Shown here: positions 1 to 64,000 of the stretch, piece by piece
Layout: each line of letters starts with the position of its first letter
Position numbering within the stretch: position 1 is the stretch's first letter
Assembly: GCF_029893105.1 (NCBI RefSeq)
Contig: NZ_JARXWG010000019.1
Coordinates: forward strand, 1 to 64,000
Reading direction: 5' to 3'
DNA length: 64,000 nucleotides
Source of the DNA: Parabacteroides sp. PF5-9
Lineage (GTDB): Bacteria; Bacteroidota; Bacteroidia; Bacteroidales; Tannerellaceae
Program-made: the position numbers and the translations under genes
Notes under the pieces: model-generated
What the model saw: the letters and a program-made list of their open reading frames with translations, nothing else
Database searches by the model: none
Told to the model about the DNA's origin: nothing

Positions 1-116
1 CAAAATGACAACCTTGTTAGGGATGAGTTTTGGTTGTGTCAACTTTTATAGTAAACAGTGACGAAATGTGACAACCAATTTTAGGATAAGTCAAAATTCG
101 AGAGATAAATTCGTTT

Positions 117-204
117 GACAATTGTCGGACGATCATTCGATAACTGTCAAACGATCGTTCGACAGATGTGAAATGATCGTTCGACAATTGTCAAACGATT
201 CTTT
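117..204. repeat. 22-bp-period palindromic repeat array (copy 1)
   Basis: Four units begin at 117, 139, 161 and 183, exactly 22 bp apart. Each carries a variant of GACAATTGTC followed by a variant of AAACGATCGTTC, both palindromic or nearly so. Units differ by several substitutions, so this is a diverged array. It lies about 190 bp upstream of the first gene of the propeller/terpenoid island. A regulator-binding array is one possible role; a non-functional intergenic repeat is another. Confidence 0.75.
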
Positions 205-336
205 TATAAGACAAATATCCCAATAAATCCCTGAAGATTTTGACTTTTCGCACGAATAATGCAAACCGTATAAGTTTAAAGCAATGCAGATAACTATTTT
301 TATGGGATAAGCGATAGCAAATCTATCAGTTACCCT

Positions 337-344
337 TATATTTG
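337..344 (+). promoter_or_regulatory. Bacteroidetes-type -7 box (TATATTTG)
   Basis: TATATTTG matches the Bacteroidetes -7 consensus TAnnTTTG and lies about 50 bp upstream of the first propeller gene. No clear TTTG -33 box is seen 19-21 bp upstream, so the assignment rests on the -7 element alone. Confidence 0.45.
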
Positions 345-395
345 CATAGCTATGGATTTTTTTTGGAGACTTTGAAAATTTAAAATGGAAGAAAT

Positions 396-1600
396 ATGAA
401 AAAACTAACGATCGTTTTGCTATCCCTTTTACCGTTTAGTCTGTGTGCGCAGGATATTATCCAGTGGCGTGGAACTGATCGTACCGGAATCTATAAAGAG
501 ACCGGTTTGTTAAAATCATGGTCGGCTGACGGCCCTGCCCTGTTATGGCATTACGACGATTTGGGAGAGGGACATTCTTCTGTTGCTGTTTCAGCGGATA
601 AAATTTATATGACTGGCCTGACCGGTGTACTGGGTATTTATATGTATTCGATCTGACCGGGAAACTACTGAACAAAAAAAGTTATGGTGCGGAGTGGAGT
701 GTGAATTATAACGGCTCACGTGGTACTCCTACGATTAGTGAAGGTAAAATCTATATTTATACCGGCACAGGTCATCTGGTCTGTATGGATGAAAAAACAT
801 TGGATATCCTTTGGCAGAAGAGTATCGAAAAGGACTTCAATGCTTCCAATATCCGGTGGGGAGTTAATGAATCCCCTTTGGTTATCGGAGAAAAAGTGAT
901 TATTACTCCGGGTGGAAAAGAACAGAATGTGGTTGCATTAAACAAAAATAACGGGACACTCATCTGGCAATGTGCGGCCGAGGGGGATTTATCGGCTTAT
1001 TGTTCACCGCTTTATATTGCCGATCAACAGGTACCGTTGCTTGTGACGATGACAGAAAAACATATTTTGGGGATTAATGCGGATTCAGGAGAAAAGATAT
1101 GGTCGTATCCTTATTATAACCAGCGGAATATTCATCCGAACACCCCTGTGTACAGCAACAATCTGTTATTGTGTACGTCGGGTTATGGCAAAGGTTCGGT
1201 TATGTTGCGATTGACCAATGGTGGCCGAGGTGTAGAGAAAGTATGGGAAAATACGCAGTTCGATTCAAAAACAGGAGGAGTGGTCAAAATAGGTGATTAT
1301 GTTTACGGATCAGGAGATAACAATAAGTATTGGTTTTGCCTGGATTGGAAAACAGATGAACAAAAATACAAAGATCGGACGATAGGGATCGGTGCGGTAA
1401 TTGCAGCCGACGGTATGCTTTATTGTTATTCTGAAAAAGGAGAAATGGCATTAGTAAAAGCAACGCCTGAAAAATTTGATCTGATCAGTAAATATCCCAT
1501 AACGATGGGAACCGAGCAACATTGGGCACATCCGGTGATCTATAAAGGAATACTTTTTGTCAGACATGGCAATACGTTGATGGCCTACCGGATTAAATAG
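396..1600 (+). pseudogene. PQQ-like beta-propeller protein, frameshifted
   Basis: A secreted PQQ-like (BamB/quinoprotein-type) beta-propeller protein broken by one frameshift. The first frame (396-656) has a signal peptide ending at C-A-Q, then the family N-terminal pattern WRG-x-DRTGIY-x-ETGLL. The rest continues in another frame to 1600 and ends with the family C-terminal motif EQHWAHPVIYKG and MAYRIK. Against the intact paralogue at 10121, one base appears to be missing within about 621-634; restoring it gives about 401 residues, like the 399- and 404-residue paralogues. No alternative start would rescue a secreted second half. It could be a true pseudogene, phase variation or an assembly error. 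It heads a long co-directional gene run. Whether the propeller binds PQQ cannot be told from sequence. Confidence 0.8.
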
Positions 1601-1681
1601 TTTAAAGTCTACGGTTCTACTTCAAGGCTCCGTTTTGCTTGGATAATAAATAATCGAATGACTAAAACAAAAGGGGAGGTA

Positions 1682-2497
1682 ATGAAAGAGAAATTTGTTT
1701 TGTGTGTATTTGGTATGCTCATAGGGCATTCACTTTGGGGACAAAAAGATATTTCCGGTCTGGTTCTTTCCGGATCGGGTAAAAGACCTATTGAATATGT
1801 TAATATTGGCATTGTGGGTAAAAATGTTGGAACCGTCACCAATGAAAAGGGAGAATTCGACCTATTCCTGGAATCCCGATATGAAAATGATTCTCTCTTG
1901 TTTTCATGTATTGGTTATGAGCCTTATGTTGCTGAAATATCCGAAATAAGAGAAGGAGAAACTATTTTTCTGAAAGAGATGGCTTACAATCTTGGAGAAG
2001 TGGAGGTTAGGCCAAAAGTATTTAAGGAGAGTCTATTAGGGGTTAAAACAACGTCTAAGTCAATAAGTGCGGGATTTCAACACAATATGCTTGGTTATGA
2101 ATGTGGTATACTGATGCAAGTAAAAAAGAGTGCCATACTCAAAAAAGTAAATATCAATGTGTCGTCATGTTCATACGACACGATATTCTATCGTCTGAAT
2201 GTATACCGTGTTAAAGATGAGAAGACTTTTGAAAATATCCTACGAAAACCGATCTATATAAGCGCCTCAAAAGAGTTACTTGAAGACACTTTTTCGGTTG
2301 ATCTGATGCCGCATGATATTACAGTTGATGGAGATTTCCTTGTTACATTAGAACACATCAAAGACTTAGGAGAAGGAGAACTTGTCTTTTGTTCAAGCAA
2401 GAAGCATACGACATATTTTAGAAAAACAAGTCAGGGAGAGTGGCAGACGGCTCCTGTTGGAGTCAGTATTAGTGTGGTAGTAGATGTTGAAAAATAA
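1682..2497 (+). CDS. Secreted protein with carboxypeptidase-regulatory-like domain
   Basis: Exported protein of about 271 residues. The start at 1682 places a signal peptide at the N-terminus, ending at L-W-G-Q, and sits after a GGGGAGG tract; an upstream in-frame ATG at 1658 would add eight polar residues before the signal. Residues about 22-105 look like a CarboxypepD_reg-like beta-sandwich (KDISGLV..., VNIGI..., GTVTNEKGEFDL, FSCIGYEP), the domain that begins many Bacteroidetes outer-membrane proteins. No TonB plug or barrel follows; the remaining ~160 residues look like beta-rich sequence of unknown function. It lies between two propeller genes and overlaps the upstream open frame of the next by a few bases, so co-transcription is likely. 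The role is unknown; surface or envelope structure is the most that can be inferred. Confidence 0.7.
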   Translation: MKEKFVLCVFGMLIGHSLWGQKDISGLVLSGSGKRPIEYVNIGIVGKNVGTVTNEKGEFDLFLESRYENDSLLFSCIGYEPYVAEISEIREGETIFLKEMAYNLGEVEVRPKVFKESLLGVKTTSKSISAGFQHNMLGYECGILMQVKKSAILKKVNINVSSCSYDTIFYRLNVYRVKDEKTFENILRKPIYISASKELLEDTFSVDLMPHDITVDGDFLVTLEHIKDLGEGELVFCSSKKHTTYFRKTSQGEWQTAPVGVSISVVVDVEK

Positions 2498-2531
2498 GAA
2501 AAGAGAAATCGTATTCATACAAGAACGGCAA

Positions 2532-3821
2532 ATGAAAATAAAATCCCTGGAGATTGAAAAATACAAAATGTACGGCTTAGTCATGCTTATTGCATGGATC
2601 ATCTGTGGTCAAATGCATGCACAATTGTCGAACGGTTGGAGAGGACCTGACCGAAATGGAATTTATCAGGAGACGGGACTGCTTAAAAAGTGGCCGGAAG
2701 AAGGAGTTCCCTTGCTTTGGAGTGTTAATAATGCAGGAAAAGGATATTCCAGCCCTGTCGTTGTCGGGAATAAGATTTTTGTAACCGGCATGGATATTGA
2801 AGAGAAGAATGAAATACTCACTGCGTACACCATTGACGGGAAACAACTTTATCAGGTAAAATATGGTAAACCCTGGTCGCAGTCTTATCCGGAGACCCGT
2901 ACTACCCCGATGGTCGTAGAGGATCGGGTTTATGTGATCAGCGGTATAGGTGAGATTGTTTGCATGCAGGTAAATGACGGGAGTATCTGTTGGTCTGTCA
3001 ATGGGAATGAAAAATTCGGTGCAAAAACGAATACATGGGGTATCTCAGAATCGCCTCTTGTCTTTGACAATAAAGTGATATTTACTCCCGGAGGAGATCA
3101 GACGACGATGGTTGCTCTGGATGCCCTGACCGGAGAAACAATTTGGACAACACCTTCGTTGAACGACCTCTGTTCGCATGTCTCTCCACTTCTAATTGTC
3201 CACAACGGGCGAAAACTGATTATTGGATTTTCCGAGGATTATCTGTATGCCGTACATCCCGAAACAGGTGAGATGTTATGGCAATATAATGACTGGGATT
3301 TTGTAGCCGAGAGAGGTATGGATGGAATATGCATCAATACGCCTCTTTATAAAGACGGACGTCTGTTTATCAGTAATGCCTACGAAATGCGCTCCCATAT
3401 GCTGGAATTGAATGAAGACGGATCGGCTGTCCGGACACTTTGGCGGAATGATGATTTAAGTGTTCATACCGGTGGAATGGTGCTGGTCGATCATATTATT
3501 TATGGCTCAAACTGGTTCAACAACAATAGCGGCAATTGGGTTGCCGTCGATTGGAATACAGGCGCAACAACCTATAAGGCTTCATGGCCCGGAGGAGGGA
3601 GCAAAGGATCTGTGATTACTGCGGATAAGATGCTTTATTGTTATGAAGAGCGGCGGGGAACAGTCGCATTGGTAAAGCCCAATGCCGGGGGATTGGATAT
3701 TGTCAGTCAGTTCCGTATAAGAGAAGGTGAAGGGCCGCATTGGTCGCATCCGGTAATCGATCATGGAGTTTTGTATATACGGCATGGAAGTGCTCTGATG
3801 GCCTATAAGATTAAAGAATAA
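2532..3821 (+). CDS. Secreted PQQ-like beta-propeller protein
   Basis: A PQQ-like beta-propeller of about 429 residues, intact. The ATG at 2532 is preferred because it gives a conventional signal peptide (hydrophobic stretch ending M-H-A-Q); the open frame extends back to 2484, and 2568 is also possible. It begins with GWRGPDRNGIYQETGLL and shows repeated propeller-blade motifs of the type A-L-D-A-L-T-G-E-T-I-W and V-H-P-E-T-G-E-M-L-W, ending GPHWSHPVI and RHGSALMAYKIK. It is most like the gene at 30605 at the other end of the island and forms a subgroup distinct from the 396/10121/11351 type. It probably acts in the periplasm. These folds may be enzymes (quinoproteins) or scaffolds (BamB-like); no catalytic assignment is made. 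Confidence 0.85.
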   Translation: MKIKSLEIEKYKMYGLVMLIAWIICGQMHAQLSNGWRGPDRNGIYQETGLLKKWPEEGVPLLWSVNNAGKGYSSPVVVGNKIFVTGMDIEEKNEILTAYTIDGKQLYQVKYGKPWSQSYPETRTTPMVVEDRVYVISGIGEIVCMQVNDGSICWSVNGNEKFGAKTNTWGISESPLVFDNKVIFTPGGDQTTMVALDALTGETIWTTPSLNDLCSHVSPLLIVHNGRKLIIGFSEDYLYAVHPETGEMLWQYNDWDFVAERGMDGICINTPLYKDGRLFISNAYEMRSHMLELNEDGSAVRTLWRNDDLSVHTGGMVLVDHIIYGSNWFNNNSGNWVAVDWNTGATTYKASWPGGGSKGSVITADKMLYCYEERRGTVALVKPNAGGLDIVSQFRIREGEGPHWSHPVIDHGVLYIRHGSALMAYKIKE

Positions 3822-3993
3822 GATCCCAAATATGAATTAAAACTATTGCGGGTATCTGCCGATTGAAACCTTAGATTAATCCTGTATTCGTGATAAGTCC
3901 TGTTTTTTTCGTTTTCACGAAAGATCATGAAGATTTGTAGTATATTTTTTTAAAATTTGTAAACGAATAATTTCGTTTTATTATCATCATACA

Positions 3994-4704
3994 ATGCGAG
4001 ACAAAAGAGTGACTATATGTGCATGTGCTTCACGATCGTTTATCGATAAAAATAAAGTAGGCGAAATTGCGGAAGCCATGAAAAGTGAGGGTTATCTTGT
4101 AACGATAATTCCCGATCTGTGTCGGATGATCATGCAGTCGTCTGCCGGATTAAGTGAGATCGCCTCGCATACGATATGTGCCTGTTATCCGCGCGCAGTA
4201 CATGCATTGTTTCAAACACAAGACATCGTTCCTGAGAAAATCGTTGATATACGTAATTCATCCATTCAGGAGATATGTAGTCAGCTAAATATAATCGTTG
4301 AGGAACAGAATCGATCCGGTAACGACCTGTTTATGGATGAAATCGGTGCATTCCCGGTAGAAACAGGCAGAGATGCCTGGTATCCGGTGATTGATAAAGA
4401 CAAATGTAGTGAGTGTGAAAAATGTCATGACTTCTGTTTGTTCGGAGTCTACTCCAATGAAGGAGGGCGGGTAAGAGTGACACAGCCACAAAACTGCAAA
4501 AATAATTGTCCGGCTTGTGCCCGTATTTGTCCCTCTAAAGCGATAATTTTTCCGAAATATGAGAAATCACCGATTAACGGAGGATTACAGGATGAAGAAC
4601 AGGCCTTGGCGCTGGATACGAAGAAAGTTTATGCAGACGCTTTACGTATGCGTTTGGAACAACGCAGGGCCAGTGTTTCCCTGTTAAAAAGAGACAACAA
4701 ATGA
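3994..4704 (+). CDS. Cytoplasmic protein with two [4Fe-4S] ferredoxin motifs
   Basis: 236 residues, no signal peptide. Residues 1-110 form a Rossmann-like domain with extra cysteines (C9, C11, C43, C62, C64), reminiscent of iron-sulfur electron-transfer proteins of the HdrA/delta-subunit kind, but I cannot name the family. Residues 138-179 hold two ferredoxin-type clusters: C138-x2-C141-x2-C144-x3-C148 and C168-x3-C172-x2-C175-x3-C179-P. The gene overlaps the next (radical SAM) by 4 bp (ATGA), so it starts a tight operon 3994-10087 and probably supplies low-potential electrons to the radical SAM enzyme or to another redox step in that pathway. Partner identity is inference from overlap and order. 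Confidence 0.75.
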   Translation: MRDKRVTICACASRSFIDKNKVGEIAEAMKSEGYLVTIIPDLCRMIMQSSAGLSEIASHTICACYPRAVHALFQTQDIVPEKIVDIRNSSIQEICSQLNIIVEEQNRSGNDLFMDEIGAFPVETGRDAWYPVIDKDKCSECEKCHDFCLFGVYSNEGGRVRVTQPQNCKNNCPACARICPSKAIIFPKYEKSPINGGLQDEEQALALDTKKVYADALRMRLEQRRASVSLLKRDNK

Positions 4705-5918
4705 GATTTAAAGACTATATAGCTACGGCAAATGCTGCGTTACGTGTACCACGGGAATGTTCCCCCCGGTTGGTATGGAAATTTATGTATAACTTCGGTT
4801 GGCAGAGCATGCGCAATATCAACCGTTTTGAGAAGCGGCAGGAGCGGGGAGAGCCCTTTTTTCCGGCTTTTGTCATGATCTCTATTACGGAAAGCTGTAA
4901 TCTGGCTTGCAGTGGTTGTTGGGTAACGACTGGAGGTAAAAGGGCTTTGACACCTGAGCAGTTGGATGGTATTATTACGGAATGTAAGAAAAAAGGTTCG
5001 TTCTTTTTCGGCATCTTTGGTGGAGAACCATTGATGTATAAAGGACTGTTGGATATTTTTGAGAAACATTCCGAATGTTATTTTCAACTGTTTACCAATG
5101 GGATCCTGATTACGGATGAGGTCGCTATGCGATTGAAGAAATTGGGAAATGTGACTCCGTTGATCAGTATTGAAGGATTGGAAGAGGAGAGCGATCTGCG
5201 TCGTGGAAAGAGTGAAGTGTTTAAACGGACACTTTCCGGAGTACGCGCATGCCGAAAAGCTAAATTGATCTTCGGTGCTTCCGCCAGTATATGTAAAAGT
5301 AATTATAACGACCTGGTCAATCGTAAATATATCGAGCAAATAGCGAAAGAAGGTGCTCATTATTTATGGTACTATATTTATCGTCCGGTAGGGGCGAATC
5401 CGAATACGGAAAATGCGTTGGATAAGGAGCAGATATTGGCTTTTCGCCGCTTTATTGTGGAGCAGCGCAAGAATGCGCCATTGTTTATTATCGAAACGTA
5501 TTGGGATGCCAAAGGGAATGCGCTTTGTCCGGGGGCAACGGGCATGAGTCATCATATTTCGCCCTCCGGAGGTGTTGAGTTTTGTCCGCCGTTGCAAATG
5601 GCGAAGGAATTTATCAACAAAGACGCGTCCAATCTGGTGGATATTTTTGAGAATTCGGAGTTCTTGGCTGGTTTCCGACGGATGACATCCGAAAGTTCCC
5701 GGGGATGTATCCTGTTGGAAGATCCGCAGAAGATGGTCGATTTTCTGATACAACATCAGGCGATTGATACCACCAGCCGCGGTGTCGTACTGGAAGAGTA
5801 TAAAAAGATGACCCCTATCGCAGGACATCATCTGGAGGGAGAGGAAATCCCGGAAGAGAATGTGTTCTATCGACTGGTCAAGAAAAAATATTTCTTTGGG
5901 TTTGGTGCATACGGATAA
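4701..5918 (+). CDS. Radical SAM enzyme of the terpenoid operon
   Basis: 405-residue radical SAM protein. The SAM-cluster motif C66-NLA-C70-SG-C73 is intact and is followed by the GGEP motif that contacts SAM methionine. Further cysteines in the C-terminal half (C-P-G near residue 275, F-C-P-P near 293, G-C-I-L) could bind an auxiliary cluster as in SPASM/Twitch proteins. It overlaps the ferredoxin-like gene by 4 bp and sits 11 bp before the polyprenyl synthase gene. Established parallels are HpnH, a radical SAM enzyme that acts on hopene, and other lipid-modifying members; context suggests a polyprenyl or cyclised terpenoid substrate here. The reaction is not deducible from sequence. Confidence 0.8.
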   Translation: MRFKDYIATANAALRVPRECSPRLVWKFMYNFGWQSMRNINRFEKRQERGEPFFPAFVMISITESCNLACSGCWVTTGGKRALTPEQLDGIITECKKKGSFFFGIFGGEPLMYKGLLDIFEKHSECYFQLFTNGILITDEVAMRLKKLGNVTPLISIEGLEEESDLRRGKSEVFKRTLSGVRACRKAKLIFGASASICKSNYNDLVNRKYIEQIAKEGAHYLWYYIYRPVGANPNTENALDKEQILAFRRFIVEQRKNAPLFIIETYWDAKGNALCPGATGMSHHISPSGGVEFCPPLQMAKEFINKDASNLVDIFENSEFLAGFRRMTSESSRGCILLEDPQKMVDFLIQHQAIDTTSRGVVLEEYKKMTPIAGHHLEGEEIPEENVFYRLVKKKYFFGFGAYG

Positions 5919-5929
5919 AATGAAGGTTT

Positions 5930-7483
5930 ATGGGAAAAGAACAGATATATAGTGTCCCACAGACGCTAAAAGAACGGACGCTCTTGCGAGGTATGATCAA
6001 CCAGCTCGTGAGCGACCAGCCGCTCGGTCCGCCGTTATCGATGGATAACCTATCTGACCTTGCCGATCAATTGATCCGGGAATGTGGTCTGGATCCGGAA
6101 ACCAAAGGCTGGATCATGGTAGAGATCAATAATAGTGTCTGGCGTGATGTGGTGGCCTCCATCCCTTATGATAAACGTATCTTATTGATACCCGAATGTT
6201 TGTCTCATTCCTCCAAATGTCAGGGGGAAGTGGATGAGTTAGGATTGTTGTGCCATAAATGTAATCGTTGTTCGATTCCTGATTTACAGGAGAAAGCCGA
6301 TAGTCTTGGTATGATGAGTATCGTTGCTGAAGGGTTTACCGCAGTCATGGGATTGATTCAAAGTGGTACAGTAGAGACCGTGATTGGAGTCAGTTGCCTG
6401 GAGTCGCTTGAAAAAGCATTCCCTTTGCTGATAAACAATGCCGTACCCGGTTTGGCTATTCCTTTGAATATAGCCGGTTGCAAAGATACGAATGTCGATG
6501 AAAATTATGTAGCCCAGATGATCAATATGCAATCTGGACGGGAGTTGAAATTACTCGATCATGAACATTTAAAGGCAAAGGTTACCGAATGGTTTACACC
6601 GGAGAACTTAAGCCGTATATTATCAGGAGATAATGACCAGACATCACAGGTCTCAGCCGAATGGCTTGGCGGAGAAGGTAAACGGTGGCGTCCTTATTTA
6701 TTGGCAGCGGTTTATCAGTCATTAAGTGATGAAGAGAACATACCGGAAGAGGTACAATTGGCAGCTATTGCAGTGGAATGTTTTCATAAAGCATCACTGG
6801 TACACGACGATATTCAAGATAATGATTCCATCCGCTATGGAAAACAAACCGTCAATGCGATTTATGGTGATTCTATAGCAATTAATGTGGGCGATATGCT
6901 TTTAGGAGAAGGGTATCGACTGTTGACCCGGTGTGGTCATATGGAGTTACTGAAAGTATCTGCCGAAGCACATATCGCTCTATGTAAGGGGCAGGGTATG
7001 GAACTGGAATGGAGCCGTTCTCCACGGCCGTTGACCATGGACTTTGTACTCGATATTTTCTGTAATAAGACTGTTCCGGCCTTCGATGTTTCATTGATTA
7101 TGGGATTGATTTGTGGTGGTGACGATGAACCGCTTCGGGAGATTCTTCATCAATATTCCAGGGCTTTGGGGATTGGTTATCAGTTGCAGGATGATGTAGA
7201 GGACTTTGAAACCGATCAGCCGCTGGCCTTACGTCCGTCCGCCGTGTTGGCCGTATTGTGCGAACGTCAGGATAAGCCTTTTGTAGAGGCTCTTCTGCAA
7301 ACAGATGATCTGAAAGCTTTTTTGAATCTTCCGGAGCATCAACCGCTGCTTCAGGAGGCGATAGAAGAGGTCAAACAAATGTCTAAACAATATAATAAGC
7401 AAGCATTAGAGGCTTTGCAAGAGATTGGAAATATGGAGCTGAAACGCTTGCTTTTCCGTGTGACAAAGCGGATATTGAAATAG
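5930..7483 (+). CDS. DUF116 - polyprenyl diphosphate synthase fusion
   Basis: 517-residue two-domain protein. Residues about 55-200 match the DUF116 pattern: L-I-P-E-C90, then C97, a CxxCxxC-like set C108, C111, C114, the motif A-E-G-F-T-A-V and V-I-G-V-S-C156. These cysteines suggest metal or cluster binding. Residues about 215-515 form a class I trans-isoprenyl diphosphate synthase: G-K-R-W-R-P at 250-255, first aspartate-rich motif DDIQD at 293-297 and second DDVED at 421-425, all intact, so it should extend allylic diphosphates with isopentenyl diphosphate. The residue five before the first Asp is Ala, compatible with products of C20 or longer, but this is a weak predictor. It lies directly between the radical SAM gene and the cyclase-like genes, giving the operon its substrate-forming step. 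Confidence 0.85.
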   Translation: MGKEQIYSVPQTLKERTLLRGMINQLVSDQPLGPPLSMDNLSDLADQLIRECGLDPETKGWIMVEINNSVWRDVVASIPYDKRILLIPECLSHSSKCQGEVDELGLLCHKCNRCSIPDLQEKADSLGMMSIVAEGFTAVMGLIQSGTVETVIGVSCLESLEKAFPLLINNAVPGLAIPLNIAGCKDTNVDENYVAQMINMQSGRELKLLDHEHLKAKVTEWFTPENLSRILSGDNDQTSQVSAEWLGGEGKRWRPYLLAAVYQSLSDEENIPEEVQLAAIAVECFHKASLVHDDIQDNDSIRYGKQTVNAIYGDSIAINVGDMLLGEGYRLLTRCGHMELLKVSAEAHIALCKGQGMELEWSRSPRPLTMDFVLDIFCNKTVPAFDVSLIMGLICGGDDEPLREILHQYSRALGIGYQLQDDVEDFETDQPLALRPSAVLAVLCERQDKPFVEALLQTDDLKAFLNLPEHQPLLQEAIEEVKQMSKQYNKQALEALQEIGNMELKRLLFRVTKRILK

Positions 7484-7493
7484 GAACAGATCA

Positions 7494-8366
7494 ATGAAAG
7501 AGACGTTATCCATCAAATTATTCAATACCCTGCAAAAAGGGAAAGAGCAGCTGGGGAAAGAGGCGCTCCGACGGGTATTGGGTTTTGTTGAGTCGCAACG
7601 GACGACTGATGATACGTTTGTCAATAAAAACGGACAGGAAGATTTATATTACACCCTGTTTGGCTGGATGTTATCCTATACGCTGGGGCTTCGTTTACAA
7701 CTTCCTAAGGCAACAGCCTATCTGGAAAAGCAGCAGCCTGATGATATGGATCTTATCCATTATGCCGCTTATATGCGTTGCCGGATGTTGTACCGTTTAT
7801 TTAAGGATGGAAAAGTCGGTTATTTATTGAATTCTATTTTTTCGACTTCAGTGAAGGCATTAAATAAATTCTCCGGTTTGCCGAACAATGATATGTTTTC
7901 TCCTTATACGCAGTTTATTTACTTGTCTTTGTTGGAAGATACCCGGCAGACAGTGAGAAACAAAAAGGAGTTTATAGATGCATTGGATGGGTATCGAGTA
8001 GCCGGAGGTGGTTTTGCCAATCTGGAAGGTTCGGCTACTGCAACAACTAATGCTACGGTTGCAGCCCTGGCTGTACTTGGACAATTGAATGGGTATAAGG
8101 CGAATAGAGATGTTGATTGTTTGCGTGGTTTACAGGAAGAATCAGGTGGGTTTTGTGCAACACCTGGAGCTCCGTTACCTGACGTTTTGTCAACCGCAAC
8201 CGCTTTATTTGTCTTAAATGCTTACGGTATGGAACCGATATATTCTCCTCGCGACTTTATTGAAGCGCATTGGTTGGATTCAGGAGGTTTTTCTGCTACT
8301 CTTTTGGAGTCAGTGAGTGATGTTGAATATACTTTTTACGGACTATTAATATTAGGCATATTATGA
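7494..8366 (+). CDS. Prenyltransferase/squalene-cyclase-like alpha/alpha toroid protein
   Basis: 290 residues with repeats typical of the prenyltransferase/squalene-oxidase superfamily: G-G-G-F-A-N-L-E-G-S near residue 165, LQEESGGF near residue 210 and L-D-S-G-G-F near residue 262. No DxDD protonation motif and no clear zinc ligands of protein prenyltransferases are seen, so it may be non-catalytic or a half-toroid. It starts 10 bp after the polyprenyl synthase and overlaps the following cyclase by 4 bp, implying coupled translation and possibly a heteromeric cyclase. No signal peptide. An independent catalytic function cannot be excluded. Confidence 0.7.
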   Translation: MKETLSIKLFNTLQKGKEQLGKEALRRVLGFVESQRTTDDTFVNKNGQEDLYYTLFGWMLSYTLGLRLQLPKATAYLEKQQPDDMDLIHYAAYMRCRMLYRLFKDGKVGYLLNSIFSTSVKALNKFSGLPNNDMFSPYTQFIYLSLLEDTRQTVRNKKEFIDALDGYRVAGGGFANLEGSATATTNATVAALAVLGQLNGYKANRDVDCLRGLQEESGGFCATPGAPLPDVLSTATALFVLNAYGMEPIYSPRDFIEAHWLDSGGFSATLLESVSDVEYTFYGLLILGIL

Positions 8367-10087
8367 AGGAAAAGCAGATAGATGAAATGATTGATGTCCT
8401 GCGGGAAGAGTTGATACAACGACGCTCTCCGGGGTATATGTGGAGAGGAAAGCTTTCATCGAGTGCCATTTCTACTTCCGTATCCGTATTTGCACTCTAT
8501 ATGATTGATCGGGAGAAATATGCTTCCTATATTCAACATGGCGCCGAATGGCTGAAAAGATCCATGCATGACGACGGCTCATGGGGAGATAGCCTTGAGA
8601 GTCCGTCTAACCTAACGGCAACACTGCTTACCTATGCTTCGCTCTATGCAGTAGGCGAAGCACCGGAGAAAGCGAAAGAGTATCTGAATGAAAAGTTCGG
8701 TGGTTCAACCGATCAGCATATTATAAAAGGTGTATTGACCTATTATGGGACGGATTTGACTTTTTCTGCTCCTATATTGGTGATGTGTGCTTTAGCCGGG
8801 GTTATAACGAGTTGGGATAAAATACCTCAATTGCCGTTTGAACTTTCTGTGTTTCCGCAACGATTGTTTCGATTCTTCCAGTTGCCGGTAGTCAGTTATG
8901 CTATACCAGCCTTGATAGCTGTCGGTATACTACGTTATAGAAAAGGGAAGAAGAATCTGTTTTCCCCATTGCGTGAGTCGTTTATCCCGAAATCACTGAA
9001 AGTGCTTGAGAAGTTACAACCGGATAACGGCGGATTCCTTGAAGCTGCACCTCTTACTGCTTTTGTGGCGATGTGTATGACCGGAGCAGGTTATCGTGAG
9101 CATATTGCTACACAAAGAGCAGCAGGCTTCTTAACCAACACAGTCCGGGAAGATGGAGCCTGGCCGATAGATACAGATCTGGCAAGCTGGGTGACAGCAT
9201 TAAGTGTAAGAGCCTTGGGAGATGATATCACAGATAAAGAAAGGCTGGCTAAAACAATTAAACTGAATGCATTTACTTTCGAGCATCCATTTACCGGAGC
9301 AAAGGAAGGGGGATGGGCCTGGACGGATTTGCCGGGTGCAGTGCCTGATGCAGATGATACTTCAGGAGCATTAGTCGCACTTCATATACTACAGGACGGT
9401 GTCTATTGTCCGGAAGTGGGAAAAGGAATAGAGTGGCTATTGGCTTTACAAAATAGTGACGGAGGTATGCCGACCTTTTGTAAAGGTTGGGGTAAGTTGC
9501 CTTTCGACCGGAGTAGCCCTGATATATCGGCTCATTCATTATTGGCTTTTGAACTGTGGTTGGAAGTATTACCCGTCGATTTACAGCAACGTTGTAAGAA
9601 AAGTATTCGTCGTATGTTGAATTGGATGCGGAGTATACAGGCGGCTGATGGTTCATGGACACCTTTATGGTTTGGTGACCAGAACGCCAACGATGAACGT
9701 TCTCCGGTATATGGAACAGCAATGACCGTAGAGTATCTTTCGACTTCCGGGGAGCCTGTCGCTCAGGAGATGATTGGAAAGGGACTTCAGTATATCCTTT
9801 CTACTCAGAATGAAGATGGCGGATGGGGTGGAGCAAAAGATGTTGCTTCTAAAGTCACTCTGACTTCACGGGCATTGAGTGCATTGGCTTCATTTCCTGA
9901 TAGCAACGCAGATGTTATGGAACGGGCTTTTGATTTTCTGTACCGGAGATATCAGGAAGGAGAATTGTTCCGGGCTGAGCCCATCGGACTGTATTTCTCC
10001 CGGTTATGGTATTCGGAAGAATTATATAATATCACGTTTGCCTTGAATGCGATTAAGAAATATAGAAAGTTTAACGTTCAAAATTAG
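8363..10087 (+). CDS. Squalene-hopene-cyclase-like class II terpene cyclase
   Basis: 574 residues, somewhat shorter than bacterial squalene-hopene cyclases (about 630). The protonation motif D329-A-D331-D332 lies in the typical context GWAWTDLPGAVPDADDT. QW-type repeats occur at D-D-G-S-W-G (about 71), Q-P-D-N-G-G-F (219), R-E-D-G-A-W-P (262), Q-N-S-D-G-G-M-P (near 374), Q-A-A-D-G-S-W (near 425) and Q-N-E-D-G-G-W-G-G (near 485). It should initiate cyclisation of a linear polyprene by protonation, like sporulenol or hopene synthases. Hydrophobic stretches near 130-190 could give monotopic membrane contact. It overlaps the toroid gene by 4 bp and ends the terpenoid operon. The real substrate and product are unknown; no squalene synthase is visible in the window. 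Confidence 0.8.
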   Translation: MKEKQIDEMIDVLREELIQRRSPGYMWRGKLSSSAISTSVSVFALYMIDREKYASYIQHGAEWLKRSMHDDGSWGDSLESPSNLTATLLTYASLYAVGEAPEKAKEYLNEKFGGSTDQHIIKGVLTYYGTDLTFSAPILVMCALAGVITSWDKIPQLPFELSVFPQRLFRFFQLPVVSYAIPALIAVGILRYRKGKKNLFSPLRESFIPKSLKVLEKLQPDNGGFLEAAPLTAFVAMCMTGAGYREHIATQRAAGFLTNTVREDGAWPIDTDLASWVTALSVRALGDDITDKERLAKTIKLNAFTFEHPFTGAKEGGWAWTDLPGAVPDADDTSGALVALHILQDGVYCPEVGKGIEWLLALQNSDGGMPTFCKGWGKLPFDRSSPDISAHSLLAFELWLEVLPVDLQQRCKKSIRRMLNWMRSIQAADGSWTPLWFGDQNANDERSPVYGTAMTVEYLSTSGEPVAQEMIGKGLQYILSTQNEDGGWGGAKDVASKVTLTSRALSALASFPDSNADVMERAFDFLYRRYQEGELFRAEPIGLYFSRLWYSEELYNITFALNAIKKYRKFNVQN

Positions 10088-10120
10088 AGAAGATAACTTC
10101 GAACCAATAATGTATATAAT

Positions 10121-11320
10121 ATGAAGAGAGGAGTTTTAGTTCTATTGTCTTTTATGACGTTGATCACTTATGCACAGGATAATATCCAGTGGCGAAATGA
10201 CCGGACCGGTATTTATAATGAGACCGGCTTAATGCAGTCATGGCCGGAGAAAGGTCCTGAGATGTTATGGTCTTATGAAGGACTGGGAGAGGGTCATTCG
10301 TCGGTTGCTATTACGGCTGGAAGGCTTTATCTGACGGGTTTAAAAAACGGCAAAGGGCTGATCTATGTCTTTGATTTAAACGGTGCGTTACTGAATAAAA
10401 AGGAGTATGGCCCGGAATGGGATAAGAATTACGTCGGACCGCGTGGAACTGTGACGGTAAACGAAGGAAAGGTTTACCTGGTGAGTGGCATGGGTAGTTT
10501 GTATTGCTTTGAAGCGAATAACCTCGACCTGCTTTGGCAAAAAGACCTGTTAAAAGAGTTCAATGCATCGAATATAGAATGGGGACTGAATGAAGCTCCG
10601 TTGATTATCGGAGAAAAACTGATCGTTACTCCCGGAGGTAAGCAACATAATGTGGTGGCATTAAATAAAGACAACGGCGAACTGATCTGGAGCAGTCCGG
10701 GTGAAGGCGATCTGTCTGCTTATTGCTCACCGTTATATATTAGTGACCAGGAGGTGCCACAGATCGTAACGATGACAGCCAACCATATTATCGGTATCGA
10801 GGCTGCTACAGGAAAGAAACTATGGTCACATAAAAATACGAATCGTTGGTCGGTTCACGCAAATACGCCGGTGTATGGCGACAATATGATCTTATGTACC
10901 AGCGGCTACGGAAGAGGTTCCACGATGTTGCGCCTGACCAATGGCGGGCGAAGTGTGGAACAGGTATGGTTCTCTGAAGAACTGGACAACCGTATCGGTG
11001 CAATGGTTAAGGTTGGTGATTATGTCTATGGTTCGGGCGACAGCAACCGTTACTGGTTTTGTGTAGACTGGAAAACCGGTGAGGTTAAGTACAAAGAACG
11101 CGGACTGGCAATGGGAACTATTATTGCGAATAACAATATGCTTTATTGCTATACCGACAAGGGAGATATGATTCTGGCCAAAGCAACACCTGCAAAGCTG
11201 GATATCGTCAGTCGGTTCAAGATTACTATGGGTACAGAGCAGCATTGGGCGCATCCGGTGATTTATAAAGACGTTATGTATGTTCGTCATGGCGACGCGT
11301 TAATGGCGTATAAGATATAG
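10121..11320 (+). CDS. Secreted PQQ-like beta-propeller protein
   Basis: 399-residue exported propeller with a signal peptide ending T-Y-A-Q, starting only 33 bp after the cyclase gene. It has the family N-terminal pattern NDRTGIYNETGLMQSWP, blade motifs such as A-L-N-K-D-N-G-E-L-I-W and W-K-T-G-E-V-K-Y, and the C-terminal EQHWAHPVIYKD and LMAYKI. It is the intact counterpart of the frameshifted copy at 396 but lacks two residues in the WRG-x-D segment. It lies in the island between the cyclase and further propellers, so periplasmic action on, or scaffolding for, the same pathway is inferred. No heme-binding CxxCH motif is present. Confidence 0.85.
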   Translation: MKRGVLVLLSFMTLITYAQDNIQWRNDRTGIYNETGLMQSWPEKGPEMLWSYEGLGEGHSSVAITAGRLYLTGLKNGKGLIYVFDLNGALLNKKEYGPEWDKNYVGPRGTVTVNEGKVYLVSGMGSLYCFEANNLDLLWQKDLLKEFNASNIEWGLNEAPLIIGEKLIVTPGGKQHNVVALNKDNGELIWSSPGEGDLSAYCSPLYISDQEVPQIVTMTANHIIGIEAATGKKLWSHKNTNRWSVHANTPVYGDNMILCTSGYGRGSTMLRLTNGGRSVEQVWFSEELDNRIGAMVKVGDYVYGSGDSNRYWFCVDWKTGEVKYKERGLAMGTIIANNNMLYCYTDKGDMILAKATPAKLDIVSRFKITMGTEQHWAHPVIYKDVMYVRHGDALMAYKI

Positions 11321-11350
11321 AAGCGTTCAAGGTTTCAAACAATATATAAT

Positions 11351-12565
11351 ATGTTAAATATGAAGACAGTTATAGTCGCATTGCTTTCTTTTACCACGTT
11401 GGTATTATCTGCTCAGGATAATATCCCGTGGAGAGGTGTCGATGGTACGGGAGTCTATTATGAGACTGGGTTGCTTAAATCATGGCCTACCAATGGTCCT
11501 GAATTGCTTTGGCATTTCGACGGGTTGGGTTTCGGGTTTTCTTCCGTCTCGATAGATCAGAGAAAATTGTTTGTTACCGGATTCACTGATGGGAAAGGCT
11601 ATCTGTATGTATTGGATATGAATGGTAAACTACTGAACAAAGTAGAGTACGGCACTGAATTTACCGGCGATAACTTTACCGGCACACGCAGCACGGCCAT
11701 TCCCCACGAGGGAAAGGTATATGTTGTAAGTGGAATCGCCGAACTGTTTTGCTACGATATAAATACCCTGAAACTGTTGTGGAAAAAGAATTACGCAACG
11801 GATTACGGGGGAGAGAATACCAAACATGGCTGGAACGGACCACCGCTGATCATCGACGAAAAGTTGATTATTGCACCGGGAGGCCCCACACATAATGTCC
11901 TTGCCTTGAATAAAACGACCGGTGATATCATCTGGAGTTCTGAAGGGATGAAAGGAATATCGGGATACGGGACACCGATCTTTCTCGACGATCAGGAAAT
12001 TCCACAGATTGTTATTATGATGGGTGACCATATTCTCGGGTTAGACGTGACGAACGGCAAAATGCTTTGGTCGTATGCCCATACAAACCGCTTCAGCGAA
12101 CATCCCAACACACCGGTGTATAGTGGTAACAGGTTGCTTTTTATGAGCGCTTACGACCAGGGCGCTCTCATGCTTCAGCTGACTGATGGCGGAAGGAAGG
12201 TCACGCCTGTCTGGGAGATTAAGGAACTGGGGCATACCACAGGGCATATGATGAAATATGGCGATTACGTCTACGGCCCAGGTAATCGCATAAACTGGTA
12301 TTGTGTAGATTGGAATACAGGGAAAGTCATGTATTCCGACAATACGATTGGTGTAGGTAATATCATTGCAGCCGATGGCTTGTTGTATTGTTATTCGGAG
12401 AAAGGTGAAATGGCATTGGTCAAACCCAATTCAGAGAAGTTTGAGATAATCAGTAAATTTCCCATTACTCTCGGAACAGAGCAGCATTGGGCGCATCCTG
12501 TCATTTATAAAGGAGTGTTATATGTTAGGCATGGGGATACGTTGATGGCGTATAAGATTAAATAG
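11351..12565 (+). CDS. Secreted PQQ-like beta-propeller protein
   Basis: 404-residue exported propeller, 30 bp after and clearly paralogous to the gene at 10121, probably a tandem duplicate. The signal peptide ends L-S-A-Q; the ATG at 11360 (MKTVIVALL) is an equally good start and removes only three residues. It keeps the pattern DGTGVYYETGLLKSWP near the N-terminus and EQHWAHPVIYKG plus LMAYKIK at the C-terminus. The sharp conservation of both ends across the family, with looser blades between, suggests the first and last strands close the propeller. Function unknown beyond the fold. Confidence 0.85.
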   Translation: MLNMKTVIVALLSFTTLVLSAQDNIPWRGVDGTGVYYETGLLKSWPTNGPELLWHFDGLGFGFSSVSIDQRKLFVTGFTDGKGYLYVLDMNGKLLNKVEYGTEFTGDNFTGTRSTAIPHEGKVYVVSGIAELFCYDINTLKLLWKKNYATDYGGENTKHGWNGPPLIIDEKLIIAPGGPTHNVLALNKTTGDIIWSSEGMKGISGYGTPIFLDDQEIPQIVIMMGDHILGLDVTNGKMLWSYAHTNRFSEHPNTPVYSGNRLLFMSAYDQGALMLQLTDGGRKVTPVWEIKELGHTTGHMMKYGDYVYGPGNRINWYCVDWNTGKVMYSDNTIGVGNIIAADGLLYCYSEKGEMALVKPNSEKFEIISKFPITLGTEQHWAHPVIYKGVLYVRHGDTLMAYKIK

Positions 12566-12640
12566 TTGAAAGTTGGAGACAACATTGAACTCGGAACTTT
12601 GAATATGATCGGGCTTGTCCGGATATAAAATGAATAAGTT

Positions 12641-14065
12641 GTGAAAGAGAAGAACATTGTAAAAGGCGTAACAATAGGTGTAATAATACTCTATCTGGGT
12701 ATTCTTATCGGATGGCATGTGTATACGCCCCGTGAGGACTTGACGCTTCAGAATCCGGGAGCCGATAACCGTCCGGAAGGACTGGCGCGTGCGGCCAACG
12801 AAGTGAAGATCGGTGAATTCTTTATGCAGTATGAAGGTGAAATTCCTTCCGGACTGACCGGTAAATGGACCAGCTTCCGGGGCGATCAGACCCGAAACAT
12901 TATCGAGGCTCCCGAGCAACTGAATACCGGCAGCGAAGAATTCCCCGTACTGTGGAGCGTAGATACCGGCGAAGGACATGCCGCCCCCGTGATCTATAAC
13001 GGACGAGCATACTTCCTCGACTATAATGAGGACCTCAGTTCGGATGCGCTGCGTTGTTTCTCATTGGAGACAGGAGAGGAACTTTGGCGGCGGTGGTACC
13101 GCGTGCCCATTAAACGTAATCACGGTTTTTCACGTACCGTACCGGCGATCGGCGACGATTATATCATTACGATTGGTCCCGAAGGACATGTCATGTGTTG
13201 CGACCCTATAACCGGAGACATGAAATGGGCACTGGATATGCAGAAAGAGTATGGCTCGGAGGTACCGTTCTGGTATACCGGGCAATGTCCGCGTGTCGAC
13301 GACGGTATTCTGATCCTCGCTCCCGCGGGAGAAGAAGTCCTGTTAACAGGTGTAGATGTGCAGACCGGTGAGGTGGTTTGGACAACCCCGAATACGCTGA
13401 AGTATGCCATGTCGCATTCATCTGTTATGCCGATGACGCTGGGCGGAAAGAAAACCTATGTCTATATCGGTGTCGGAGGCGTATGTGGCGTATCAGCCGA
13501 AGAGGCAGACCGTGGAACCCTGCTGTGGGACATCAATAAATGGCAACCTTCCGTAGTGGCGCCTTCCCCTTTGCAGATTTCCTCCAACCAGATCTTCCTG
13601 GTGGCTGGTTACGGTACCGGTGGAGCACTGCTCAAAGTAGACCGTACAGGTTCGGGTTGGACCGCTTCTATTGTCGACCAGTACAAGCCTAGCGAAGGAC
13701 TGTCCAGCGAACAGCAAACGCCGATCTTGTATAATAACATGATCATCAGTGTGATGCCGAAAGACGGTGGTGCGCAGCGTGGACGCCTGGTTTGTTATTC
13801 CCCTTCTGACCTGCATACACCCGTCTGGACCTCCTCTTCAGATGAGCGCTTCGGGCTGGGGCCTTATCTGGTTGTCAACAACCATTTGTTTGTATTTAAA
13901 GACGACGGTGAACTCTATCTGTATGAAGTGCAGCAACGTGGAATGAAACTACTCAAGAAGCAGCGGATTATGGAAGGAGCCGACGCATGGGGTCCATTGG
14001 CGTATGCCGACGGCATGTTGATCGTCCGGGATGCGCATGTGGTTAAATGTATTAAAGTGGTATAA
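12641..14065 (+). CDS. Membrane-anchored PQQ-like beta-propeller protein
   Basis: 474 residues. The start is GTG at 12641: an in-frame stop lies at 12635-12637 and a nearby ATG at 12630 runs straight into a stop. Residues about 9-26 (V-K-G-V-T-I-G-V-I-I-L-Y-L-G) form a single transmembrane anchor with no cleavage site, so the propeller is probably tethered on the periplasmic side. Blade motifs include F-S-L-E-T-G-E-E-L-W, C-D-P-I-T-G-D-M-K-W and V-D-V-Q-T-G-E-V-V-W. It lacks the EQHWAHP ending of the small secreted paralogues and forms another subgroup. Its stop is 7 bp before the next gene, so it is co-transcribed with the NHL-type propellers. Confidence 0.8.
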   Translation: MKEKNIVKGVTIGVIILYLGILIGWHVYTPREDLTLQNPGADNRPEGLARAANEVKIGEFFMQYEGEIPSGLTGKWTSFRGDQTRNIIEAPEQLNTGSEEFPVLWSVDTGEGHAAPVIYNGRAYFLDYNEDLSSDALRCFSLETGEELWRRWYRVPIKRNHGFSRTVPAIGDDYIITIGPEGHVMCCDPITGDMKWALDMQKEYGSEVPFWYTGQCPRVDDGILILAPAGEEVLLTGVDVQTGEVVWTTPNTLKYAMSHSSVMPMTLGGKKTYVYIGVGGVCGVSAEEADRGTLLWDINKWQPSVVAPSPLQISSNQIFLVAGYGTGGALLKVDRTGSGWTASIVDQYKPSEGLSSEQQTPILYNNMIISVMPKDGGAQRGRLVCYSPSDLHTPVWTSSSDERFGLGPYLVVNNHLFVFKDDGELYLYEVQQRGMKLLKKQRIMEGADAWGPLAYADGMLIVRDAHVVKCIKVV

Positions 14066-14071
14066 ACAAAT

Positions 14072-14992
14072 ATGAGGAAAGAACTGAAAATAGCATTGAA
14101 TCTGGCCATATTCCTATTAGTGGCAGGGTTTGTATGGTATATGGTGACTTCTCTGAATAAAGAAGAACGGATCTATGCAGATACAGGAGCGGCGAATACC
14201 GAACCTTTTGTCAGTCCGTATACAAAAACAGCAACATTTGATCTGCCGGCTGAGGTCAATCGTTTTGAGCTGGTTGATGATAAACTATATGTGTCAGCAA
14301 CACAGTCGGTATATATCTATGATACCGGAGGTCGGCAACAGTCGTCCTTCCCGGTAAAAGCGGATGTGCGGGATATCACTGTCAGCGGAGACAGCATTTA
14401 TGTACTCTATCCGACGTATATCGAAGTATATTCGCACGGAGGTGAGTTGATCCATGAGTGGGAAGCCTGTAGCGAGTTGTCGGATTATTGTTCGCTGGCC
14501 ATTGCCGGAGAGTATGTTTTCGTCACCGACGCTGCCAATAAGAACATCTGCCAATATACCCGCGAAGGCGGTTTCAGGCGATTCATCCAGAGTCCACGCG
14601 GATTTATCATCCCGAGTTACAATTTTGATATCGAAAGCCGGAATGATACCATTTACTGCGTGAACTCCGGACGACATCTGGTTGAAACCTACACATTGGA
14701 CGGTGAGTTTATCTCAGCCTTCGGCGGTCCCGGCGGTGAAGCCGGATTCTTTGCTGGATGCTGTAATCCGGCCTATATCTCGTTTACGACGGATGGCGAA
14801 TTGATCACTTCCGAGAAAGGTAATCCGCGGGTTTGTTATTACGGAACGAATGGCGAGTTTAAAGAAGTATTGTTGAACAACCGACTTCTGGGTGGCGGAA
14901 ATAAAGCTTATGAAGTAAGGGCATTGAAAGATATCCTGTTCGTTGCAGGGAAGGATAAGATAAACGTGTATCAGTTGAAAGTGGAGAGTTAA
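14072..14992 (+). CDS. Membrane-anchored NHL-like six-bladed propeller protein
   Basis: 306 residues with an N-terminal uncleaved transmembrane segment (about 8-26) and an NHL/6-bladed-propeller-like body (blade pieces such as Y-T-L-D-G-E-F-I-S-A-F-G-G-P-G-G and Y-G-T-N-G-E-F). Conserved cysteines occur in E-A-C-S-E-L-S-D-Y-C-S near residue 130 and in A-G-C-C-N-P near 230, both also present in the paralogue at 15108. A disulfide or metal/cofactor site is possible. It lies immediately before the Tat-type paralogue and the NapG/NapH-like genes, suggesting a role in the same redox assembly. The family has no assigned function known to me. Confidence 0.7.
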   Translation: MRKELKIALNLAIFLLVAGFVWYMVTSLNKEERIYADTGAANTEPFVSPYTKTATFDLPAEVNRFELVDDKLYVSATQSVYIYDTGGRQQSSFPVKADVRDITVSGDSIYVLYPTYIEVYSHGGELIHEWEACSELSDYCSLAIAGEYVFVTDAANKNICQYTREGGFRRFIQSPRGFIIPSYNFDIESRNDTIYCVNSGRHLVETYTLDGEFISAFGGPGGEAGFFAGCCNPAYISFTTDGELITSEKGNPRVCYYGTNGEFKEVLLNNRLLGGGNKAYEVRALKDILFVAGKDKINVYQLKVES

Positions 14993-15107
14993 AGAGAAAA
15001 AAGAGAGAGCACTACAGAGAACAGGCTATTCTCCGTCCGTAGAACAGGCGAGGTGCAAAAAAGTAAATAGAAAAAATAATTAATTATACAGCATAAATAG
15101 ATAGTAT

Positions 15108-16148
15108 ATGGAACCGAATAAAGAAAATACTCAGAAGATATCCCGCAAACGGTTTTTGCAGGTCTGTGGCTCGGTGGTAGCCGGGGGAACAATATTGGGT
15201 GTTTCCGGAACTTTATTGCGGAAAATGTTTATTATACCCGAAGGTATATTGCAGACAAATGCGTCCGGCAATGGAGGACGACTGACCGCGCGTCAGGAAT
15301 TCGCGTCTCCTTACAAGCTGGTCTCGTCGTTCAACGTACCGGATCAGATCGAAGGCTTTGAGATCTACGGAGAGAAACTGGTAGTTGCAGCGTCGAATAA
15401 TATATACATATATGACCGTTTCGGTACATTGTTGAATAATTTCGCCGTAGCCAGCCGGATTAGAGATATCGCTGTTTTCGACGACCGCATCTACCTATTA
15501 TTCCCTTCGCGTATCGAGGCCTATGACCTCGAAGGAGCATATCTGCTGGATTGGGAAGCATGTAGCGAGGAGTCGGATTATTGCTCATTCACAGTGACCG
15601 GCGACTATGTCTTTGCTACTGACGCGGCCAATAAGAACATCTGTAAATATACCACCGAGGGTAACTTTGTGAAATTCATCCAAAGCCCCAACGGATTTAT
15701 TATACCAAGTTACTCGTTTGGCATTACGCATGTCGACGGGACGTTGTATTGCTCCAACTCCGGCCGTCACCTGATCGAAAGCTATACGCTCGACGGCGAA
15801 TACCTGGGCGCATTCGGTAAGCCGGGTGGTGCCGACGGCCTGTTCTGCGGATGCTGTAACCCGGTACATCTGGCGTATACCTCTACCGGAGAGATTATCA
15901 CGTCGGAGAAAGGGAAACCGCGTATCAGCTGCTACAGTCCCGACGGACAGTTCCGCAGCGTGTTGCTCGATAGTAAAATGCTCGGAGGCGGTAATATGGC
16001 GTATGACGTAAAGGTGACAGACGATAAACTGTTCGTCACGGGTCAGCGCATGATATCCACTTTCCAATACGATAAAGTATTAGCTGCCAACACCGCCTGT
16101 TCGGGTTGTAGCGTGAATTGCCCATTGCGTGAAGGAATAACAATTTGA
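15108..16148 (+). CDS. NHL-like propeller protein with Tat-like signal and C-terminal Cys motif
   Basis: 346 residues, clearly paralogous to 14072 over the propeller (shared D-A-A-N-K-N-I-C, GFIIPSY, N-S-G-R-H-L, G-C-C-N-P, LGGGN). Two differences stand out. The N-terminus reads SRKRFLQVCG followed by a hydrophobic A-G-G segment, a twin-arginine-like signal with R-K in place of R-R. The C-terminus adds C-S-G-C-S-V-N-C-P, the spacing of an iron-sulfur or metal site. It is followed 6 bp later by a Tat-signal ferredoxin and then a NapH-like protein, so folded, cofactor-loaded export is plausible. Whether the R-K variant is used by Tat needs experiment. Confidence 0.7.
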   Translation: MEPNKENTQKISRKRFLQVCGSVVAGGTILGVSGTLLRKMFIIPEGILQTNASGNGGRLTARQEFASPYKLVSSFNVPDQIEGFEIYGEKLVVAASNNIYIYDRFGTLLNNFAVASRIRDIAVFDDRIYLLFPSRIEAYDLEGAYLLDWEACSEESDYCSFTVTGDYVFATDAANKNICKYTTEGNFVKFIQSPNGFIIPSYSFGITHVDGTLYCSNSGRHLIESYTLDGEYLGAFGKPGGADGLFCGCCNPVHLAYTSTGEIITSEKGKPRISCYSPDGQFRSVLLDSKMLGGGNMAYDVKVTDDKLFVTGQRMISTFQYDKVLAANTACSGCSVNCPLREGITI

Positions 16149-16154
16149 TGAATC

Positions 16155-16727
16155 ATGGAAGAGAAAAAAGAACCAAAGAATAGCCCGATTGCCCGGCGGA
16201 AGTTCCTGCAGACGATCGGCACGGTGGTGGCCGGAGGATCGATACTGGCTGTTGCCGGTGGCTTGGCCCATAAAGTGAAGGGGGAGGAGTCGACGCTCTT
16301 GTGGCAGATCGATCCGGATAAATGTACGCAGTGCGGACGTTGTGAGACGGATTGTGTGTTGCCTATTTCCGCTGTTAAGTGTATCCATGCCAATAGGGTG
16401 TGCGGGTATTGTGACCTTTGTGGAGGATATTACCGCTCGAATGTGAAGGAACTGAATACGGCGGCCGAGAACCTGATGTGCCCTACCGGTGCTATCAAAC
16501 GTGTATTTGTGGAAGATCCTTATTTCGAATATACGATCGATGAGGACTTATGCAACGGATGCGGTAAGTGTGTGAAAGGATGCGGTTCGTTTGGTAACGG
16601 ATCCCTTTACCTGCAGGTGAAACGTGAATTGTGTAAAGATTGTAACGAATGTAAGATTGCATTGGTTTGTGCGTCGGACGCGATTACTCGTGTTCCCAAA
16701 TCCTATGCCTATAAACTGAAAGACTAA
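16155..16727 (+). CDS. Tat-exported multi-[4Fe-4S] ferredoxin, NapG-like
   Basis: 190 residues. A classic twin-arginine signal R-R-K-F-L-Q lies at 14-19, followed by a hydrophobic A-G-G stretch. Cysteine groups follow: C57-x2-C60-x2-C63-x3-C67, a second set C76/C83/C86/C89 with C109-P, C133-x2-C136-x2-C139-x3-C143, and C160-x2-C163-x2-C166-x5-C172. This could bind up to four [4Fe-4S] clusters, as in NapG/NosG-type periplasmic ferredoxins. It is followed 12 bp later by a NapH-like membrane protein, the partner such ferredoxins have in menaquinol dehydrogenases. No nitrate or nitrous-oxide reductase is in the window, so the terminal acceptor is unknown. Confidence 0.8.
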   Translation: MEEKKEPKNSPIARRKFLQTIGTVVAGGSILAVAGGLAHKVKGEESTLLWQIDPDKCTQCGRCETDCVLPISAVKCIHANRVCGYCDLCGGYYRSNVKELNTAAENLMCPTGAIKRVFVEDPYFEYTIDEDLCNGCGKCVKGCGSFGNGSLYLQVKRELCKDCNECKIALVCASDAITRVPKSYAYKLKD

Positions 16728-16739
16728 AGATTAGATCGT

Positions 16740-18062
16740 ATGAAAAGACAACTCTATATATGGATGTCGCTGTTGTTGACTGTCGTAGCGAAAGCTCAGA
16801 ACAGATTCCCTAAGCCTGACTTCGAATCGGGCTATCAATACCCGGATCTGCAGTATCCGGTACCGAACGAAACGCTTTGGACGGTTATCGACATCGTGTT
16901 ATTGGTCGTCCTGATGGGCATCGTGGCATGGGCGGTGATCAGGAAGCGTACACGGAAGCCGGTCGTATGGGTGTCGATTATTTCGGTGGCTTATTTCGGC
17001 TTCTACCGGAGTGGTTGTATCTGCAGTATCGGTTCGATACAGAATGTTTCGCTGGCGTTGGTCGATAATACCTATATATTGCCGGTGTCAGTATTGTTAT
17101 TCTTTATCTTGCCGGTCTTGTTTGCCTTTCTGTTCGGGAGGGTGTTCTGCGCGGGAGTCTGTCCGTTCGGGGCATTGCAGGAGTTGGTGAATATAAAGAG
17201 TTACAGGTTGTCGCGAACGGTGACTACCGTACTGGGACTTATCCCGTGGCTGTATCTGATCTTTGCGGTATTGTATGCTGTAACGCGGAGCAGTTTTATC
17301 ATCTGCCGGTTCGATCCGTTTATCGGTATCTTCCGTTTGGGAGGAGATATAGGGCTGATTGTTTTCGGTGCGGCATTGTTGCTTCTTTCGATCTTTGTGG
17401 GACGGCCTTTCTGTCGTTTTATCTGCCCGTATGGTGCTTTGTTGAGCCTGTTCTCACGGGTTTCGATCTGGAAAGTAGAGATCACGAAGAGCCCCTGTAT
17501 CAATTGCGAACTTTGCCATAACGCGTGTCCGGTGGATGCCATTAAAGCTCCTTATGATAATAAAGTAAAAGAAAGTCGTATGGATGGCGTGAAACGTATC
17601 CTGGCTTATGCGGTTGTTCTGCCGTTAATGATACTGGCGGGTGCCATCCTGATGCGTATGGCCAGCAGCGAACTGAGCCGTGCGAATAAGGATGTTCGTT
17701 TATATGATATGGTGATGGAGTACGAGACAGAGCCGATGGATGTTCTTCCGCTTGAGTTGGAAGCCTTTTATGGACAAGGGAAGAGTATAGAAGAGTTGAC
17801 ACAGAAATATGAGTCCATACAGGACGACTTTAAACTTTATTCCACAATTGCGGGTGGTTTTATCGGACTGGTGATCGGCATGGCGCTGATCGGGCTCTCG
17901 CTTAAACGAACCCGTAAGCTGTATGAAATCGATCATGCCGCTTGCGTGGATTGCGGAAGGTGTTTTAGCTATTGCCCGCAGAATACCGGACAAAGCCCGG
18001 TGTTTAAGATTCCGGATTCAACGTTTAAAGTTGATAAGACTGCTAACAACCTTGAACCTTGA
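16740..18062 (+). CDS. NapH/NosR-like membrane iron-sulfur protein
   Basis: 440 residues with a cleavable-looking N-terminal signal (to K-A-Q), about six transmembrane segments, and two conserved C-x3-C-P motifs in F-C-A-G-V-C-P-F-G-A-L and F-C-R-F-I-C-P-Y-G-A-L, the hallmark of the NapH/NosR/CcoG-type family. After the second comes a C-I-N-C-E-L-C-H-N-A-C-P ferredoxin site, and near the C-terminus C-V-D-C-G-R-C-F-S-Y-C-P. A roughly 75-residue soluble region near 305-375 separates two helices. Family knowledge: NapH passes electrons between menaquinol and NapG. With the preceding Tat ferredoxin it should form a membrane electron conduit. Its last codons and stop run into TTGAA-type short repeats. 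Confidence 0.8.
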   Translation: MKRQLYIWMSLLLTVVAKAQNRFPKPDFESGYQYPDLQYPVPNETLWTVIDIVLLVVLMGIVAWAVIRKRTRKPVVWVSIISVAYFGFYRSGCICSIGSIQNVSLALVDNTYILPVSVLLFFILPVLFAFLFGRVFCAGVCPFGALQELVNIKSYRLSRTVTTVLGLIPWLYLIFAVLYAVTRSSFIICRFDPFIGIFRLGGDIGLIVFGAALLLLSIFVGRPFCRFICPYGALLSLFSRVSIWKVEITKSPCINCELCHNACPVDAIKAPYDNKVKESRMDGVKRILAYAVVLPLMILAGAILMRMASSELSRANKDVRLYDMVMEYETEPMDVLPLELEAFYGQGKSIEELTQKYESIQDDFKLYSTIAGGFIGLVIGMALIGLSLKRTRKLYEIDHAACVDCGRCFSYCPQNTGQSPVFKIPDSTFKVDKTANNLEP

Positions 18063-18086
18063 ACTTTGAATATTTGAACTTTTGAA
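18050..18086. repeat. Short TTGAA-type tandem repeat
   Basis: CCTTGAA, CCTTGAA, CTTTGAA, then 8-bp variants ending TTTGAA follow one another across the stop codon of the NapH-like gene. Similar TTGAAC/GTTCAA words recur between island genes (12583-12605, 24222-24261, 25450-25475, 29255-29320). Confidence 0.5.
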
Positions 18087-18096
18087 TTATATACAT

Positions 18097-19899
18097 ATGA
18101 ACAAAGCGATTCTCAGAAATGTAGCCCTCGTCTCGGCTGTTTTTATAGTGACTTTATCGATAATGCTGGTCACGAACTATTTTCAGGTGAGAGATACAAC
18201 TCCTCTTAAAGATGGAATTGTTGAAACATTAAAGGAAGTAAATGATGCGAATGCCAATAATCCGGTTTTGCAGGAACAAATCCGTCAGTTGGATCTATTG
18301 GCTCGTAAAGCCTATTTCGTGCGGTTAGATCATTTGCTGAATGGTGTTTATATCCTTTTAGGGATGTTAATGGTATTTATCGTTTGTGTTAGGTTCTATT
18401 TCGCCAAAGATAAGAATATCCCGGATAAGGAAATCGACCCGATCGATGAATGGGCGATTAAATCGAATGCCCGTAAATATGTGACGTGGGGAGCTGTTGG
18501 GATAGCAGCAGTAGCATTGGCCTTTGTCTTCATGAGTTCGCCATATATGCAGACAAGTGTATCAACGGAAGAAACCGCTGAAGTAGAGATGATGGCAGAG
18601 GTGCAACAGGAAGATAATCAGACATCAACCGCTATACAGGAAGAAGCTGTTGTAGAAGAGGTCGTTGCCGACGAAGGAACAGGAGATGTCGCTGATGTTG
18701 AGGAAATCCAGGAAGGTGAAAGTGAAGTAGAAGCAGCACCGCAACCAGCCGTCTCCAGAGTTACTCATAATGGTTTCCGTGGAAATAATTCGAATGGTAT
18801 ATCTTCAGCAAAAGGAGTACCGGCGAAGTGGAATTTAAGCAGTGGTACCAATATCGCATGGAAACAGCCTATTCCGCGTAAAGGATATAATTCACCGGTG
18901 ATTAACGGGAATAAAGTGTTTTTCTCCGGAGCCGATGATCAGGCTCGTGAACTTTACTGTTATGATCTGAATACGGGAGAGCAGCTTTGGAAACTGGCAG
19001 CAACAGGTATTCCAGGATCTCCTTCACAGATGCCTAAAACAACAGAAGACACAGGGTTGGCCGCATCGAGTGTGGCAACAAACGGTAGTCAGGTGTGTGC
19101 TATCTTCGCAACAGGGGATGTTATCTGTGCTGATATGAATGGCAATCAGGTGTGGGCGAAAAATTTGGGAGTTCCCGATAATCACTATGGCTATGCATCC
19201 TCTTTGCTAATATTCGGTAATCTGTTGATCGTGCAGTATGATAATAGTAATGCTCCTAAGGTTATTGCATTGGATCTGGCAACAGGCGCTGAGCGTTGGA
19301 GTAAGAGTAGAACAGAGAAAGTGACCTGGAGCTCACCGATAATTGCTTCTGTAAACAACTCTCCTCAATTGGTATTGATGGGGAATCCGGCGATGACCGC
19401 TTACAACCCGAATAATGGCGAGCAGCTTTGGCGGGTAGAGTGTCTTACCGGTGAAGTGGGTGCTAGTGCATGTAGTTCAAATGGTATTGTTTTTGGAGCT
19501 AGTGAGTACTCAAAGCTAGTAGCAATAAATGCGACTGACGGAAGTGTTTTGTGGGAAGGGAATGATTTTTTACCCGAAGTAGCCAGTCCGGTAGCTACAA
19601 AAGATAATGTTTATATAGCCACCAGCTATGGGGTTTTAGCTGCGTTTGATACACAAACCGGAGAATTGCGTAAAGAACATGAATTGAATACGGAGTTTTA
19701 TTCGTCACCAATGATTGTAGAGGGGAAAATTTACCTTTTCAGCAATGATGGTAAGATGCATATATTCTCTGCAACTAATGATTTCAATTTGTTGGATTCA
19801 TTTGAAACAGGCGAGAGAACCTTTGCCACTCCGGCCTTTACCGATGGAAAGATCGTTGTGCGTACTGAAAATAGTATTTACTGTGTAGCAGCAAATTGA
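18097..19899 (+). CDS. Three-helix membrane-anchored PQQ-like propeller protein
   Basis: About 600 residues starting at ATG 18097 (the frame extends to 18082, adding five residues). Transmembrane segments lie near 9-27, 80-100 and 128-148, followed by an acidic, Glu/Val-rich linker (about 155-220) and a C-terminal PQQ-like propeller (about 225-600) with blades such as Y-D-L-N-T-G-E-Q-L-W, L-D-L-A-T-G-A-E-R-W and F-D-T-Q-T-G-E-L-R. The architecture places the propeller on a flexible stalk outside the membrane. It sits between the NapH-like gene and the NADH-oxidising subunit gene, starting one base before the latter. It could dock other redox proteins; that is inference from position. Confidence 0.8.
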   Translation: MNKAILRNVALVSAVFIVTLSIMLVTNYFQVRDTTPLKDGIVETLKEVNDANANNPVLQEQIRQLDLLARKAYFVRLDHLLNGVYILLGMLMVFIVCVRFYFAKDKNIPDKEIDPIDEWAIKSNARKYVTWGAVGIAAVALAFVFMSSPYMQTSVSTEETAEVEMMAEVQQEDNQTSTAIQEEAVVEEVVADEGTGDVADVEEIQEGESEVEAAPQPAVSRVTHNGFRGNNSNGISSAKGVPAKWNLSSGTNIAWKQPIPRKGYNSPVINGNKVFFSGADDQARELYCYDLNTGEQLWKLAATGIPGSPSQMPKTTEDTGLAASSVATNGSQVCAIFATGDVICADMNGNQVWAKNLGVPDNHYGYASSLLIFGNLLIVQYDNSNAPKVIALDLATGAERWSKSRTEKVTWSSPIIASVNNSPQLVLMGNPAMTAYNPNNGEQLWRVECLTGEVGASACSSNGIVFGASEYSKLVAINATDGSVLWEGNDFLPEVASPVATKDNVYIATSYGVLAAFDTQTGELRKEHELNTEFYSSPMIVEGKIYLFSNDGKMHIFSATNDFNLLDSFETGERTFATPAFTDGKIVVRTENSIYCVAAN

Positions 19900-19900
19900 T

Positions 19901-22309
19901 ATGGCGTGTAATTGTGAAAATAACAAGGCTGGGACAAAGGAAGAGATGATCGTTCGTATAGATGCGATTATCGATCGGATCGGGACATCCCGGGATATAA
20001 TTATTCCTTTGTTGCAGGCCATACAGGAGGAGTTCAGTTATCTTCCTTCGGATGCGGTCGAACGTATTTATGAACGGACGGAGATCGACCGGGCACAGCT
20101 AATCAGTGTGTCGACTTTTTATTCCCAGTTCCGGCATATCCCTTATGGGAAGCACTTGATTAAAGTATGTACAGGCACGGCCTGTCATGTGAAAGGTGCC
20201 GGGAATGTCTATGATTCGTTCCGCAGGGAATTGAAGATGACGGATGACAATATAACGACTGATGATCAGTTGTTCTCTATAGAGAAGATTGCCTGTCTTG
20301 GTTGTTGTACGCTGGCCCCGGTTGTTCAGATCGATGAAAAGATCTACGGACATGTTCTACCGGGAAAAGTGAATGAAGTGATTGAAGATTTTCTTTCTCT
20401 TCAGGATGATAAGGAGACAGAGGAGAGTAAAATATCCAAACGTCAGGTGGCCGGAGAGATTCGACTCGGAATGGGATCGTGTTGTCAGGCCAGCGGATCG
20501 ACCGATATTTACAGTGAGTTACAGACAGCATCCAATGAACTGGGTATCGAGGTAAATATAAAACCGGTAGGGTGTGTCGGGGTTTGTAATAAAGTGCCGT
20601 TGATCGATGTTGTTCTACCTGATGGCACAATCACACGTTACCCGAATGTGAAAGCAAGCGAGATCAAAGAAATTCTTCATCACCATTTCAAACCGGCCGG
20701 TTATCTGAAGCGATTAAAGAACACCTTTCTTAATCAGGTAGATACGTTTCATACCGATATCACCTGGGATAATGTAATCTGGAAACCACAGAATGAAAGA
20801 ACAGGAGTCATCGATAGTTTTCTGTCCGGTCAAAAACATATATCTACTGAAGGGTTTGGATTCCTTGCTCCGTTGAATTTGGAGGAGTATATGGCGAATA
20901 AGGGTTTCGATGCATTGAAAAGATCGTTGTCTTATTCAAGGCAGGAAGTGATCGATACGATTCTGAAGAGTGGTATTCGCGGACGTGGAGGGGGCGGTTT
21001 CCCAACCGGCAAGAAATGGGAAATAGTTGCTGCATCGGATAAGAAAGAGAAATATATGATCTGTAATGGTGATGAAGGTGATCCAGGTGCATTTATGGAT
21101 CGGATGATGCTTGAATCGTATCCGTTCCGTGTAATCGAAGGGATGATCATTGCTGGTTATGCAGTGGGAGCCAATAAAGGAATCTTTTATATCCGTGCCG
21201 AATATCCGTTGGCTGTCGTTCGTATTCGTTCGGCCATCGAATTATGCCGTGAGCATCATTTGATCGGAGAAAATATTTTGGGAAGTGATTTCTCTTTTGA
21301 AATATCCATATTCGAGGGCGCAGGTGCCTTTGTTTGTGGAGAGGAAACAGCCTTGATCGCTTCTATAGAAGGAGAGCGCGGATTCCCGAAACAACGCCCT
21401 CCGTATCCGGCTGTTGAAGGATTGAACGGACTTCCTACGTTGGTGAACAATGTCGAAACATTAAGTCAGATCCCCTATATTGTCAGAAATGGTGACGATC
21501 ATTATAGTCAGATCGGTACAAAGGGAAGTAAAGGCACCAAGGTGTTCGCATTGGCCGGCAAAATACGTCATGGCGGATTGATAGAAGTCCCGATGGGAAT
21601 AACGTTGAATCAAATCATAGAAGATCTTGGAGGCGGGGTAGAAAAAGGAGAAAAACTGAAGGCTGTACAAATCGGAGGTCCTTCTGGAGGGTGTATTCCT
21701 GCCCATTTATGCGACGTACAGGTCGATTTCGATGCTTTTAATCAGATGGGTGCCATGATGGGTTCCGGTGGATTAGTTGTATTGAGTGAAAATGACTGTA
21801 TGGTCGATATCGCTCGTTATTTTCTGAGTTTTACCTGTGACCAATCTTGTGGAAAATGTACCTTCTGCCGTGTAGGAATACGCCGGATGCTTGATCTTTT
21901 GGGGAAAATATGTAGCGGGAAAGCCGTTATGGAAGATATTGACACACTGGAAGAACTGGCTTTAAATATTAAGAAATCATCCTTATGCGGTTTAGGTAAG
22001 ACAGCACCCAATCCGGTACTGACCACTTTGAAATATTTCCGCGAAGAATACATAGAACATGTGAACGGAGTATGTAAAACCGGAACCTGTAAGGATATGG
22101 TTAAATATATCGTTACCGACCAATGTATAGGCTGTACCAAATGTGCGAAAGCTTGTCCGGTAGATGCCATTCCGTATACCCCGTACGAAGTGCATACAAT
22201 AGATACATCTGTTTGTGTATTATGCGGACTTTGTATTGATGAGTGCAGTTATGATGCGATAGAAAAGGTCTCGCTCAAAGAACCTAAAAAAGAAACTGTT
22301 AATGCATAA
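19901..22309 (+). CDS. NuoE-NuoF-type NADH-oxidising flavo-iron-sulfur subunit (HydB/HndC-like)
   Basis: 802 residues, cytoplasmic, in four parts. Residues 1-165 are a NuoE-like [2Fe-2S] thioredoxin fold (C-T-G-T-A-C and C-L-G-C-C). Residues about 180-275 are a second thioredoxin-like [2Fe-2S] domain (G-S-C-C, V-G-C-V-G-V-C). Residues about 280-700 are NuoF-like, with the glycine-rich NADH/FMN loop G-R-G-G-G-G-F-P-T-G, E-G-D-P-G-A-F, G-E-E-T-A-L and the S-C-G-K-C-T-F-C-R cluster site. The last ~65 residues carry two [4Fe-4S] ferredoxin motifs. This is the architecture of the NAD-linked subunits of multimeric [FeFe]-hydrogenases, with NuoE fused on. No H-cluster subunit is in the window. It should draw electrons from NADH for the island. 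Confidence 0.85.
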   Translation: MACNCENNKAGTKEEMIVRIDAIIDRIGTSRDIIIPLLQAIQEEFSYLPSDAVERIYERTEIDRAQLISVSTFYSQFRHIPYGKHLIKVCTGTACHVKGAGNVYDSFRRELKMTDDNITTDDQLFSIEKIACLGCCTLAPVVQIDEKIYGHVLPGKVNEVIEDFLSLQDDKETEESKISKRQVAGEIRLGMGSCCQASGSTDIYSELQTASNELGIEVNIKPVGCVGVCNKVPLIDVVLPDGTITRYPNVKASEIKEILHHHFKPAGYLKRLKNTFLNQVDTFHTDITWDNVIWKPQNERTGVIDSFLSGQKHISTEGFGFLAPLNLEEYMANKGFDALKRSLSYSRQEVIDTILKSGIRGRGGGGFPTGKKWEIVAASDKKEKYMICNGDEGDPGAFMDRMMLESYPFRVIEGMIIAGYAVGANKGIFYIRAEYPLAVVRIRSAIELCREHHLIGENILGSDFSFEISIFEGAGAFVCGEETALIASIEGERGFPKQRPPYPAVEGLNGLPTLVNNVETLSQIPYIVRNGDDHYSQIGTKGSKGTKVFALAGKIRHGGLIEVPMGITLNQIIEDLGGGVEKGEKLKAVQIGGPSGGCIPAHLCDVQVDFDAFNQMGAMMGSGGLVVLSENDCMVDIARYFLSFTCDQSCGKCTFCRVGIRRMLDLLGKICSGKAVMEDIDTLEELALNIKKSSLCGLGKTAPNPVLTTLKYFREEYIEHVNGVCKTGTCKDMVKYIVTDQCIGCTKCAKACPVDAIPYTPYEVHTIDTSVCVLCGLCIDECSYDAIEKVSLKEPKKETVNA

Positions 22310-22315
22310 TATATT

Positions 22316-23233
22316 ATGAAGAGTAAACAATTGTTGATTACATGTCTTTGGGTCTTTCTGGCTACATTTCAAGTGGCAGCGCAGGTTGAAGAGTATCCTT
22401 TTACTTATAGTCTCGGTCAGATCAATATAACACTTCTTCCCGAAGGGGGACAACAAGGCAGTAAGGATATTTTGATCGGCGCAACCGACGAAATGTTGAA
22501 GCAATATGTACCGGAAGGCACTTTCCCGAATGCGGTCAATGCATTTCTGTTGGAAACACCGGAAAACACGATTCTGGTAGATGCCGGATTCGGCCGGAAA
22601 TTGTTTGCCCATCTGGAATCCTGTAACAAGACTCCGGAAGCTATCAATATTATTTTACTGACTCATATGCATGGCGACCATATTGGAGGTTTATTGAAAG
22701 ACGGGAAGAAGAGTTTTCCTTCGGCCATCCTCTATATTCCGAAACCAGAATACGATTACTGGATGAGCGATCAGGAAATGCAGCGCTTACCGGAAGACCG
22801 CAGAGGCGGCTTTACTCAGGCACGCCGGGTGATCGATGCATATAAAGATAAACTGGAACTGTTTGTGCCGGGGGAGTTAGAAGGGACGGATCATGAAATC
22901 GTTTCCGGCATTCGTGGCATTGCCGCTTACGGACATACTCCAGGTCATACCGCCTATCTGCTTGAATCGGAAGGAGAGGAGTATTGCATCTGGGGTGATC
23001 TGGCACATGCGATGCCGATTCAGATGCCTTATCCGCAGGTGGCGGTAACGTATGATACAGATCCGGCGAAAGCGGTAGAATCGCGTCAACGTTTACTCAA
23101 ATATGTTGCTGATAATAATGTGGAAATTGGAGGGATGCATATAGAGTACCCGGGAATGGTTAAAATAAAAGGCAATGCGGCTGATGGGTATCGTTACATA
23201 TTGACGTGTACCTGCGAAGGGGTATTGCGATAA
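22316..23233 (+). CDS. Secreted MBL-fold metallohydrolase
   Basis: 305 residues with a signal peptide ending V-A-A-Q. The metallo-beta-lactamase zinc motif T-H-M-H-G-D-H-I-G-G is intact (near 115-124), followed by a G-H-T-P-G-H-T motif near residue 210 and W-G-D-L-A-H near 225, completing a typical dinuclear site. The family spans lactonases, phosphodiesterases and lactamases, so the substrate cannot be named. It lies 6 bp after the NADH-oxidising subunit and 17 bp before a [2Fe-2S] hub protein: an exported hydrolase between two cytoplasmic redox genes, which suggests they all serve one pathway rather than one complex. Confidence 0.8.
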   Translation: MKSKQLLITCLWVFLATFQVAAQVEEYPFTYSLGQINITLLPEGGQQGSKDILIGATDEMLKQYVPEGTFPNAVNAFLLETPENTILVDAGFGRKLFAHLESCNKTPEAINIILLTHMHGDHIGGLLKDGKKSFPSAILYIPKPEYDYWMSDQEMQRLPEDRRGGFTQARRVIDAYKDKLELFVPGELEGTDHEIVSGIRGIAAYGHTPGHTAYLLESEGEEYCIWGDLAHAMPIQMPYPQVAVTYDTDPAKAVESRQRLLKYVADNNVEIGGMHIEYPGMVKIKGNAADGYRYILTCTCEGVLR

Positions 23234-23250
23234 AAACAGAAGAGTAATCT

Positions 23251-24216
23251 ATGAATATTACGATAAATAATACCGTTGTAGAAGTTTTGCCCGGCGAAAC
23301 CCTGATCGAAGTGGCTCGTCGGCTCGGTTATACTGTTCCTTCTTTATGTTATGGGAAAGGAGCGAAGCATAAATCGTCCTGCATGGTTTGTGCCGTTAAA
23401 AATAGTGCCAATGGACAGATCATACCTTCGTGTACGACTTTACCGACAGAGGGGATGGATATAGAAACAGAAAGTGAAGAGGTTAAACTCGTTCGTTCCT
23501 TATCGCTCGAATTGCTGTTGAGCGATCATCGTGCCGATTGTGAAGCGCCTTGTACCATGGTCTGCCCGAAAGGATTGGACGTAGAGAAGATGCTGGGTTA
23601 TTATGATGACGGAGTATATAATAAAGCGTATGCGGAAATTGAAGCTTCATTTCAACTACCAGAAATAGCCTGTGATACCTGTAAAGCCCCTTGTGAAAAA
23701 GCATGTCGACGAGGTACCATCGATAAAGCTGTAACTATTCGCGCGATCATCAAAGAAGTGGTTGAGAAAGGAGAACCATCCGGTGTTGAAGCCGATAGAA
23801 CAGAACATACGAAGACAAAGAATATGTATCTTTCCCGGTTGGGACGATTTACGCCGACAGAACGGGAGCGATTAAAAGCAACTGTCAATACGGCTTCCAA
23901 CTGCCTGCATTGTGCTTGTGCCGGAAGGACGGATTGCAAGTTGCGTTTATATGCTACGACAGAAGGAATAAAACGGACACGGTATGAAGCGAATTCTACA
24001 TTGCCCGTGATGACAAAAATGCATGTGACCGGAAACCTGTGGTTTGAGCAGGCGAAGTGTATCCGTTGCGGATTATGTGTTTATAACAGTGAAAACGGTT
24101 TTACGTTTAAAGACAGAGGTTTTGGTATGCAGGTTGTTCTGCCGGAAGAAAATAAGAATAATGTAAGGGAAGAACTGGCTGAATTATGTCCGACAGGAGC
24201 ACTATATAAAGTTTAA
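23251..24216 (+). CDS. [2Fe-2S]/[4Fe-4S] electron-transfer hub protein (NuoG/GltD N-terminal-like)
   Basis: 321 residues, cytoplasmic. Residues 1-80 are a plant-type [2Fe-2S] domain with NuoG-like cysteine spacing (C-Y-G...S-S-C-M-V-C...S-C). Residues about 90-170 resemble the cysteine-rich helical domain at the N-terminus of GltD, NfnB and dihydropyrimidine dehydrogenase (A-D-C-E-A-P-C-T-M-V-C-P and C-D-T-C-K-A-P-C-E-K-A-C-R-R-G). The C-terminal 100 residues hold two more cysteine groups (C-L-H-C-A-C; C-I-R-C-G-L-C with C-P-T-G-A). No H-cluster motifs are present. It is the likely electron acceptor of the NuoEF-like subunit two genes upstream. Confidence 0.75.
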   Translation: MNITINNTVVEVLPGETLIEVARRLGYTVPSLCYGKGAKHKSSCMVCAVKNSANGQIIPSCTTLPTEGMDIETESEEVKLVRSLSLELLLSDHRADCEAPCTMVCPKGLDVEKMLGYYDDGVYNKAYAEIEASFQLPEIACDTCKAPCEKACRRGTIDKAVTIRAIIKEVVEKGEPSGVEADRTEHTKTKNMYLSRLGRFTPTERERLKATVNTASNCLHCACAGRTDCKLRLYATTEGIKRTRYEANSTLPVMTKMHVTGNLWFEQAKCIRCGLCVYNSENGFTFKDRGFGMQVVLPEENKNNVREELAELCPTGALYKV

Positions 24217-24270
24217 AAATACAAGGTTCAATGTTCCGGGTTTAAACCTTGAACTTTGAACTAAAAAGAG

Positions 24271-25425
24271 ATGAAGATTATGAGACTATTGGCAATACTT
24301 GGTGGAATATTGTTCCTGCTGTTTGGTTGCGGGGGCAAGTCCGACTTTTCAGGAAATGACGGGGAGATGGACTGGCCTTTGTTCAGAGGAGATGCGGCAC
24401 TGAGTGGATATACAAATACTAAGCTTCCTAAAAAACCGAAGTTGTTATGGACATTTAAAAGTGATGTCCGTACAGTCTCTTCCCCTGTCGTAGATAAGGG
24501 TACGACCTATTGGTGTGATCGCAGAGGGCTTGTGAGAGGAGTCGATATAAACGGAAAAGAGACGTTTAAATATGATTTTCAGACAGCGGTAGAAGCTACA
24601 CCGATGATCTATGACTCTGTATTGTATATCGGTCGAATCGACGGCTATATGAGTGCAATCTCATTGGCTAAACGCGATACGATCTGGAATTATGAAACAA
24701 TGGGACAAGTCTCTGCTTCCCCGAATCTGACTAAGTTCGGAAAGCGGAAAGCCGTTGTTTTTGGGAGTTATGATAATTACCTCTATTGTGTAGATGCTAA
24801 AACCGGAGAAATGTTGAGCCAGTTTGAATCGGGCTATTATCTGAATGGTGCGGCTGCATTATGGAAAGGACATGTCATCTTTGGAGGTTGCGATTCTTGG
24901 GTCAGGATTATTGACTGTCAGACAGGTATACAAACAGACTCTTTATTACTCGATGCCTATGTGCCCGCTTCACCGGCTATTATGGGAGATTATTGTTATG
25001 TAGGCGATTACTCCGGAAGTATTTATAAACTGATGTTGGAGAACGGAAAGATCATCCGCCATAAGAAGATTGTTACAGGCAATAGTGAAAGCGGTTCATT
25101 TGTCTCTGTTCCGGCGATATCCAGTGAAGCTTATTATTTTGTGACAGGAGACAGGCATCTCACCTCCATGAGCCGTAAAACTGGTAAAGAGAACTGGAAA
25201 TACATGATGAAAGGAAATATGGGAGAAAGTTCACCCGTCGTATGTGATGATAAGGTTATTATCTGTACAAAAACAGGTATTGTTTCCATACTGGATGCAG
25301 AAAGCGGAGAATTACTTTGGGAATATGATACCGGAGAACAAATCGTCGGTTCACCCGCAATTATAAAGAACCATTTCTTTATACTAACGACAAAAGGAAC
25401 CCTATTCTGCTTCGGGAAAGACTAA
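24271..25425 (+). CDS. PQQ-like beta-propeller lipoprotein
   Basis: 384 residues. The signal peptide ends in a lipobox L-F-G-C followed by G-G-K, so the mature protein is probably lipid-anchored; the start at 24280 would also work. The first blade begins W-P-L-F-R-G-D-A, followed by repeats such as V-D-A-K-T-G-E-M-L, M-S-R-K-T-G-K-E-N-W and L-D-A-E-S-G-E-L-L-W. It is closer to BamB-like lipoproteins than to the small secreted paralogues. A strong terminator-like hairpin begins at its stop codon, so transcription may pause before the ABC genes. Confidence 0.8.
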   Translation: MKIMRLLAILGGILFLLFGCGGKSDFSGNDGEMDWPLFRGDAALSGYTNTKLPKKPKLLWTFKSDVRTVSSPVVDKGTTYWCDRRGLVRGVDINGKETFKYDFQTAVEATPMIYDSVLYIGRIDGYMSAISLAKRDTIWNYETMGQVSASPNLTKFGKRKAVVFGSYDNYLYCVDAKTGEMLSQFESGYYLNGAAALWKGHVIFGGCDSWVRIIDCQTGIQTDSLLLDAYVPASPAIMGDYCYVGDYSGSIYKLMLENGKIIRHKKIVTGNSESGSFVSVPAISSEAYYFVTGDRHLTSMSRKTGKENWKYMMKGNMGESSPVVCDDKVIICTKTGIVSILDAESGELLWEYDTGEQIVGSPAIIKNHFFILTTKGTLFCFGKD

Positions 25426-25447
25426 AATCCGAAGGCTTTCGGATTTT
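25424..25447 (+). terminator. Hairpin terminator after propeller lipoprotein gene
   Basis: Perfect 10-bp stem AAAATCCGAA / TTCGGATTTT with a GGCT loop, beginning within the stop region of the preceding gene and ending in T4. It separates the redox genes from the ABC-transporter genes. Confidence 0.65.
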
Positions 25448-25482
25448 AGGGTTCAAGGTAGAATTTTTGAACTAAAAAATAT

Positions 25483-26154
25483 ATGTCATTAATTAAACTT
25501 ACAGATATAAGGAAGAGTTTCGGAGATGGTGAGAACAAACTGAATCACGTTCTCCGCGGAATAAACCTGAATGTAGAAAAAGGAGAGTTTATAGCTGTGA
25601 AAGGACAATCCGGTTCGGGAAAAACAACCTTATTATCCATTTTAGGTACATTACTTCAACCCGATACGGGCAATTACCTGTTGAACGGAGAAGAAATGGT
25701 TGATACGCGTATCGATCATTCCCAAATAAGGAATAGAGATATCGGTTTTGTGTTTCAGGATCACCGTTTGATGCCCCAGTATACAGCTTTAGAAAATATA
25801 TTGCTCCCGACTTTGGCATACGCTTCCGAATCGGACGATGAACAAACAACGTATGCGAACGAATTACTAAAACTAACGCATATAGAGGGAATAGGGCATC
25901 AATATCCTTCTACCTTATCCGGAGGAGAGGCCAGCCGTGTGGCTGTCTGCCGTGCATTGATCATGAAACCGCTCTTGTTGTTGGCTGATGAGCCGACAGG
26001 ACAGTTGGATGCCGCGAACGCACGGAATATCGCTTCATTACTTTCAGAAATTAATCAAACATTACATACGACCATTATTATGGTTACACATTCTGATGAG
26101 ACTTCATCTTTCGCTCATCGGATTCTTACGCTTAAAGAGGGAGTCTTATTGTGA
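25483..26154 (+). CDS. ABC transporter ATP-binding protein (LolD/YbbA type)
   Basis: 223 residues with Walker A GQSGSGKTT near 40-48, Q-loop F-V-F-Q-D-H, signature L-S-G-G-E-A-S-R-V and Walker B L-L-L-L-A-D-E-P-T-G. Size and sequence fit the MacB/LolD/FtsE-type ATPases that pair with FtsX-like permeases. It overlaps the permease gene by 4 bp (GTGA). Such systems usually move lipoproteins, lipids or hydrophobic compounds away from the inner membrane rather than import solutes. In this island it may release a terpenoid or lipoprotein; the cargo is inference. Confidence 0.88.
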   Translation: MSLIKLTDIRKSFGDGENKLNHVLRGINLNVEKGEFIAVKGQSGSGKTTLLSILGTLLQPDTGNYLLNGEEMVDTRIDHSQIRNRDIGFVFQDHRLMPQYTALENILLPTLAYASESDDEQTTYANELLKLTHIEGIGHQYPSTLSGGEASRVAVCRALIMKPLLLLADEPTGQLDAANARNIASLLSEINQTLHTTIIMVTHSDETSSFAHRILTLKEGVLL

Positions 26155-29100
26155 AATTCAGGGAACTGACACATAAAAACATACGTTATTACACCCGCTA
26201 CTACAAACTGGTTGCGGCTGCGGTACTGATTACCGTAGCGGTTATAGTCGGTAGCCTTGTTGTGGGCGACTCCGTTCGTATGACATTGGTTCAACGGGTA
26301 ACGGAAAGGCTTGGTGATACCGAAACTATTATTTTCTCACGCAACGCCTTTATGGAAGAGGAGTTAGCCGCCAACGCTCTTTTTGTCGGTTCTTCCCGAG
26401 CCATATTATTGACAAACGGTTTCATCTCCTCCAACGGAAAATTGGTGCCGGTCTTTGTCTGGGGAACGGATGACCTGTCCATCTCATCCGGCAAAGTGAA
26501 GGTAAACCGGGCATTATATAAAGAACTCGGACAGGATAACGGTGATCTTGTTTTACGTTTACCGGCTACCGGTCTGATTCCTTCAGGCTCCCTTTTTGTG
26601 ACGGAGAATTATACAACCAGTTTACGCCTTTCTTTCGACGGAATAGTAGAAGTGGAAGAAGGCGGAAATATCAGTATGAAGAACGAACAGGTGATCCCTT
26701 TCAACGTTTTTGTCGATCGCAGGGAATTAGCGGAGGTACAAGAAGTGAAAGGAAAAATCAATCTGATCCTTTCTCCGAATGAAATCAATACAGCAGATTT
26801 AGGAAAAGTCTGGAATTATTCATCGTCAGGATTATCTGTCAGGCAAAGGGACGGATTTACAGAGATTATTTCCGATCGTGTCTTCCTACAGGAAGAGGTC
26901 GTTGATCACATTATACAAGCAAACACTGCACCCAATCGCCTGTTCTCTTACCTGGCAAATGCCATAGAACGGGATGATCGAACCATCCCTTATTCTTTTG
27001 TTTCTGCAGTTGACCGTTATAAGGATGAAGAACTACAGGCCGATCAGGTCATTCTCTCGGATTATTCGGCTCGGAGGCTCCATGTTAAAGTCGGCGATCA
27101 AATCCGACTCACTTATTATACGGCGCATGATTTAAAGACACTCCGTACCGATTCTCTCCGACTGACGGTTGCCCGAATCGTTCCATTGACCGAATTACAG
27201 GAGGATCCGACGTTGAGTGCCGAATTCCCAGGTTTATCGGATGTCGAACGTTGTACCGACTGGGATAGCGATCTTCCCATCGAAATGGATAAGATCAAAG
27301 AAGAAGATGAGAACTATTGGGAATTGTACGGCAGTACACCCAAAGCGATCATATCTTATAAGGCCGTTGCAAACGACTGGAGTAATGAATATGGCACTGC
27401 TACAGCAATCCGGGTGTCCGATGCAATACCTGATCTGTCAGGACTGCGGGCAGAAATGTTTGGTATCCAGTTGATCTATCCCCGTGAAGCCGGTATATAC
27501 GCAGCCAGAAACGGGGTCGACTTCTCCAGTCTGTTCCTGGCATTGGGGTTCTTTATTATTGTCTCTGCAATTTTACTGATGCTGGTACCATTGTCGGAAA
27601 TGCTCTACCAGCGTAGGAATGAAATAGACCTGTTGAAAGCATTGGGATTTACCCGAAAAAGAATAGTACGGATGTTATGGCAAGAATCTGCGCCTGTCGT
27701 ACTGTTTTCGTCCGTGGCCGGTGTTATTGCGGGTTTATTATATACAGTCCTTATTATGTGGTTGCTCGGAAGCGTTTGGAAAGGCGCTACGCATACGGAC
27801 GGTTTTTCCGTTTATCCGGGAATCCTGACTATTCTTGTCGGTTTTCTGGTCGGAATCGGTCTCTCTTTAGGGTTACTACGCCGAACAATCATCCGCTCGC
27901 TGAAGAAAAAAGAACAACGGTTAGGAAAGAAAAAATACTCTTTACGCACAAAAAAGGGAATAGCCGTTTTATCAGGCTTTGTCGCTATTGGGATTATTCT
28001 CGTGAATCTATTCTTTATTCAGTCGGTTACGCTTTTTGTATTGGTCGGCATTATTCTGATGGGGACAGCAGCCATCTGGGGAGATTATGTGATTTGCAGG
28101 AATGGAATGCAGAGACAAGGGCGCCTGACAAGTTCCAAACTGATATGGGCTCCTTTATATATCAATAAAAAACAGGCGATGCTCTCTTTCTTTGCCCTCG
28201 CAACCGGTGTCTTTATCGTTTTCTCGGTAGGACTTAACCGGAAGGGCTTTGCTGATAGTTCACAACTCCGTACCGGAACAGGTGGGTATACTCTCTGGTG
28301 TGAGAGTACGGTACCCGTTTATCATAATATGGCTACCCAAGCGGGTAGAGAACGATTGTCGCTCACAGCATTGTCTACTGAGACAACGATATTACAATGT
28401 TTGCGTTATAATGCCGATGATGCCAGTTGCTTAAATCTGAATAAAGTAACAACTCCTACCGTATTAGGTGTAGATATGCAAGCATTGACTGAAAGTGATT
28501 TTCAAATTGAACTGAGTTTATATCCCCTTGAAAGGGAAGCTGTGTTCGACCGGATGCAACAAAAGACCGATTCGGTCTATCCGGCATTAGTAGACGCAAC
28601 CGTCTTAACATGGAGTCTCGTCATGAATCTCGGCGACACCCTTTGGTATGAAGGAGACGGGGGAAAACGTGTCGGTATACAACTGATCGGAACATTATCC
28701 AACTCCGTTTTCCAAGGGCATATTATGATCGACCGCACATTGTTCCGTGAGATATGGGAAGAGACTACAGGCTGTGAAGTATTCTTATTGAAAACGGCTG
28801 AAGATGAAAAGGAGGAGGTTAAAACATTGCTTTCTCAAGCCTTGAACGAATACGGGGTCAATGTATCGACGACCAATGACCGCTTGAAACAGTTCAATAC
28901 GGTTACAGATACCTACCTCACTATATTCCTGACATTAGGAGGATTGGGACTACTGATCGGCATAGTTAGTTTTATTATCGTTATCCGTAAGAACCTGGCT
29001 ATGCGCAGAAAAGAGATTGAATTATATCAAACATTAGGATTCACTAATAACCGGATTGAGGAGACTCTTTACCGGGAGAACCTATTGGTTCCATTATATG

Positions 29101-29282
29101 CAATCCTAACAGGTGTAATAAGCGCCCTTGTTGGAGTAAGCATCAGTTTTATGAACACCAGCCTTTGGGTATGGTTGTTGGCTTTACTCTTTGCCATATT
29201 CTTTGTGATATGTGTGATTGTCTTTGTCAGAAAATCAGTCAAAGAATCCGTTCAAAGTTCTGCATTCAAGATTCAAAGCTAA
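26151..29282 (+). CDS. FtsX-like ABC permease, long two-module form
   Basis: 1043 residues starting at GTG 26151, which overlaps the ATPase stop by 4 bp. An N-terminal helix (about 20-38) is followed by a large extracytoplasmic domain, an FtsX-type helix group near 455-570 with the cytoplasmic signature E-I-D-L-L-K-A-L-G-F-T-R-K-R-I, two further helices near 605-645, a second periplasmic region, and a second FtsX module near 920-1035 with E-I-E-L-Y-Q-T-L-G-F-T-N-N-R-I. This is YbbP-like, with two FtsX modules in one chain. The last codons run into TTCAA-type short repeats. Confidence 0.85.
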   Translation: MKFRELTHKNIRYYTRYYKLVAAAVLITVAVIVGSLVVGDSVRMTLVQRVTERLGDTETIIFSRNAFMEEELAANALFVGSSRAILLTNGFISSNGKLVPVFVWGTDDLSISSGKVKVNRALYKELGQDNGDLVLRLPATGLIPSGSLFVTENYTTSLRLSFDGIVEVEEGGNISMKNEQVIPFNVFVDRRELAEVQEVKGKINLILSPNEINTADLGKVWNYSSSGLSVRQRDGFTEIISDRVFLQEEVVDHIIQANTAPNRLFSYLANAIERDDRTIPYSFVSAVDRYKDEELQADQVILSDYSARRLHVKVGDQIRLTYYTAHDLKTLRTDSLRLTVARIVPLTELQEDPTLSAEFPGLSDVERCTDWDSDLPIEMDKIKEEDENYWELYGSTPKAIISYKAVANDWSNEYGTATAIRVSDAIPDLSGLRAEMFGIQLIYPREAGIYAARNGVDFSSLFLALGFFIIVSAILLMLVPLSEMLYQRRNEIDLLKALGFTRKRIVRMLWQESAPVVLFSSVAGVIAGLLYTVLIMWLLGSVWKGATHTDGFSVYPGILTILVGFLVGIGLSLGLLRRTIIRSLKKKEQRLGKKKYSLRTKKGIAVLSGFVAIGIILVNLFFIQSVTLFVLVGIILMGTAAIWGDYVICRNGMQRQGRLTSSKLIWAPLYINKKQAMLSFFALATGVFIVFSVGLNRKGFADSSQLRTGTGGYTLWCESTVPVYHNMATQAGRERLSLTALSTETTILQCLRYNADDASCLNLNKVTTPTVLGVDMQALTESDFQIELSLYPLEREAVFDRMQQKTDSVYPALVDATVLTWSLVMNLGDTLWYEGDGGKRVGIQLIGTLSNSVFQGHIMIDRTLFREIWEETTGCEVFLLKTAEDEKEEVKTLLSQALNEYGVNVSTTNDRLKQFNTVTDTYLTIFLTLGGLGLLIGIVSFIIVIRKNLAMRRKEIELYQTLGFTNNRIEETLYRENLLVPLYAILTGVISALVGVSISFMNTSLWVWLLALLFAIFFVICVIVFVRKSVKESVQSSAFKIQS

Positions 29283-29324
29283 TAGGGTATAAGTTCGAAG
29301 ATCATTGAACTTTTTGAACAAATT

Positions 29325-30590
29325 ATGAAGATACTTTTTATCATACCCGGCTCAGGCGATTCGTTTTATTGCGGAAACTGTTTCCGTGATAATCTACAGG
29401 CATCAGCTTTGCGTAAAGCCGGGCATGAAGTGATTGTCATGCCGCTTTACCTTCCGTTGCGACATGCATCTTTTCAGGCAGATACACCGTTGTTTTTCCC
29501 GGCTACTACGTTTTATACGGCTCAGAAGTTTTTCGGTAAACGGAAAATGCCGAAATGGCTCGAACGGTTTACCGGTTCGGACAGGATGTTGAAGGTCGCT
29601 TCATCCATGTCGGGTACCACTTCAGCCCGGGGAACAGAAGATATGACATTGGCTATGATTACCGGAGAAGATCCGGCATTTACAGATCAGGTCAACCAAT
29701 TGATCGAGTGGCTGAAAAGTCAGGACAGACCGGATATTATTCATCTTTCGAGTACATTGTTACTGGGTATATCGCGTTCGATTAAGGAGGAGTTGGATAT
29801 ACCTATCATCTGCTCTGTTCAGGATGAAGAAGTATGGATCGATAGTTTGGAAGATCAATATGCCCGAATAGCCTGGAAAGGCATCGCGGATAACCTGCAT
29901 TATATCGATCGTTTTATCACTACCAGCCATTTCTATAAGGAAATTATCCGTGAGCGTATCCCGCAACTGATAGATGTCGAGGTGATTTATCCGGGTGTTG
30001 ACCGAAGTAAATACAATGCCCCCGCATATCCGGTGGATCCTGTAATCGGTTTCTTTTACCGGATGAATTATGAGAACGGATTAGATATTCTGGCGGAGGC
30101 ATTCATTCAACTCAAAAAACGAGATTCAGTCAAACGACTCCGGTTAAAGATCGGTGGCGGGTATACCGCAGAGAATAAGGCTTTTTTGAAAAAAATCAGG
30201 AAAATGCTTGAGCCATTCAAGAGCGATGTCGAGATATGCGAATCATACAGTCTCGATGATCATGCTGCGTTTTACGAATCCATCACTGTCCTTTCCGTGC
30301 CTTTACGTTTTAATGAAGGAGTAGGACTTTATCTCTGTGAAGCTTTCGCTGCCGGACGTCCGGCTGTCGAGCCGGCTACAGGTTCTTTCCCTGAGATTGT
30401 TGGCGATGCCGGGATTACCTATCAGGAGAATAACAGTGATCATTTGGCTGATGCATTAGAGCACATACTGACCGATCAAAGCTTGATGGTTCAGTGCCGT
30501 ATCAGTGCCAATGACCTCTCGATAACCCGGTACAGCGACATTGTCTTAGCAGAAAAATTAAAAGAAGTATATCATAAAGTATTCAATTAA
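29325..30590 (+). CDS. GT4-type glycosyltransferase
   Basis: 421 residues, GT-B fold. The N-terminus (KILFIIPGSGDSFYCGNCF) shows the glycine-rich donor-fold opening, with D-N-L-Q-A-S-A-L-R-K-A-G-H-E-V typical of GT4. The C-terminal half has the E-x7-E nucleotide-sugar motif in E-G-V-G-L-Y-L-C-E near residue 328. No signal peptide. It lies 14 bp before the last propeller gene. It could glycosylate the terpenoid or a surface polymer; the acceptor is not deducible. Confidence 0.8.
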   Translation: MKILFIIPGSGDSFYCGNCFRDNLQASALRKAGHEVIVMPLYLPLRHASFQADTPLFFPATTFYTAQKFFGKRKMPKWLERFTGSDRMLKVASSMSGTTSARGTEDMTLAMITGEDPAFTDQVNQLIEWLKSQDRPDIIHLSSTLLLGISRSIKEELDIPIICSVQDEEVWIDSLEDQYARIAWKGIADNLHYIDRFITTSHFYKEIIRERIPQLIDVEVIYPGVDRSKYNAPAYPVDPVIGFFYRMNYENGLDILAEAFIQLKKRDSVKRLRLKIGGGYTAENKAFLKKIRKMLEPFKSDVEICESYSLDDHAAFYESITVLSVPLRFNEGVGLYLCEAFAAGRPAVEPATGSFPEIVGDAGITYQENNSDHLADALEHILTDQSLMVQCRISANDLSITRYSDIVLAEKLKEVYHKVFN

Positions 30591-30604
30591 AAATAATTAG
30601 TCTT

Positions 30605-31882
30605 ATGAAAACACGATTTGTTTCTATTTATGTCATTGTATTGATGGTTTTTATCTTTGGAGAGGCTACCGCTCAATCTCCGTATGGCTGGCGAGGACCT
30701 ACCCGCGACGGGATCTATCCGGAAACAGGATTACTTAAGAGTTGGCCGGCCGACGGTCCCGAATTGTTATGGGAATCATTCGAAGTGGGGAAAGGGTATT
30801 CCAGTCCGGTCATTGTTGGCGACCGTCTTTATATTACAGGGATGAACGAGGATGAAACACAGGAGATCTTCTCTGCTTATACGCTTGACGGCAAGAAAAT
30901 CTACCAGGTGCCTTATGGTACTCCATGGGATAAGTCCTATCCGGAAACGCGTACCACTCCGGCTATTGAAGGCGATAAGGCGTATGTGATCAGCGGATCG
31001 GGAGAGATCGTCTGTTTCAATACGTCTGATGGTGCCATCGTCTGGAAAGTCGATGGAGGCACTCAGTTCGAACGGAAGACAGGCAACTGGGGAACGTCGG
31101 AATGCCCTTTGGTGTTTGATAATAAAGTGATCTATACCCCCTCGGGCGATCAGACGACGATGGTGGCATTGAACGCACAGACCGGAGCTGTTGTCTGGAA
31201 AACCCGTGCGTTGGGTGATACAGGGGCTTATGTATCTCCGATGTTGGTGACTTATAAAGGGAAACGGCAGATTATCGGATCGACAGGCGCTACGGTGTTG
31301 GGTGTTAACCCTGATACGGGGGATATCGAATGGACTTTCAGTGATTGGCGGAGTGAAGCGATGACAGCATCCAGACCGGAGTGGGTGAATATCGCACCGA
31401 ATACGCCGCTGTTCAAAGACGGACGTGTCTTTTTCTGTCATGGGTATGATATCGGTGGTTATATGTTGCAGTTAAATGAGACGATGACTTCAGCTACTTT
31501 GTTGTGGAAAACAGATGTCCTGGATACGCACCATGGAGGATATGTCCTGGTAGACGGTACGATATACGGTTCCAACTGGATCAATAATAATCAGGGCAAC
31601 TGGGTAGGTCTCGATTGGAATACCGGAGAAAAAAGATTTGAAGAGGCCTGGAGCGGCGGAAAAGGGAAAGGCTCCATTGTGGCTGCCGACGGTATGTTGT
31701 ATTGTTATGATGAACGTCGTGGAGGAGTGGGACTGGTAAAACCGAGTCGTGAGAAGTTTGATGTGGTCAGTGAATTCCGTATCGAAAAAGGAGAGGGTCC
31801 TCATTGGGCGCATCCGGTCATCGTGAACGGTACATTGTATATGCGCCATGGAACGGTTCTGATGGCTTATAAGGTGAAATAG
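30605..31882 (+). CDS. Secreted PQQ-like beta-propeller protein
   Basis: 425 residues with a signal peptide ending A-T-A-Q. N-terminal pattern GWRGPTRDGIYPETGLLKSW, blades such as L-N-A-Q-T-G-A-V-V-W and V-N-P-D-T-G-D-I-E-W, and the C-terminal GPHWAHPVI plus LMAYKVK. It is the close paralogue of the gene at 2532 (same E-T-R-T-T-P, N-N-N-x-G-N-W-V and E-R-R-G segments), so this subtype stands near both ends of the island. Exported to the periplasm. Enzymatic or scaffold role unresolved. Confidence 0.85.
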   Translation: MKTRFVSIYVIVLMVFIFGEATAQSPYGWRGPTRDGIYPETGLLKSWPADGPELLWESFEVGKGYSSPVIVGDRLYITGMNEDETQEIFSAYTLDGKKIYQVPYGTPWDKSYPETRTTPAIEGDKAYVISGSGEIVCFNTSDGAIVWKVDGGTQFERKTGNWGTSECPLVFDNKVIYTPSGDQTTMVALNAQTGAVVWKTRALGDTGAYVSPMLVTYKGKRQIIGSTGATVLGVNPDTGDIEWTFSDWRSEAMTASRPEWVNIAPNTPLFKDGRVFFCHGYDIGGYMLQLNETMTSATLLWKTDVLDTHHGGYVLVDGTIYGSNWINNNQGNWVGLDWNTGEKRFEEAWSGGKGKGSIVAADGMLYCYDERRGGVGLVKPSREKFDVVSEFRIEKGEGPHWAHPVIVNGTLYMRHGTVLMAYKVK

Positions 31883-31911
31883 TCAACATCAGTTGTCTTT
31901 GCACGCGCTAT

Positions 31912-31951
31912 TCTTTCGTTTGGTTTTCGAAAGAGTCTACCTTCTTTTTTC
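31912..31951 (+). terminator. Possible terminator at the end of the island
   Basis: Stem TCTTTCG / CGAAAGA (31912-31918 with 31928-31934) followed by a pyrimidine-rich stretch with T6. It lies 30 bp after the last propeller gene. Confidence 0.5.
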
Positions 31952-31996
31952 TACATCATCCTATAGAAAAACAAACATGATTCGTCTGTTTTTCTG

Positions 31997-32106
31997 TCAC
32001 ACGTAGGTCTGTTTTTTGTTAGAGGTACGTCTAAATTATTTTAGACGTACCTCTAAACTGATTTACACCTACCTCTAAATGAATTTAGAGGTACCTCTAA
32101 CAGAAA
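31997..32106. repeat. 22-bp-period palindromic repeat array (copy 2)
   Basis: Five units start at 31997 (degenerate), 32019, 32041, 32063 and 32085, exactly 22 bp apart. The core is TTAGAGGTACCTCTAA, a perfect 16-bp palindrome in the last unit and imperfect in the others, separated by short AT spacers. It lies in the convergent gap between the island's last gene and the LytTR regulator gene. The same core recurs at 61766. Confidence 0.8.
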
Positions 32107-32160
32107 AGTGTTTATAATATTTTAAAAAAACCGATAGCAACGTGACGGTTTTTGTTTTGT

Positions 32161-32874
32161 TCAGTATAGCGCGTTATTAGTGGCAATGCTCTTAAAAAAA
32201 TCTTCTCTGTATGAACTCCCGATGCCGATCTCGTAATTTTTAATGAATACATCATTATTATCGAATGAGTCGATATATTTTGTGTTAATTATATACGACC
32301 TGTTTATACGAATAAAGATACTTTGGGGCAATAATTCATGGATGGATTTTAAAGTCATGCGGGAAATAATTCGCTGATTTTCCATCTGGATAATCACATA
32401 ATCCTTCAGGCCTTCGACAAAAAGGATCTCATTCAGGTTTACTTTAAAATACTTGCGGTCGGATTTCACTAAGATATATTCATCTTCCACATCTACCCGT
32501 TTCTTCTCTTCGTTGATCAACAACGAATGATATATAATGGCTTTATTTACCGCTTTGCGGAATTTTACGGGGTCGATCGGTTTGACAAGGTAATCGATTG
32601 CGTCGACCTCGTAGCTGTCCAGGGCATATTGGGAATACGCGGTGGTGAAAATGATAAGAGTCTGCCGGGGAATATTATGGGCAAATTCAATACCGTTAAT
32701 GCCGGGCATATTGATATCCAGGAAGATCAGGTCAACTGTCGTATCATGGATGAAGACCGAGGCATCCTCTGCATTATTAAAACTGGTCAGTAGTTCCAGC
32801 TGGGGAATTTCAGCGACTAACAATTTTATTCCTTCACGAGCTATAGGCTCGTCGTCCACGATAATACATCTCAT
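32161..32874 (-). CDS. LytTR-family response regulator
   Basis: 237 residues. Receiver domain 1-120 with the acidic pair D7/D8, phospho-acceptor D53 in F-L-D-I-N-M-P-G and the lysine in L-V-K-P-I-D. The C-terminal LytTR DNA-binding domain (about 135-237) has K-Y-F-K-V-N-L-N-E-I-L-F-V-E-G and the R-I-N-R-S-Y-I-I-N segment. It is translationally coupled to the upstream LytS-type kinase (4-bp overlap), giving a complete two-component system. LytTR proteins bind direct repeats about 21-22 bp apart; an array with exactly 22-bp period lies just beyond its stop. Confidence 0.88.
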   Translation of the reverse strand: MRCIIVDDEPIAREGIKLLVAEIPQLELLTSFNNAEDASVFIHDTTVDLIFLDINMPGINGIEFAHNIPRQTLIIFTTAYSQYALDSYEVDAIDYLVKPIDPVKFRKAVNKAIIYHSLLINEEKKRVDVEDEYILVKSDRKYFKVNLNEILFVEGLKDYVIIQMENQRIISRMTLKSIHELLPQSIFIRINRSYIINTKYIDSFDNNDVFIKNYEIGIGSSYREDFFKSIATNNALY

Positions 32875-33938
32875 AATCGAAACTCTAATTTAACGGTATA
32901 GTTTGTATCAGTTTTTGTTTGTTCGAGACGGTAATTGTCTTTAAACAACAGGTCCAACCGGCGTTTCGCATTAGTCAGGCCGATTCCTCCCACCTCTTTT
33001 TCGGGAGATTTCCGAGGGATAGAATTTTCGCAGATGAATGTGAGTTTCCCTGCGGATTTGCGAAACAATAGATATACATAGGACGCAGTTCGGCTATCCT
33101 GGTTGTGTTTCACTGCATTTTCAACGAAAGTGATAAATAACAGAGGAGGTATCTGTATATGATCCGGCTCTCCCTCTTTTGTTATGGTATAATTGAAATA
33201 ATCCCTGCGGGTCTTTTCCAGTTCGAGATAATCATTTAGGAACACTATCTCTTCTTTTAAAGTAACTTCTTTCCGCGAACTATCATTCATCTGATAATGC
33301 AACATATCTTCCAGACGGGCAATGATATGAATGGCCATGTCGGGATTACTTTTTATCATGATATTTGCATTATTCAGCATATTAAAAAGGAAATGAGGGT
33401 TGATCTGATTCTCGAGTAGCTTTAATTCGGACTGCAAAGTGGCAGATTCCAACTCTTCGGCTTGTTGCATATCCTGGATCCAGTATTTAAACAGAACGAG
33501 TGCGGAAGTTCCTACAAACAATAGCGTGAGAGAGAGGAAAGAAGACATAAAAGAGATTATTCCCAGGATAATACTCGTTTCTTCAACGGTCTCTCCCTCG
33601 TTGCCTAAGAGCATTTCAACCAACACACTGACGATCATTATCCCTAATACGATACCCATCACCGAACAAAGGTAAGTACCCCATCTGTTCTTTAATAATA
33701 ACCGTGGGGTCAGCAGGTAAATACTCAGGTAACATCCTCCCAGGAACAGTGAAGTAAAAAGAAATAGGCTACCATATTTTTGCAGAGTAGTCATTGTTTC
33801 CCGCTCTTCGAGCATAAACCAGGTTATACCAGCAGCAATGGAAGAAGTGAATAAAACTAGAAACAAATGCCGGAGTATCCTTAGACGGGGGGATACCAGC
33901 AACCGGATAATGATGTTGTTGTGATGATGCTCCTGCAT
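32871..33938 (-). CDS. LytS-type sensor histidine kinase
   Basis: 355 residues with four N-terminal transmembrane segments (about 20-150) and no separate sensor domain, then the His_kinase module: I-N-P-H-F-L-F-N with the phospho-acceptor His near residue 202, an N-box F-V-E-N-A-V-K-H-N and a G-box G-G-I-G-L-T-N-A-K. All catalytic motifs are present. It lies 3 bp after a degenerate homologue and overlaps the response regulator by 4 bp. Confidence 0.88.
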   Translation of the reverse strand: MQEHHHNNIIIRLLVSPRLRILRHLFLVLFTSSIAAGITWFMLEERETMTTLQKYGSLFLFTSLFLGGCYLSIYLLTPRLLLKNRWGTYLCSVMGIVLGIMIVSVLVEMLLGNEGETVEETSIILGIISFMSSFLSLTLLFVGTSALVLFKYWIQDMQQAEELESATLQSELKLLENQINPHFLFNMLNNANIMIKSNPDMAIHIIARLEDMLHYQMNDSSRKEVTLKEEIVFLNDYLELEKTRRDYFNYTITKEGEPDHIQIPPLLFITFVENAVKHNQDSRTASYVYLLFRKSAGKLTFICENSIPRKSPEKEVGGIGLTNAKRRLDLLFKDNYRLEQTKTDTNYTVKLEFRL

Positions 33939-33941
33939 AGC

Positions 33942-34985
33942 TTATTTCATGTGTAATTGCAAATCCACATCTATTTCTCCATCTGGTTGTTGATCGGAAA
34001 CAGTTATCGTATACCGGTCTTTGTATAACGTATCGAGACGCTCTTCCACTTTTATTAATTCTTCTTTTAAACGGGGGATATGTTCCAGCCCTGTTATCCG
34101 TAGAGTTACGGAAAGTTGCTCCTCCGCATTCTTGACCTCGATGTCGATACGCCGCGTTTCGTTATGACCATTAAAGGCATTGACTACACTCTGCACATAC
34201 GGCAGGAGGAGAGAGGGTGAGATGAATATGTTGTCCACTTTTCCGGTCGTTGTGATGGAATAATCGAATCCTATAGCATGCATTTTTTCCAGTTCCAGAA
34301 AATTCAGCAGAAAGGATTTCTCGGCGGTAAGTAATACCTGTGGTCTGTTACAATCGTAGAGTTGGTAGCGAAGCAATACTCCCAGTTTCATCAGCATAGC
34401 CGAGGCTTTGTCCGGATCAGCTTTCACCAGGGTACCACTTTTATGGAGCACTTTAAAGAATGAGGCGGGATTTATCTGCTCTTTCAACTGCTCGATCTGC
34501 GAGGATTTCTGTTTAATCTTCAACTGGTTGAGTCGTTGATCAGACAAAAGCCAGTTACGGATAAAAACAGGAAGAACCACCCCGGGAATACATAACAGAA
34601 AAATGATAAAGGCGGAGAGGTTGTCTACAATAGCCCATTCTTCAAATAAATCAAAATCTTCCTGATAGACAGCATACACAATATTGGGTATGGCAGTGAA
34701 AAGAGTGGCGCATAGGATAATCATCAAGACAAAGCGCCCGTATTGCCCCAGCGACAGAAAGCGCAAGACAAGGTTGAAAAACAGATAGACAGTGACCATA
34801 TACATCAAGATTGTATTTAAAACAATCCAATAGACTTTATTCCCCATCACAGGTATGATCTCTTTATAACCGACTATCGCCTGATTGACTGAGATAATCG
34901 TGAAAAAGAGAATAAGGGCTGCATACCTCCACAGCTTGTAGGAGGGATCTAATAAAAAGTTATATAGGAATGATTGTTGATTCAT
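33942..34985 (-). CDS. Degenerate LytS-like membrane protein (pseudokinase)
   Basis: About 347 residues from the ATG at 34985, chosen because it leaves the same ~20-residue lead before the first helix as the neighbouring kinase; the frame is open to an ATG at 35015. Four helices precede a His_kinase-like module in which the normal I-N-P-H-F-L-F-N reads I-N-P-A-S-F-F-K: the phospho-acceptor His is Ala and the final Asn is Lys. The N-box position reads P-Y-V-Q-S-V-V-N-A-F and no glycine-rich G-box is visible. It should not autophosphorylate. It may regulate the intact kinase as a heterodimer partner. The frame is otherwise intact, so it is not a decaying gene. Confidence 0.78.
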   Translation of the reverse strand: MNQQSFLYNFLLDPSYKLWRYAALILFFTIISVNQAIVGYKEIIPVMGNKVYWIVLNTILMYMVTVYLFFNLVLRFLSLGQYGRFVLMIILCATLFTAIPNIVYAVYQEDFDLFEEWAIVDNLSAFIIFLLCIPGVVLPVFIRNWLLSDQRLNQLKIKQKSSQIEQLKEQINPASFFKVLHKSGTLVKADPDKASAMLMKLGVLLRYQLYDCNRPQVLLTAEKSFLLNFLELEKMHAIGFDYSITTTGKVDNIFISPSLLLPYVQSVVNAFNGHNETRRIDIEVKNAEEQLSVTLRITGLEHIPRLKEELIKVEERLDTLYKDRYTITVSDQQPDGEIDVDLQLHMK

Positions 34986-35056
34986 CCGGATGTAAAATAG
35001 ATTTCGAAGATACATACTTTCTGAAAAATGGGTTACAGTTTTTTATGAATTATTTA

Positions 35057-37411
35057 TCAGAACTGAAGTTTATAACTGATATTGGTTAATGCCGTCGCTA
35101 TCCGGTAGGGTTCGATTATCTCTTTTTTGGTATTGTATACATGCCCGTGGAATTCTTTATACCGGGTAACGTTTATTCCCTGTATAGCAAATTCATGAGA
35201 GATTTTTTTCTTGTTCATCCTGTAACTGATCGAATAGTTCGTCAGGAACATAGGAGAAAGCTGCTTGGAAAAGGCTCGTGTCTCATCATAATGCACTTCT
35301 TTGTCAGGATCGTTCATGGTAGCCTGTTCATCGATGGGTGCATACCGTTCGCCACCTTGTAATGTGAGTCTTAGGTTTACACTCAATACGTTTTGTTTAT
35401 TGCGACCGAGCATCCACTCTTTACCGATAAGGGTGTTGACGATGTAATTGCGGTTGTACCGTGTGTTATGCCACTTGCCATCACCACCGCAGTAGCGCGA
35501 GTCGAAAAGAGAGGTAGTCACCATGTAATAGAGTCCGTGGGTCAGATATTTTTCAAAGGTGAGATCGACCCCGAAATTCCGTCCTTTTCCTTTGTTCACC
35601 AACGGGTTTTCTACAAAAAAGTCTCTGCGGTTCAGAACCGAATACGAACTATCCGCCATTACCGGAACATCGAACAGGAATTGGATATACGGCTCGATTT
35701 TCAAGTGCATATCGTCGCTGATTTTATTATCATAGGTAAGCATGAGGTGATGTGACTTGGTAAATTTTAGCTTTTTATTGGCCGTTTCGGCTGTTCCTTT
35801 CGTTTTCACAAAATAGACATCCATCTTCTCCATACGGCTGTATAATCCGTAGGCCATGGCAAAGGCGCTTTTGCCGGATGCCTGCCAACGTAATGAGGCA
35901 CGAGGCTCGATGGTCCATTCTTTGTTCAGAGTCATAGTCTGCGTATGTATCCCCGCACTTAAGTCTATTTTATCGGTCAGGCCGATCAGCGATGAGTTGT
36001 AGGCAGATATCAGGTTGGTATTACCTTCTCCCATAGAGAAGTTCTCCATCGCATATCCTTCATGGGGCGCTAGGTTGAAATTCATTTTATAAAAGAGTTT
36101 GGTATAGTTGATCCCTGTCATATTGGTAAAGCGCGAACTGATTTTTTTATTGAATGAGGTTTTGGCGATCAGGTTGGTATATTCGTTTTTTGAATTGAGA
36201 TACGGAGTTATATTCCCTGAATAATCCTTTACATCCATATTTGCGTCGCTTTTCGAATAGGTGGTGGCAATAGAGGTTTTCCACTGGGCGTTATCACCCA
36301 AGAAGTAACGGTGGGTAATCCCTCCGGCAGCTATCGTCTGATCGGCATAGGAGAACTGTCTGTCATCCATCGTTTCCCACTTCTCTGTATTTTTTTCCGG
36401 AGTAACTTTATAGTCATCGATCAATGCAGTGGCCCACAGCGAGAATACGCCGGCTTTCCGCGTCGGGAAATTGAGTTTGAAATTCAAATCCTGGTAATCG
36501 ATGGTTGAGCCTTCTTCTACTTCTCCCCCGAACTTGCTCAGTAGCGAGGTCGTGGAATAGCGGTAGTTAAAGATATAAGAGGCATTATATTTCTTGCTCA
36601 GAGGACCTTCCGATGCCACATCGATCCCCAATATTCCGGCCTGTAATGTGTGTTCATATTTTTGATTGTTTCCGTTACGCAGCCGCATATCAAAAACACC
36701 GGATACGGCATTACCATACTCTGCAGGAAAGGCTCCGGTAAGAAAATCGGAATTTCCCAGGATATTGCTACTCAGCGAAGAAAGGACTCCTCCTCCCAAT
36801 ACAGATATATCGGCAAAGTGATTGGGGTTGGGGATTTCCACATCTTCCAATCGCCACTGCAACAGGTGGGGTGCGTTGCCGTGTATGGATATCCCATTGT
36901 TGCCCGCACTGGGCGATACTCCGGCAAAGGAACTAGCCAGGCGAGCTGGGTCGTCCATACCTCCGGCATAACGCCTTGCCTCTTCCACACTCAGCATCCG
37001 TGCCCCCGAAAGAGCCATGGTATTCAACGGCTGATCTTTGTTGGTCTTATTGGTGACCACCACTTCACCCAGTTCCTGTATATTTTCCTTGAGTTGGATC
37101 TCCAGATACACCTCTTTTGCCGAGGTGACCATTATTTCACGGAATATAACCGACTCATATCCTATCGCAGTGGCCTGTACATCATGACGTCCGATCGGCA
37201 CATTTTTCAATTCAAATTTTCCGTCCTCCTCGGTCGCACCTCCCATCAACGGAAGATCCAATAAGCCGATGGAAATATAGGGTAAGGGTGCTCCCGAAGC
37301 CTTATCGACAACAATTCCACGGATAATCTGGGTTGGCACTTTGTCCTGAGCATTCACTGTCAGCGACAACAAAAAGAGACATAACAAACTCAATGGGTTC
37401 ACAAATTTCAT
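35057..37411 (-). CDS. TonB-dependent outer-membrane receptor
   Basis: 784 residues with a signal peptide ending V-N-A-Q. Residues about 28-115 are a carboxypeptidase-regulatory-like domain (G-I-V-V-D-K-A-S-G-A-P-L-P), followed by a plug-like region (near 130-235: I-S-I-H-G-N-A-P, A-E-Y-G-N-A-V-S-G-V) and a beta-barrel ending in aromatic-rich L-T-N-I-S-Y-K-L-Q-F, a typical C-terminal barrel signal. It is 41-71 bp upstream of the degenerate kinase on the same strand, so receptor and signalling genes probably form one operon. There is no SusD partner. Substrate unknown. Confidence 0.83.
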   Translation of the reverse strand: MKFVNPLSLLCLFLLSLTVNAQDKVPTQIIRGIVVDKASGAPLPYISIGLLDLPLMGGATEEDGKFELKNVPIGRHDVQATAIGYESVIFREIMVTSAKEVYLEIQLKENIQELGEVVVTNKTNKDQPLNTMALSGARMLSVEEARRYAGGMDDPARLASSFAGVSPSAGNNGISIHGNAPHLLQWRLEDVEIPNPNHFADISVLGGGVLSSLSSNILGNSDFLTGAFPAEYGNAVSGVFDMRLRNGNNQKYEHTLQAGILGIDVASEGPLSKKYNASYIFNYRYSTTSLLSKFGGEVEEGSTIDYQDLNFKLNFPTRKAGVFSLWATALIDDYKVTPEKNTEKWETMDDRQFSYADQTIAAGGITHRYFLGDNAQWKTSIATTYSKSDANMDVKDYSGNITPYLNSKNEYTNLIAKTSFNKKISSRFTNMTGINYTKLFYKMNFNLAPHEGYAMENFSMGEGNTNLISAYNSSLIGLTDKIDLSAGIHTQTMTLNKEWTIEPRASLRWQASGKSAFAMAYGLYSRMEKMDVYFVKTKGTAETANKKLKFTKSHHLMLTYDNKISDDMHLKIEPYIQFLFDVPVMADSSYSVLNRRDFFVENPLVNKGKGRNFGVDLTFEKYLTHGLYYMVTTSLFDSRYCGGDGKWHNTRYNRNYIVNTLIGKEWMLGRNKQNVLSVNLRLTLQGGERYAPIDEQATMNDPDKEVHYDETRAFSKQLSPMFLTNYSISYRMNKKKISHEFAIQGINVTRYKEFHGHVYNTKKEIIEPYRIATALTNISYKLQF

Positions 37412-37829
37412 ATCATTTTTACTTTTAAGTTGATCTATTTTCTATTCCATTTATTTTTACGATGCAAATGTAGAGGCTACGTAAAAGCTCTTTGGAAAAT
37501 TGAGACGAACCGGGGCGTTTTTGAGACGGAAGGTGAAATTTGAGCAGATAAAATTGAAACAGTTATAAAAAAAACAGTATCAGAAAGGAGAATATATTTG
37601 GTGTGAAAACAATAAAATCCGCGCTCATAGATAAAATCTATTAAAATTCCCGCAGAACAAGCTTTGTTTCGTTTTTAGGTTTCATTTTTTCGTTTTCATC
37701 GAAAAAGTGAAACACCCCAGTCTGATAATGTGCAAATTTGTGGTTGATAATTGGTTTAAAATAAGACAAATATAGATGTCTTGTTTTGAATATTTCTTTC
37801 TGATACCAATAACTACTTAATTGTTTAAG
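37412..37829. other. Divergent intergenic region with strong hairpin
   Basis: A 418-bp gene-free region between the divergent receptor operon and the porin gene. Its main feature is a hairpin at 37679-37713: arms GTTTCATTTTTTCG and CGAAAAAGTGAAAC, 14 bp with one G-U pair and a 7-nt loop. A weaker inverted repeat AAGACA-N8-TGTCTT lies at 37763-37782, close to the porin start. No clear promoter consensus was found. Confidence 0.6.
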
Positions 37830-38876
37830 ATGATGAAATTAGTAAAGAAAAGTTCTCTTTTTATGAAAAGATTATTCTTGTTATCCTTTTTGACAGTACT
37901 AATCCCTTCTGTTCATGCGCAGGATTTAAGAAATTTAGAGTTATCGGGTAGTCCGATTGTAGTTGTTTTTGCTGACTATACAGCCGGCTTAGGCAAAGCA
38001 AATGACGTCTCGGGGTTCAATCTGACCCGTTCTCGTTTAGGTTACCAGTTACAGATAGGGAATGCTTTGAAAGCAACAACCGTATTGGATATTAACGCGA
38101 ATAGTGAAGCGATCCGTACAGTCAACTTCCATTATGTGATGCTCGAATGGGCATATAAGAACCTGACGCTTGGGGGCGGTATGATTGCTTTGGCTCAGTT
38201 TGGTGTGGCGGAGGCTTTTTGGGGAAGACGTTATATTGAGAAGTCATTTCAGGATCTGAATGGTTTCGGTTTTGATTCCGATCTGGGAGTTATAGCCAAA
38301 TATAAGTTTGCCGACTGGCTAAGTGCTGATTTTTCCCTGACAAATGGGGAGGGTACGATGAAGTTGAATACCAACAATTCCAATAAGTATGCTTTAGGGT
38401 TAACCGTTCAACCGTTGGAAGGTCTTTTCATACGGGCGTATGGTGATGTTTTTACCCAAAGTGAAGATCTTTATCCGGCGTATGCATTGGCTGAAAACGC
38501 ATCATTTAAGAGTCAGCGTACAGTGGCTGTCTTTGCCGGTTATCGGAATGAACACTTCTCATTGGGGGCTGAGTTCAACAAACAATTCAATCGTTCATTT
38601 ATTGACGGATGTGATTATCAGGGTTATTCGGTATATACCGGTGTTCCGCTAAGCAGTAAGGTTGAGTTGTATGGCCGTTATGACTATGTGGATACGGATA
38701 CTCCCGAAGGTATTACTTATGATTGGTTATCAGTTGCCAATAAGAATACACTTATTGCCGGATTGGAATATCATCCGATCAAGCAACTGTATGTTTCGCC
38801 CAATTATCGCTATATTGAACCTCTTTATGGGGATGGTTTTCACGCGATTAGTTTAAATCTGGGCTTTAGCTGGTAA
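37830..38876 (+). CDS. Porin-like outer-membrane beta-barrel protein
   Basis: About 348 residues from the ATG at 37830; 37833 and 37863 are also possible, the last giving the most standard signal peptide (M-K-R-L-F-L-L-S-F-L to V-H-A-Q). The mature part is a series of alternating aromatic strands with short turns (F-N-L-T-R-S-R-L-G-Y, F-A-G-Y-R-N-E-H-F-S-L-G) ending L-N-L-G-F-S-W, with a C-terminal aromatic as in OmpP/porin-type barrels. It is followed 42 bp later by an aquaglyceroporin gene, suggesting paired passage of a small solute across both membranes. Confidence 0.75.
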   Translation: MMKLVKKSSLFMKRLFLLSFLTVLIPSVHAQDLRNLELSGSPIVVVFADYTAGLGKANDVSGFNLTRSRLGYQLQIGNALKATTVLDINANSEAIRTVNFHYVMLEWAYKNLTLGGGMIALAQFGVAEAFWGRRYIEKSFQDLNGFGFDSDLGVIAKYKFADWLSADFSLTNGEGTMKLNTNNSNKYALGLTVQPLEGLFIRAYGDVFTQSEDLYPAYALAENASFKSQRTVAVFAGYRNEHFSLGAEFNKQFNRSFIDGCDYQGYSVYTGVPLSSKVELYGRYDYVDTDTPEGITYDWLSVANKNTLIAGLEYHPIKQLYVSPNYRYIEPLYGDGFHAISLNLGFSW

Positions 38877-38918
38877 ATCGGCAGAATAGATTCATTCGTT
38901 CATTCAAAAATAACTTAT

Positions 38919-39731
38919 ATGAATTCAAAAGAACTTTTAGGCGAATTATTAGGCACATTTATTCTGGTGCTTTTTGGTTGTGGTTCTGTGGCTGTTGCGG
39001 TACTGTTCGGTGAGTATACCGGTATATTCCAGATCGGAATGGCATGGGGCGTAGGAGTGATGCTGGCTATTTATCTGACCCGGTATTTATCGTGTGCACA
39101 TCTGAATCCGGCGGTGACAGTCGGTATGGTGATCAGCAAGCGAATGTCTGCCCGTAAGTTACCGGGGTATCTGGGTGCTCAGCTTATAGGTGCAATCATT
39201 GCCGGTTTTACAATCTACTTGCTTTTTTCTCCCTCTATTGCAGCTTATGAAAGTACTCATGGCATTGTCAGAGGAACCACCGATTCGATGCTGACGGCTA
39301 AAATGTTTGGTGAATACTATGCGATCCCTGGTGGAACTGCTGTTGTCTCCATGCCGTTGGCGATTGCAGCCGAAACATTCGGTACATTCCTGTTGGTACT
39401 GTTTATTTTTGCCTTGACGGAAGGGTGTAATGTCGGACGGCCCAGTGATGCTTTGGCACCGGTGTTTATCGGGTTAACGGTTGCTTCGATTATTTTCCTG
39501 ATCGCTCCCCTTACACAGGCTGGTCTGAATCCGGCACGCGACTTCGGTCCGCGTCTGGTAGCCTGGATGATGGGATGGGGGAGTGCCGCATTTCCCGACA
39601 GTAACGGTGGGTTCTTCTGGGTTTATATTTTAGGGCCGGTTATCGGAGGAGTATTTGCCGCTTATTTCTTTGTGTATGTGGTCGAACCGGTGATGAAAAA
39701 GGAGTCAAGGTCTTGTGATTGTGATAAATAA
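38919..39731 (+). CDS. MIP-family aquaglyceroporin (GlpF-like)
   Basis: 270 residues, six transmembrane helices and two half-helices with both signature boxes: H-L-N-P-A-V-T (N63-P64-A65) and G-L-N-P-A-R-D-F-G-P. The Asp after the second NPAR is a common mark of glycerol facilitators over pure water channels. It probably passes glycerol or another small uncharged solute through the inner membrane. No glycerol kinase is nearby. The C-terminal tail has an unusual S-C-D-C-D-K ending, which could bind metal; note that a CobW-type GTPase follows 30 bp later. Confidence 0.85.
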   Translation: MNSKELLGELLGTFILVLFGCGSVAVAVLFGEYTGIFQIGMAWGVGVMLAIYLTRYLSCAHLNPAVTVGMVISKRMSARKLPGYLGAQLIGAIIAGFTIYLLFSPSIAAYESTHGIVRGTTDSMLTAKMFGEYYAIPGGTAVVSMPLAIAAETFGTFLLVLFIFALTEGCNVGRPSDALAPVFIGLTVASIIFLIAPLTQAGLNPARDFGPRLVAWMMGWGSAAFPDSNGGFFWVYILGPVIGGVFAAYFFVYVVEPVMKKESRSCDCDK

Positions 39732-39761
39732 AGAAAATAGTAATCATTTAGAATCAGAAAT

Positions 39762-40853
39762 ATGAAAACAACAAAATTAATTATTGCAGGTGGCTTTTTA
39801 GGAGCAGGTAAGACCACATTCCTTTGGCAGGTGGCACAACAGTTTATGCAACAGGGTTTACGTGTCGGACTGATTACCAATGACCAGGCTCCTGAGTTGG
39901 TCGATAGCGAACTGTTGGCACTAAACAACCTGCAAGTGGCAGAGGTGAGTGGCAGTTGTTTCTGCTGTAACTTCAATGGTTTTACCGACGCCATTCAGCA
40001 GATACGGGAAGAGGTGGCTGCCGATGTGATTATTGCCGAGCCGGTAGGCAGCTGTGCGGATTTGTCGGCGACCATTATGCAACCATTAAAACAGTACTGG
40101 AATCGTGAAGTGCAGGTCGCACCACTTTCTGTCTTGGCCGATCCTGTTCGTCTGGAAGCTATTCTGAATGGAGAGAATGGAGGATTACATCCGGATGCCG
40201 CATATATCTACCGCAAACAATTGGAAGAGAGTGATATCATCGTAATCAACAAAACAGACTTGCTGCATGCAGAGGAGTTGGATCGTCTAAAACAACAAAC
40301 AGCGAAAACATTCCCAACGGCTACTCTTTTCACCGTTAGCGCCTTGTCGGGAGCAGGAATAGAAGCGTGGATCAAAGAAGTCACTACCGCTACGGAGGCC
40401 GGAAAACGGTTAGTCGATATGGATTATGATATCTATGCCAATGGCGAGGCTGTTTTGGGTTGGCTTAACGGCACACTGGTCTTGCGTGGTGAAGCAACCG
40501 ATTGGGACGCATTTGCCAAAGCGTTATTGGCCGATCTTGCGTATATTTTCGACAATAATCAGTTGGCTGTAGGCCATGTGAAATTGATCGTAGAGAATGG
40601 TAAAAATTATATCGTAGGCAATCTGACCGGCTCGGCCGATACGGTTTCTCTTCGGGGTTCTGCGGGAAAAAGCGAAGTAGCCAAACTGATTGTCAATGCC
40701 CGGGTTGAAACAACTCCTGAGAATCTGGATCTGATCGTCAGGGAAACATTAGACCGAATGACCGGCGAAAAATGTACAACGGAAGTGCTGGCCTGGAGAT
40801 ATCTACAGCCCGGACGTCCTCAACCCACTCATCGGTTTACCGAGGTCGTCTAA
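39762..40853 (+). CDS. CobW/P47K-family GTPase
   Basis: 363 residues with Walker A GGFLGAGKTT at 10-19, the metal-binding motif C66-F-C68-C69 and an N-K-T-D guanine-specificity motif near 166. The C-terminal CobW_C-like domain runs from about residue 220. Family members are metal chaperones or insertases (zinc or cobalt/corrinoid) that work with a specific client. The client here may be the BioB-like radical SAM protein encoded next, or the channel encoded before. No cobalamin genes are in the window. Confidence 0.82.
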   Translation: MKTTKLIIAGGFLGAGKTTFLWQVAQQFMQQGLRVGLITNDQAPELVDSELLALNNLQVAEVSGSCFCCNFNGFTDAIQQIREEVAADVIIAEPVGSCADLSATIMQPLKQYWNREVQVAPLSVLADPVRLEAILNGENGGLHPDAAYIYRKQLEESDIIVINKTDLLHAEELDRLKQQTAKTFPTATLFTVSALSGAGIEAWIKEVTTATEAGKRLVDMDYDIYANGEAVLGWLNGTLVLRGEATDWDAFAKALLADLAYIFDNNQLAVGHVKLIVENGKNYIVGNLTGSADTVSLRGSAGKSEVAKLIVNARVETTPENLDLIVRETLDRMTGEKCTTEVLAWRYLQPGRPQPTHRFTEVV

Positions 40854-40866
40854 TCAAATAAAAGAG

Positions 40867-40908
40867 CCTGTTTGTTTTTCTTGTATTATCTTTGGAGAAA
40901 CAAACAGG
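40867..40908. promoter_or_regulatory. Inverted repeat around a -7-like box
   Basis: Perfect 11-bp inverted repeat CCTGTTTGTTT / AAACAAACAGG (40867-40877 and 40898-40908) with a 20-nt centre containing TATCTTTG at 40887-40894, a Bacteroidetes -7 match. It lies 17 bp before the radical SAM start codon. It could be an operator overlapping the promoter, or a terminator/attenuator of the CobW gene. Confidence 0.5.
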
Positions 40909-40925
40909 TATTAAATTTTGAAAGA

Positions 40926-41885
40926 ATGAATGTATTAGCAAAAATCAGAAAAGGAGATTATACGTTAACAGAAGGGGAAGTTATCGAACTGCTGAAAATA
41001 GAGAATCTGAGTGATGATTTTTTTGAATTATTGGCGCTATCCAACCAGCTCTCCAGAAAAAAGTTCGGACAAAGAGGATATGTTTTTACCCAGATTGGCA
41101 TTAATGCCGAGCCATGTCCGATCAATTGTGCGTTTTGCTCGATGGGAGCGGCCCATTATTCGATGGATTCACAATGGGAAAAGACAGCCGGGGAGATCTG
41201 TTCGCAATTAGCCCACTTGCAAAAAGGGTATTTTGATGATTTCTTTTTGATGACAACAGCCGATTATCCGCAGGACAAATTTCTTTCTGTCGGAAAAGCG
41301 GTGCGTCCGCTTTTGCGAAATGACCAAAAGTTGGTCGCCAATATCGGTGATTTTGATTTAGAGATGGCTCGCCAGTTAAAAGAAGCCGGTTTCACCGGAG
41401 TTTATCATATCAACCGGTTACGGGAAGGGGTGGATACAATGGCTGATCCGAAAGCGCGTGAGGCGACACTTCAGGCCGTTCAAGCCGCCGGATTGGAACT
41501 CTATTACTGTATCGAACCGATTGGTCCGGAACATACGTATGAAGAAATTACCGTAGAGATCCTGCGGGCACGTGATTTAGAGATAGCCGTGATGGCCGCA
41601 ATGCGTCGAACGGCCGTCAAAGGAACCCCTTTGTATGAACGGGGACAAATTTCGGCCGTAGAACTGACTAAGATTGTGGCAGTAACCAATCTGGTTGTCA
41701 ATCCTTCACGGGCGATGAATGTACATGAGCCGATACAGGCCGCACTGATGGCCGGGGTCAATCAACTCTATGCAGAGGTCGGAGCCAACCCTCGGGATAC
41801 CGATAGTCATACCGAACAAAGTCGCGGATTCAATACCGAAGCCGCCTGGGGAATGTTGAATGAATTTGGATATGGGTATAAATAA
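40926..41885 (+). CDS. BioB/HydE-like radical SAM protein
   Basis: 319 residues from the ATG at 40926; the frame extends upstream through the inverted repeat, which makes a longer start unlikely. The SAM-cluster motif C64-P-I-N-C68-A-F-C71 is intact. The TIM-barrel pattern (Y-H-I-N-R-L-R-E-G-V, C-I-E-P-I-G-P-E-H-T, A-E-V-G-A-N-P-R-D) is of the BioB/HydE/ThiH/HcgA type. It is not an obvious biotin synthase: the neighbours are not biotin genes and typical [2Fe-2S] ligands were not recognised. Pairing with a CobW GTPase suggests metal- or cofactor-related chemistry; the reaction is unknown. Confidence 0.75.
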   Translation: MNVLAKIRKGDYTLTEGEVIELLKIENLSDDFFELLALSNQLSRKKFGQRGYVFTQIGINAEPCPINCAFCSMGAAHYSMDSQWEKTAGEICSQLAHLQKGYFDDFFLMTTADYPQDKFLSVGKAVRPLLRNDQKLVANIGDFDLEMARQLKEAGFTGVYHINRLREGVDTMADPKAREATLQAVQAAGLELYYCIEPIGPEHTYEEITVEILRARDLEIAVMAAMRRTAVKGTPLYERGQISAVELTKIVAVTNLVVNPSRAMNVHEPIQAALMAGVNQLYAEVGANPRDTDSHTEQSRGFNTEAAWGMLNEFGYGYK

Positions 41886-42013
41886 ACGGGATGTATTTCG
41901 TTTTGAGTAAGCTCTTTTTCGTTTTGGTCGGAAAAAGGAAGCGTGTACGGGAGGATTTGATAAATTTGAACGACAAAACCGGTTAACTATACATTGCAAA
42001 ATCAATTTTATAA

Positions 42014-42117
42014 TAAGTTTGTGTTTCGTATTCTCATGATGGAACTTTAATCAAAAACAGAAGCCTTAACGCAGAAAACCGGGGTAATTTAATTGGTGTA
42101 TTACCCCGGTTTTTTCT
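42014..42117 (+). ncRNA. Candidate small RNA with promoter and terminator
   Basis: In a 377-bp gene-free gap, TAAGTTTG (42014-42021) matches the -7 consensus, with ATTG at 41993-41996 as a poor -33 (17-bp spacing). A very strong terminator follows: stem AAAACCGGGGTAAT (42077-42090) and ATTACCCCGGTTTT (42102-42115) with terminal T6. Transcription starting near 42028 would give an RNA of about 90 nt. The hairpin could instead end the radical SAM transcript, 192 bp upstream. Confidence 0.35.
42077..42117 (+). terminator. Strong rho-independent terminator
   Basis: A 14-bp perfect stem (AAAACCGGGGTAAT / ATTACCCCGGTTTT), 11-nt loop and terminal T6. The 5' arm starts with A4, so it could also work on the other strand. 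Confidence 0.85.
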
Positions 42118-42262
42118 GTCTGCCGAAAGACATAAAACCTCAATATCCTTTCTTTTTTCGCTTTTAATCTCTTTTTTTTCGTGTTCTTCGTTTGTTGCGT
42201 ATAAAAAATCGTGATAATTACCTATTTTGCAGCAGAATTAATCATCCTCATTTAGAGTCGCC

Positions 42263-43267
42263 ATGGATCTGTTAAAATATACATCAACAAAGCTTCTGGT
42301 TATCGCCTTTATTGGCGCCATTTTCATTATATATCCCAATATTGCCAGTTTGCCTTGGGAGTTGTCTTTTTTAGATGAGTCGCAGCATTTCAAGCATTGG
42401 GTGCAGTTCTTTTTCAGATATCTGTTTTTTGTTGTGTTTATCTGGTTTCTATTGCGTTATAACTTATGGAAGATCAAAGAACTTCCATTTAAGAATCGAC
42501 TGTTTAAGACATTGTTGATCAGTACGCTGGCTTTTGTCCTGTTTCTGATTGTTATTTACTTCTGTTTTACGAAGAAGCTGCATTTTTCCATGGCGTTGTT
42601 TCAGTTCTCGGTCGTATGTATCATTTGTACATTTGTAGGGCATGTCTCGTTGTTGTATGCGGAGCAGATAAAAAGAGAGCAGGAGATCGAACGGTTAAAG
42701 ACAGAAAATCTGCAAAGCCGTTACGATGCGTTAACCAATCAGATCAATCCACATTTCTTTTTCAACTCCCTGAACGGACTCTCTGCCTTGATCCGTAAGA
42801 AGGATGATATCAAGACTCAGGAGTATGTCAACACCTTATCGGATGTCTTTCGGTATATTCTTCAGAGTGGAAAGAAAGGGCTGGTGTCATTGAGTGAGGA
42901 ATTGAATTTTATATACTCTTTTCAGTATATGATGGAAGTGCGGTTTGCCAATAAGTTGTCGTTTGAGATAGAGGTGGCAGAGGAGAAATTAAACCTTAAA
43001 ATTCCGGTGTTGTCATTACTCCCGTTGATCGATAATATTGTGGTGCATAACACGATTGACAGTGAGCATAAAATGAATATACATATTTGTTTGAACGAAC
43101 GCGATGAATTGGTCGTCTCTAATCCCGTCTATCCTAAGCTTATTCAGCCGGAGACCAATGGTACCGGTCTGAAAAATCTTGAAAACCGGTTTGCCCTCCT
43201 TCTGAATAAACAAATCAGAGTAGCGAACGACGATAATGTTTTTTATGTATACCTCCCTTTGGCATAA
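42263..43267 (+). CDS. Orphan LytS-type sensor histidine kinase
   Basis: 334 residues: four transmembrane segments (about 10-140), a short coiled-coil-like linker (R-E-Q-E-I-E-R-L-K-T-E-N-L), then I-N-P-H-F-F-F-N with the phospho-acceptor His, an N-box L-P-L-I-D-N-I-V-V-H-N and a G-box G-T-G-L-K-N-L-E-N-R. All motifs look functional. No response regulator follows within the next 1.2 kb, so it is an orphan here and must signal to a distant LytTR protein, possibly the one at 32161. Confidence 0.85.
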   Translation: MDLLKYTSTKLLVIAFIGAIFIIYPNIASLPWELSFLDESQHFKHWVQFFFRYLFFVVFIWFLLRYNLWKIKELPFKNRLFKTLLISTLAFVLFLIVIYFCFTKKLHFSMALFQFSVVCIICTFVGHVSLLYAEQIKREQEIERLKTENLQSRYDALTNQINPHFFFNSLNGLSALIRKKDDIKTQEYVNTLSDVFRYILQSGKKGLVSLSEELNFIYSFQYMMEVRFANKLSFEIEVAEEKLNLKIPVLSLLPLIDNIVVHNTIDSEHKMNIHICLNERDELVVSNPVYPKLIQPETNGTGLKNLENRFALLLNKQIRVANDDNVFYVYLPLA

Positions 43268-43977
43268 CTAATAGAAGATTTTTACAGAGCTGATACCAAT
43301 CAGATACCCATCTGTTTTCAATATCGAATCTCTTATTGAACAAATTGTCAAAATGTCAATTCAACCCCTTTTTAAAGCCATTATTTGGGTGAGGGGTGAG
43401 GCGCGTTTGTAAATATCGTCTTCTGATGGCGTTTGGCAAAAACAGAAAGCGTTTATTTTGCGACAAACGGTAGCTTGGTGAATGATTCGTAGAAAATGAT
43501 GCCGATCATTTCGGCATCATTGTAACGTGATATTCCATTTGAGTAATAAATAGATATTTTGTTTTGTTTCAGTTTTTTGAGGCAATGAAAAGTGAATAAA
43601 TGTAAAAACAGTCCGTTTTCTCTGTTTTCTCTTTACTCCTGAAAAATCATTACGATCCTTTTCCTGAATTATCTAAAAGATTTTTAAAATGATCACAATG
43701 ATTGTTGATGCTCTTCTCAATGAAATTTGAAAATGATGTGGATGAAATGATGAAAAGTGGCTGTTTGACTCCAAAAAAAACGGGAATAATCGTGTTTTTG
43801 GCCTGAAATGAGTCGGAGTGAAGATTTGCGTGTTTTTTTAAAGGGTTGAAATGTGACAATATGTTATATTTTTGTTGTTTTTTGGTGTCTAAATGAATGT
43901 GTATTCGATCTGAAAACAGAGGGTTCAAATCGAAGAATATGTGAAGATGCAATATAGTGACCAGTGCTATCTGGGTT
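43268..43977. other. Gene-free AT-rich region with one hairpin
   Basis: No convincing gene is seen on either strand; the longest frame (43650-43952 minus) has low-complexity composition and no start context. A perfect 10-bp hairpin, ATGATGCCGA / TCGGCATCAT with a 5-nt loop, lies at 43496-43520 without a following T-run, 229 bp after the kinase gene. Confidence 0.6.
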
Positions 43978-44130
43978 CCTCTCCTGGCCAGGAGAGGGGT
44001 ACCGCCGCTTGCGGGGGTGGAGAGGTTGTGTTTTAAAGTTAAATGTCTATTACTAAAACACTTGCAATACTCTCAACCACTCCACCGCTGCGGGGCAGCG
44101 GTCCCCCTCGCCTGTCCAGGCAAGGAGCTG
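43978..44130. repeat. MITE-like imperfect inverted-repeat element
   Basis: The left part (43978-44035, CCTCTCCTGGCCAGGAGAG onward) and the right part (44053-44128) are imperfect reverse complements over about 55 bp, sharing GAGGGG-x-ACCGC, GGTGGAG and GTTTTA blocks. GC content is much higher than the surrounding AT-rich DNA. No transposase is encoded, so it looks like a small non-autonomous palindromic element or REP-like repeat. Confidence 0.6.
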
Positions 44131-44174
44131 AGAATGTCCACTTACTAATTTTAGAATGTCCACTTGCTAATTTT
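44131..44174. repeat. Two-copy 22-bp direct repeat
   Basis: Two adjacent 22-bp units beginning AGAATGTCCACTT, differing at one base (A/G at unit position 14). They abut the inverted-repeat element and share the 22-bp period of the three palindromic arrays but not their sequence. Confidence 0.75.
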
Positions 44175-44286
44175 GAAATATTCAAACATTACACAATATA
44201 AAGATCACACAAACTGTTCCCATCTTCCAATCTTACCCTACTTGATATTTATTCGTTATAACCCACCGTGAGTTGTGTTGGGATGA

Positions 44287-44337
44287 AAAGGTCAAACATC
44301 CAATCTGCTTGTAGCACTTTTTATGTGTTTGACCTTT
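44287..44337. promoter_or_regulatory. 12-bp inverted repeat upstream of secreted-protein operon
   Basis: AAAGGTCAAACA (44287-44298) and TGTTTGACCTTT (44326-44337) are perfect reverse complements separated by 27 bp. They end 119 bp before the next gene and 40 bp before its -7 box. Possible operator or RNA hairpin. Confidence 0.5.
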
Positions 44338-44377
44338 GATTTTCAACAGATACAGTAGTGAACTGTGAAAAAATATG

Positions 44378-44385
44378 TATATTTG
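44378..44385 (+). promoter_or_regulatory. Bacteroidetes-type -7 box (TATATTTG)
   Basis: TATATTTG matches TAnnTTTG, 71 bp before the lipocalin-like gene. No good -33 box is seen at the right distance. Confidence 0.5.
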
Positions 44386-44455
44386 CCCTGTTTAAAGGAT
44401 TAGAAAACATACTTTAAATAAAAATAGATTCTTTAACCGTTAATTATTAAAAAGA

Positions 44456-44908
44456 ATGAAACAAATATCGTGTGTGTTAACCCTGCGCATATTTTTGGTC
44501 GCAGCATTTTTAACGACTACTCTTTCGGCTTATACGCAAGAGGTCAATCTAACAGGGAGTTGGGTGCTGGAAGAAGCTACCGTGTTAAAAATTACAGCTC
44601 CCGGCAATACTATTCCGGTAGAACTGAGTTCTGCCAGAGAGAAACTTTATGATGCATTGCCCGACAAACTTCAATTTAGTGGTGATATGCTTACCTTATC
44701 TTATTCGAGAATGGATATTGCTGGACAGTACCAGGTGCAAGAAGGCAAAATAGAATGCCCGTTTACAGCCGCGCCGATGTCGATGGTATATACTTTTGTA
44801 GATGGGAAACTACACTTGACACAACAAGTGGATTATGGCTTTAGGCAAAACGGTGTTTTGCTTTGGGAAAAATATCAGGTAGTAACTATTTATAAGATAG
44901 AAAGATGA
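44456..44908 (+). CDS. Secreted lipocalin-like protein of unknown function
   Basis: 150 residues with a signal peptide (about 1-27, ending A-Y-T-Q). The mature part starts with N-L-T-G-S-W-V-L-E, a pattern common at the N-terminus of small lipocalin-like Bacteroidetes proteins, and continues as short alternating beta-strands. I do not recognise a named family. It overlaps the next gene by 4 bp (ATGA), so the two are translationally coupled and probably work together at the cell surface. Confidence 0.65.
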   Translation: MKQISCVLTLRIFLVAAFLTTTLSAYTQEVNLTGSWVLEEATVLKITAPGNTIPVELSSAREKLYDALPDKLQFSGDMLTLSYSRMDIAGQYQVQEGKIECPFTAAPMSMVYTFVDGKLHLTQQVDYGFRQNGVLLWEKYQVVTIYKIER

Positions 44909-46872
44909 AAAAAGATAGATCCTGTTTTAGACAAATGAGAACATTTTTTTTGATTCTGATCGCAACCACTTTCTCCCTCTCTTTATATGCGCAAAACAGT
45001 GCGACTGAGGGTAAAGAATTTTATGTGACGTTTACATCAAATAATGGCAGGACAGGTACTGCGGTAGATTGTCAAATCCGATATATAGTGGCTGAATCGT
45101 GTTATATTACCACTCAATACGGTGATGGCACCTATCTTGATAACAATGTGTTATATACGCCGGGCGTATATACAAAAGATGTGGATAAGGATAAATGCTA
45201 TATTGAGGTTGCTTCTTCCGGATCATCTAATGAAATACTGAAAATAACTTCAACCAAAAATATCGGGGTTTATGCGATTAACCTTTCTTCGGCAACGACT
45301 GACGCGACTACCGTACTGCCCATAGAGGCTTTAGGTACTCACTATACCAATATTTCTAATGCAGGCGTACAACGCCTTACTATTATACCGCCTACACCGG
45401 GTACTGTTTTTACTATTAAAAATTCTGCAGGAACGGCAGTTGCTTCCAATATATCCCTTACGGGAACTGACAAAGAATATACCTATTATTCATCTACCGA
45501 TATGACCGGATATACGGTTGAGTCCGATTATCCTGTAGCCGTATTCGTTTCAGCACAGTGTGGCTCGCCCGTTACAACTGGCGGATGTGACCACAACTTC
45601 GAGCAGATCTTCCCAACCAATACCGCAGGAAAGAATTTCTTCTTGTGGAATCTGAGTCCTATGTATGAAAATTCATCGACCAACACACAGGATCAAGTAA
45701 AAATTTTGGCTTTGGAAGATGGGACGGTCATTCAAAAGAAAGTGGGGGCTACCACCACAACAGTTAATCTGGATAAACATGGAGTGAATACATTTAAGTT
45801 AGACACGGCTGTTCGTGTGGATAATTCTCTGGCTCCAGTTCAATTGATTGCAGATAAACCGATTATTGTCGGGCATTATTTGGGGTATGCGCCTACCATC
45901 AAATGGTGGGCTCCAGTGGAGCAGCGTATCACGCAAGCTGTGCTTACGCCGTTTGTTCCTACGACTGCGAGTGTAATCAAGCGTCATCAATTAGATATTA
46001 TGATCCCTGCCGGATCTGCACAAAATATGATTGTAAGGGAAACACGTAATGGTGTCACAGTCAATGTGACACCCACGTTCTATACCAACACTACTGATCC
46101 GAATTATCAGCTTACTACTCTGCACTACGCACAATCGGATAATGTGTTGATCGAGCTCGTCAATCCTTCCGGATTTGTTGCTTATATGACAGGTTATGGT
46201 CCTGCTGAATCGTATATTATCACGGCTGGTGCGGGCGCATTCGACCTGCAGACCTACTTTACGGTACAAACCAAAACCCAGCCGTATACCGACACCTATT
46301 ACACCGCGACCACTGAAGCGACGCATTCATTCGAAGATGGCGACAATCTCAGTATCAAACGAACCATTGAAAAGCCGTTTTCATCGGTGAAATGGTTGGT
46401 TAACGGAACACAGTATACGGTCACTGAAAATACAAATATCAATCATTCACTGACCATCCCTTCGTCGGCACTGAGGGTGGGAGCAAATACGCTTACCATG
46501 TCGGTACGTTATAACGGAACGACAGCCGACTCTCTATATGTCGGATCGGTGTGGAAAGCGAATCCTGTTTTTGAAATTACGCCGAATGATCCGGAGGTCT
46601 GTATCGGTAATACACAGCGGTTGACCTGTGGTTTTACCCTTTCGGGAACAACGACCTATCAATGGCAATCCAGTCCGAACCGTTCTACCTGGACGGATAT
46701 CCAGGGCGCAACATCGAGCCATTATGATCTGGTCAGCCGTCAACGGGGAGTTGTCTATTATCGTGTCGTATTATCCAACGGCTCGCAAACGGTGTACAGC
46801 GAACCGGCGCGCGTTAAAGTGGTCTCTTGTTCACTGCCGGTGAACCATAATACGAGTGTGATGGGGTATTGA
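44905..46872 (+). CDS. Large secreted protein with IgGFc-binding-like domain
   Basis: 655 residues, signal peptide ending L-Y-A-Q. The start at 44905 overlaps the upstream stop; 44935 is an alternative. Residues about 30-440 resemble the IgGFc-binding N-terminal domain seen in many secreted Bacteroidetes proteins (E-F-Y-V-T-F, Y-P-V-A-V-F-V-S, G-Y-G-P-A-E-S-Y). An Ig-like domain follows near 560-640 (T-Y-Q-W-Q-S-S-P-N), ending at S-C-S-L-P-V-N-H-N-T-S-V-M-G-Y. That last segment recurs at the end of the next gene product. Despite the domain name, antibody binding is not implied; adhesion is a guess. Confidence 0.75.
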   Translation: MKKDRSCFRQMRTFFLILIATTFSLSLYAQNSATEGKEFYVTFTSNNGRTGTAVDCQIRYIVAESCYITTQYGDGTYLDNNVLYTPGVYTKDVDKDKCYIEVASSGSSNEILKITSTKNIGVYAINLSSATTDATTVLPIEALGTHYTNISNAGVQRLTIIPPTPGTVFTIKNSAGTAVASNISLTGTDKEYTYYSSTDMTGYTVESDYPVAVFVSAQCGSPVTTGGCDHNFEQIFPTNTAGKNFFLWNLSPMYENSSTNTQDQVKILALEDGTVIQKKVGATTTTVNLDKHGVNTFKLDTAVRVDNSLAPVQLIADKPIIVGHYLGYAPTIKWWAPVEQRITQAVLTPFVPTTASVIKRHQLDIMIPAGSAQNMIVRETRNGVTVNVTPTFYTNTTDPNYQLTTLHYAQSDNVLIELVNPSGFVAYMTGYGPAESYIITAGAGAFDLQTYFTVQTKTQPYTDTYYTATTEATHSFEDGDNLSIKRTIEKPFSSVKWLVNGTQYTVTENTNINHSLTIPSSALRVGANTLTMSVRYNGTTADSLYVGSVWKANPVFEITPNDPEVCIGNTQRLTCGFTLSGTTTYQWQSSPNRSTWTDIQGATSSHYDLVSRQRGVVYYRVVLSNGSQTVYSEPARVKVVSCSLPVNHNTSVMGY

Positions 46873-46917
46873 TGAAAAAATTAAACAGTATTTTAAACCG
46901 TTATATAGTCAACAAAA

Positions 46918-48375
46918 ATGATAATGAGGAAATATTTATTTGTTTTTTTAGCGATTGCAGCCGTCTTTGTTAATACGCAAGCACAAAAACAGGCAGGGCA
47001 TTGGTATTTTGGTAGAAACGTAGGACTTGATTTTATTAACACACGAACTGTTAACGATAAGAACGGTGTGGCTGTTGATGGTATGCCAACATTAGAAGTA
47101 GGTCCGATTTCTACCAATGAAGGTTGTTTTACCTTGTCTGATGCGGATGGAAATTTAATTGTTGCCTCAGATGGGATGAAAGTGTATAATAAAAATAAGA
47201 CTCAAATAGCATCAGGCTTGAATGGAAATACATCAAGCGCTCAGTCCGGAATACTTATTCCATATCCTGAAACTCCCGGGAAATATTTTATTATATCCAA
47301 TAGTTGTAAAATTCTTTATTATAGCATCTTTGATGCGAATGCGAACGGAGGTTTAGGTGAGGTTACAAATATTAATACTCTTGTCCCACAGACGACAGTA
47401 ACGCAAGGTCAATTATATGAAAATGTAACTTCTCAAATTCATGCCAATGGGAAAGACTATTGGTTGTTGCACCGATGCGGGCCTTATCTGTTTTCCTGGT
47501 TGATCACTAAAAATGGCATGCCTTCTGCTCCTACCGTAATAAATAATATACCGGGAACGGCATATCCAGCAGGAAAGTCAAGTCAGGGATATATGAAACT
47601 TTCTCCTGATGGAAAGAAAATTTGTCATACAATGTATGATGGACAAGAGGTTTTCTTTGCTGATTTTGATAATGAAACAGGAGTTATTAGTAATGTGATT
47701 ATACGCAAATTTACTATGATGACTGCGGGATTTTATAGTTTGGAGTTTTCGCCTCAAGGGAAAAATTTATTTTTATCTTATCTGAATACACCTCTTTATG
47801 TTATTCCGGTTGACGATTTTGAAACAGCGGCTCCTACTCTTATCAGTAGTGAATTAGGTACATGTCAGACTGGTTCTGATGGGCGGGTTTATTCAATCCA
47901 GAGTTCAGGTAGCAGCACGTATCGATTTGGGGTTATTACGAACCCGGATGATGATATAAGCAGTCTTAATATACATGTTTTTGAGAATTTTTTAAATGGT
48001 TCTGGCGCTATTTGGGGATTGCCTTCTTTTGCTCCTTCCTGGTTTAATGTCTCATTGGATGGTGACGACTCGTTTTGTGAAAATACACCGCAGACATTTA
48101 ACGTGACTATATCAACAAGTCCGGGTGCTGACGCCGTTTCGCATACCGAATGGGATTTTGGTGATGGTAGTCCCATTATTACTGATACAAATATCAGCGG
48201 AACTCAAAGCCATACGCATACTTATGACAAGAAAGGTGTATATACCCTTACGGTAAGGGTGTTCCGCCAAGCCGATGGTGCGGAAATCACGAATCAACGT
48301 CAACGATTCAGTGTAAAAGTAGCTTCTTGTGTGCTGCCGGTGAATCATAATATCTCTGCTATGGAGTTTTATTGA
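46918..48375 (+). CDS. Secreted propeller-like protein with PKD domain
   Basis: 485 residues, signal peptide ending T-Q-A-Q (the ATG at 46924 is also possible). Residues about 25-370 contain propeller-like repeats (W-Y-F-G-R-N-V-G-L-D-F, L-S-P-D-G-K-K, F-S-P-Q-G-K-N). Residues about 380-470 include a PKD domain (W-D-F-G-D-G-S-P, H-T-Y-D-K-K-G-V-Y-T-L-T-V). The C-terminus is S-C-V-L-P-V-N-H-N-I-S-A-M-E-F-Y, nearly the same tail as the preceding protein, 45 bp upstream. Probably co-transcribed and surface-exposed. It converges with recO. Confidence 0.75.
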   Translation: MIMRKYLFVFLAIAAVFVNTQAQKQAGHWYFGRNVGLDFINTRTVNDKNGVAVDGMPTLEVGPISTNEGCFTLSDADGNLIVASDGMKVYNKNKTQIASGLNGNTSSAQSGILIPYPETPGKYFIISNSCKILYYSIFDANANGGLGEVTNINTLVPQTTVTQGQLYENVTSQIHANGKDYWLLHRCGPYLFSWLITKNGMPSAPTVINNIPGTAYPAGKSSQGYMKLSPDGKKICHTMYDGQEVFFADFDNETGVISNVIIRKFTMMTAGFYSLEFSPQGKNLFLSYLNTPLYVIPVDDFETAAPTLISSELGTCQTGSDGRVYSIQSSGSSTYRFGVITNPDDDISSLNIHVFENFLNGSGAIWGLPSFAPSWFNVSLDGDDSFCENTPQTFNVTISTSPGADAVSHTEWDFGDGSPIITDTNISGTQSHTHTYDKKGVYTLTVRVFRQADGAEITNQRQRFSVKVASCVLPVNHNISAMEFY

Positions 48376-48394
48376 GTGGGTGTTGATGAGAGTT

Positions 48395-49120
48395 TCAATC
48401 AAAAATCGTTTGTAATACGGAAAGAGATTTGATTTCCGGAAAATCAGGAAGATGAAGCCGGTAGTAGTCGAAAATATGTTCGATTATTACCCGGCGTTCT
48501 TTTCTGGAAAAAGCATAGAGCGACATATTCTCAAAGCTGATCCGTAAGAGACGGGCAAAAAAAGTACTTTCCGCCGGGTTTAGAAAATGACGATGTGAAG
48601 GAGGATGGGGTGCGAATACACCGTTTTGTAGATCAAAGTAGAATCCGGGTCTGTAAGCGTCGCCATTGGGGTGGATGCCTAAATGGTTGAGGAGCCCTAA
48701 CAGGAACACCAGGTGAAAATTGGCAATTCCCTGATTTTCGTTTTCCAATAAATGAATGGTTTGGTATAAATAGTCGAACAATCTCTGGTCGGCTTCTGTG
48801 TTTTTGATGACCCGGAACAGTACTTCGGCCAGAAACAGAGCGACTGTGTTTTTGATGGGGTTGATGTATAGTGAGGTTGACGGATAACACGATTTGGCTT
48901 CCCGGATGCGTTGTAGGTCGCGCTTGTGGAGATGTTCTACTTCCATCTCCAGTACCGACAGGGGCATAAACAACGCTTTAGATACGACGCTTTTCTTGCC
49001 ATGGTGTTGTGTGACCATATAGGAGACACGACCAAAAGCTTCCGTATACATATATATAATGGCGTATTTGTCGTTGTAAGGGATCGAATGAAGGACGATC
49101 CCACGTGTTTTACTCAGCAT
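48395..49120 (-). CDS. recO: DNA repair protein RecO
   Basis: 241 residues from the ATG at 49120 (M-L-S-K-T-R-G-I-V-L-H); a longer frame would add 14 residues without conservation. The N-terminal OB-fold (residues 1-80) with K-T-R-G-I-V-L and Y-M-V-T-Q-H-H-G-K-K is followed by the alpha-helical RecO C domain. Cysteines of the zinc site seen in some homologues are absent. RecO loads RecA onto SSB-coated DNA with RecR. It is divergently arranged with the DUF2721 gene, whose -7 box lies just upstream of the recO start. Confidence 0.88.
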   Translation of the reverse strand: MLSKTRGIVLHSIPYNDKYAIIYMYTEAFGRVSYMVTQHHGKKSVVSKALFMPLSVLEMEVEHLHKRDLQRIREAKSCYPSTSLYINPIKNTVALFLAEVLFRVIKNTEADQRLFDYLYQTIHLLENENQGIANFHLVFLLGLLNHLGIHPNGDAYRPGFYFDLQNGVFAPHPPSHRHFLNPAESTFFARLLRISFENMSLYAFSRKERRVIIEHIFDYYRLHLPDFPEIKSLSVLQTIFD

Positions 49121-49126
49121 AATTCC

Positions 49127-49134
49127 TATCTTTG
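49127..49134 (+). promoter_or_regulatory. -7 box of the DUF2721 gene (TATCTTTG)
   Basis: TATCTTTG matches TAnnTTTG and lies 48 bp before the DUF2721 start, next to the recO start codon. No TTTG is seen at the usual -33 position. Confidence 0.45.
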
Positions 49135-49174
49135 TGGGGTAAAGATAGTGAAAGATAAACAAACAGCTGGAATT

Positions 49175-49561
49175 ATGTTGGATCTGACTACACCCTCTTT
49201 GTTGTTTTCGGCCATATCGCTGATTTTATTGGCGTATACCAATCGTTTTATTTCGTATGCCAGTGTGGTACGTGCGTTAAAGGAGCGTCATCAACAAACC
49301 CAAGATCCCAAAGATATTGCTCAGATCGCTAATCTGAGGAAACGGTTACATCTGATTCGTTTGATGCAGATATTGGGTATTGTCAGTTTATTGTTTTGTG
49401 TATTGGCAATGTTCTTTATTTATATCTCTTTCCAGTTGATCGCTGCTTGGATGTTTGGGGTGGCGTTGATTTTATTGGCGATTTCGTTGGGGGTATGTAT
49501 CTGGGAAATAAATATTTCCGTTAAAGCGTTGGAGATTCATCTGGAGGATATCGATCAATAG
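49175..49561 (+). CDS. DUF2721 family membrane protein
   Basis: 128 residues from the ATG at 49175. The frame is open further upstream but the extension is antisense to recO and has no family likeness. L-T-T-P-S-L-L-F-S-A-I-S-L-I-L-L-A-Y-T-N-R opens the family, with three transmembrane segments near 5-25, 65-88 and 90-110 and a basic cytoplasmic loop. Length and layout fit DUF2721. Function unknown. Confidence 0.75.
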   Translation: MLDLTTPSLLFSAISLILLAYTNRFISYASVVRALKERHQQTQDPKDIAQIANLRKRLHLIRLMQILGIVSLLFCVLAMFFIYISFQLIAAWMFGVALILLAISLGVCIWEINISVKALEIHLEDIDQ

Positions 49562-49605
49562 CTAAAATAAATTCAGGGTATAAAACGAATTTTTCTTTAA
49601 AATGT

Positions 49606-49636
49606 TTTGGTAATTTATTGGGAACGTCTATCTTTG
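49606..49636 (+). promoter_or_regulatory. Promoter of tRNA-Glu/rpsT (TTTG-N19-TATCTTTG)
   Basis: TTTG at 49606-49609 and TATCTTTG at 49629-49636 with 19-bp spacing match the Bacteroidetes sigma-ABfr consensus fully. Predicted start about 50 bp before the tRNA. Confidence 0.78.
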
Positions 49637-49694
49637 CAGTCGCAATCGGGAAAGGTGTTTTTTAGATTGCTAAAAGTGAGAACTTTGACAATTT

Positions 49695-49766
49695 GGCCCA
49701 TTCGTCTATCGGTTAGGACGCAAGATTTTCATTCTTGAAAGAGGGGTTCGACTCCCCTATGGGCTA
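49695..49766 (+). tRNA. tRNA-Glu (TTC), copy 1
   Basis: 72-nt cloverleaf. The acceptor arm GGCCCAT pairs with ATGGGCT (one G-U at the first pair); anticodon stem CAAGA/TCTTG encloses loop TTTTCAT with anticodon TTC at 49728-49730; the T-loop has GGTTCGACTCC. Discriminator A; no encoded CCA. Identical to the copy at 50149. Confidence 0.95.
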
Positions 49767-49827
49767 CGCAATTAATTGACAATGGGCAATTGACAATTAG
49801 GAAGATAATTAAAAAGATAAATAGAAA

Positions 49828-50082
49828 ATGGCAAATCACAAGTCATCACTTAAAAGAATCAGACAGACAAACACGAGACGTTTGCATAACAGATATTATG
49901 CCAAAACGGCAAGAAATGCAATGCGTGTATTGCGTGCTACTGAGGATAAGAATGAGGCTCAGGCATTGTATCCGCGAGTTTGTTCCATGTTAGACCGGTT
50001 GGCTAAGAAGAATGTTATTCATAAGAATAAAGCGGCTAATCTGAAGTCTAAATTGGCTAAACACATTCAGAAATTAGGATAA
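49828..50082 (+). CDS. rpsT: 30S ribosomal protein S20
   Basis: 84 residues, full length, beginning [13 protein letters not shown] and rich in Lys/Arg, with the conserved [18 protein letters not shown] core. bS20 binds 16S rRNA early in small-subunit assembly. It lies between two identical tRNA-Glu genes and is followed by a terminator at 50111, so it is probably read from the tRNA promoter at 49606. Confidence 0.95.
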
Positions 50083-50110
50083 AAGGTACTTTACTTTTAC
50101 GATAAAGTGG

Positions 50111-50140
50111 AGCCGGACTGATCATAAGCCCGGCTTTTTT
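50111..50140 (+). terminator. rpsT terminator
   Basis: AGCCGG (50111-50116) pairs with CCGGCT (50130-50135), with a 13-nt loop and T6. It ends only 8 bp before the second tRNA-Glu. Confidence 0.8.
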
Positions 50141-50148
50141 GAACCTAT

Positions 50149-50220
50149 GGCCCATTCGTCTATCGGTTAGGACGCAAGATTTTCATTCTTGAAAGAGGGG
50201 TTCGACTCCCCTATGGGCTA
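50149..50220 (+). tRNA. tRNA-Glu (TTC), copy 2
   Basis: Identical in sequence to the copy at 49695; anticodon at 50182-50184. The upstream space holds only the rpsT terminator, with no promoter-like element, so expression probably needs read-through followed by processing. Confidence 0.95.
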
Positions 50221-50364
50221 CAAAATTTAATTGACAATGGTGAATTGACAATTGAAGAGACTACGCGATATAAAATTACTACGCTGTTTTACAACTTATT
50301 TTTTTACCTCCCCCGACTGTTTGAATGAGAAATCGTATCTTTGTCGATTCTTGAATGAATTGAT

Positions 50365-50880
50365 ATGAGAAAAGATCTTTTGTTTTTTTTATATTTATCT
50401 GTACTCGTTTTGCCTTTCCGGTTGGTTGGGCAGGATCAGACCTATCCGACGCCTTCCCGTTTGTTTTATATTGAGCGGAGTAAAAATAAAAACCTTGTTT
50501 GTTATGACGTCCAATTAAAAGATGGACAACTTGATGCGAAAAATCCGATGAGTGTTTATTGGGTAAACCGCGAAGAATCCCCTGGCGAGAAAAAGGAATT
50601 AAGTGCGATACAGCGGCGATTAGCTTATGGATATAAGGTCGTTTCTCAGGAGGAAGATAGGATTGAGGTTACTTTGAGCGCTTACCCGGGAAGAAATCTA
50701 TCTATTCAGCGACTTGATGGAAAATATGTTTGTGTTTTGTTGATTGACAATCAGCTGTCGCAGCTTCAGTCTCTTTTTGTGAAAGCAAAGGAGGGTAATT
50801 CGCTCAGTGTGGAATATGTTGAATTGCGCGGAGTGGCTATTGCAACGAAAGATGTTGTTGTTGAACGGGTTAAAAAATAG
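50365..50880 (+). CDS. Secreted DUF4833-like protein
   Basis: 171 residues, signal peptide ending L-V-G-Q. The body has R-L-F-Y-I-E-R-S-K-N-K-N-L-V-C-Y-D and M-S-V-Y-W-V-N-R-E, which I recognise as the DUF4833 pattern. A -7 box TATCTTTG is at 50336-50343 without a clear -33. Function unknown; probably periplasmic. An 18-bp gap to the next gene suggests co-transcription. Confidence 0.65.
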   Translation: MRKDLLFFLYLSVLVLPFRLVGQDQTYPTPSRLFYIERSKNKNLVCYDVQLKDGQLDAKNPMSVYWVNREESPGEKKELSAIQRRLAYGYKVVSQEEDRIEVTLSAYPGRNLSIQRLDGKYVCVLLIDNQLSQLQSLFVKAKEGNSLSVEYVELRGVAIATKDVVVERVKK

Positions 50881-50897
50881 TCGACTCATTAACACTT

Positions 50898-51239
50898 ATG
50901 AAGAAGATCGATAAAAAAGTATTTCTGTATAGCGGTTTGATGATACTGTGTGCCGCTTTCTTTGTGAGAGGGCTTGGTGTGCCTTCGCTTTTTTTCTGGA
51001 TATTGTTTGGTTTGGCGATCTCGCTGAAGGGGCTTTTTTTAGTTGATGTTTTTCGTGAAAAGGGTTTTAAGCCGACGTTATGGTTGTTGTTGATTGTGGC
51101 AGGGGTCGTATTGATCTGTATCTCTGTCTTATTTAAAACCGTATTCCATCTCCCTGTTTTACGGGATGTTCTTTTCTATATGGCAATCGCTCTGAAGTTA
51201 ACCGGACTTCTCTTCATGCTTTTCCAACGGAAACAATAA
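50898..51239 (+). CDS. Small four-helix membrane protein, unknown
   Basis: 113 residues, four predicted transmembrane segments (about 8-22, 28-48, 60-80, 85-107) separated by short basic turns. Not recognised as a named family. It is probably co-transcribed with the DUF4833-like gene and followed by MscS. Confidence 0.65.
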   Translation: MKKIDKKVFLYSGLMILCAAFFVRGLGVPSLFFWILFGLAISLKGLFLVDVFREKGFKPTLWLLLIVAGVVLICISVLFKTVFHLPVLRDVLFYMAIALKLTGLLFMLFQRKQ

Positions 51240-51286
51240 CTCTGTTTTGAGAATCTGTATCTTTGTACGAAAAAAAAGGAGTCGTT

Positions 51287-51796
51287 ATGAATGTATATAT
51301 ACCTCAAATAGTCGCATCTGGGATTGCGGTCGTTTTATTGCCCCTGTCGAGATATGTTTCTTACAAATTGATCGTGAAATACGGACAATTGATTCAGATG
51401 CCGCAACAGCGGATCTTGCAGGTGAAACAAGTGGTGTCTATTCTTTTAAATATACTGTTTATCTTTACGATAGCTATTGTTTGGGGCGTGCAGCCGCATA
51501 ACATACTGTTGGGATTGTCGTCTGTTTTTGCGGTGATAGGGGTCGCCTTTTTTGCACAGTGGTCGATTCTGAGTAATATAACGGCAGGTCTGATTTTGTT
51601 TTTTACGGCTCCGTTCCGGGTAGGCGACCAGATTCATATTATTGATAAAGACATTCCAATCATTGCAACGATAGAGAATATCCAGACATTTTATACCCAT
51701 ATCCGGACAATCGAAGGGGAGTTGATCGTTATACCCAACAACCTATTTTTACAAAAGATTGTTTCAGTGAAAAAAGGAGTGGATTCCGTGCAATAA
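51287..51796 (+). CDS. Small MscS-family mechanosensitive channel
   Basis: 169 residues from the ATG at 51287, chosen because AGGAG lies just upstream; an upstream ATG at 51263 is less likely. Two or three transmembrane segments precede the MscS pore-and-beta region (L-S-N-I-T-A-G-L-I-L-F-F, P-F-R-V-G-D-Q-I, E-L-I-V-I-P-N-N). It stops right after the beta domain, lacking the C-terminal alpha/beta vestibule of E. coli MscS, so it is a minimal form. It should open under membrane tension. Confidence 0.8.
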   Translation: MNVYIPQIVASGIAVVLLPLSRYVSYKLIVKYGQLIQMPQQRILQVKQVVSILLNILFIFTIAIVWGVQPHNILLGLSSVFAVIGVAFFAQWSILSNITAGLILFFTAPFRVGDQIHIIDKDIPIIATIENIQTFYTHIRTIEGELIVIPNNLFLQKIVSVKKGVDSVQ

Positions 51797-51891
51797 ATAG
51801 TCCGGTGATTTGGTGGAGTGGATTTCGCTATGTGGTTATTTTTAAGTATATTTGCAGAGTATAGGATGCGCCTTAACATAATTCAAGCAAG

Positions 51892-51923
51892 CTTGATTCT
51901 GTGTTCGGCTTTCACTATATTTG
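51892..51923 (+). promoter_or_regulatory. Likely gyrB promoter
   Basis: CTTG at 51892-51895 and TATATTTG at 51916-51923, 20 bp apart, match the -33/-7 pattern with one mismatch and lie about 50 bp before gyrB. A second -7 match, TATATTTG, is at 51847-51854. Confidence 0.6.
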
Positions 51924-51956
51924 TTGGATTTTTGAAAACAGGTAATTATTGATTAA

Positions 51957-53927
<1,971 letters not shown>

Positions 53928-53937
53928 ATAAACAATC

Positions 53938-55713
53938 ATGAACAGACAGGTCCGTCGTCCGAATTTAGAGGCCCTGTACAGGGAAGTCGATCACTATATA
54001 CCTGCAAAAGAAAACTATCGACCTCCCCGTATAGGAATCTCCGCTAACCGGAAAGACGGACTTTCTTGTATTGCCGAGACCTATATCCAATCCATATTAA
54101 AGGCTGGTGGAGTCCCACTATTGATACCGGTGATGACTGATCTACCGGCATTGACTGAAATTGTATCCCATATAGACGGTCTTTTGTTAAGTGGCGGTGG
54201 AGATATCAATCCGCTTTATTTATCTGATGAACCTATTCCTCAATTACAAGATGTTGATACATTTAGGGATGAGTATGATCTAATACTTATTCGTCTGGCT
54301 TCCAACCGGCAAATCCCGATCATGGGAATATGTCGGGGACATCAGATGTTGAATGTTGCCTTTGGCGGAAGTATTTATCAGGATATTCATTCACAGATAG
54401 ATTATGAGTTGTTGAAGCATAGCCAGAGTCTGTCGCGCGAATACCCTTCCCATTCGGTTTTTCTGGAAAAGGGAGAGACAAAACTCCGTTCCATCTTGAA
54501 AGAAGAGACTGTCTTGGTGAATTCCTTTCATCATCAGGCCATTAAAGAAATTGCTCCGGGGTTTATCTCAACAGCAACGGCGCCGGACGGTATAAATGAA
54601 GGCATGGAACATCCTGAATTACCGATATTGAGTGTGCAATGGCATCCGGAGGCAATGACATCCAATGCAGACGAATTGATGCTTGAATTATTTCGTTATC
54701 ACGTACAACAAGCCGTATACTTCCATAAGGCCAAACAAATACATCATCGTATTTTAACCATCGATTCACATACCGACACGCCGATGATCTTTCCTGAAAC
54801 GTTTAATTTAGGGGAGAAAGAAGGAGGAAAAGTAAATCTTCCGTTTATGGAGGAAGGTTTGATAGATGCTGTTTTTATGGTGGCTTATATCCCACAGGGA
54901 GAGAGAGATGAGAAAGGGTTGAATGATGCAACCGCCTATGCTATAGAACGCTTAAAGCAGGTCAAATATCAAGAGCAATTAAACCCTCAACGAATGGGAA
55001 TAGCCTATACAACAGATGATCTTATTCGATTGAAGCAAAACAATCAGAAGGCTGTTGTCCTGGGAGTAGAGAATGGGTATGCCATAGGGAAGGAGTTGAA
55101 GAATCTCCGATTATTTAAAGAGATGGGCGTTTCTTATATCACATTATGTCATAATGGAGATAATGATATTTGCGACTCGGCTCGGGGAAATAACGAATGG
55201 GGAGGATTGAGCCCTTTGGGTAAAGAGGTGGTTAAAGAGATGAATCGTTTGGGAATAATGATCGACCTGTCTCATGCTGCGGAATCGACTTTTTATGATG
55301 TCTTGGCGGAAAGCAAACAACCTGTTATCGCTTCACATTCATCTGTCCGTGCACTTTGTGATCATCCGCGGAATTTATCTGATGACCAGCTGAAAGCATT
55401 AGCTGCGCATGGGGGTGTGGTTCAGATCTGTTTGTATAAAGGATTTATAAATAAAGAAGAAGATAAAGCCTCATTAACCGATGTGATTGCGCATATAGAG
55501 TATGTGATCCGATTAGTCGGAGTCGATTCTGTCGGTATCGGATCCGATTTCGATGGCGATGGTGAAGTGCTCGGATGTAGTGCGACGAATGAACTGATCA
55601 ATATAACCGTTCGTTTACTGGAGAGCGGTTACAGCGAAGAAGATCTACGAAAAATCTGGGGCGGCAACATCATGCGTGTATGGCGACAGGTACAAGATGC
55701 AGCACAGAAATAA
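53938..55713 (+). CDS. Fused glutamine amidotransferase-like (C26) / dipeptidase (M19) protein
   Basis: 591 residues, two enzymes in one chain. Residues about 30-255 are a PuuD-like class I glutamine amidotransferase/peptidase C26 domain with nucleophile C132 in G-I-C-R-G-H-Q and H236/E238 in Q-W-H-P-E. Residues about 270-590 are a renal-dipeptidase-like M19 domain with zinc ligands H278/D280 in D-S-H-T-D-T, plus I-D-L-S-H, S-H-S-S-V and G-S-D-F-D-G-D. No signal peptide, so cytoplasmic, unlike exported M19 enzymes. The pairing suggests consecutive hydrolysis of gamma-glutamyl and dipeptide bonds. It starts 10 bp after gyrB. Confidence 0.85.
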   Translation: MNRQVRRPNLEALYREVDHYIPAKENYRPPRIGISANRKDGLSCIAETYIQSILKAGGVPLLIPVMTDLPALTEIVSHIDGLLLSGGGDINPLYLSDEPIPQLQDVDTFRDEYDLILIRLASNRQIPIMGICRGHQMLNVAFGGSIYQDIHSQIDYELLKHSQSLSREYPSHSVFLEKGETKLRSILKEETVLVNSFHHQAIKEIAPGFISTATAPDGINEGMEHPELPILSVQWHPEAMTSNADELMLELFRYHVQQAVYFHKAKQIHHRILTIDSHTDTPMIFPETFNLGEKEGGKVNLPFMEEGLIDAVFMVAYIPQGERDEKGLNDATAYAIERLKQVKYQEQLNPQRMGIAYTTDDLIRLKQNNQKAVVLGVENGYAIGKELKNLRLFKEMGVSYITLCHNGDNDICDSARGNNEWGGLSPLGKEVVKEMNRLGIMIDLSHAAESTFYDVLAESKQPVIASHSSVRALCDHPRNLSDDQLKALAAHGGVVQICLYKGFINKEEDKASLTDVIAHIEYVIRLVGVDSVGIGSDFDGDGEVLGCSATNELINITVRLLESGYSEEDLRKIWGGNIMRVWRQVQDAAQK

Positions 55714-55724
55714 TACATTATTCT

Positions 55725-55754
55725 TTTGTTTCTTTTTACTTCCCACTATCTTTG
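55725..55754 (+). promoter_or_regulatory. Promoter of the M28 peptidase gene
   Basis: TTTG at 55725-55728 and TATCTTTG at 55747-55754, 18-bp spacing (consensus 19-21), 17 bp before the start codon. Confidence 0.6.
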
Positions 55755-55771
55755 CCGCATAAATAAAGAAT

Positions 55772-56773
55772 ATGATGAATACATTGAAAACATTTTTTTT
55801 CCTCACAATATGTCTTTTATTCTCTTGTGGGAATAAACAGGTTTCAGAGGATCAGACTTCTGTACAATCTGTTCAACCGACAGTCGCTTCCATTGCACCT
55901 GTTTTTAATGCGGATAGCGCTTATACCTATGTGGCTAATCAGGTCGCTTTTGGTCCCCGTGTCCCAAATACTCAAGCACATAAAATGTGTGGCGACTATC
56001 TGGTGGCCGAACTGAAACGCTTTGGCGCCCAGATCTACGAACAAGAGACTACACTGGCCGCTTATGACGGAACTTTGTTGGATGCACGTAATATTATCGG
56101 GTCTTATCATCCGGAGAATAAGAAACGTGTATTACTGTTTGCCCATTGGGACAGCCGCCCCTATGCCGATGAAGATCCTGATCCGGCCAATCATTATACG
56201 CCTATTGACGGAGCAGATGACGGAGCGAGTGGAGTAGGAGTATTACTGGAAATTGCACGTCAAATCAATCAAACAGATCCGGGAATCGGCATTGATATCA
56301 TCTTTTTTGATGCGGAGGATTATGGGCCTCATCGCTTGGCTACTCATCGTGGCAATGGCTTCTGGGCGTTAGGCTCACAGTTCTGGGCAAGGCGTCCGCA
56401 TGTGGCTAACTATAAAGCCGAATATGGAATCCTACTGGATATGGTTGGTTCAAAAAATGCTACTTTTTATAAAGAAGGAGGTTCTATGTATCATGCTGCG
56501 CCAATTGTGGAGAAAATATGGAATGCGGCCCGTAATTTAGGGTATGGGAAATATTTTATTAATATACAGGAAGGATCAATTATGGATGATCATGTAGCCG
56601 TCAATGAAATCCTTCACATACCAAGTGTCGATATTGTTAATTATGATCCGGAGAACCCGAACGGTTTTGGTGACTACTGGCATACAGTGAATGATACAAT
56701 GGAAAATATCGACCGTGAGACATTAAAAGCTGTTGGACAGACAGTTTTAGAAGTAATCTATACGAATAAATGA
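55772..56773 (+). CDS. M28-family peptidase / glutaminyl-cyclase-like lipoprotein
   Basis: 333 residues. Lipobox L-F-S-C at C19 predicts a lipoprotein. The M28 core shows A-H-W-D-S-R-P, G-A-D-D-G-A-S-G, F-F-D-A-E-D-Y-G and D-Y-W-H-T-V-N-D-T, which supply the metal ligands and acid/base. The D-A-E-D-Y-G context and overall size resemble bacterial animal-type glutaminyl cyclases (N-terminal pyroglutamate formation) more than aminopeptidases. In Bacteroidetes many exported proteins start with Gln after the signal cleavage site, as the A-Q ends here show, which would suit a cyclase. Cyclase versus peptidase is undecided. Confidence 0.8.
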   Translation: MMNTLKTFFFLTICLLFSCGNKQVSEDQTSVQSVQPTVASIAPVFNADSAYTYVANQVAFGPRVPNTQAHKMCGDYLVAELKRFGAQIYEQETTLAAYDGTLLDARNIIGSYHPENKKRVLLFAHWDSRPYADEDPDPANHYTPIDGADDGASGVGVLLEIARQINQTDPGIGIDIIFFDAEDYGPHRLATHRGNGFWALGSQFWARRPHVANYKAEYGILLDMVGSKNATFYKEGGSMYHAAPIVEKIWNAARNLGYGKYFINIQEGSIMDDHVAVNEILHIPSVDIVNYDPENPNGFGDYWHTVNDTMENIDRETLKAVGQTVLEVIYTNK

Positions 56774-56777
56774 AGAA

Positions 56778-57206
56778 ATGACTATTAACGAAATACAAGA
56801 CCAGATTATCGAAGAATTTTCAGTCTTTGACGACTGGATGGATAAGTATGCCTTACTGATCGATTTGGGAAATTCTCTTGCTCCATTGGAAGACAAATAT
56901 AAAACGGAGAGTAACCTGATCGAAGGTTGCCAGAGTCGCGTTTGGCTACATGCAACTTGTCAGGACGGTTTGATTCATTTTCAGGGAGAGAGTGATGCTG
57001 TAATTGTAAAAGGCATTGTATCTCTTCTGATACAAGTCTTATCCGATCATACCCCACAAGAGATCTTAGATACGGATCTTTATTTTATTGATGCGATAGG
57101 TCTGAAAGAACATCTTTCGCCCACCCGTTCCAATGGGTTGGTATCCATGATCAAACAGATGCGGATGTATGCATTGGCATTCAAAGCCAAGGAAAATAAT
57201 CATTAG
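56778..57206 (+). CDS. sufE: SufE-family sulfur acceptor protein
   Basis: 142 residues, full length. The active cysteine C51 in E-G-C-Q-S-R-V-W accepts persulfide sulfur from SufS. Surrounding family residues (D-L-G-N-S-L-A-P-L near 30, P-T-R-S-N-G near 114) are present. It starts 5 bp after the M28 peptidase gene. No other suf genes are near. Confidence 0.9.
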   Translation: MTINEIQDQIIEEFSVFDDWMDKYALLIDLGNSLAPLEDKYKTESNLIEGCQSRVWLHATCQDGLIHFQGESDAVIVKGIVSLLIQVLSDHTPQEILDTDLYFIDAIGLKEHLSPTRSNGLVSMIKQMRMYALAFKAKENNH

Positions 57207-57224
57207 AGTCATTCGATAAAAGAG

Positions 57225-57264
57225 GAAACCCCGTAAAAAGCATATATACTTTTTACGGGGTTTC
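57225..57264. terminator. Bidirectional terminator
   Basis: 16-bp perfect stem GAAACCCCGTAAAAAG / CTTTTTACGGGGTTTC with an 8-nt AT loop, between convergent sufE and the barrel-protein gene; T-rich on one side and A-rich on the other. Confidence 0.9.
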
Positions 57265-57269
57265 TTCTT

Positions 57270-60122
57270 TTACATTCTTCCCGGAGGAGGTCCGCCCGGA
57301 CCACCCGGTTCACGTCCACCGCCCGGTCCACCGCGACGCATATCATTCATACTTGCTCCACCTTTAAATATACTGAATCGATAGATGAAGTGTACCATGA
57401 AATAGCTACTTAAAGTGTTGTACTGAACAAATGAACTGCCGGTAGAAGACACATTATAGGAATAATTGAGGCGTTGTTTAAGTATGTCGTATATCTTGAA
57501 ACGCAATGTGGCCTGGTTCCCTTTCAGGAACGATTTAGAAGCCGAAGCATTCCAAAGCACAACATCATCCTGATAACCTTCGTCATATCCCGAAGTACTT
57601 GTCCATGAAATGTCACTTTCAATCTTGAAGTCATAAGGCAGATAAACTGTCATATTACCTCCTACACCATAGTCAAAGACCTCCCTGTTGTTGGTCCCGT
57701 TGGTATTCCGGCTATTGTTATAACGTATATTGCCATTGATTCCTAAATCGAGATAACTTGAGCGAAAATCAATACCGGCACGTTCCTGCAATACCAGGTT
57801 TTTATTCACATTCAGGCTGTCCAAAATCTCATCGTTAGCCTGTCGATATCCGGTAAGTGCCTTGCTGTTGCCGTATGAAGCCATGGTCATGGTATTGATC
57901 GTGAATTTTTTGTTTTTCAATGGTGTATTCATAATCACACGAAGATTTCCGTTATAGTTGCCATTCATATTTTTATAGGTGGTGGTTCTGTTACCGGTAC
58001 CTCCTCCTTCATTAATACTATAACTGATAATATCATTGATGGTATAACTTCCGTTAGCCATAACGATAAATGCTAATTGCTTTTCAGGCTCGAAACTTTG
58101 ATAACGGATCGACATATTGTTCACATATCGTGGTTTCAGATCAGGATTACCAACCACTATATTCGTCAACTGTGAATAATCGGGCACAGGCATTAACTGA
58201 GTCATCGAAGGTTGACTCACTCTACCGTTGTAATCAACTCGCAGGTTGCTTTGTTTACTGAAATTATATCTTAACTGAGCCATTGGAGAGACATTGAAAA
58301 CGCTCCGGCTCATTTTAAATAAAGTCGTATCTCCGATAAAATTTTCACTGCTGTTATACGACGGGTCAAAATTGACACCCAATGTATAATTGAATTTCTC
58401 ACGAATGGATTTGAAACTCAAACTAATCCGTTGATTAATGAAATTGTTCCGATAATTCTTGGATTGCAATGTGTCGATCTCAGTATAGTCGCCTGTTTCA
58501 ATATTTTGATTATAGGCATTTTTCAATTGCTCTTGTTTGCGTTGATTGATGCTATAGGTCAACTGCATAAAATTATTCCGACCCAACGGCTCTACCCATG
58601 AAAGATAACCTCTATAGTTAAATCCGGTGTTCTCATTTTTAACCCGTTGTTCCAGCAGGATATCATCGGTATTGGTATATTCCACATTGTTATATGTGTC
58701 TGAATTGGAATCCGTGTCACTAACTCCTCCTGAAAAGGAAGCACTTAAGATACGTCCGTCATCATTCAAACGACGGCTGAATTCCAGTTGTCCGTTGATA
58801 TCGAACCCATCACCCTTCGAGTGGTTCCTGGTCTCTTGTGTTTGGAGCAGAACACTGTCTCTATCCCAACCCATGGAAGAACCGTTGGATATCCGATTAG
58901 TCTGACTATAGCTGAAGTTAGGCCGGAAGAGCAACGTTGTTTTATCGTCAGGTTTCCATTCCAAACGGAAATTGGCTCCGAAATTATCACTTTTATTGTT
59001 GCTATAGTTATCCCCTTCTTCAAAGGCGACTTCATCCCTGTTGTTTTCACTGTTGTAGTTGCTGATCGCTTCATTATCTGAGTGCGAATAGCGGGCATTA
59101 CCTCCGAATGTTAGTTTGGGGTTGATCGCTTTGCTGAAATTCAATCCTGCATTTCCGGAAGAAGTGATTCCGTTACCGGCACCAAAGCCGCCACCGCCAC
59201 CCATCATCATACGGCCGCCACCACCACCGCCGCCTCCCATACCGGAGAACATCGTAGAGGCCAGATCAGTAAATCCCATATTATTCGTATTATTCAATCC
59301 ACCCATAACGGAGATCTGATCGTTGTTGACAAAACGGTTGACCATCATATTTCCTTCGTACCGGTCTTTACTGCCATAACCTCCGTATGCGTTTCCAAAC
59401 CATCCCGATTTCATCCCGGGTTTCACCGTTAAGTTGATAACCGTTTCCTCCTCTCCATCGTCAAAGCCGGTCATACGCGACATCTCGCTTAAGCGATCCA
59501 GTACCTGTACCTTATCGACCATATTGGACGGTAGATTCTTGGAAGCCACTTTCGGATCATCCGTAAAAAACTCTTTTCCGTCGACCAATACTTTTTTGAT
59601 CTCTTTGCCATTGACCGTGATCTTTCCTTCACTATCGACTTCCACACCTGGCATTTTCTTTAACAGGTCTTCCAGCATGGAACCTTCTGTGACCTTAAAC
59701 GATTCGGCATTATATTCGATCGTATCGTTGCGTACCACCATTTCGGGCGCTTTCCCGGTAACAATCGCAGCGCCTAACTGAATCGCTCCGTCCGTCAGTT
59801 CCATAGTGCCCACATTGACCGGATTGGTACGTCCCGAAATTTGCAACGGCTGGTATAAAGGTTCGTATCCGACAAATGAGATATGCAATAAATAATTGCC
59901 TGGTCGTATATTGTTCAACGCAAAATTACCATTTGCGCTACTGGCGACACCTCCAATAAAGGTACTATCATTCACACTTAATAGGCGAACAGTTGCCTGT
60001 TCAATAGGTGTATTATTACCCGCCTCAACTACTTTACCCGTCACTCTTACATTTTGTTGCGCGGAAGCCGCAAAAGAGAAGAGCGTCAAAAACAACACAA
60101 AAAGGTATCTTCCAATTTTCAT
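57270..60122 (-). CDS. Large outer-membrane beta-barrel protein with carboxypeptidase-like domain
   Basis: 950 residues, signal peptide ending A-S-A-Q. Residues about 25-110 are a carboxypeptidase-regulatory-like domain, followed by a plug-like region (A-I-V-T-G-K-A-P-E-M, L-K-K-M-P-G-V-E-V, L-V-D-G-K-E-F-F) and a barrel of the outer-membrane beta-barrel family that resembles TonB receptors. Two low-complexity insertions stand out: a Gly/Met-rich segment near residues 300-325 and a Gly/Pro/Arg-rich tail (last ~25 residues) after the final barrel strand. The tail is unusual because barrels normally end in an aromatic residue. Ligand unknown. Confidence 0.82.
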   Translation of the reverse strand: MKIGRYLFVLFLTLFSFAASAQQNVRVTGKVVEAGNNTPIEQATVRLLSVNDSTFIGGVASSANGNFALNNIRPGNYLLHISFVGYEPLYQPLQISGRTNPVNVGTMELTDGAIQLGAAIVTGKAPEMVVRNDTIEYNAESFKVTEGSMLEDLLKKMPGVEVDSEGKITVNGKEIKKVLVDGKEFFTDDPKVASKNLPSNMVDKVQVLDRLSEMSRMTGFDDGEEETVINLTVKPGMKSGWFGNAYGGYGSKDRYEGNMMVNRFVNNDQISVMGGLNNTNNMGFTDLASTMFSGMGGGGGGGGRMMMGGGGGFGAGNGITSSGNAGLNFSKAINPKLTFGGNARYSHSDNEAISNYNSENNRDEVAFEEGDNYSNNKSDNFGANFRLEWKPDDKTTLLFRPNFSYSQTNRISNGSSMGWDRDSVLLQTQETRNHSKGDGFDINGQLEFSRRLNDDGRILSASFSGGVSDTDSNSDTYNNVEYTNTDDILLEQRVKNENTGFNYRGYLSWVEPLGRNNFMQLTYSINQRKQEQLKNAYNQNIETGDYTEIDTLQSKNYRNNFINQRISLSFKSIREKFNYTLGVNFDPSYNSSENFIGDTTLFKMSRSVFNVSPMAQLRYNFSKQSNLRVDYNGRVSQPSMTQLMPVPDYSQLTNIVVGNPDLKPRYVNNMSIRYQSFEPEKQLAFIVMANGSYTINDIISYSINEGGGTGNRTTTYKNMNGNYNGNLRVIMNTPLKNKKFTINTMTMASYGNSKALTGYRQANDEILDSLNVNKNLVLQERAGIDFRSSYLDLGINGNIRYNNSRNTNGTNNREVFDYGVGGNMTVYLPYDFKIESDISWTSTSGYDEGYQDDVVLWNASASKSFLKGNQATLRFKIYDILKQRLNYSYNVSSTGSSFVQYNTLSSYFMVHFIYRFSIFKGGASMNDMRRGGPGGGREPGGPGGPPPGRM

Positions 60123-60256
60123 AATAAAAATGCTTTACTTGATTTAAGTACGAAAGGATAGACCGGAATTAACAGTTTAAGTTTAATGCCGGGTTAAATC
60201 ATTTACATTTATTAACGAAACGGAGGATTTCTTTTGTTAACAATACTCGTCAAGTG

Positions 60257-61442
60257 TTATTCTGTTTTTTTATACTTCGCCAGCATAATCACAGGATTGG
60301 ACTCTTCGTTTAAGTTAGCGGCGATTTCTTTTAACTCACCGCTAAGAAAACCTTTTTCGTAGGCTTCAACCAGTTCATAAGCTTCCAATATAAAATAAAA
60401 GGAGTCTTGATTTACTGCTCTTACTGACAAATCTTCAGTTCTATGCATGAAGTCTCTATTGCTTACTGCATATTGGTATATCTTTTTTTCCTGCTTATCA
60501 TAAACTAAATTCGTAGTCAATAATCCGGTATCGTTAACCGGGTCAGTCTCCTTTTTTATGGTTTGCATAAAATAATAGCGATTGGTCAGAACACCCGGGA
60601 AAAGAAATATTTCAGGATGCATTGATTGCACTGATGGGGTTCTCACTATAAAGGGGTGCATAGTAGCATCAGAAAGATAACGATAGATGGTATCAGATGA
60701 CGGTTCGGTTAATATCCAATTATTTTGAAAAGGTGAGATAAGGCAATTGAGAGGTCCGAATGCATCGATAACATCTCCTTGCTCATTTTGTATCGTTAAG
60801 ATAGTAGATAATTTCTTTTTAAAAGGAATTTCCACTTCATTCGTACTCCCATCCGTTTTGGATATAAGAAAAAAAGAATTTCTATGACTGATCTCATCAT
60901 ATTCCGGCCAAAATTCTTCCATGCATAAGATATGATCTTTATCAAAATTAAATGCATTGGTTATAAAAGGTCCTTCTTTATATCGGATTTTTCTTTTAAA
61001 ATTACCATATAAGTCATATACAATAAATGAAAACCGAATACCATCGTTTATAAAGATTTCTTCTTTATCCTCGTCTAAAATGAAACCTCCCGACAGATAG
61101 ACAAAATATTCTTCCCCGCCTTGTCCCATTCGGTTTATTTTTCTTAAACCTTTACCACTCCTGTCAAAGAAAAAAATAGCCCCATCTACCATCCGGTTTC
61201 TTACAATTATGAGTTCCTGGCCAATATCCATGACCACACCTTGGGTAATAAATTCCTCAGTAGTTTCCAAAGGGATATATTCTACATCCATAATGTCTTG
61301 AAGAATCAGTTCCTTCTTAGGATACTTTGCCGTCACATCGACAGTAATAAATTCATCGTCTTGTGTATTCGATTGTGTACATGCTACCACCAACAACTAA
61401 TAGAAGTAGGAGCGTAGCTGAAATTGTAAATGGATTTTTCAT
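60257..61442 (-). pseudogene. Six-bladed propeller lipoprotein, frameshifted in signal peptide
   Basis: The body (about 379 residues, reading from a weak TTG at 61396) looks like a 6-bladed beta-propeller lipoprotein of the DUF4934/BF3164 kind (E-Y-I-P-L-E-T-T-E, F-F-D-R-S-G-K-G). Its start lacks a signal peptide but has V-V-A-C-T-Q, a lipobox end. In the next frame, from an ATG at 61442, comes a good signal peptide M-K-N-P-F-T-I-S-A-T-L-L-L-L-L-V. An in-frame stop at 61397-61399 separates them. One extra base (or two missing) in the GTTGTTGGTGGTAG tract near 61385-61400 would explain it. This may be slippage, a true mutation or a sequencing error. Confidence 0.7.
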
Positions 61443-61765
61443 ATCCTATTTTAATAAGTAAATATTAGATGAAGCTTATCATTGATTAAGGGCGATCTAC
61501 GATTTATCATAATCTCCCTATTTAACCCGTTACAAGGATAAGCATTTTTCTCTATTTTGTTGCGGATTATTAAAAAAAATGCGGCGAATCAACAATCGAA
61601 ATTTCATTTAATATCTATATAAACCATGGTCTTATTACAGACTATCCCAATAAGATCCTTTGAGGATCAAAAAAATCCCTCCTTTAAGAGTTCTGGTAAA
61701 ACGATTCCAAACAAAAACCGTCACCTTGCCGTCGGTTTATTTGAAATATAATGGACACTTTTTTG

Positions 61766-61875
61766 TTAGAGGTACCTCTAAATGATTTTAGACGTACCTC
61801 TAAACGGATTTAGACGTACCTCTAAATTGTTTTAGACGTACCTCTAACAGAAAACAGAGGTAGGTGTAACAAAAA
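61766..61875. repeat. 22-bp-period palindromic repeat array (copy 3)
   Basis: Five units start at 61766, 61788, 61810, 61832 and 61854, all 22 bp apart. Cores are TTAGAGGTACCTCTAA and the variant TTAGACGTACCTCTAA, the same family as 31997-32106; the last unit is degenerate. It lies in a 661-bp gene-free region, 126 bp upstream of the metallophosphoesterase promoter. The rest of that region (61443-61765) shows nothing I can assign. Confidence 0.82.
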
Positions 61876-62000
61876 AACAGTCAGAATGATGTTTTTATAT
61901 CCTTGAGATAATGTTATTATATCCTTAGGATGATAGAAAAAAGCAGATAGAGCGTCTCCCTACTTAATTATTTAGATCTGCATCAAAGCGTTTGGTCGCT

Positions 62001-62031
62001 TTTGAGACCCGGTATAAATTTTATATCTTTG
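62001..62031 (+). promoter_or_regulatory. Promoter of the metallophosphoesterase gene
   Basis: TTTG at 62001-62004 and TATCTTTG at 62024-62031 with 19-bp spacing, a full consensus match, 73 bp before the start codon. Confidence 0.78.
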
Positions 62032-62103
62032 GAAAATATATATTTTTGCAGGAGATGAATGAGCCACACACTCCAAATCGAATTTACCTTTAAATAATAT
62101 AAC

Positions 62104-63177
62104 ATGAAAAACTTACTACTCGCTATCTGTTGTCTATTGAGTACCGCTTTCACTACTGTTGCACAGCAACGGGCGGATCAACAACAACTGACAAACCCAG
62201 GATCGTTCTCTATGATTCTGCTGGGTGATCCGCAAGGATACATAAAGTATGATATCAATCAGCCGTTGTTTGAGCTCTGTACGGCCTGGATTGCGGATAA
62301 TGTCGATCAACTTCATATCAAAGCGGTATTGTGTACCGGTGATCTCGTTGAGCAGAATGAGAATATTGTGCGCAACCGCAAGATGGTCAATCAGACCGGC
62401 CGGGAGATGTGGAGTGCTGTCTCGCGTGCTTTCGAACGGTTAGACCACAAAGTGCCTTATATTATTTCTGCCGGTAATCATGATTATGGCTATCGCAGTG
62501 CGGAGAATAGCCGTACCCAGTTCCCTGAATATTTTCCTTTTGAGCGCAACAGAGCATGGCGGGATATCTGTGTCAGCGTATATCCCAACAGGAACGGTGC
62601 GGAGTCGTTGGAAAACTCGGCTTATGAGTTTGTCGAACCGCACTGGGGTAAGATTTTGGTGATCACTTCCGAGTTTGCTCCGCGCGACGAGGTGCTCGAC
62701 TGGGCTAAGGAGTTGGCTGCCAAGGAAGAATATCGCGATCATAAGGTAATTTTTATGACGCACTCTTTCCTTCGTCAACGCACAGCCCAACGAACCGATA
62801 ATGAAAAATACAGTATCGCGCCACACAATTGGGGGGAAGCGATCTGGCAGAAATTGATCGAGCCGTCGAGTAATATCTGTATGGTGATCTGTGGGCATAC
62901 CGGAAATCCCGGAGATTTTGAAGACTCAGTGGCTTACCGGGTCGACAAGAATGTGGCCGGGAGAAATGTACATCAGATGATGTTCAACGTGCAGGTTCTT
63001 GGTGGTGGCTGGGAAGGCAATGGAGGCGACGGATGGTTGCGCATCCTGGAGTTTATGCCTGATGGCAAAACGATCAAGGTCAAAACCTATTCTCCTTTGT
63101 TCGGGATCTCTCCTTCCACCAAACATCTGGCGCACCGGACGGGAGATTTTGACCAATTTGATATTGTCGTGGAGTAA
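62104..63177 (+). CDS. Secreted calcineurin-like metallophosphoesterase
   Basis: 357 residues, signal peptide ending T-V-A-Q. Dinuclear metal motifs in order: G-D-P-Q near 40 (usual G-D-x-H, with Gln for His), C-T-G-D-L near 78, G-N-H-D near 123, M-T-H-S near 219 and C-G-H-T near 263. All but the first histidine are standard. The substrate is unknown: phosphodiester or phosphomonoester. The gene has a consensus promoter and leads directly into the MBL-fold gene 63 bp downstream. Confidence 0.83.
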   Translation: MKNLLLAICCLLSTAFTTVAQQRADQQQLTNPGSFSMILLGDPQGYIKYDINQPLFELCTAWIADNVDQLHIKAVLCTGDLVEQNENIVRNRKMVNQTGREMWSAVSRAFERLDHKVPYIISAGNHDYGYRSAENSRTQFPEYFPFERNRAWRDICVSVYPNRNGAESLENSAYEFVEPHWGKILVITSEFAPRDEVLDWAKELAAKEEYRDHKVIFMTHSFLRQRTAQRTDNEKYSIAPHNWGEAIWQKLIEPSSNICMVICGHTGNPGDFEDSVAYRVDKNVAGRNVHQMMFNVQVLGGGWEGNGGDGWLRILEFMPDGKTIKVKTYSPLFGISPSTKHLAHRTGDFDQFDIVVE

Positions 63178-63240
63178 ATCGTAAATATAAATCCCGAGTG
63201 ACCTGTAAACGTATTGGGCTACTCAAAAAAATAATGCTGT

Positions 63241-64000
63241 ATGAAAAACTTCTTTTACACACTGATCTGTACAGGCGGACTTTGCCTCTTTTTATTTATG
63301 CCCAAGCCGGTGAACGCCCAGGCCACGAACGCGGGAGAAGAGGGCGCTTTCTGGGGAAAATCGGAAGCCTATTTACATAATCAGGCTTTCCATATGTTTG
63401 GTTTGATCGACCAGGCATTAACCGAAAATCCTCCGGTGACAGGAGCACCGATGGCTCGGAAACTGGCTCTTTATACTCTGGATGCTATGCTTCATGAAAC
63501 CAAATATGACAACAGTGAGCCATTCAATCATTTCCTCTTGTCACGTGTCAATAAGGTTGTTGCGGATCTTTGTGAGCCGGTCAGTGAAGGGATGAAAATA
63601 TATAAAGTGTATAACGATGGTTTTGTCGTCCGTACTCCGTCGGCAGCCATTGCTTTTGATCTTGTCCGTGGTTCATGTAATGGTCAAACGATGATTCCCG
63701 ATTCGCTGATCGCCCGGATTGTCGATCAGTGTGATGCGTTGTTTATCACGCATAATCATGGTGATCATGGTGATCCGGTAGTGGCCGATCTGTTTCTGAA
63801 AGCCGGCAAACCGGTCATCGCTCCAACCAATTTATGGGAGAAGAATAAAGAGGTGCAGCACCTGCGGTTTGAACAACCTGTGGAAAAGCAGTTGACACTT
63901 GGTCGGGGGCAGAGCGTAGCGGTCAAGATTTTCCCTGGTCATCAGAGCGAGTTGATCAATAATATTTATGTTGTAACAATGCCCGAAAAACAAACGATTG
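63241..64000 (+). CDS. Secreted MBL-fold metallohydrolase (incomplete, cut by window edge)
   Basis: Open from 63241 to the window edge (253 codons, no stop). N-terminal signal peptide M-K-N-F-F-Y-T-L to V-N-A-Q; a ~100-residue helical region; then a beta-rich part and the metallo-beta-lactamase motif T-H-N-H-G-D-H-G-D near residue 178. The long N-terminal extension is unusual for the family. It follows the metallophosphoesterase by 63 bp and is probably co-transcribed with it. The C-terminal half of the metal site lies outside the window. Confidence 0.8.
   Translation, partial: MKNFFYTLICTGGLCLFLFMPKPVNAQATNAGEEGAFWGKSEAYLHNQAFHMFGLIDQALTENPPVTGAPMARKLALYTLDAMLHETKYDNSEPFNHFLLSRVNKVVADLCEPVSEGMKIYKVYNDGFVVRTPSAAIAFDLVRGSCNGQTMIPDSLIARIVDQCDALFITHNHGDHGDPVVADLFLKAGKPVIAPTNLWEKNKEVQHLRFEQPVEKQLTLGRGQSVAVKIFPGHQSELINNIYVVTMPEKQTI

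Follow-up and report, generated by a model that had tools for sequence, protein, structure and literature searches.

According to the portions of PMC9304861 used here, the known soluble partners of Bfu enzymes, a family of electron-bifurcating type, include H2, formate and NADPH, and no third substrate has been assigned to many clades of the family. The same portions supply the list of InterPro domains that defines BfuB. That paper contains none of the words NapH, NosR and periplasm. Relatives of NapH, in turn, are usually thought to draw electrons from quinol, and the passages of PMC8238504 that deal with NapH-like systems indicate that the reactions of most of them are not established. The operon described here joins the Bfu third-substrate puzzle and the NapH-like puzzle in one testable unit.

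The window is a stretch of 64,000 nucleotides from Parabacteroides sp. PF5-9, a gut-type anaerobe whose genome is 99.6% complete. It carries a co-directional run of genes from 3994 to 31882 whose widest gap in the ORF list is 115 bp (Table 1). A Tat ferredoxin and a NapH/NosR-like membrane protein had been proposed to lie here among propeller and terpenoid neighbors, and this description holds. Both ORFs are found with family matches that agree, propellers are present on both sides, and terpenoid-type genes are located upstream. Downstream, the same run contains a feature absent from the original prediction and likely to be the electron source, an NADH-oxidizing module of the electron-bifurcating type (19901-24216). 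The only CXXCH heme motifs in the 24 operon proteins are two that coincide in part with iron-sulfur motifs. On balance, we think it somewhat probable that one of the two genes encodes the membrane part and the other the periplasmic part of an NADH-linked conduit, which is fed by the Bfu enzyme and sends electrons outward to the propellers.

Table 1. Features of the gene run, with positions given in the window.
Feature	Coordinates	Strand	Basis
Cassette gene 1: iron-sulfur protein with 12 cysteines conserved in all 15 rows	3994..4704	+	alignment
Cassette gene 2: radical SAM protein, CX3CX2C in 23/23	4701..5918	+	families, motif scan
Cassette gene 3: DUF116-polyprenyl diphosphate synthase fusion, both DDxxD motifs	5930..7483	+	families, motif scan
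Cassette gene 4: small alpha-alpha toroid protein	7494..8366	+	families
Cassette gene 5: class II terpene cyclase-like, DxDD in 43/43	8363..10087	+	families, motif scan
Secreted-type PQQ propeller	10121..11320	+	families
Secreted-type PQQ propeller	11351..12565	+	families
Core PQQ-type propeller, one N-terminal TM	12641..14065	+	families, conservation
Second NHL propeller copy, N-terminally anchored	14072..14992	+	ORF, families
NHL beta-propeller, invariant GCCNP, C-terminal CxxCxxxC	15108..16148	+	conservation, AF2 model, fold search
Tat-type periplasmic polyferredoxin (NapG-like), 4 x [4Fe-4S] motifs	16155..16727	+	ORF, families, conservation
NapH/NosR-like transmembrane iron-sulfur protein	16740..18062	+	families, conservation, hydropathy, charge, AF2 model
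Core PQQ-type propeller, three N-terminal TM segments	18082..19899	+	families
Fused Bfu-C/Bfu-B (NuoE-NuoF-2x[4Fe-4S]; HydBC/StnAB kind)	19901..22309	+	domains, PDB matches, B2-site alignment
BfuA-like subunit: one [2Fe-2S], ~four [4Fe-4S] motifs, no FAD/NADPH domain	23251..24216	+	domains, motif scans
Core PQQ-type propeller, predicted lipoprotein (lipobox by eye)	24271..25425	+	ORF, families
LolD-type ABC ATPase	25483..26154	+	families
FtsX-type permease	26151..29282	+	families
Glycosyltransferase family 1/4; in core run of distant clade	29325..30590	+	families, far-clade loci
Secreted-type PQQ propeller	30605..31882	+	families, far-clade loci

Sequence comparisons provide good support for placing the proteins encoded at 19901-22309 and 23251-24216 in the Bfu family. 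The fused protein comprises a NuoE [2Fe-2S] domain, an N-terminal [2Fe-2S] cluster, an FMN/NAD domain, the B1 cluster, the B2 site and two C-terminal [4Fe-4S] clusters. PF01512 (FMN-binding 51K), PF10589 (NADH_4Fe-4S) and PF00037 (ferredoxin), which we take to be the Pfam equivalents of the BfuB InterPro domains, score 149.3, 106.5 and 38.1 bits, all above cut-off. The NuoE domain (PF01257, BfuC), fused with BfuB in one chain, scores 149.8 bits (cut-off 24.8), and the SLBB domain PF10531 scores 21.0 bits (cut-off 27). The nine best PDB matches (9n5u, 9bov, 8oh5, 7q4v, 7p5h, 7t2r, 7q4w, 8a6t and 9mqx, at 557-691 bits) are either complexes of the Bfu type or chains that share its HydB/StnB build. 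An NAD formate dehydrogenase scores lower (381 bits), as does NuoF of complex I (347.5 bits at best), and given the distance between NuoF and the Bfu-type chains we reject a complex I-type NADH module.

The B2 site of the A. mobile enzyme has the ligands Cys438, Cys476, His525, Cys531 and Cys536 (PMC8880783), and this 4Cys/1His set is missing from non-bifurcating homologs. The cofactor of the site is disputed, with Zn reported in PMC9499530. An alignment places the corresponding ligands at C633, C671, H720, C725 and C730 of the fused protein, with the A. mobile spacing kept but for one residue. The H-C-C part of the site and the sequence GAFM[DN]R are present in 68 of 68 fused homologs longer than 700 amino acids, and the first cysteine is found by pattern in 62 of these and is visible in five of the other six. 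The A. mobile residues A202 and M204, which lie near FMN, are matched by the aligned GAFMDR of the fused protein, and a third residue named with them, F182, could not be placed. The BfuA-like subunit matches Fer2_4 (47.9 bits, cut-off 22.8) and Fer4_20 (31.4 bits, cut-off 25.8). None of the 44 near-clade BfuA proteins has an FAD motif and 11 of the 15 from the far clade do, and an NADPH motif (GGGxxAx[DE]), present in the control protein E. coli GltD, occurs in 0 of 59.

The Tat ferredoxin has 190 amino acids, a twin-arginine N terminus (ARRKFLQ) and four [4Fe-4S] cysteine sets. Across 83 aligned rows, 16 of its 17 cysteines are conserved at 100% and one at 98%, and a simple twin-arginine pattern is present in 71 of 82 homologs longer than 150 amino acids. 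The NapH-like protein (440 amino acids) matches Fer4_5 (63.2 bits, cut-off 22) and Fer4, and carries a signal peptide, about seven transmembrane segments, two CxxxCP motifs and two CxxCxxCxxxC motifs. The distribution of lysines and arginines places these motifs on the cytoplasmic side. Residues C93/C95 and C189 are invariant or nearly so. A fold search with its AF2 model (pLDDT 78.5) returned no PDB match at E <= 0.001, and a plasmid search with the protein gave only partial matches of the NosR type.

Our model draws its sequence-based parts from the protein families, the B2 ligands, the missing nucleotide domain, the conserved neighborhood and the absence of NapA and NosZ. We infer that BfuA is physically coupled to the NapH-like protein, that ferredoxin is used, and which way and to which terminal partner electrons flow. 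In the cytoplasm, fused BfuCB and BfuA would exchange electrons with NAD(H), and probably also with ferredoxin, as other Bfu enzymes do. BfuA, which no longer has the FAD/NADPH domain found in its Stn/Nfn-type relatives, would pass electrons to the cytoplasmic clusters of the NapH-like protein, which would relay them through the membrane to the Tat ferredoxin. This ferredoxin might then serve the propeller proteins, beginning with the NHL protein, whose CCNP motif is invariant. Confurcation of NADH and reduced ferredoxin would yield electrons at or below the NADH potential, and these might be used on a target in the periplasm or envelope that is thereby reduced. In species with the terpenoid cassette, a cyclized polyprenoid exported by LolD/FtsX would be a candidate client. 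By analogy, outward flow appears to be the most likely direction.

A bolder version of this model, which we offer tentatively and consider rather doubtful as a whole, is that the third substrate of the confurcating Bfu enzyme is a transmembrane Fe-S protein. Electrons below the NADH potential would thus be exported by a cytochrome-free, flavinylation-free and possibly quinone-free route to periplasmic propellers that act on an envelope component, which in some species might be a cyclized polyprenoid. If the NADH-linked conduit proposed above is right, it would let strict anaerobes deliver electrons of very low potential beyond the cytoplasm.

Across Bacteroidales loci, the genes for the ferredoxin, the NapH-like protein, the NHL CCNP protein, the PQQ-type propellers, Bfu-BC, BfuA and the LolD/FtsX exporter mostly stay together. 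Counting only near loci with sufficiently long flanks, we find the ferredoxin in 74 of 77, the NHL protein in 62 of 71, the first and second propellers in 56 of 62 and 59 of 68, fused Bfu-BC in 51 of 63 (leaving 12 of 63 with no adjoining Bfu gene) and BfuA in 44 of 58. Fused Bfu-BC adjoins in 16 of 20 far-clade loci examined, and in the other four genomes, which are those searched for a copy elsewhere, a fused-length copy lies on another contig. Two genomes (G164 and G167) have terpenoid genes with no NapH-like match and no ferredoxin, and their Bfu-B matches are only of the shorter, unfused kind. Record titles trace the Bacteroidales carriers to gut, rumen, termite and sediment samples, and the operon is also present in one Parabacteroides distasonis strain. 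A phylum-wide draw of 395 genomes, of which 21 are listed (six, including that of the window, from the same order and the rest from the same class only), contains the NapH-like protein in no genome other than that of the window. This distribution suggests that the protein may be restricted to Bacteroidales.

The NHL protein at 15108-16148 begins with a membrane or export segment (RKRFLQ) that is not a canonical twin arginine, and its export by Tat is unsupported, with a twin-arginine pattern in 15 of the 74 near proteins and in none of the 17 far ones. A fold search with its model (pLDDT 89.2) recovered only generic propellers, with non-enzymes as the best matches, and a plasmid search gave no match. 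The PQQ-type propellers score far higher with a BamB/PQQ_2 model than with the model for PQQ dehydrogenases. For TIGR03075, three of them score 27.8, 22.5 and 45.4 bits, and another measurement gave 59.8 bits, all far below the cut-off of 480. These scores argue against an oxidative direction, in which the propellers would oxidize an extracellular substrate and electrons would pass inward through the ferredoxin and the NapH-like protein to Bfu, to be bifurcated to NAD+ and ferredoxin. We consider this reading unlikely, although the consulted parts of PMC8238504 report NapH-like proteins clustered with the PQQ alcohol dehydrogenase ExaA in 172 genomes, those of PMC9304861 describe Bfu enzymes as reversible, and one NosR-like protein examined here lies beside PedF and ApbE. 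The genome has no PqqE over cut-off, which counts only weakly against this direction, since no control genome or record has one over cut-off either.

We give a similarly low probability to menaquinone-linked respiration, in which the NapH-like protein would trade electrons with menaquinone in the manner of NapH, the conduit and Bfu would meet at the quinone pool, and the propellers would be the terminal reductase of an acceptor yet to be assigned. In the excerpts used here, NapH and its homologs are described as putative quinone-binding or quinol-fed proteins (PMC8238504), and a quinone-reducing Nuo-Bfu is predicted (PMC9304861). However, the similarity of our protein to NosR and NapH is confined to the membrane and cluster region, and the linked donor module is a Bfu-family NAD(H) enzyme. 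The latter also leaves unsupported the quinol part of the original prediction, a quinol conduit without a known reductase, whereas the missing reductase stands.

The terpenoid genes form a separable five-gene cassette that usually co-occurs with the redox core. The cassette cyclase carries DxDD, which we take to be the catalytic motif of class II terpene cyclases, and is present in 11 of 247 genomes. Nine of these 11 are among the 41 genomes with a NapH-like protein (hypergeometric p 1.8e-6, kinship ignored), and of the 52 near loci with sufficient flank, 31 have the cyclase upstream. The association would fit a redox core that is a reducing supply for the terpenoid pathway alone, for example serving the radical SAM enzyme or the saturation of an exported polyprenoid. 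We judge this to be quite improbable. Because 32 of the 41 genomes with a NapH-like protein have no cyclase match, and G167 has the cassette without the conduit, the terpenoid pathway is better viewed as one possible client than as the sole purpose of the NADH-linked conduit. The cassette also stands alone at other places. The proposed terpenoid link is real but inessential, as the 20 distant-clade loci examined have no terpenoid genes beside the redox core.

The curated NCBIfam models for NapG (31.6 bits, cut-off 269), NapH (57.2, cut-off 213.05) and NosR (60.8, cut-off 1000), and a further NapG/NapH model (47.1, cut-off 234), are all missed by far. Because of these scores, the ferredoxin and the NapH-like protein are classified by sequence as falling outside NapG, NapH and NosR, and thus are not Nap or Nos proteins. 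The genome yields no match to PF00384 (molybdopterin oxidoreductases, hence NapA), for which 11 of 14 control genomes are positive. It also has no match to a NosZ propeller model, which is found in 0 of 14 control genomes and does match a NosZ-bearing plasmid. The original prediction that nitrate and nitrous-oxide reductases are missing is borne out, and a search for a nap or nos cluster elsewhere that lacks its own G and H genes found neither NapA nor NosZ. NrfA is encoded in the genome and adjoins its own NrfH-like gene with four CXXCH motifs. Despite the family resemblance, it is exceedingly improbable that the two proteins are accessory G/H proteins for a nitrate or nitrous-oxide reductase encoded elsewhere, and we reject this role for this genome within its completeness. 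With no such reductase and with the curated cut-offs missed, the original proposal of an as yet unassigned partner in the periplasm was sound.

Judged mostly from titles and abstract openings, we recognized no published description of this operon. Like NapG/NapH of periplasmic nitrate reductase, it combines a Tat polyferredoxin with a membrane CxxxCP protein, but the genome lacks NapA and E. coli NapH sits in our tree on a long branch outside the window clade. NosR and the flavinylated NapH-like systems, as described in parts of PMC8238504, share the Fer4_5 membrane domain and, by eye, motifs of the CxC, CxxxCP and CxxDPF types. In contrast to these systems, our NapH-like protein has no detected FMN-binding domain. 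No ApbE or FMN_bind gene is among the operon genes scanned, and the two ApbE genes of the genome are on other contigs. A flavinylated NosR-like system is rejected on the basis of these missing operon components. The cassette cyclase shares DxDD[TS] (43 of 43) and cyclase Pfam domains with squalene-hopene and class II terpene cyclases, but scores only 69.7 bits for hopene cyclase (cut-off 431.1) and differs in having a separate small toroid partner and a DUF116-polyprenyl synthase fusion.

The Sporomusa-type Stn and Nfn-Bfu transhydrogenases are among the best PDB matches of both Bfu subunits, and far-clade BfuA proteins keep a single FAD-type Rossmann motif (11 of 15), whereas the NADPH motif is missing from all 59 and the window clade lacks the whole nucleotide domain. 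With the wider Bfu (HydABC/StnABC) family, the module shares the BfuBC core with its FMN/NAD domain, Fe-S motifs and full B2 ligands, and BfuA resembles StnC in its N-terminal [2Fe-2S] and Fer4_20 region. It differs in that BfuC and BfuB are fused, BfuA has no catalytic or nucleotide domain, and the third partner appears to be a membrane protein that reaches the periplasm. The Bfu-NapH-like-propeller operon is a variant on known system types, and it may represent an undescribed route for moving electrons out of the cell interior.

The window is the opening 64 kb of contig C19, in a genome of 3.69 Mb that is 99.6% complete. It has a long gene run between positions 3994 and 31882, where every assigned large ORF lies on the plus strand and no gap exceeds 115 bp.

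Features of the gene run, its flanks, and selected loci elsewhere
Position	Strand	Feature
about 396-1600		First propeller gene of the window; frameshift near 600-650 (pseudogene or assembly error)
3994-10087	+	Terpenoid cassette, in order: iron-sulfur protein, radical SAM protein, DUF116-polyprenyl diphosphate synthase fusion (5930-7483), small toroid protein, class II terpene cyclase-like protein
	+	Two secreted-type PQQ propellers, anchored PQQ propeller, two NHL propellers
16155-16727	+	Tat ferredoxin (NapG-like)
16740-18062	+	NapH/NosR-like membrane protein
	+	Three-TM propeller
19901-22309	+	Fused NuoE-NuoF protein (Bfu-BC)
22316-23233	+	Metallo-beta-lactamase-fold protein
23251-24216	+	Short NuoG-like protein (BfuA)
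	+	Lipoprotein-type propeller, LolD, FtsX, glycosyltransferase, one further propeller
32161-35015	-	Two adjacent LytS-type histidine kinases and one LytTR response regulator; CarboxypepD-type protein adjoins
L122:8703-9374; L129:10704-11411		Far-clade ferredoxins with an extra N-terminal cysteine motif
L129:2448-5051	-	In-frame fusion of BfuA to the propeller encoded elsewhere by a separate lipoprotein-type gene; topologically odd
L191:404-2514 (contig C7, same genome)		NrfHA-type pair with its own four-haem NrfH

Relatives were found in 141 stretches of GTDB genome contigs, and the neighbor counts come from the best 80 of these, all labeled as Bacteroidetes or families thereof except one Eubacteriales MAG. 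Among loci with sufficient flank, the NapH-like gene is preceded by the ferredoxin (74 of 77), an NHL propeller (62 of 71), the anchored propeller (56 of 62), and the cyclase (31 of 52), and is followed by the three-TM propeller (59 of 68), the fused Bfu-BC (51 of 63), BfuA (44 of 58), and LolD (37 of 52). Several loci with missing parts have unrelated flanking genes, as if the run had been broken up. The metallo-beta-lactamase-fold protein, whose best model is the AidB lactonase (180 bits of a 360-bit cut-off), has a match in 10 of these 80 near loci.

We use 'near' for the window clade, at about 60% identity or more, and 'far' for a second clade at about 40-45%. The NapH-like protein is present in 41 of 247 Bacteroidales genomes (matches better than E 1e-50, or large fragments), with identities of 62-100% in five and about 36-45% in 36. 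In 20 far-clade loci the core recurs with the glycosyltransferase, LolD, and FtsX, and no terpenoid genes are adjacent. Fused Bfu-BC adjoins in 16 of the 20; in the remaining four genomes the match lies on a different contig and has an open frame of 780-837 aa.

Judging by sequence, the Bfu-BC/BfuA module very likely belongs to the electron-bifurcating Bfu family. Against nine PDB chains of Bfu build (HydB, StnB, NiFe-HydB, NfnB, and similar) the fused protein reaches 557-691 bits, versus 347.5 bits at best against complex I NuoF, and its alignment to the five best chains spans the FMN/NAD domain, the B1 cluster, and two C-terminal [4Fe-4S] motifs. The B2-site ligands given for Acetomicrobium in PMC8880783 (Cys438, Cys476, His525, Cys531, and Cys536) correspond to C633, C671, H720, C725, and C730. 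According to PMC9499530, this site is assigned as zinc in Thermotoga and its ligands are absent from complex I. The His-Cys-Cys part of the site and GAFM[DN]R are present in all 68 fused homologues longer than 700 aa.

Stn/Nfn-type BfuA chains match the short NuoG-like protein over roughly their first 167 residues. A nucleotide-binding motif was found in none of 44 window-clade BfuA relatives, and an FAD-type motif is retained in 11 of 15 far-clade proteins. No NADPH motif was detected in the 59 proteins of both clades, with E. coli GltD positive as a control. In the four far proteins where our pattern found a C-terminal FAD motif, it lies 118 residues after the first; the same pattern missed this C-terminal motif in GltD, where the alignment shows the inserted domain. 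The spacing fits deletion of the NADPH domain, and we read the module as deriving from a putative NADPH-linked Bfu ancestor that swapped its third partner.

Sixteen ferredoxin cysteines are kept at 100%, and one more at 98%, over 83 aligned rows. In the NapH-like protein, C93, C95, C137, C141, C189, C225, C229, and two full [4Fe-4S] motifs are kept at 99-100% over 100 rows, and all are invariant in a 39-row alignment (A2). Hydropathy indicates about seven TM segments besides a signal peptide, with the CxxxCP and CxxCxxCxxxC motifs in loops assigned as cytoplasmic by positive charge, and C93/C95 and C189 in loops assigned as periplasmic. In a 39-row tree, drawn open and leaving out the nearest other Bacteroidales family, the near and far clades group together (support 88/99), apart from NosR, the genome's two other Fer4_5 proteins, and E. 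coli NapH, whose placement is unsafe owing to branch length. Another NapH-like family of 365-400 aa occurs in Bacteroidales (L172-L175), with a beta-barrel-like ORF 3' of its gene at L172 and L174.

Structure prediction gives a propeller (pLDDT 89) for the NHL protein on the acceptor side, and its model best matches NHL domains at 17% identity. GCCNP is invariant in 44 rows (alignment A1), and CCNP is found in 73 of 74 near and all 17 far proteins; a C-terminal CxxCxxxC is carried by 49 of the 74 near and none of the 17 far proteins. The adjacent cysteines of CCNP are reminiscent of the vicinal disulfide in methanol dehydrogenase, a likeness that implies no function here. As in the original prediction of a conduit lacking its usual reductase, none of known kind was recognised among the operon genes. 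The genome can probably reduce nitrite through the four-haem NrfH of its NrfHA-type pair, independently of the conduit.

Linkage, co-occurrence, and topology make electron transfer from BfuA to the NapH-like protein reasonably likely; electron flow would be outward, toward the periplasm. The conduit may instead have a quinone link. Inward flow, with oxidation by PQQ enzymes, may occur, but the propellers score far below the PQQ dehydrogenase cut-off. Two points lead us to prefer outward flow: the ferredoxin that acts as periplasmic partner is of a low-potential type, and this known alternative is weakly supported here.

The cyclase occurs in 11 of the 247 genomes, and nine of these belong to the 41 NapH-like carriers (p 1.8e-6, uncorrected for kinship); with the near clade left out, five of seven cyclase genomes have the NapH-like protein (p 9.5e-4, likewise uncorrected). 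Two genomes carry the cyclase without it. In G164 (82% complete), the cyclase is on a short contig ending in a core-type propeller, and thus the conduit may simply be absent from the assembly. G167 (97% complete) is one of four genomes (L150-L153) with all five cassette genes together, away from the conduit; no NapH-like protein, Tat ferredoxin, or fused-length Bfu-BC was found in it (cassette at L152). Because the cassette can stand apart, it is a companion of the conduit and not part of it. Genome G016 has a lone cyclase, the other four genes being absent from the fetched stretch (L149). The DxDD[TS] motif is present in 43 of 43 cyclases, and the DUF116 part of the fusion has seven cysteines invariant in 31 rows.

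We found no description of the conduit operon in the literature searched, a body that leaves most subscription papers and preprints outside. PMC9304861, on Bfu enzymes, names other kinds of third substrate and leaves 17 clades unassigned, and the terms NapH, NosR, periplasm, and propeller do not occur in it; PMC8238504 treats NapH-like proteins together with flavinylation without 'propeller', 'PQQ', or 'Bacteroid'; and PMC11406978 mentions neither NapH nor periplasm. Compared with the known systems, both proteins fall far from the curated models: the membrane protein scores 57.2 bits of a 213-bit cut-off for NapH and 60.8 of 1000 for NosR, and the ferredoxin scores 31.6 of 269 for NapG.
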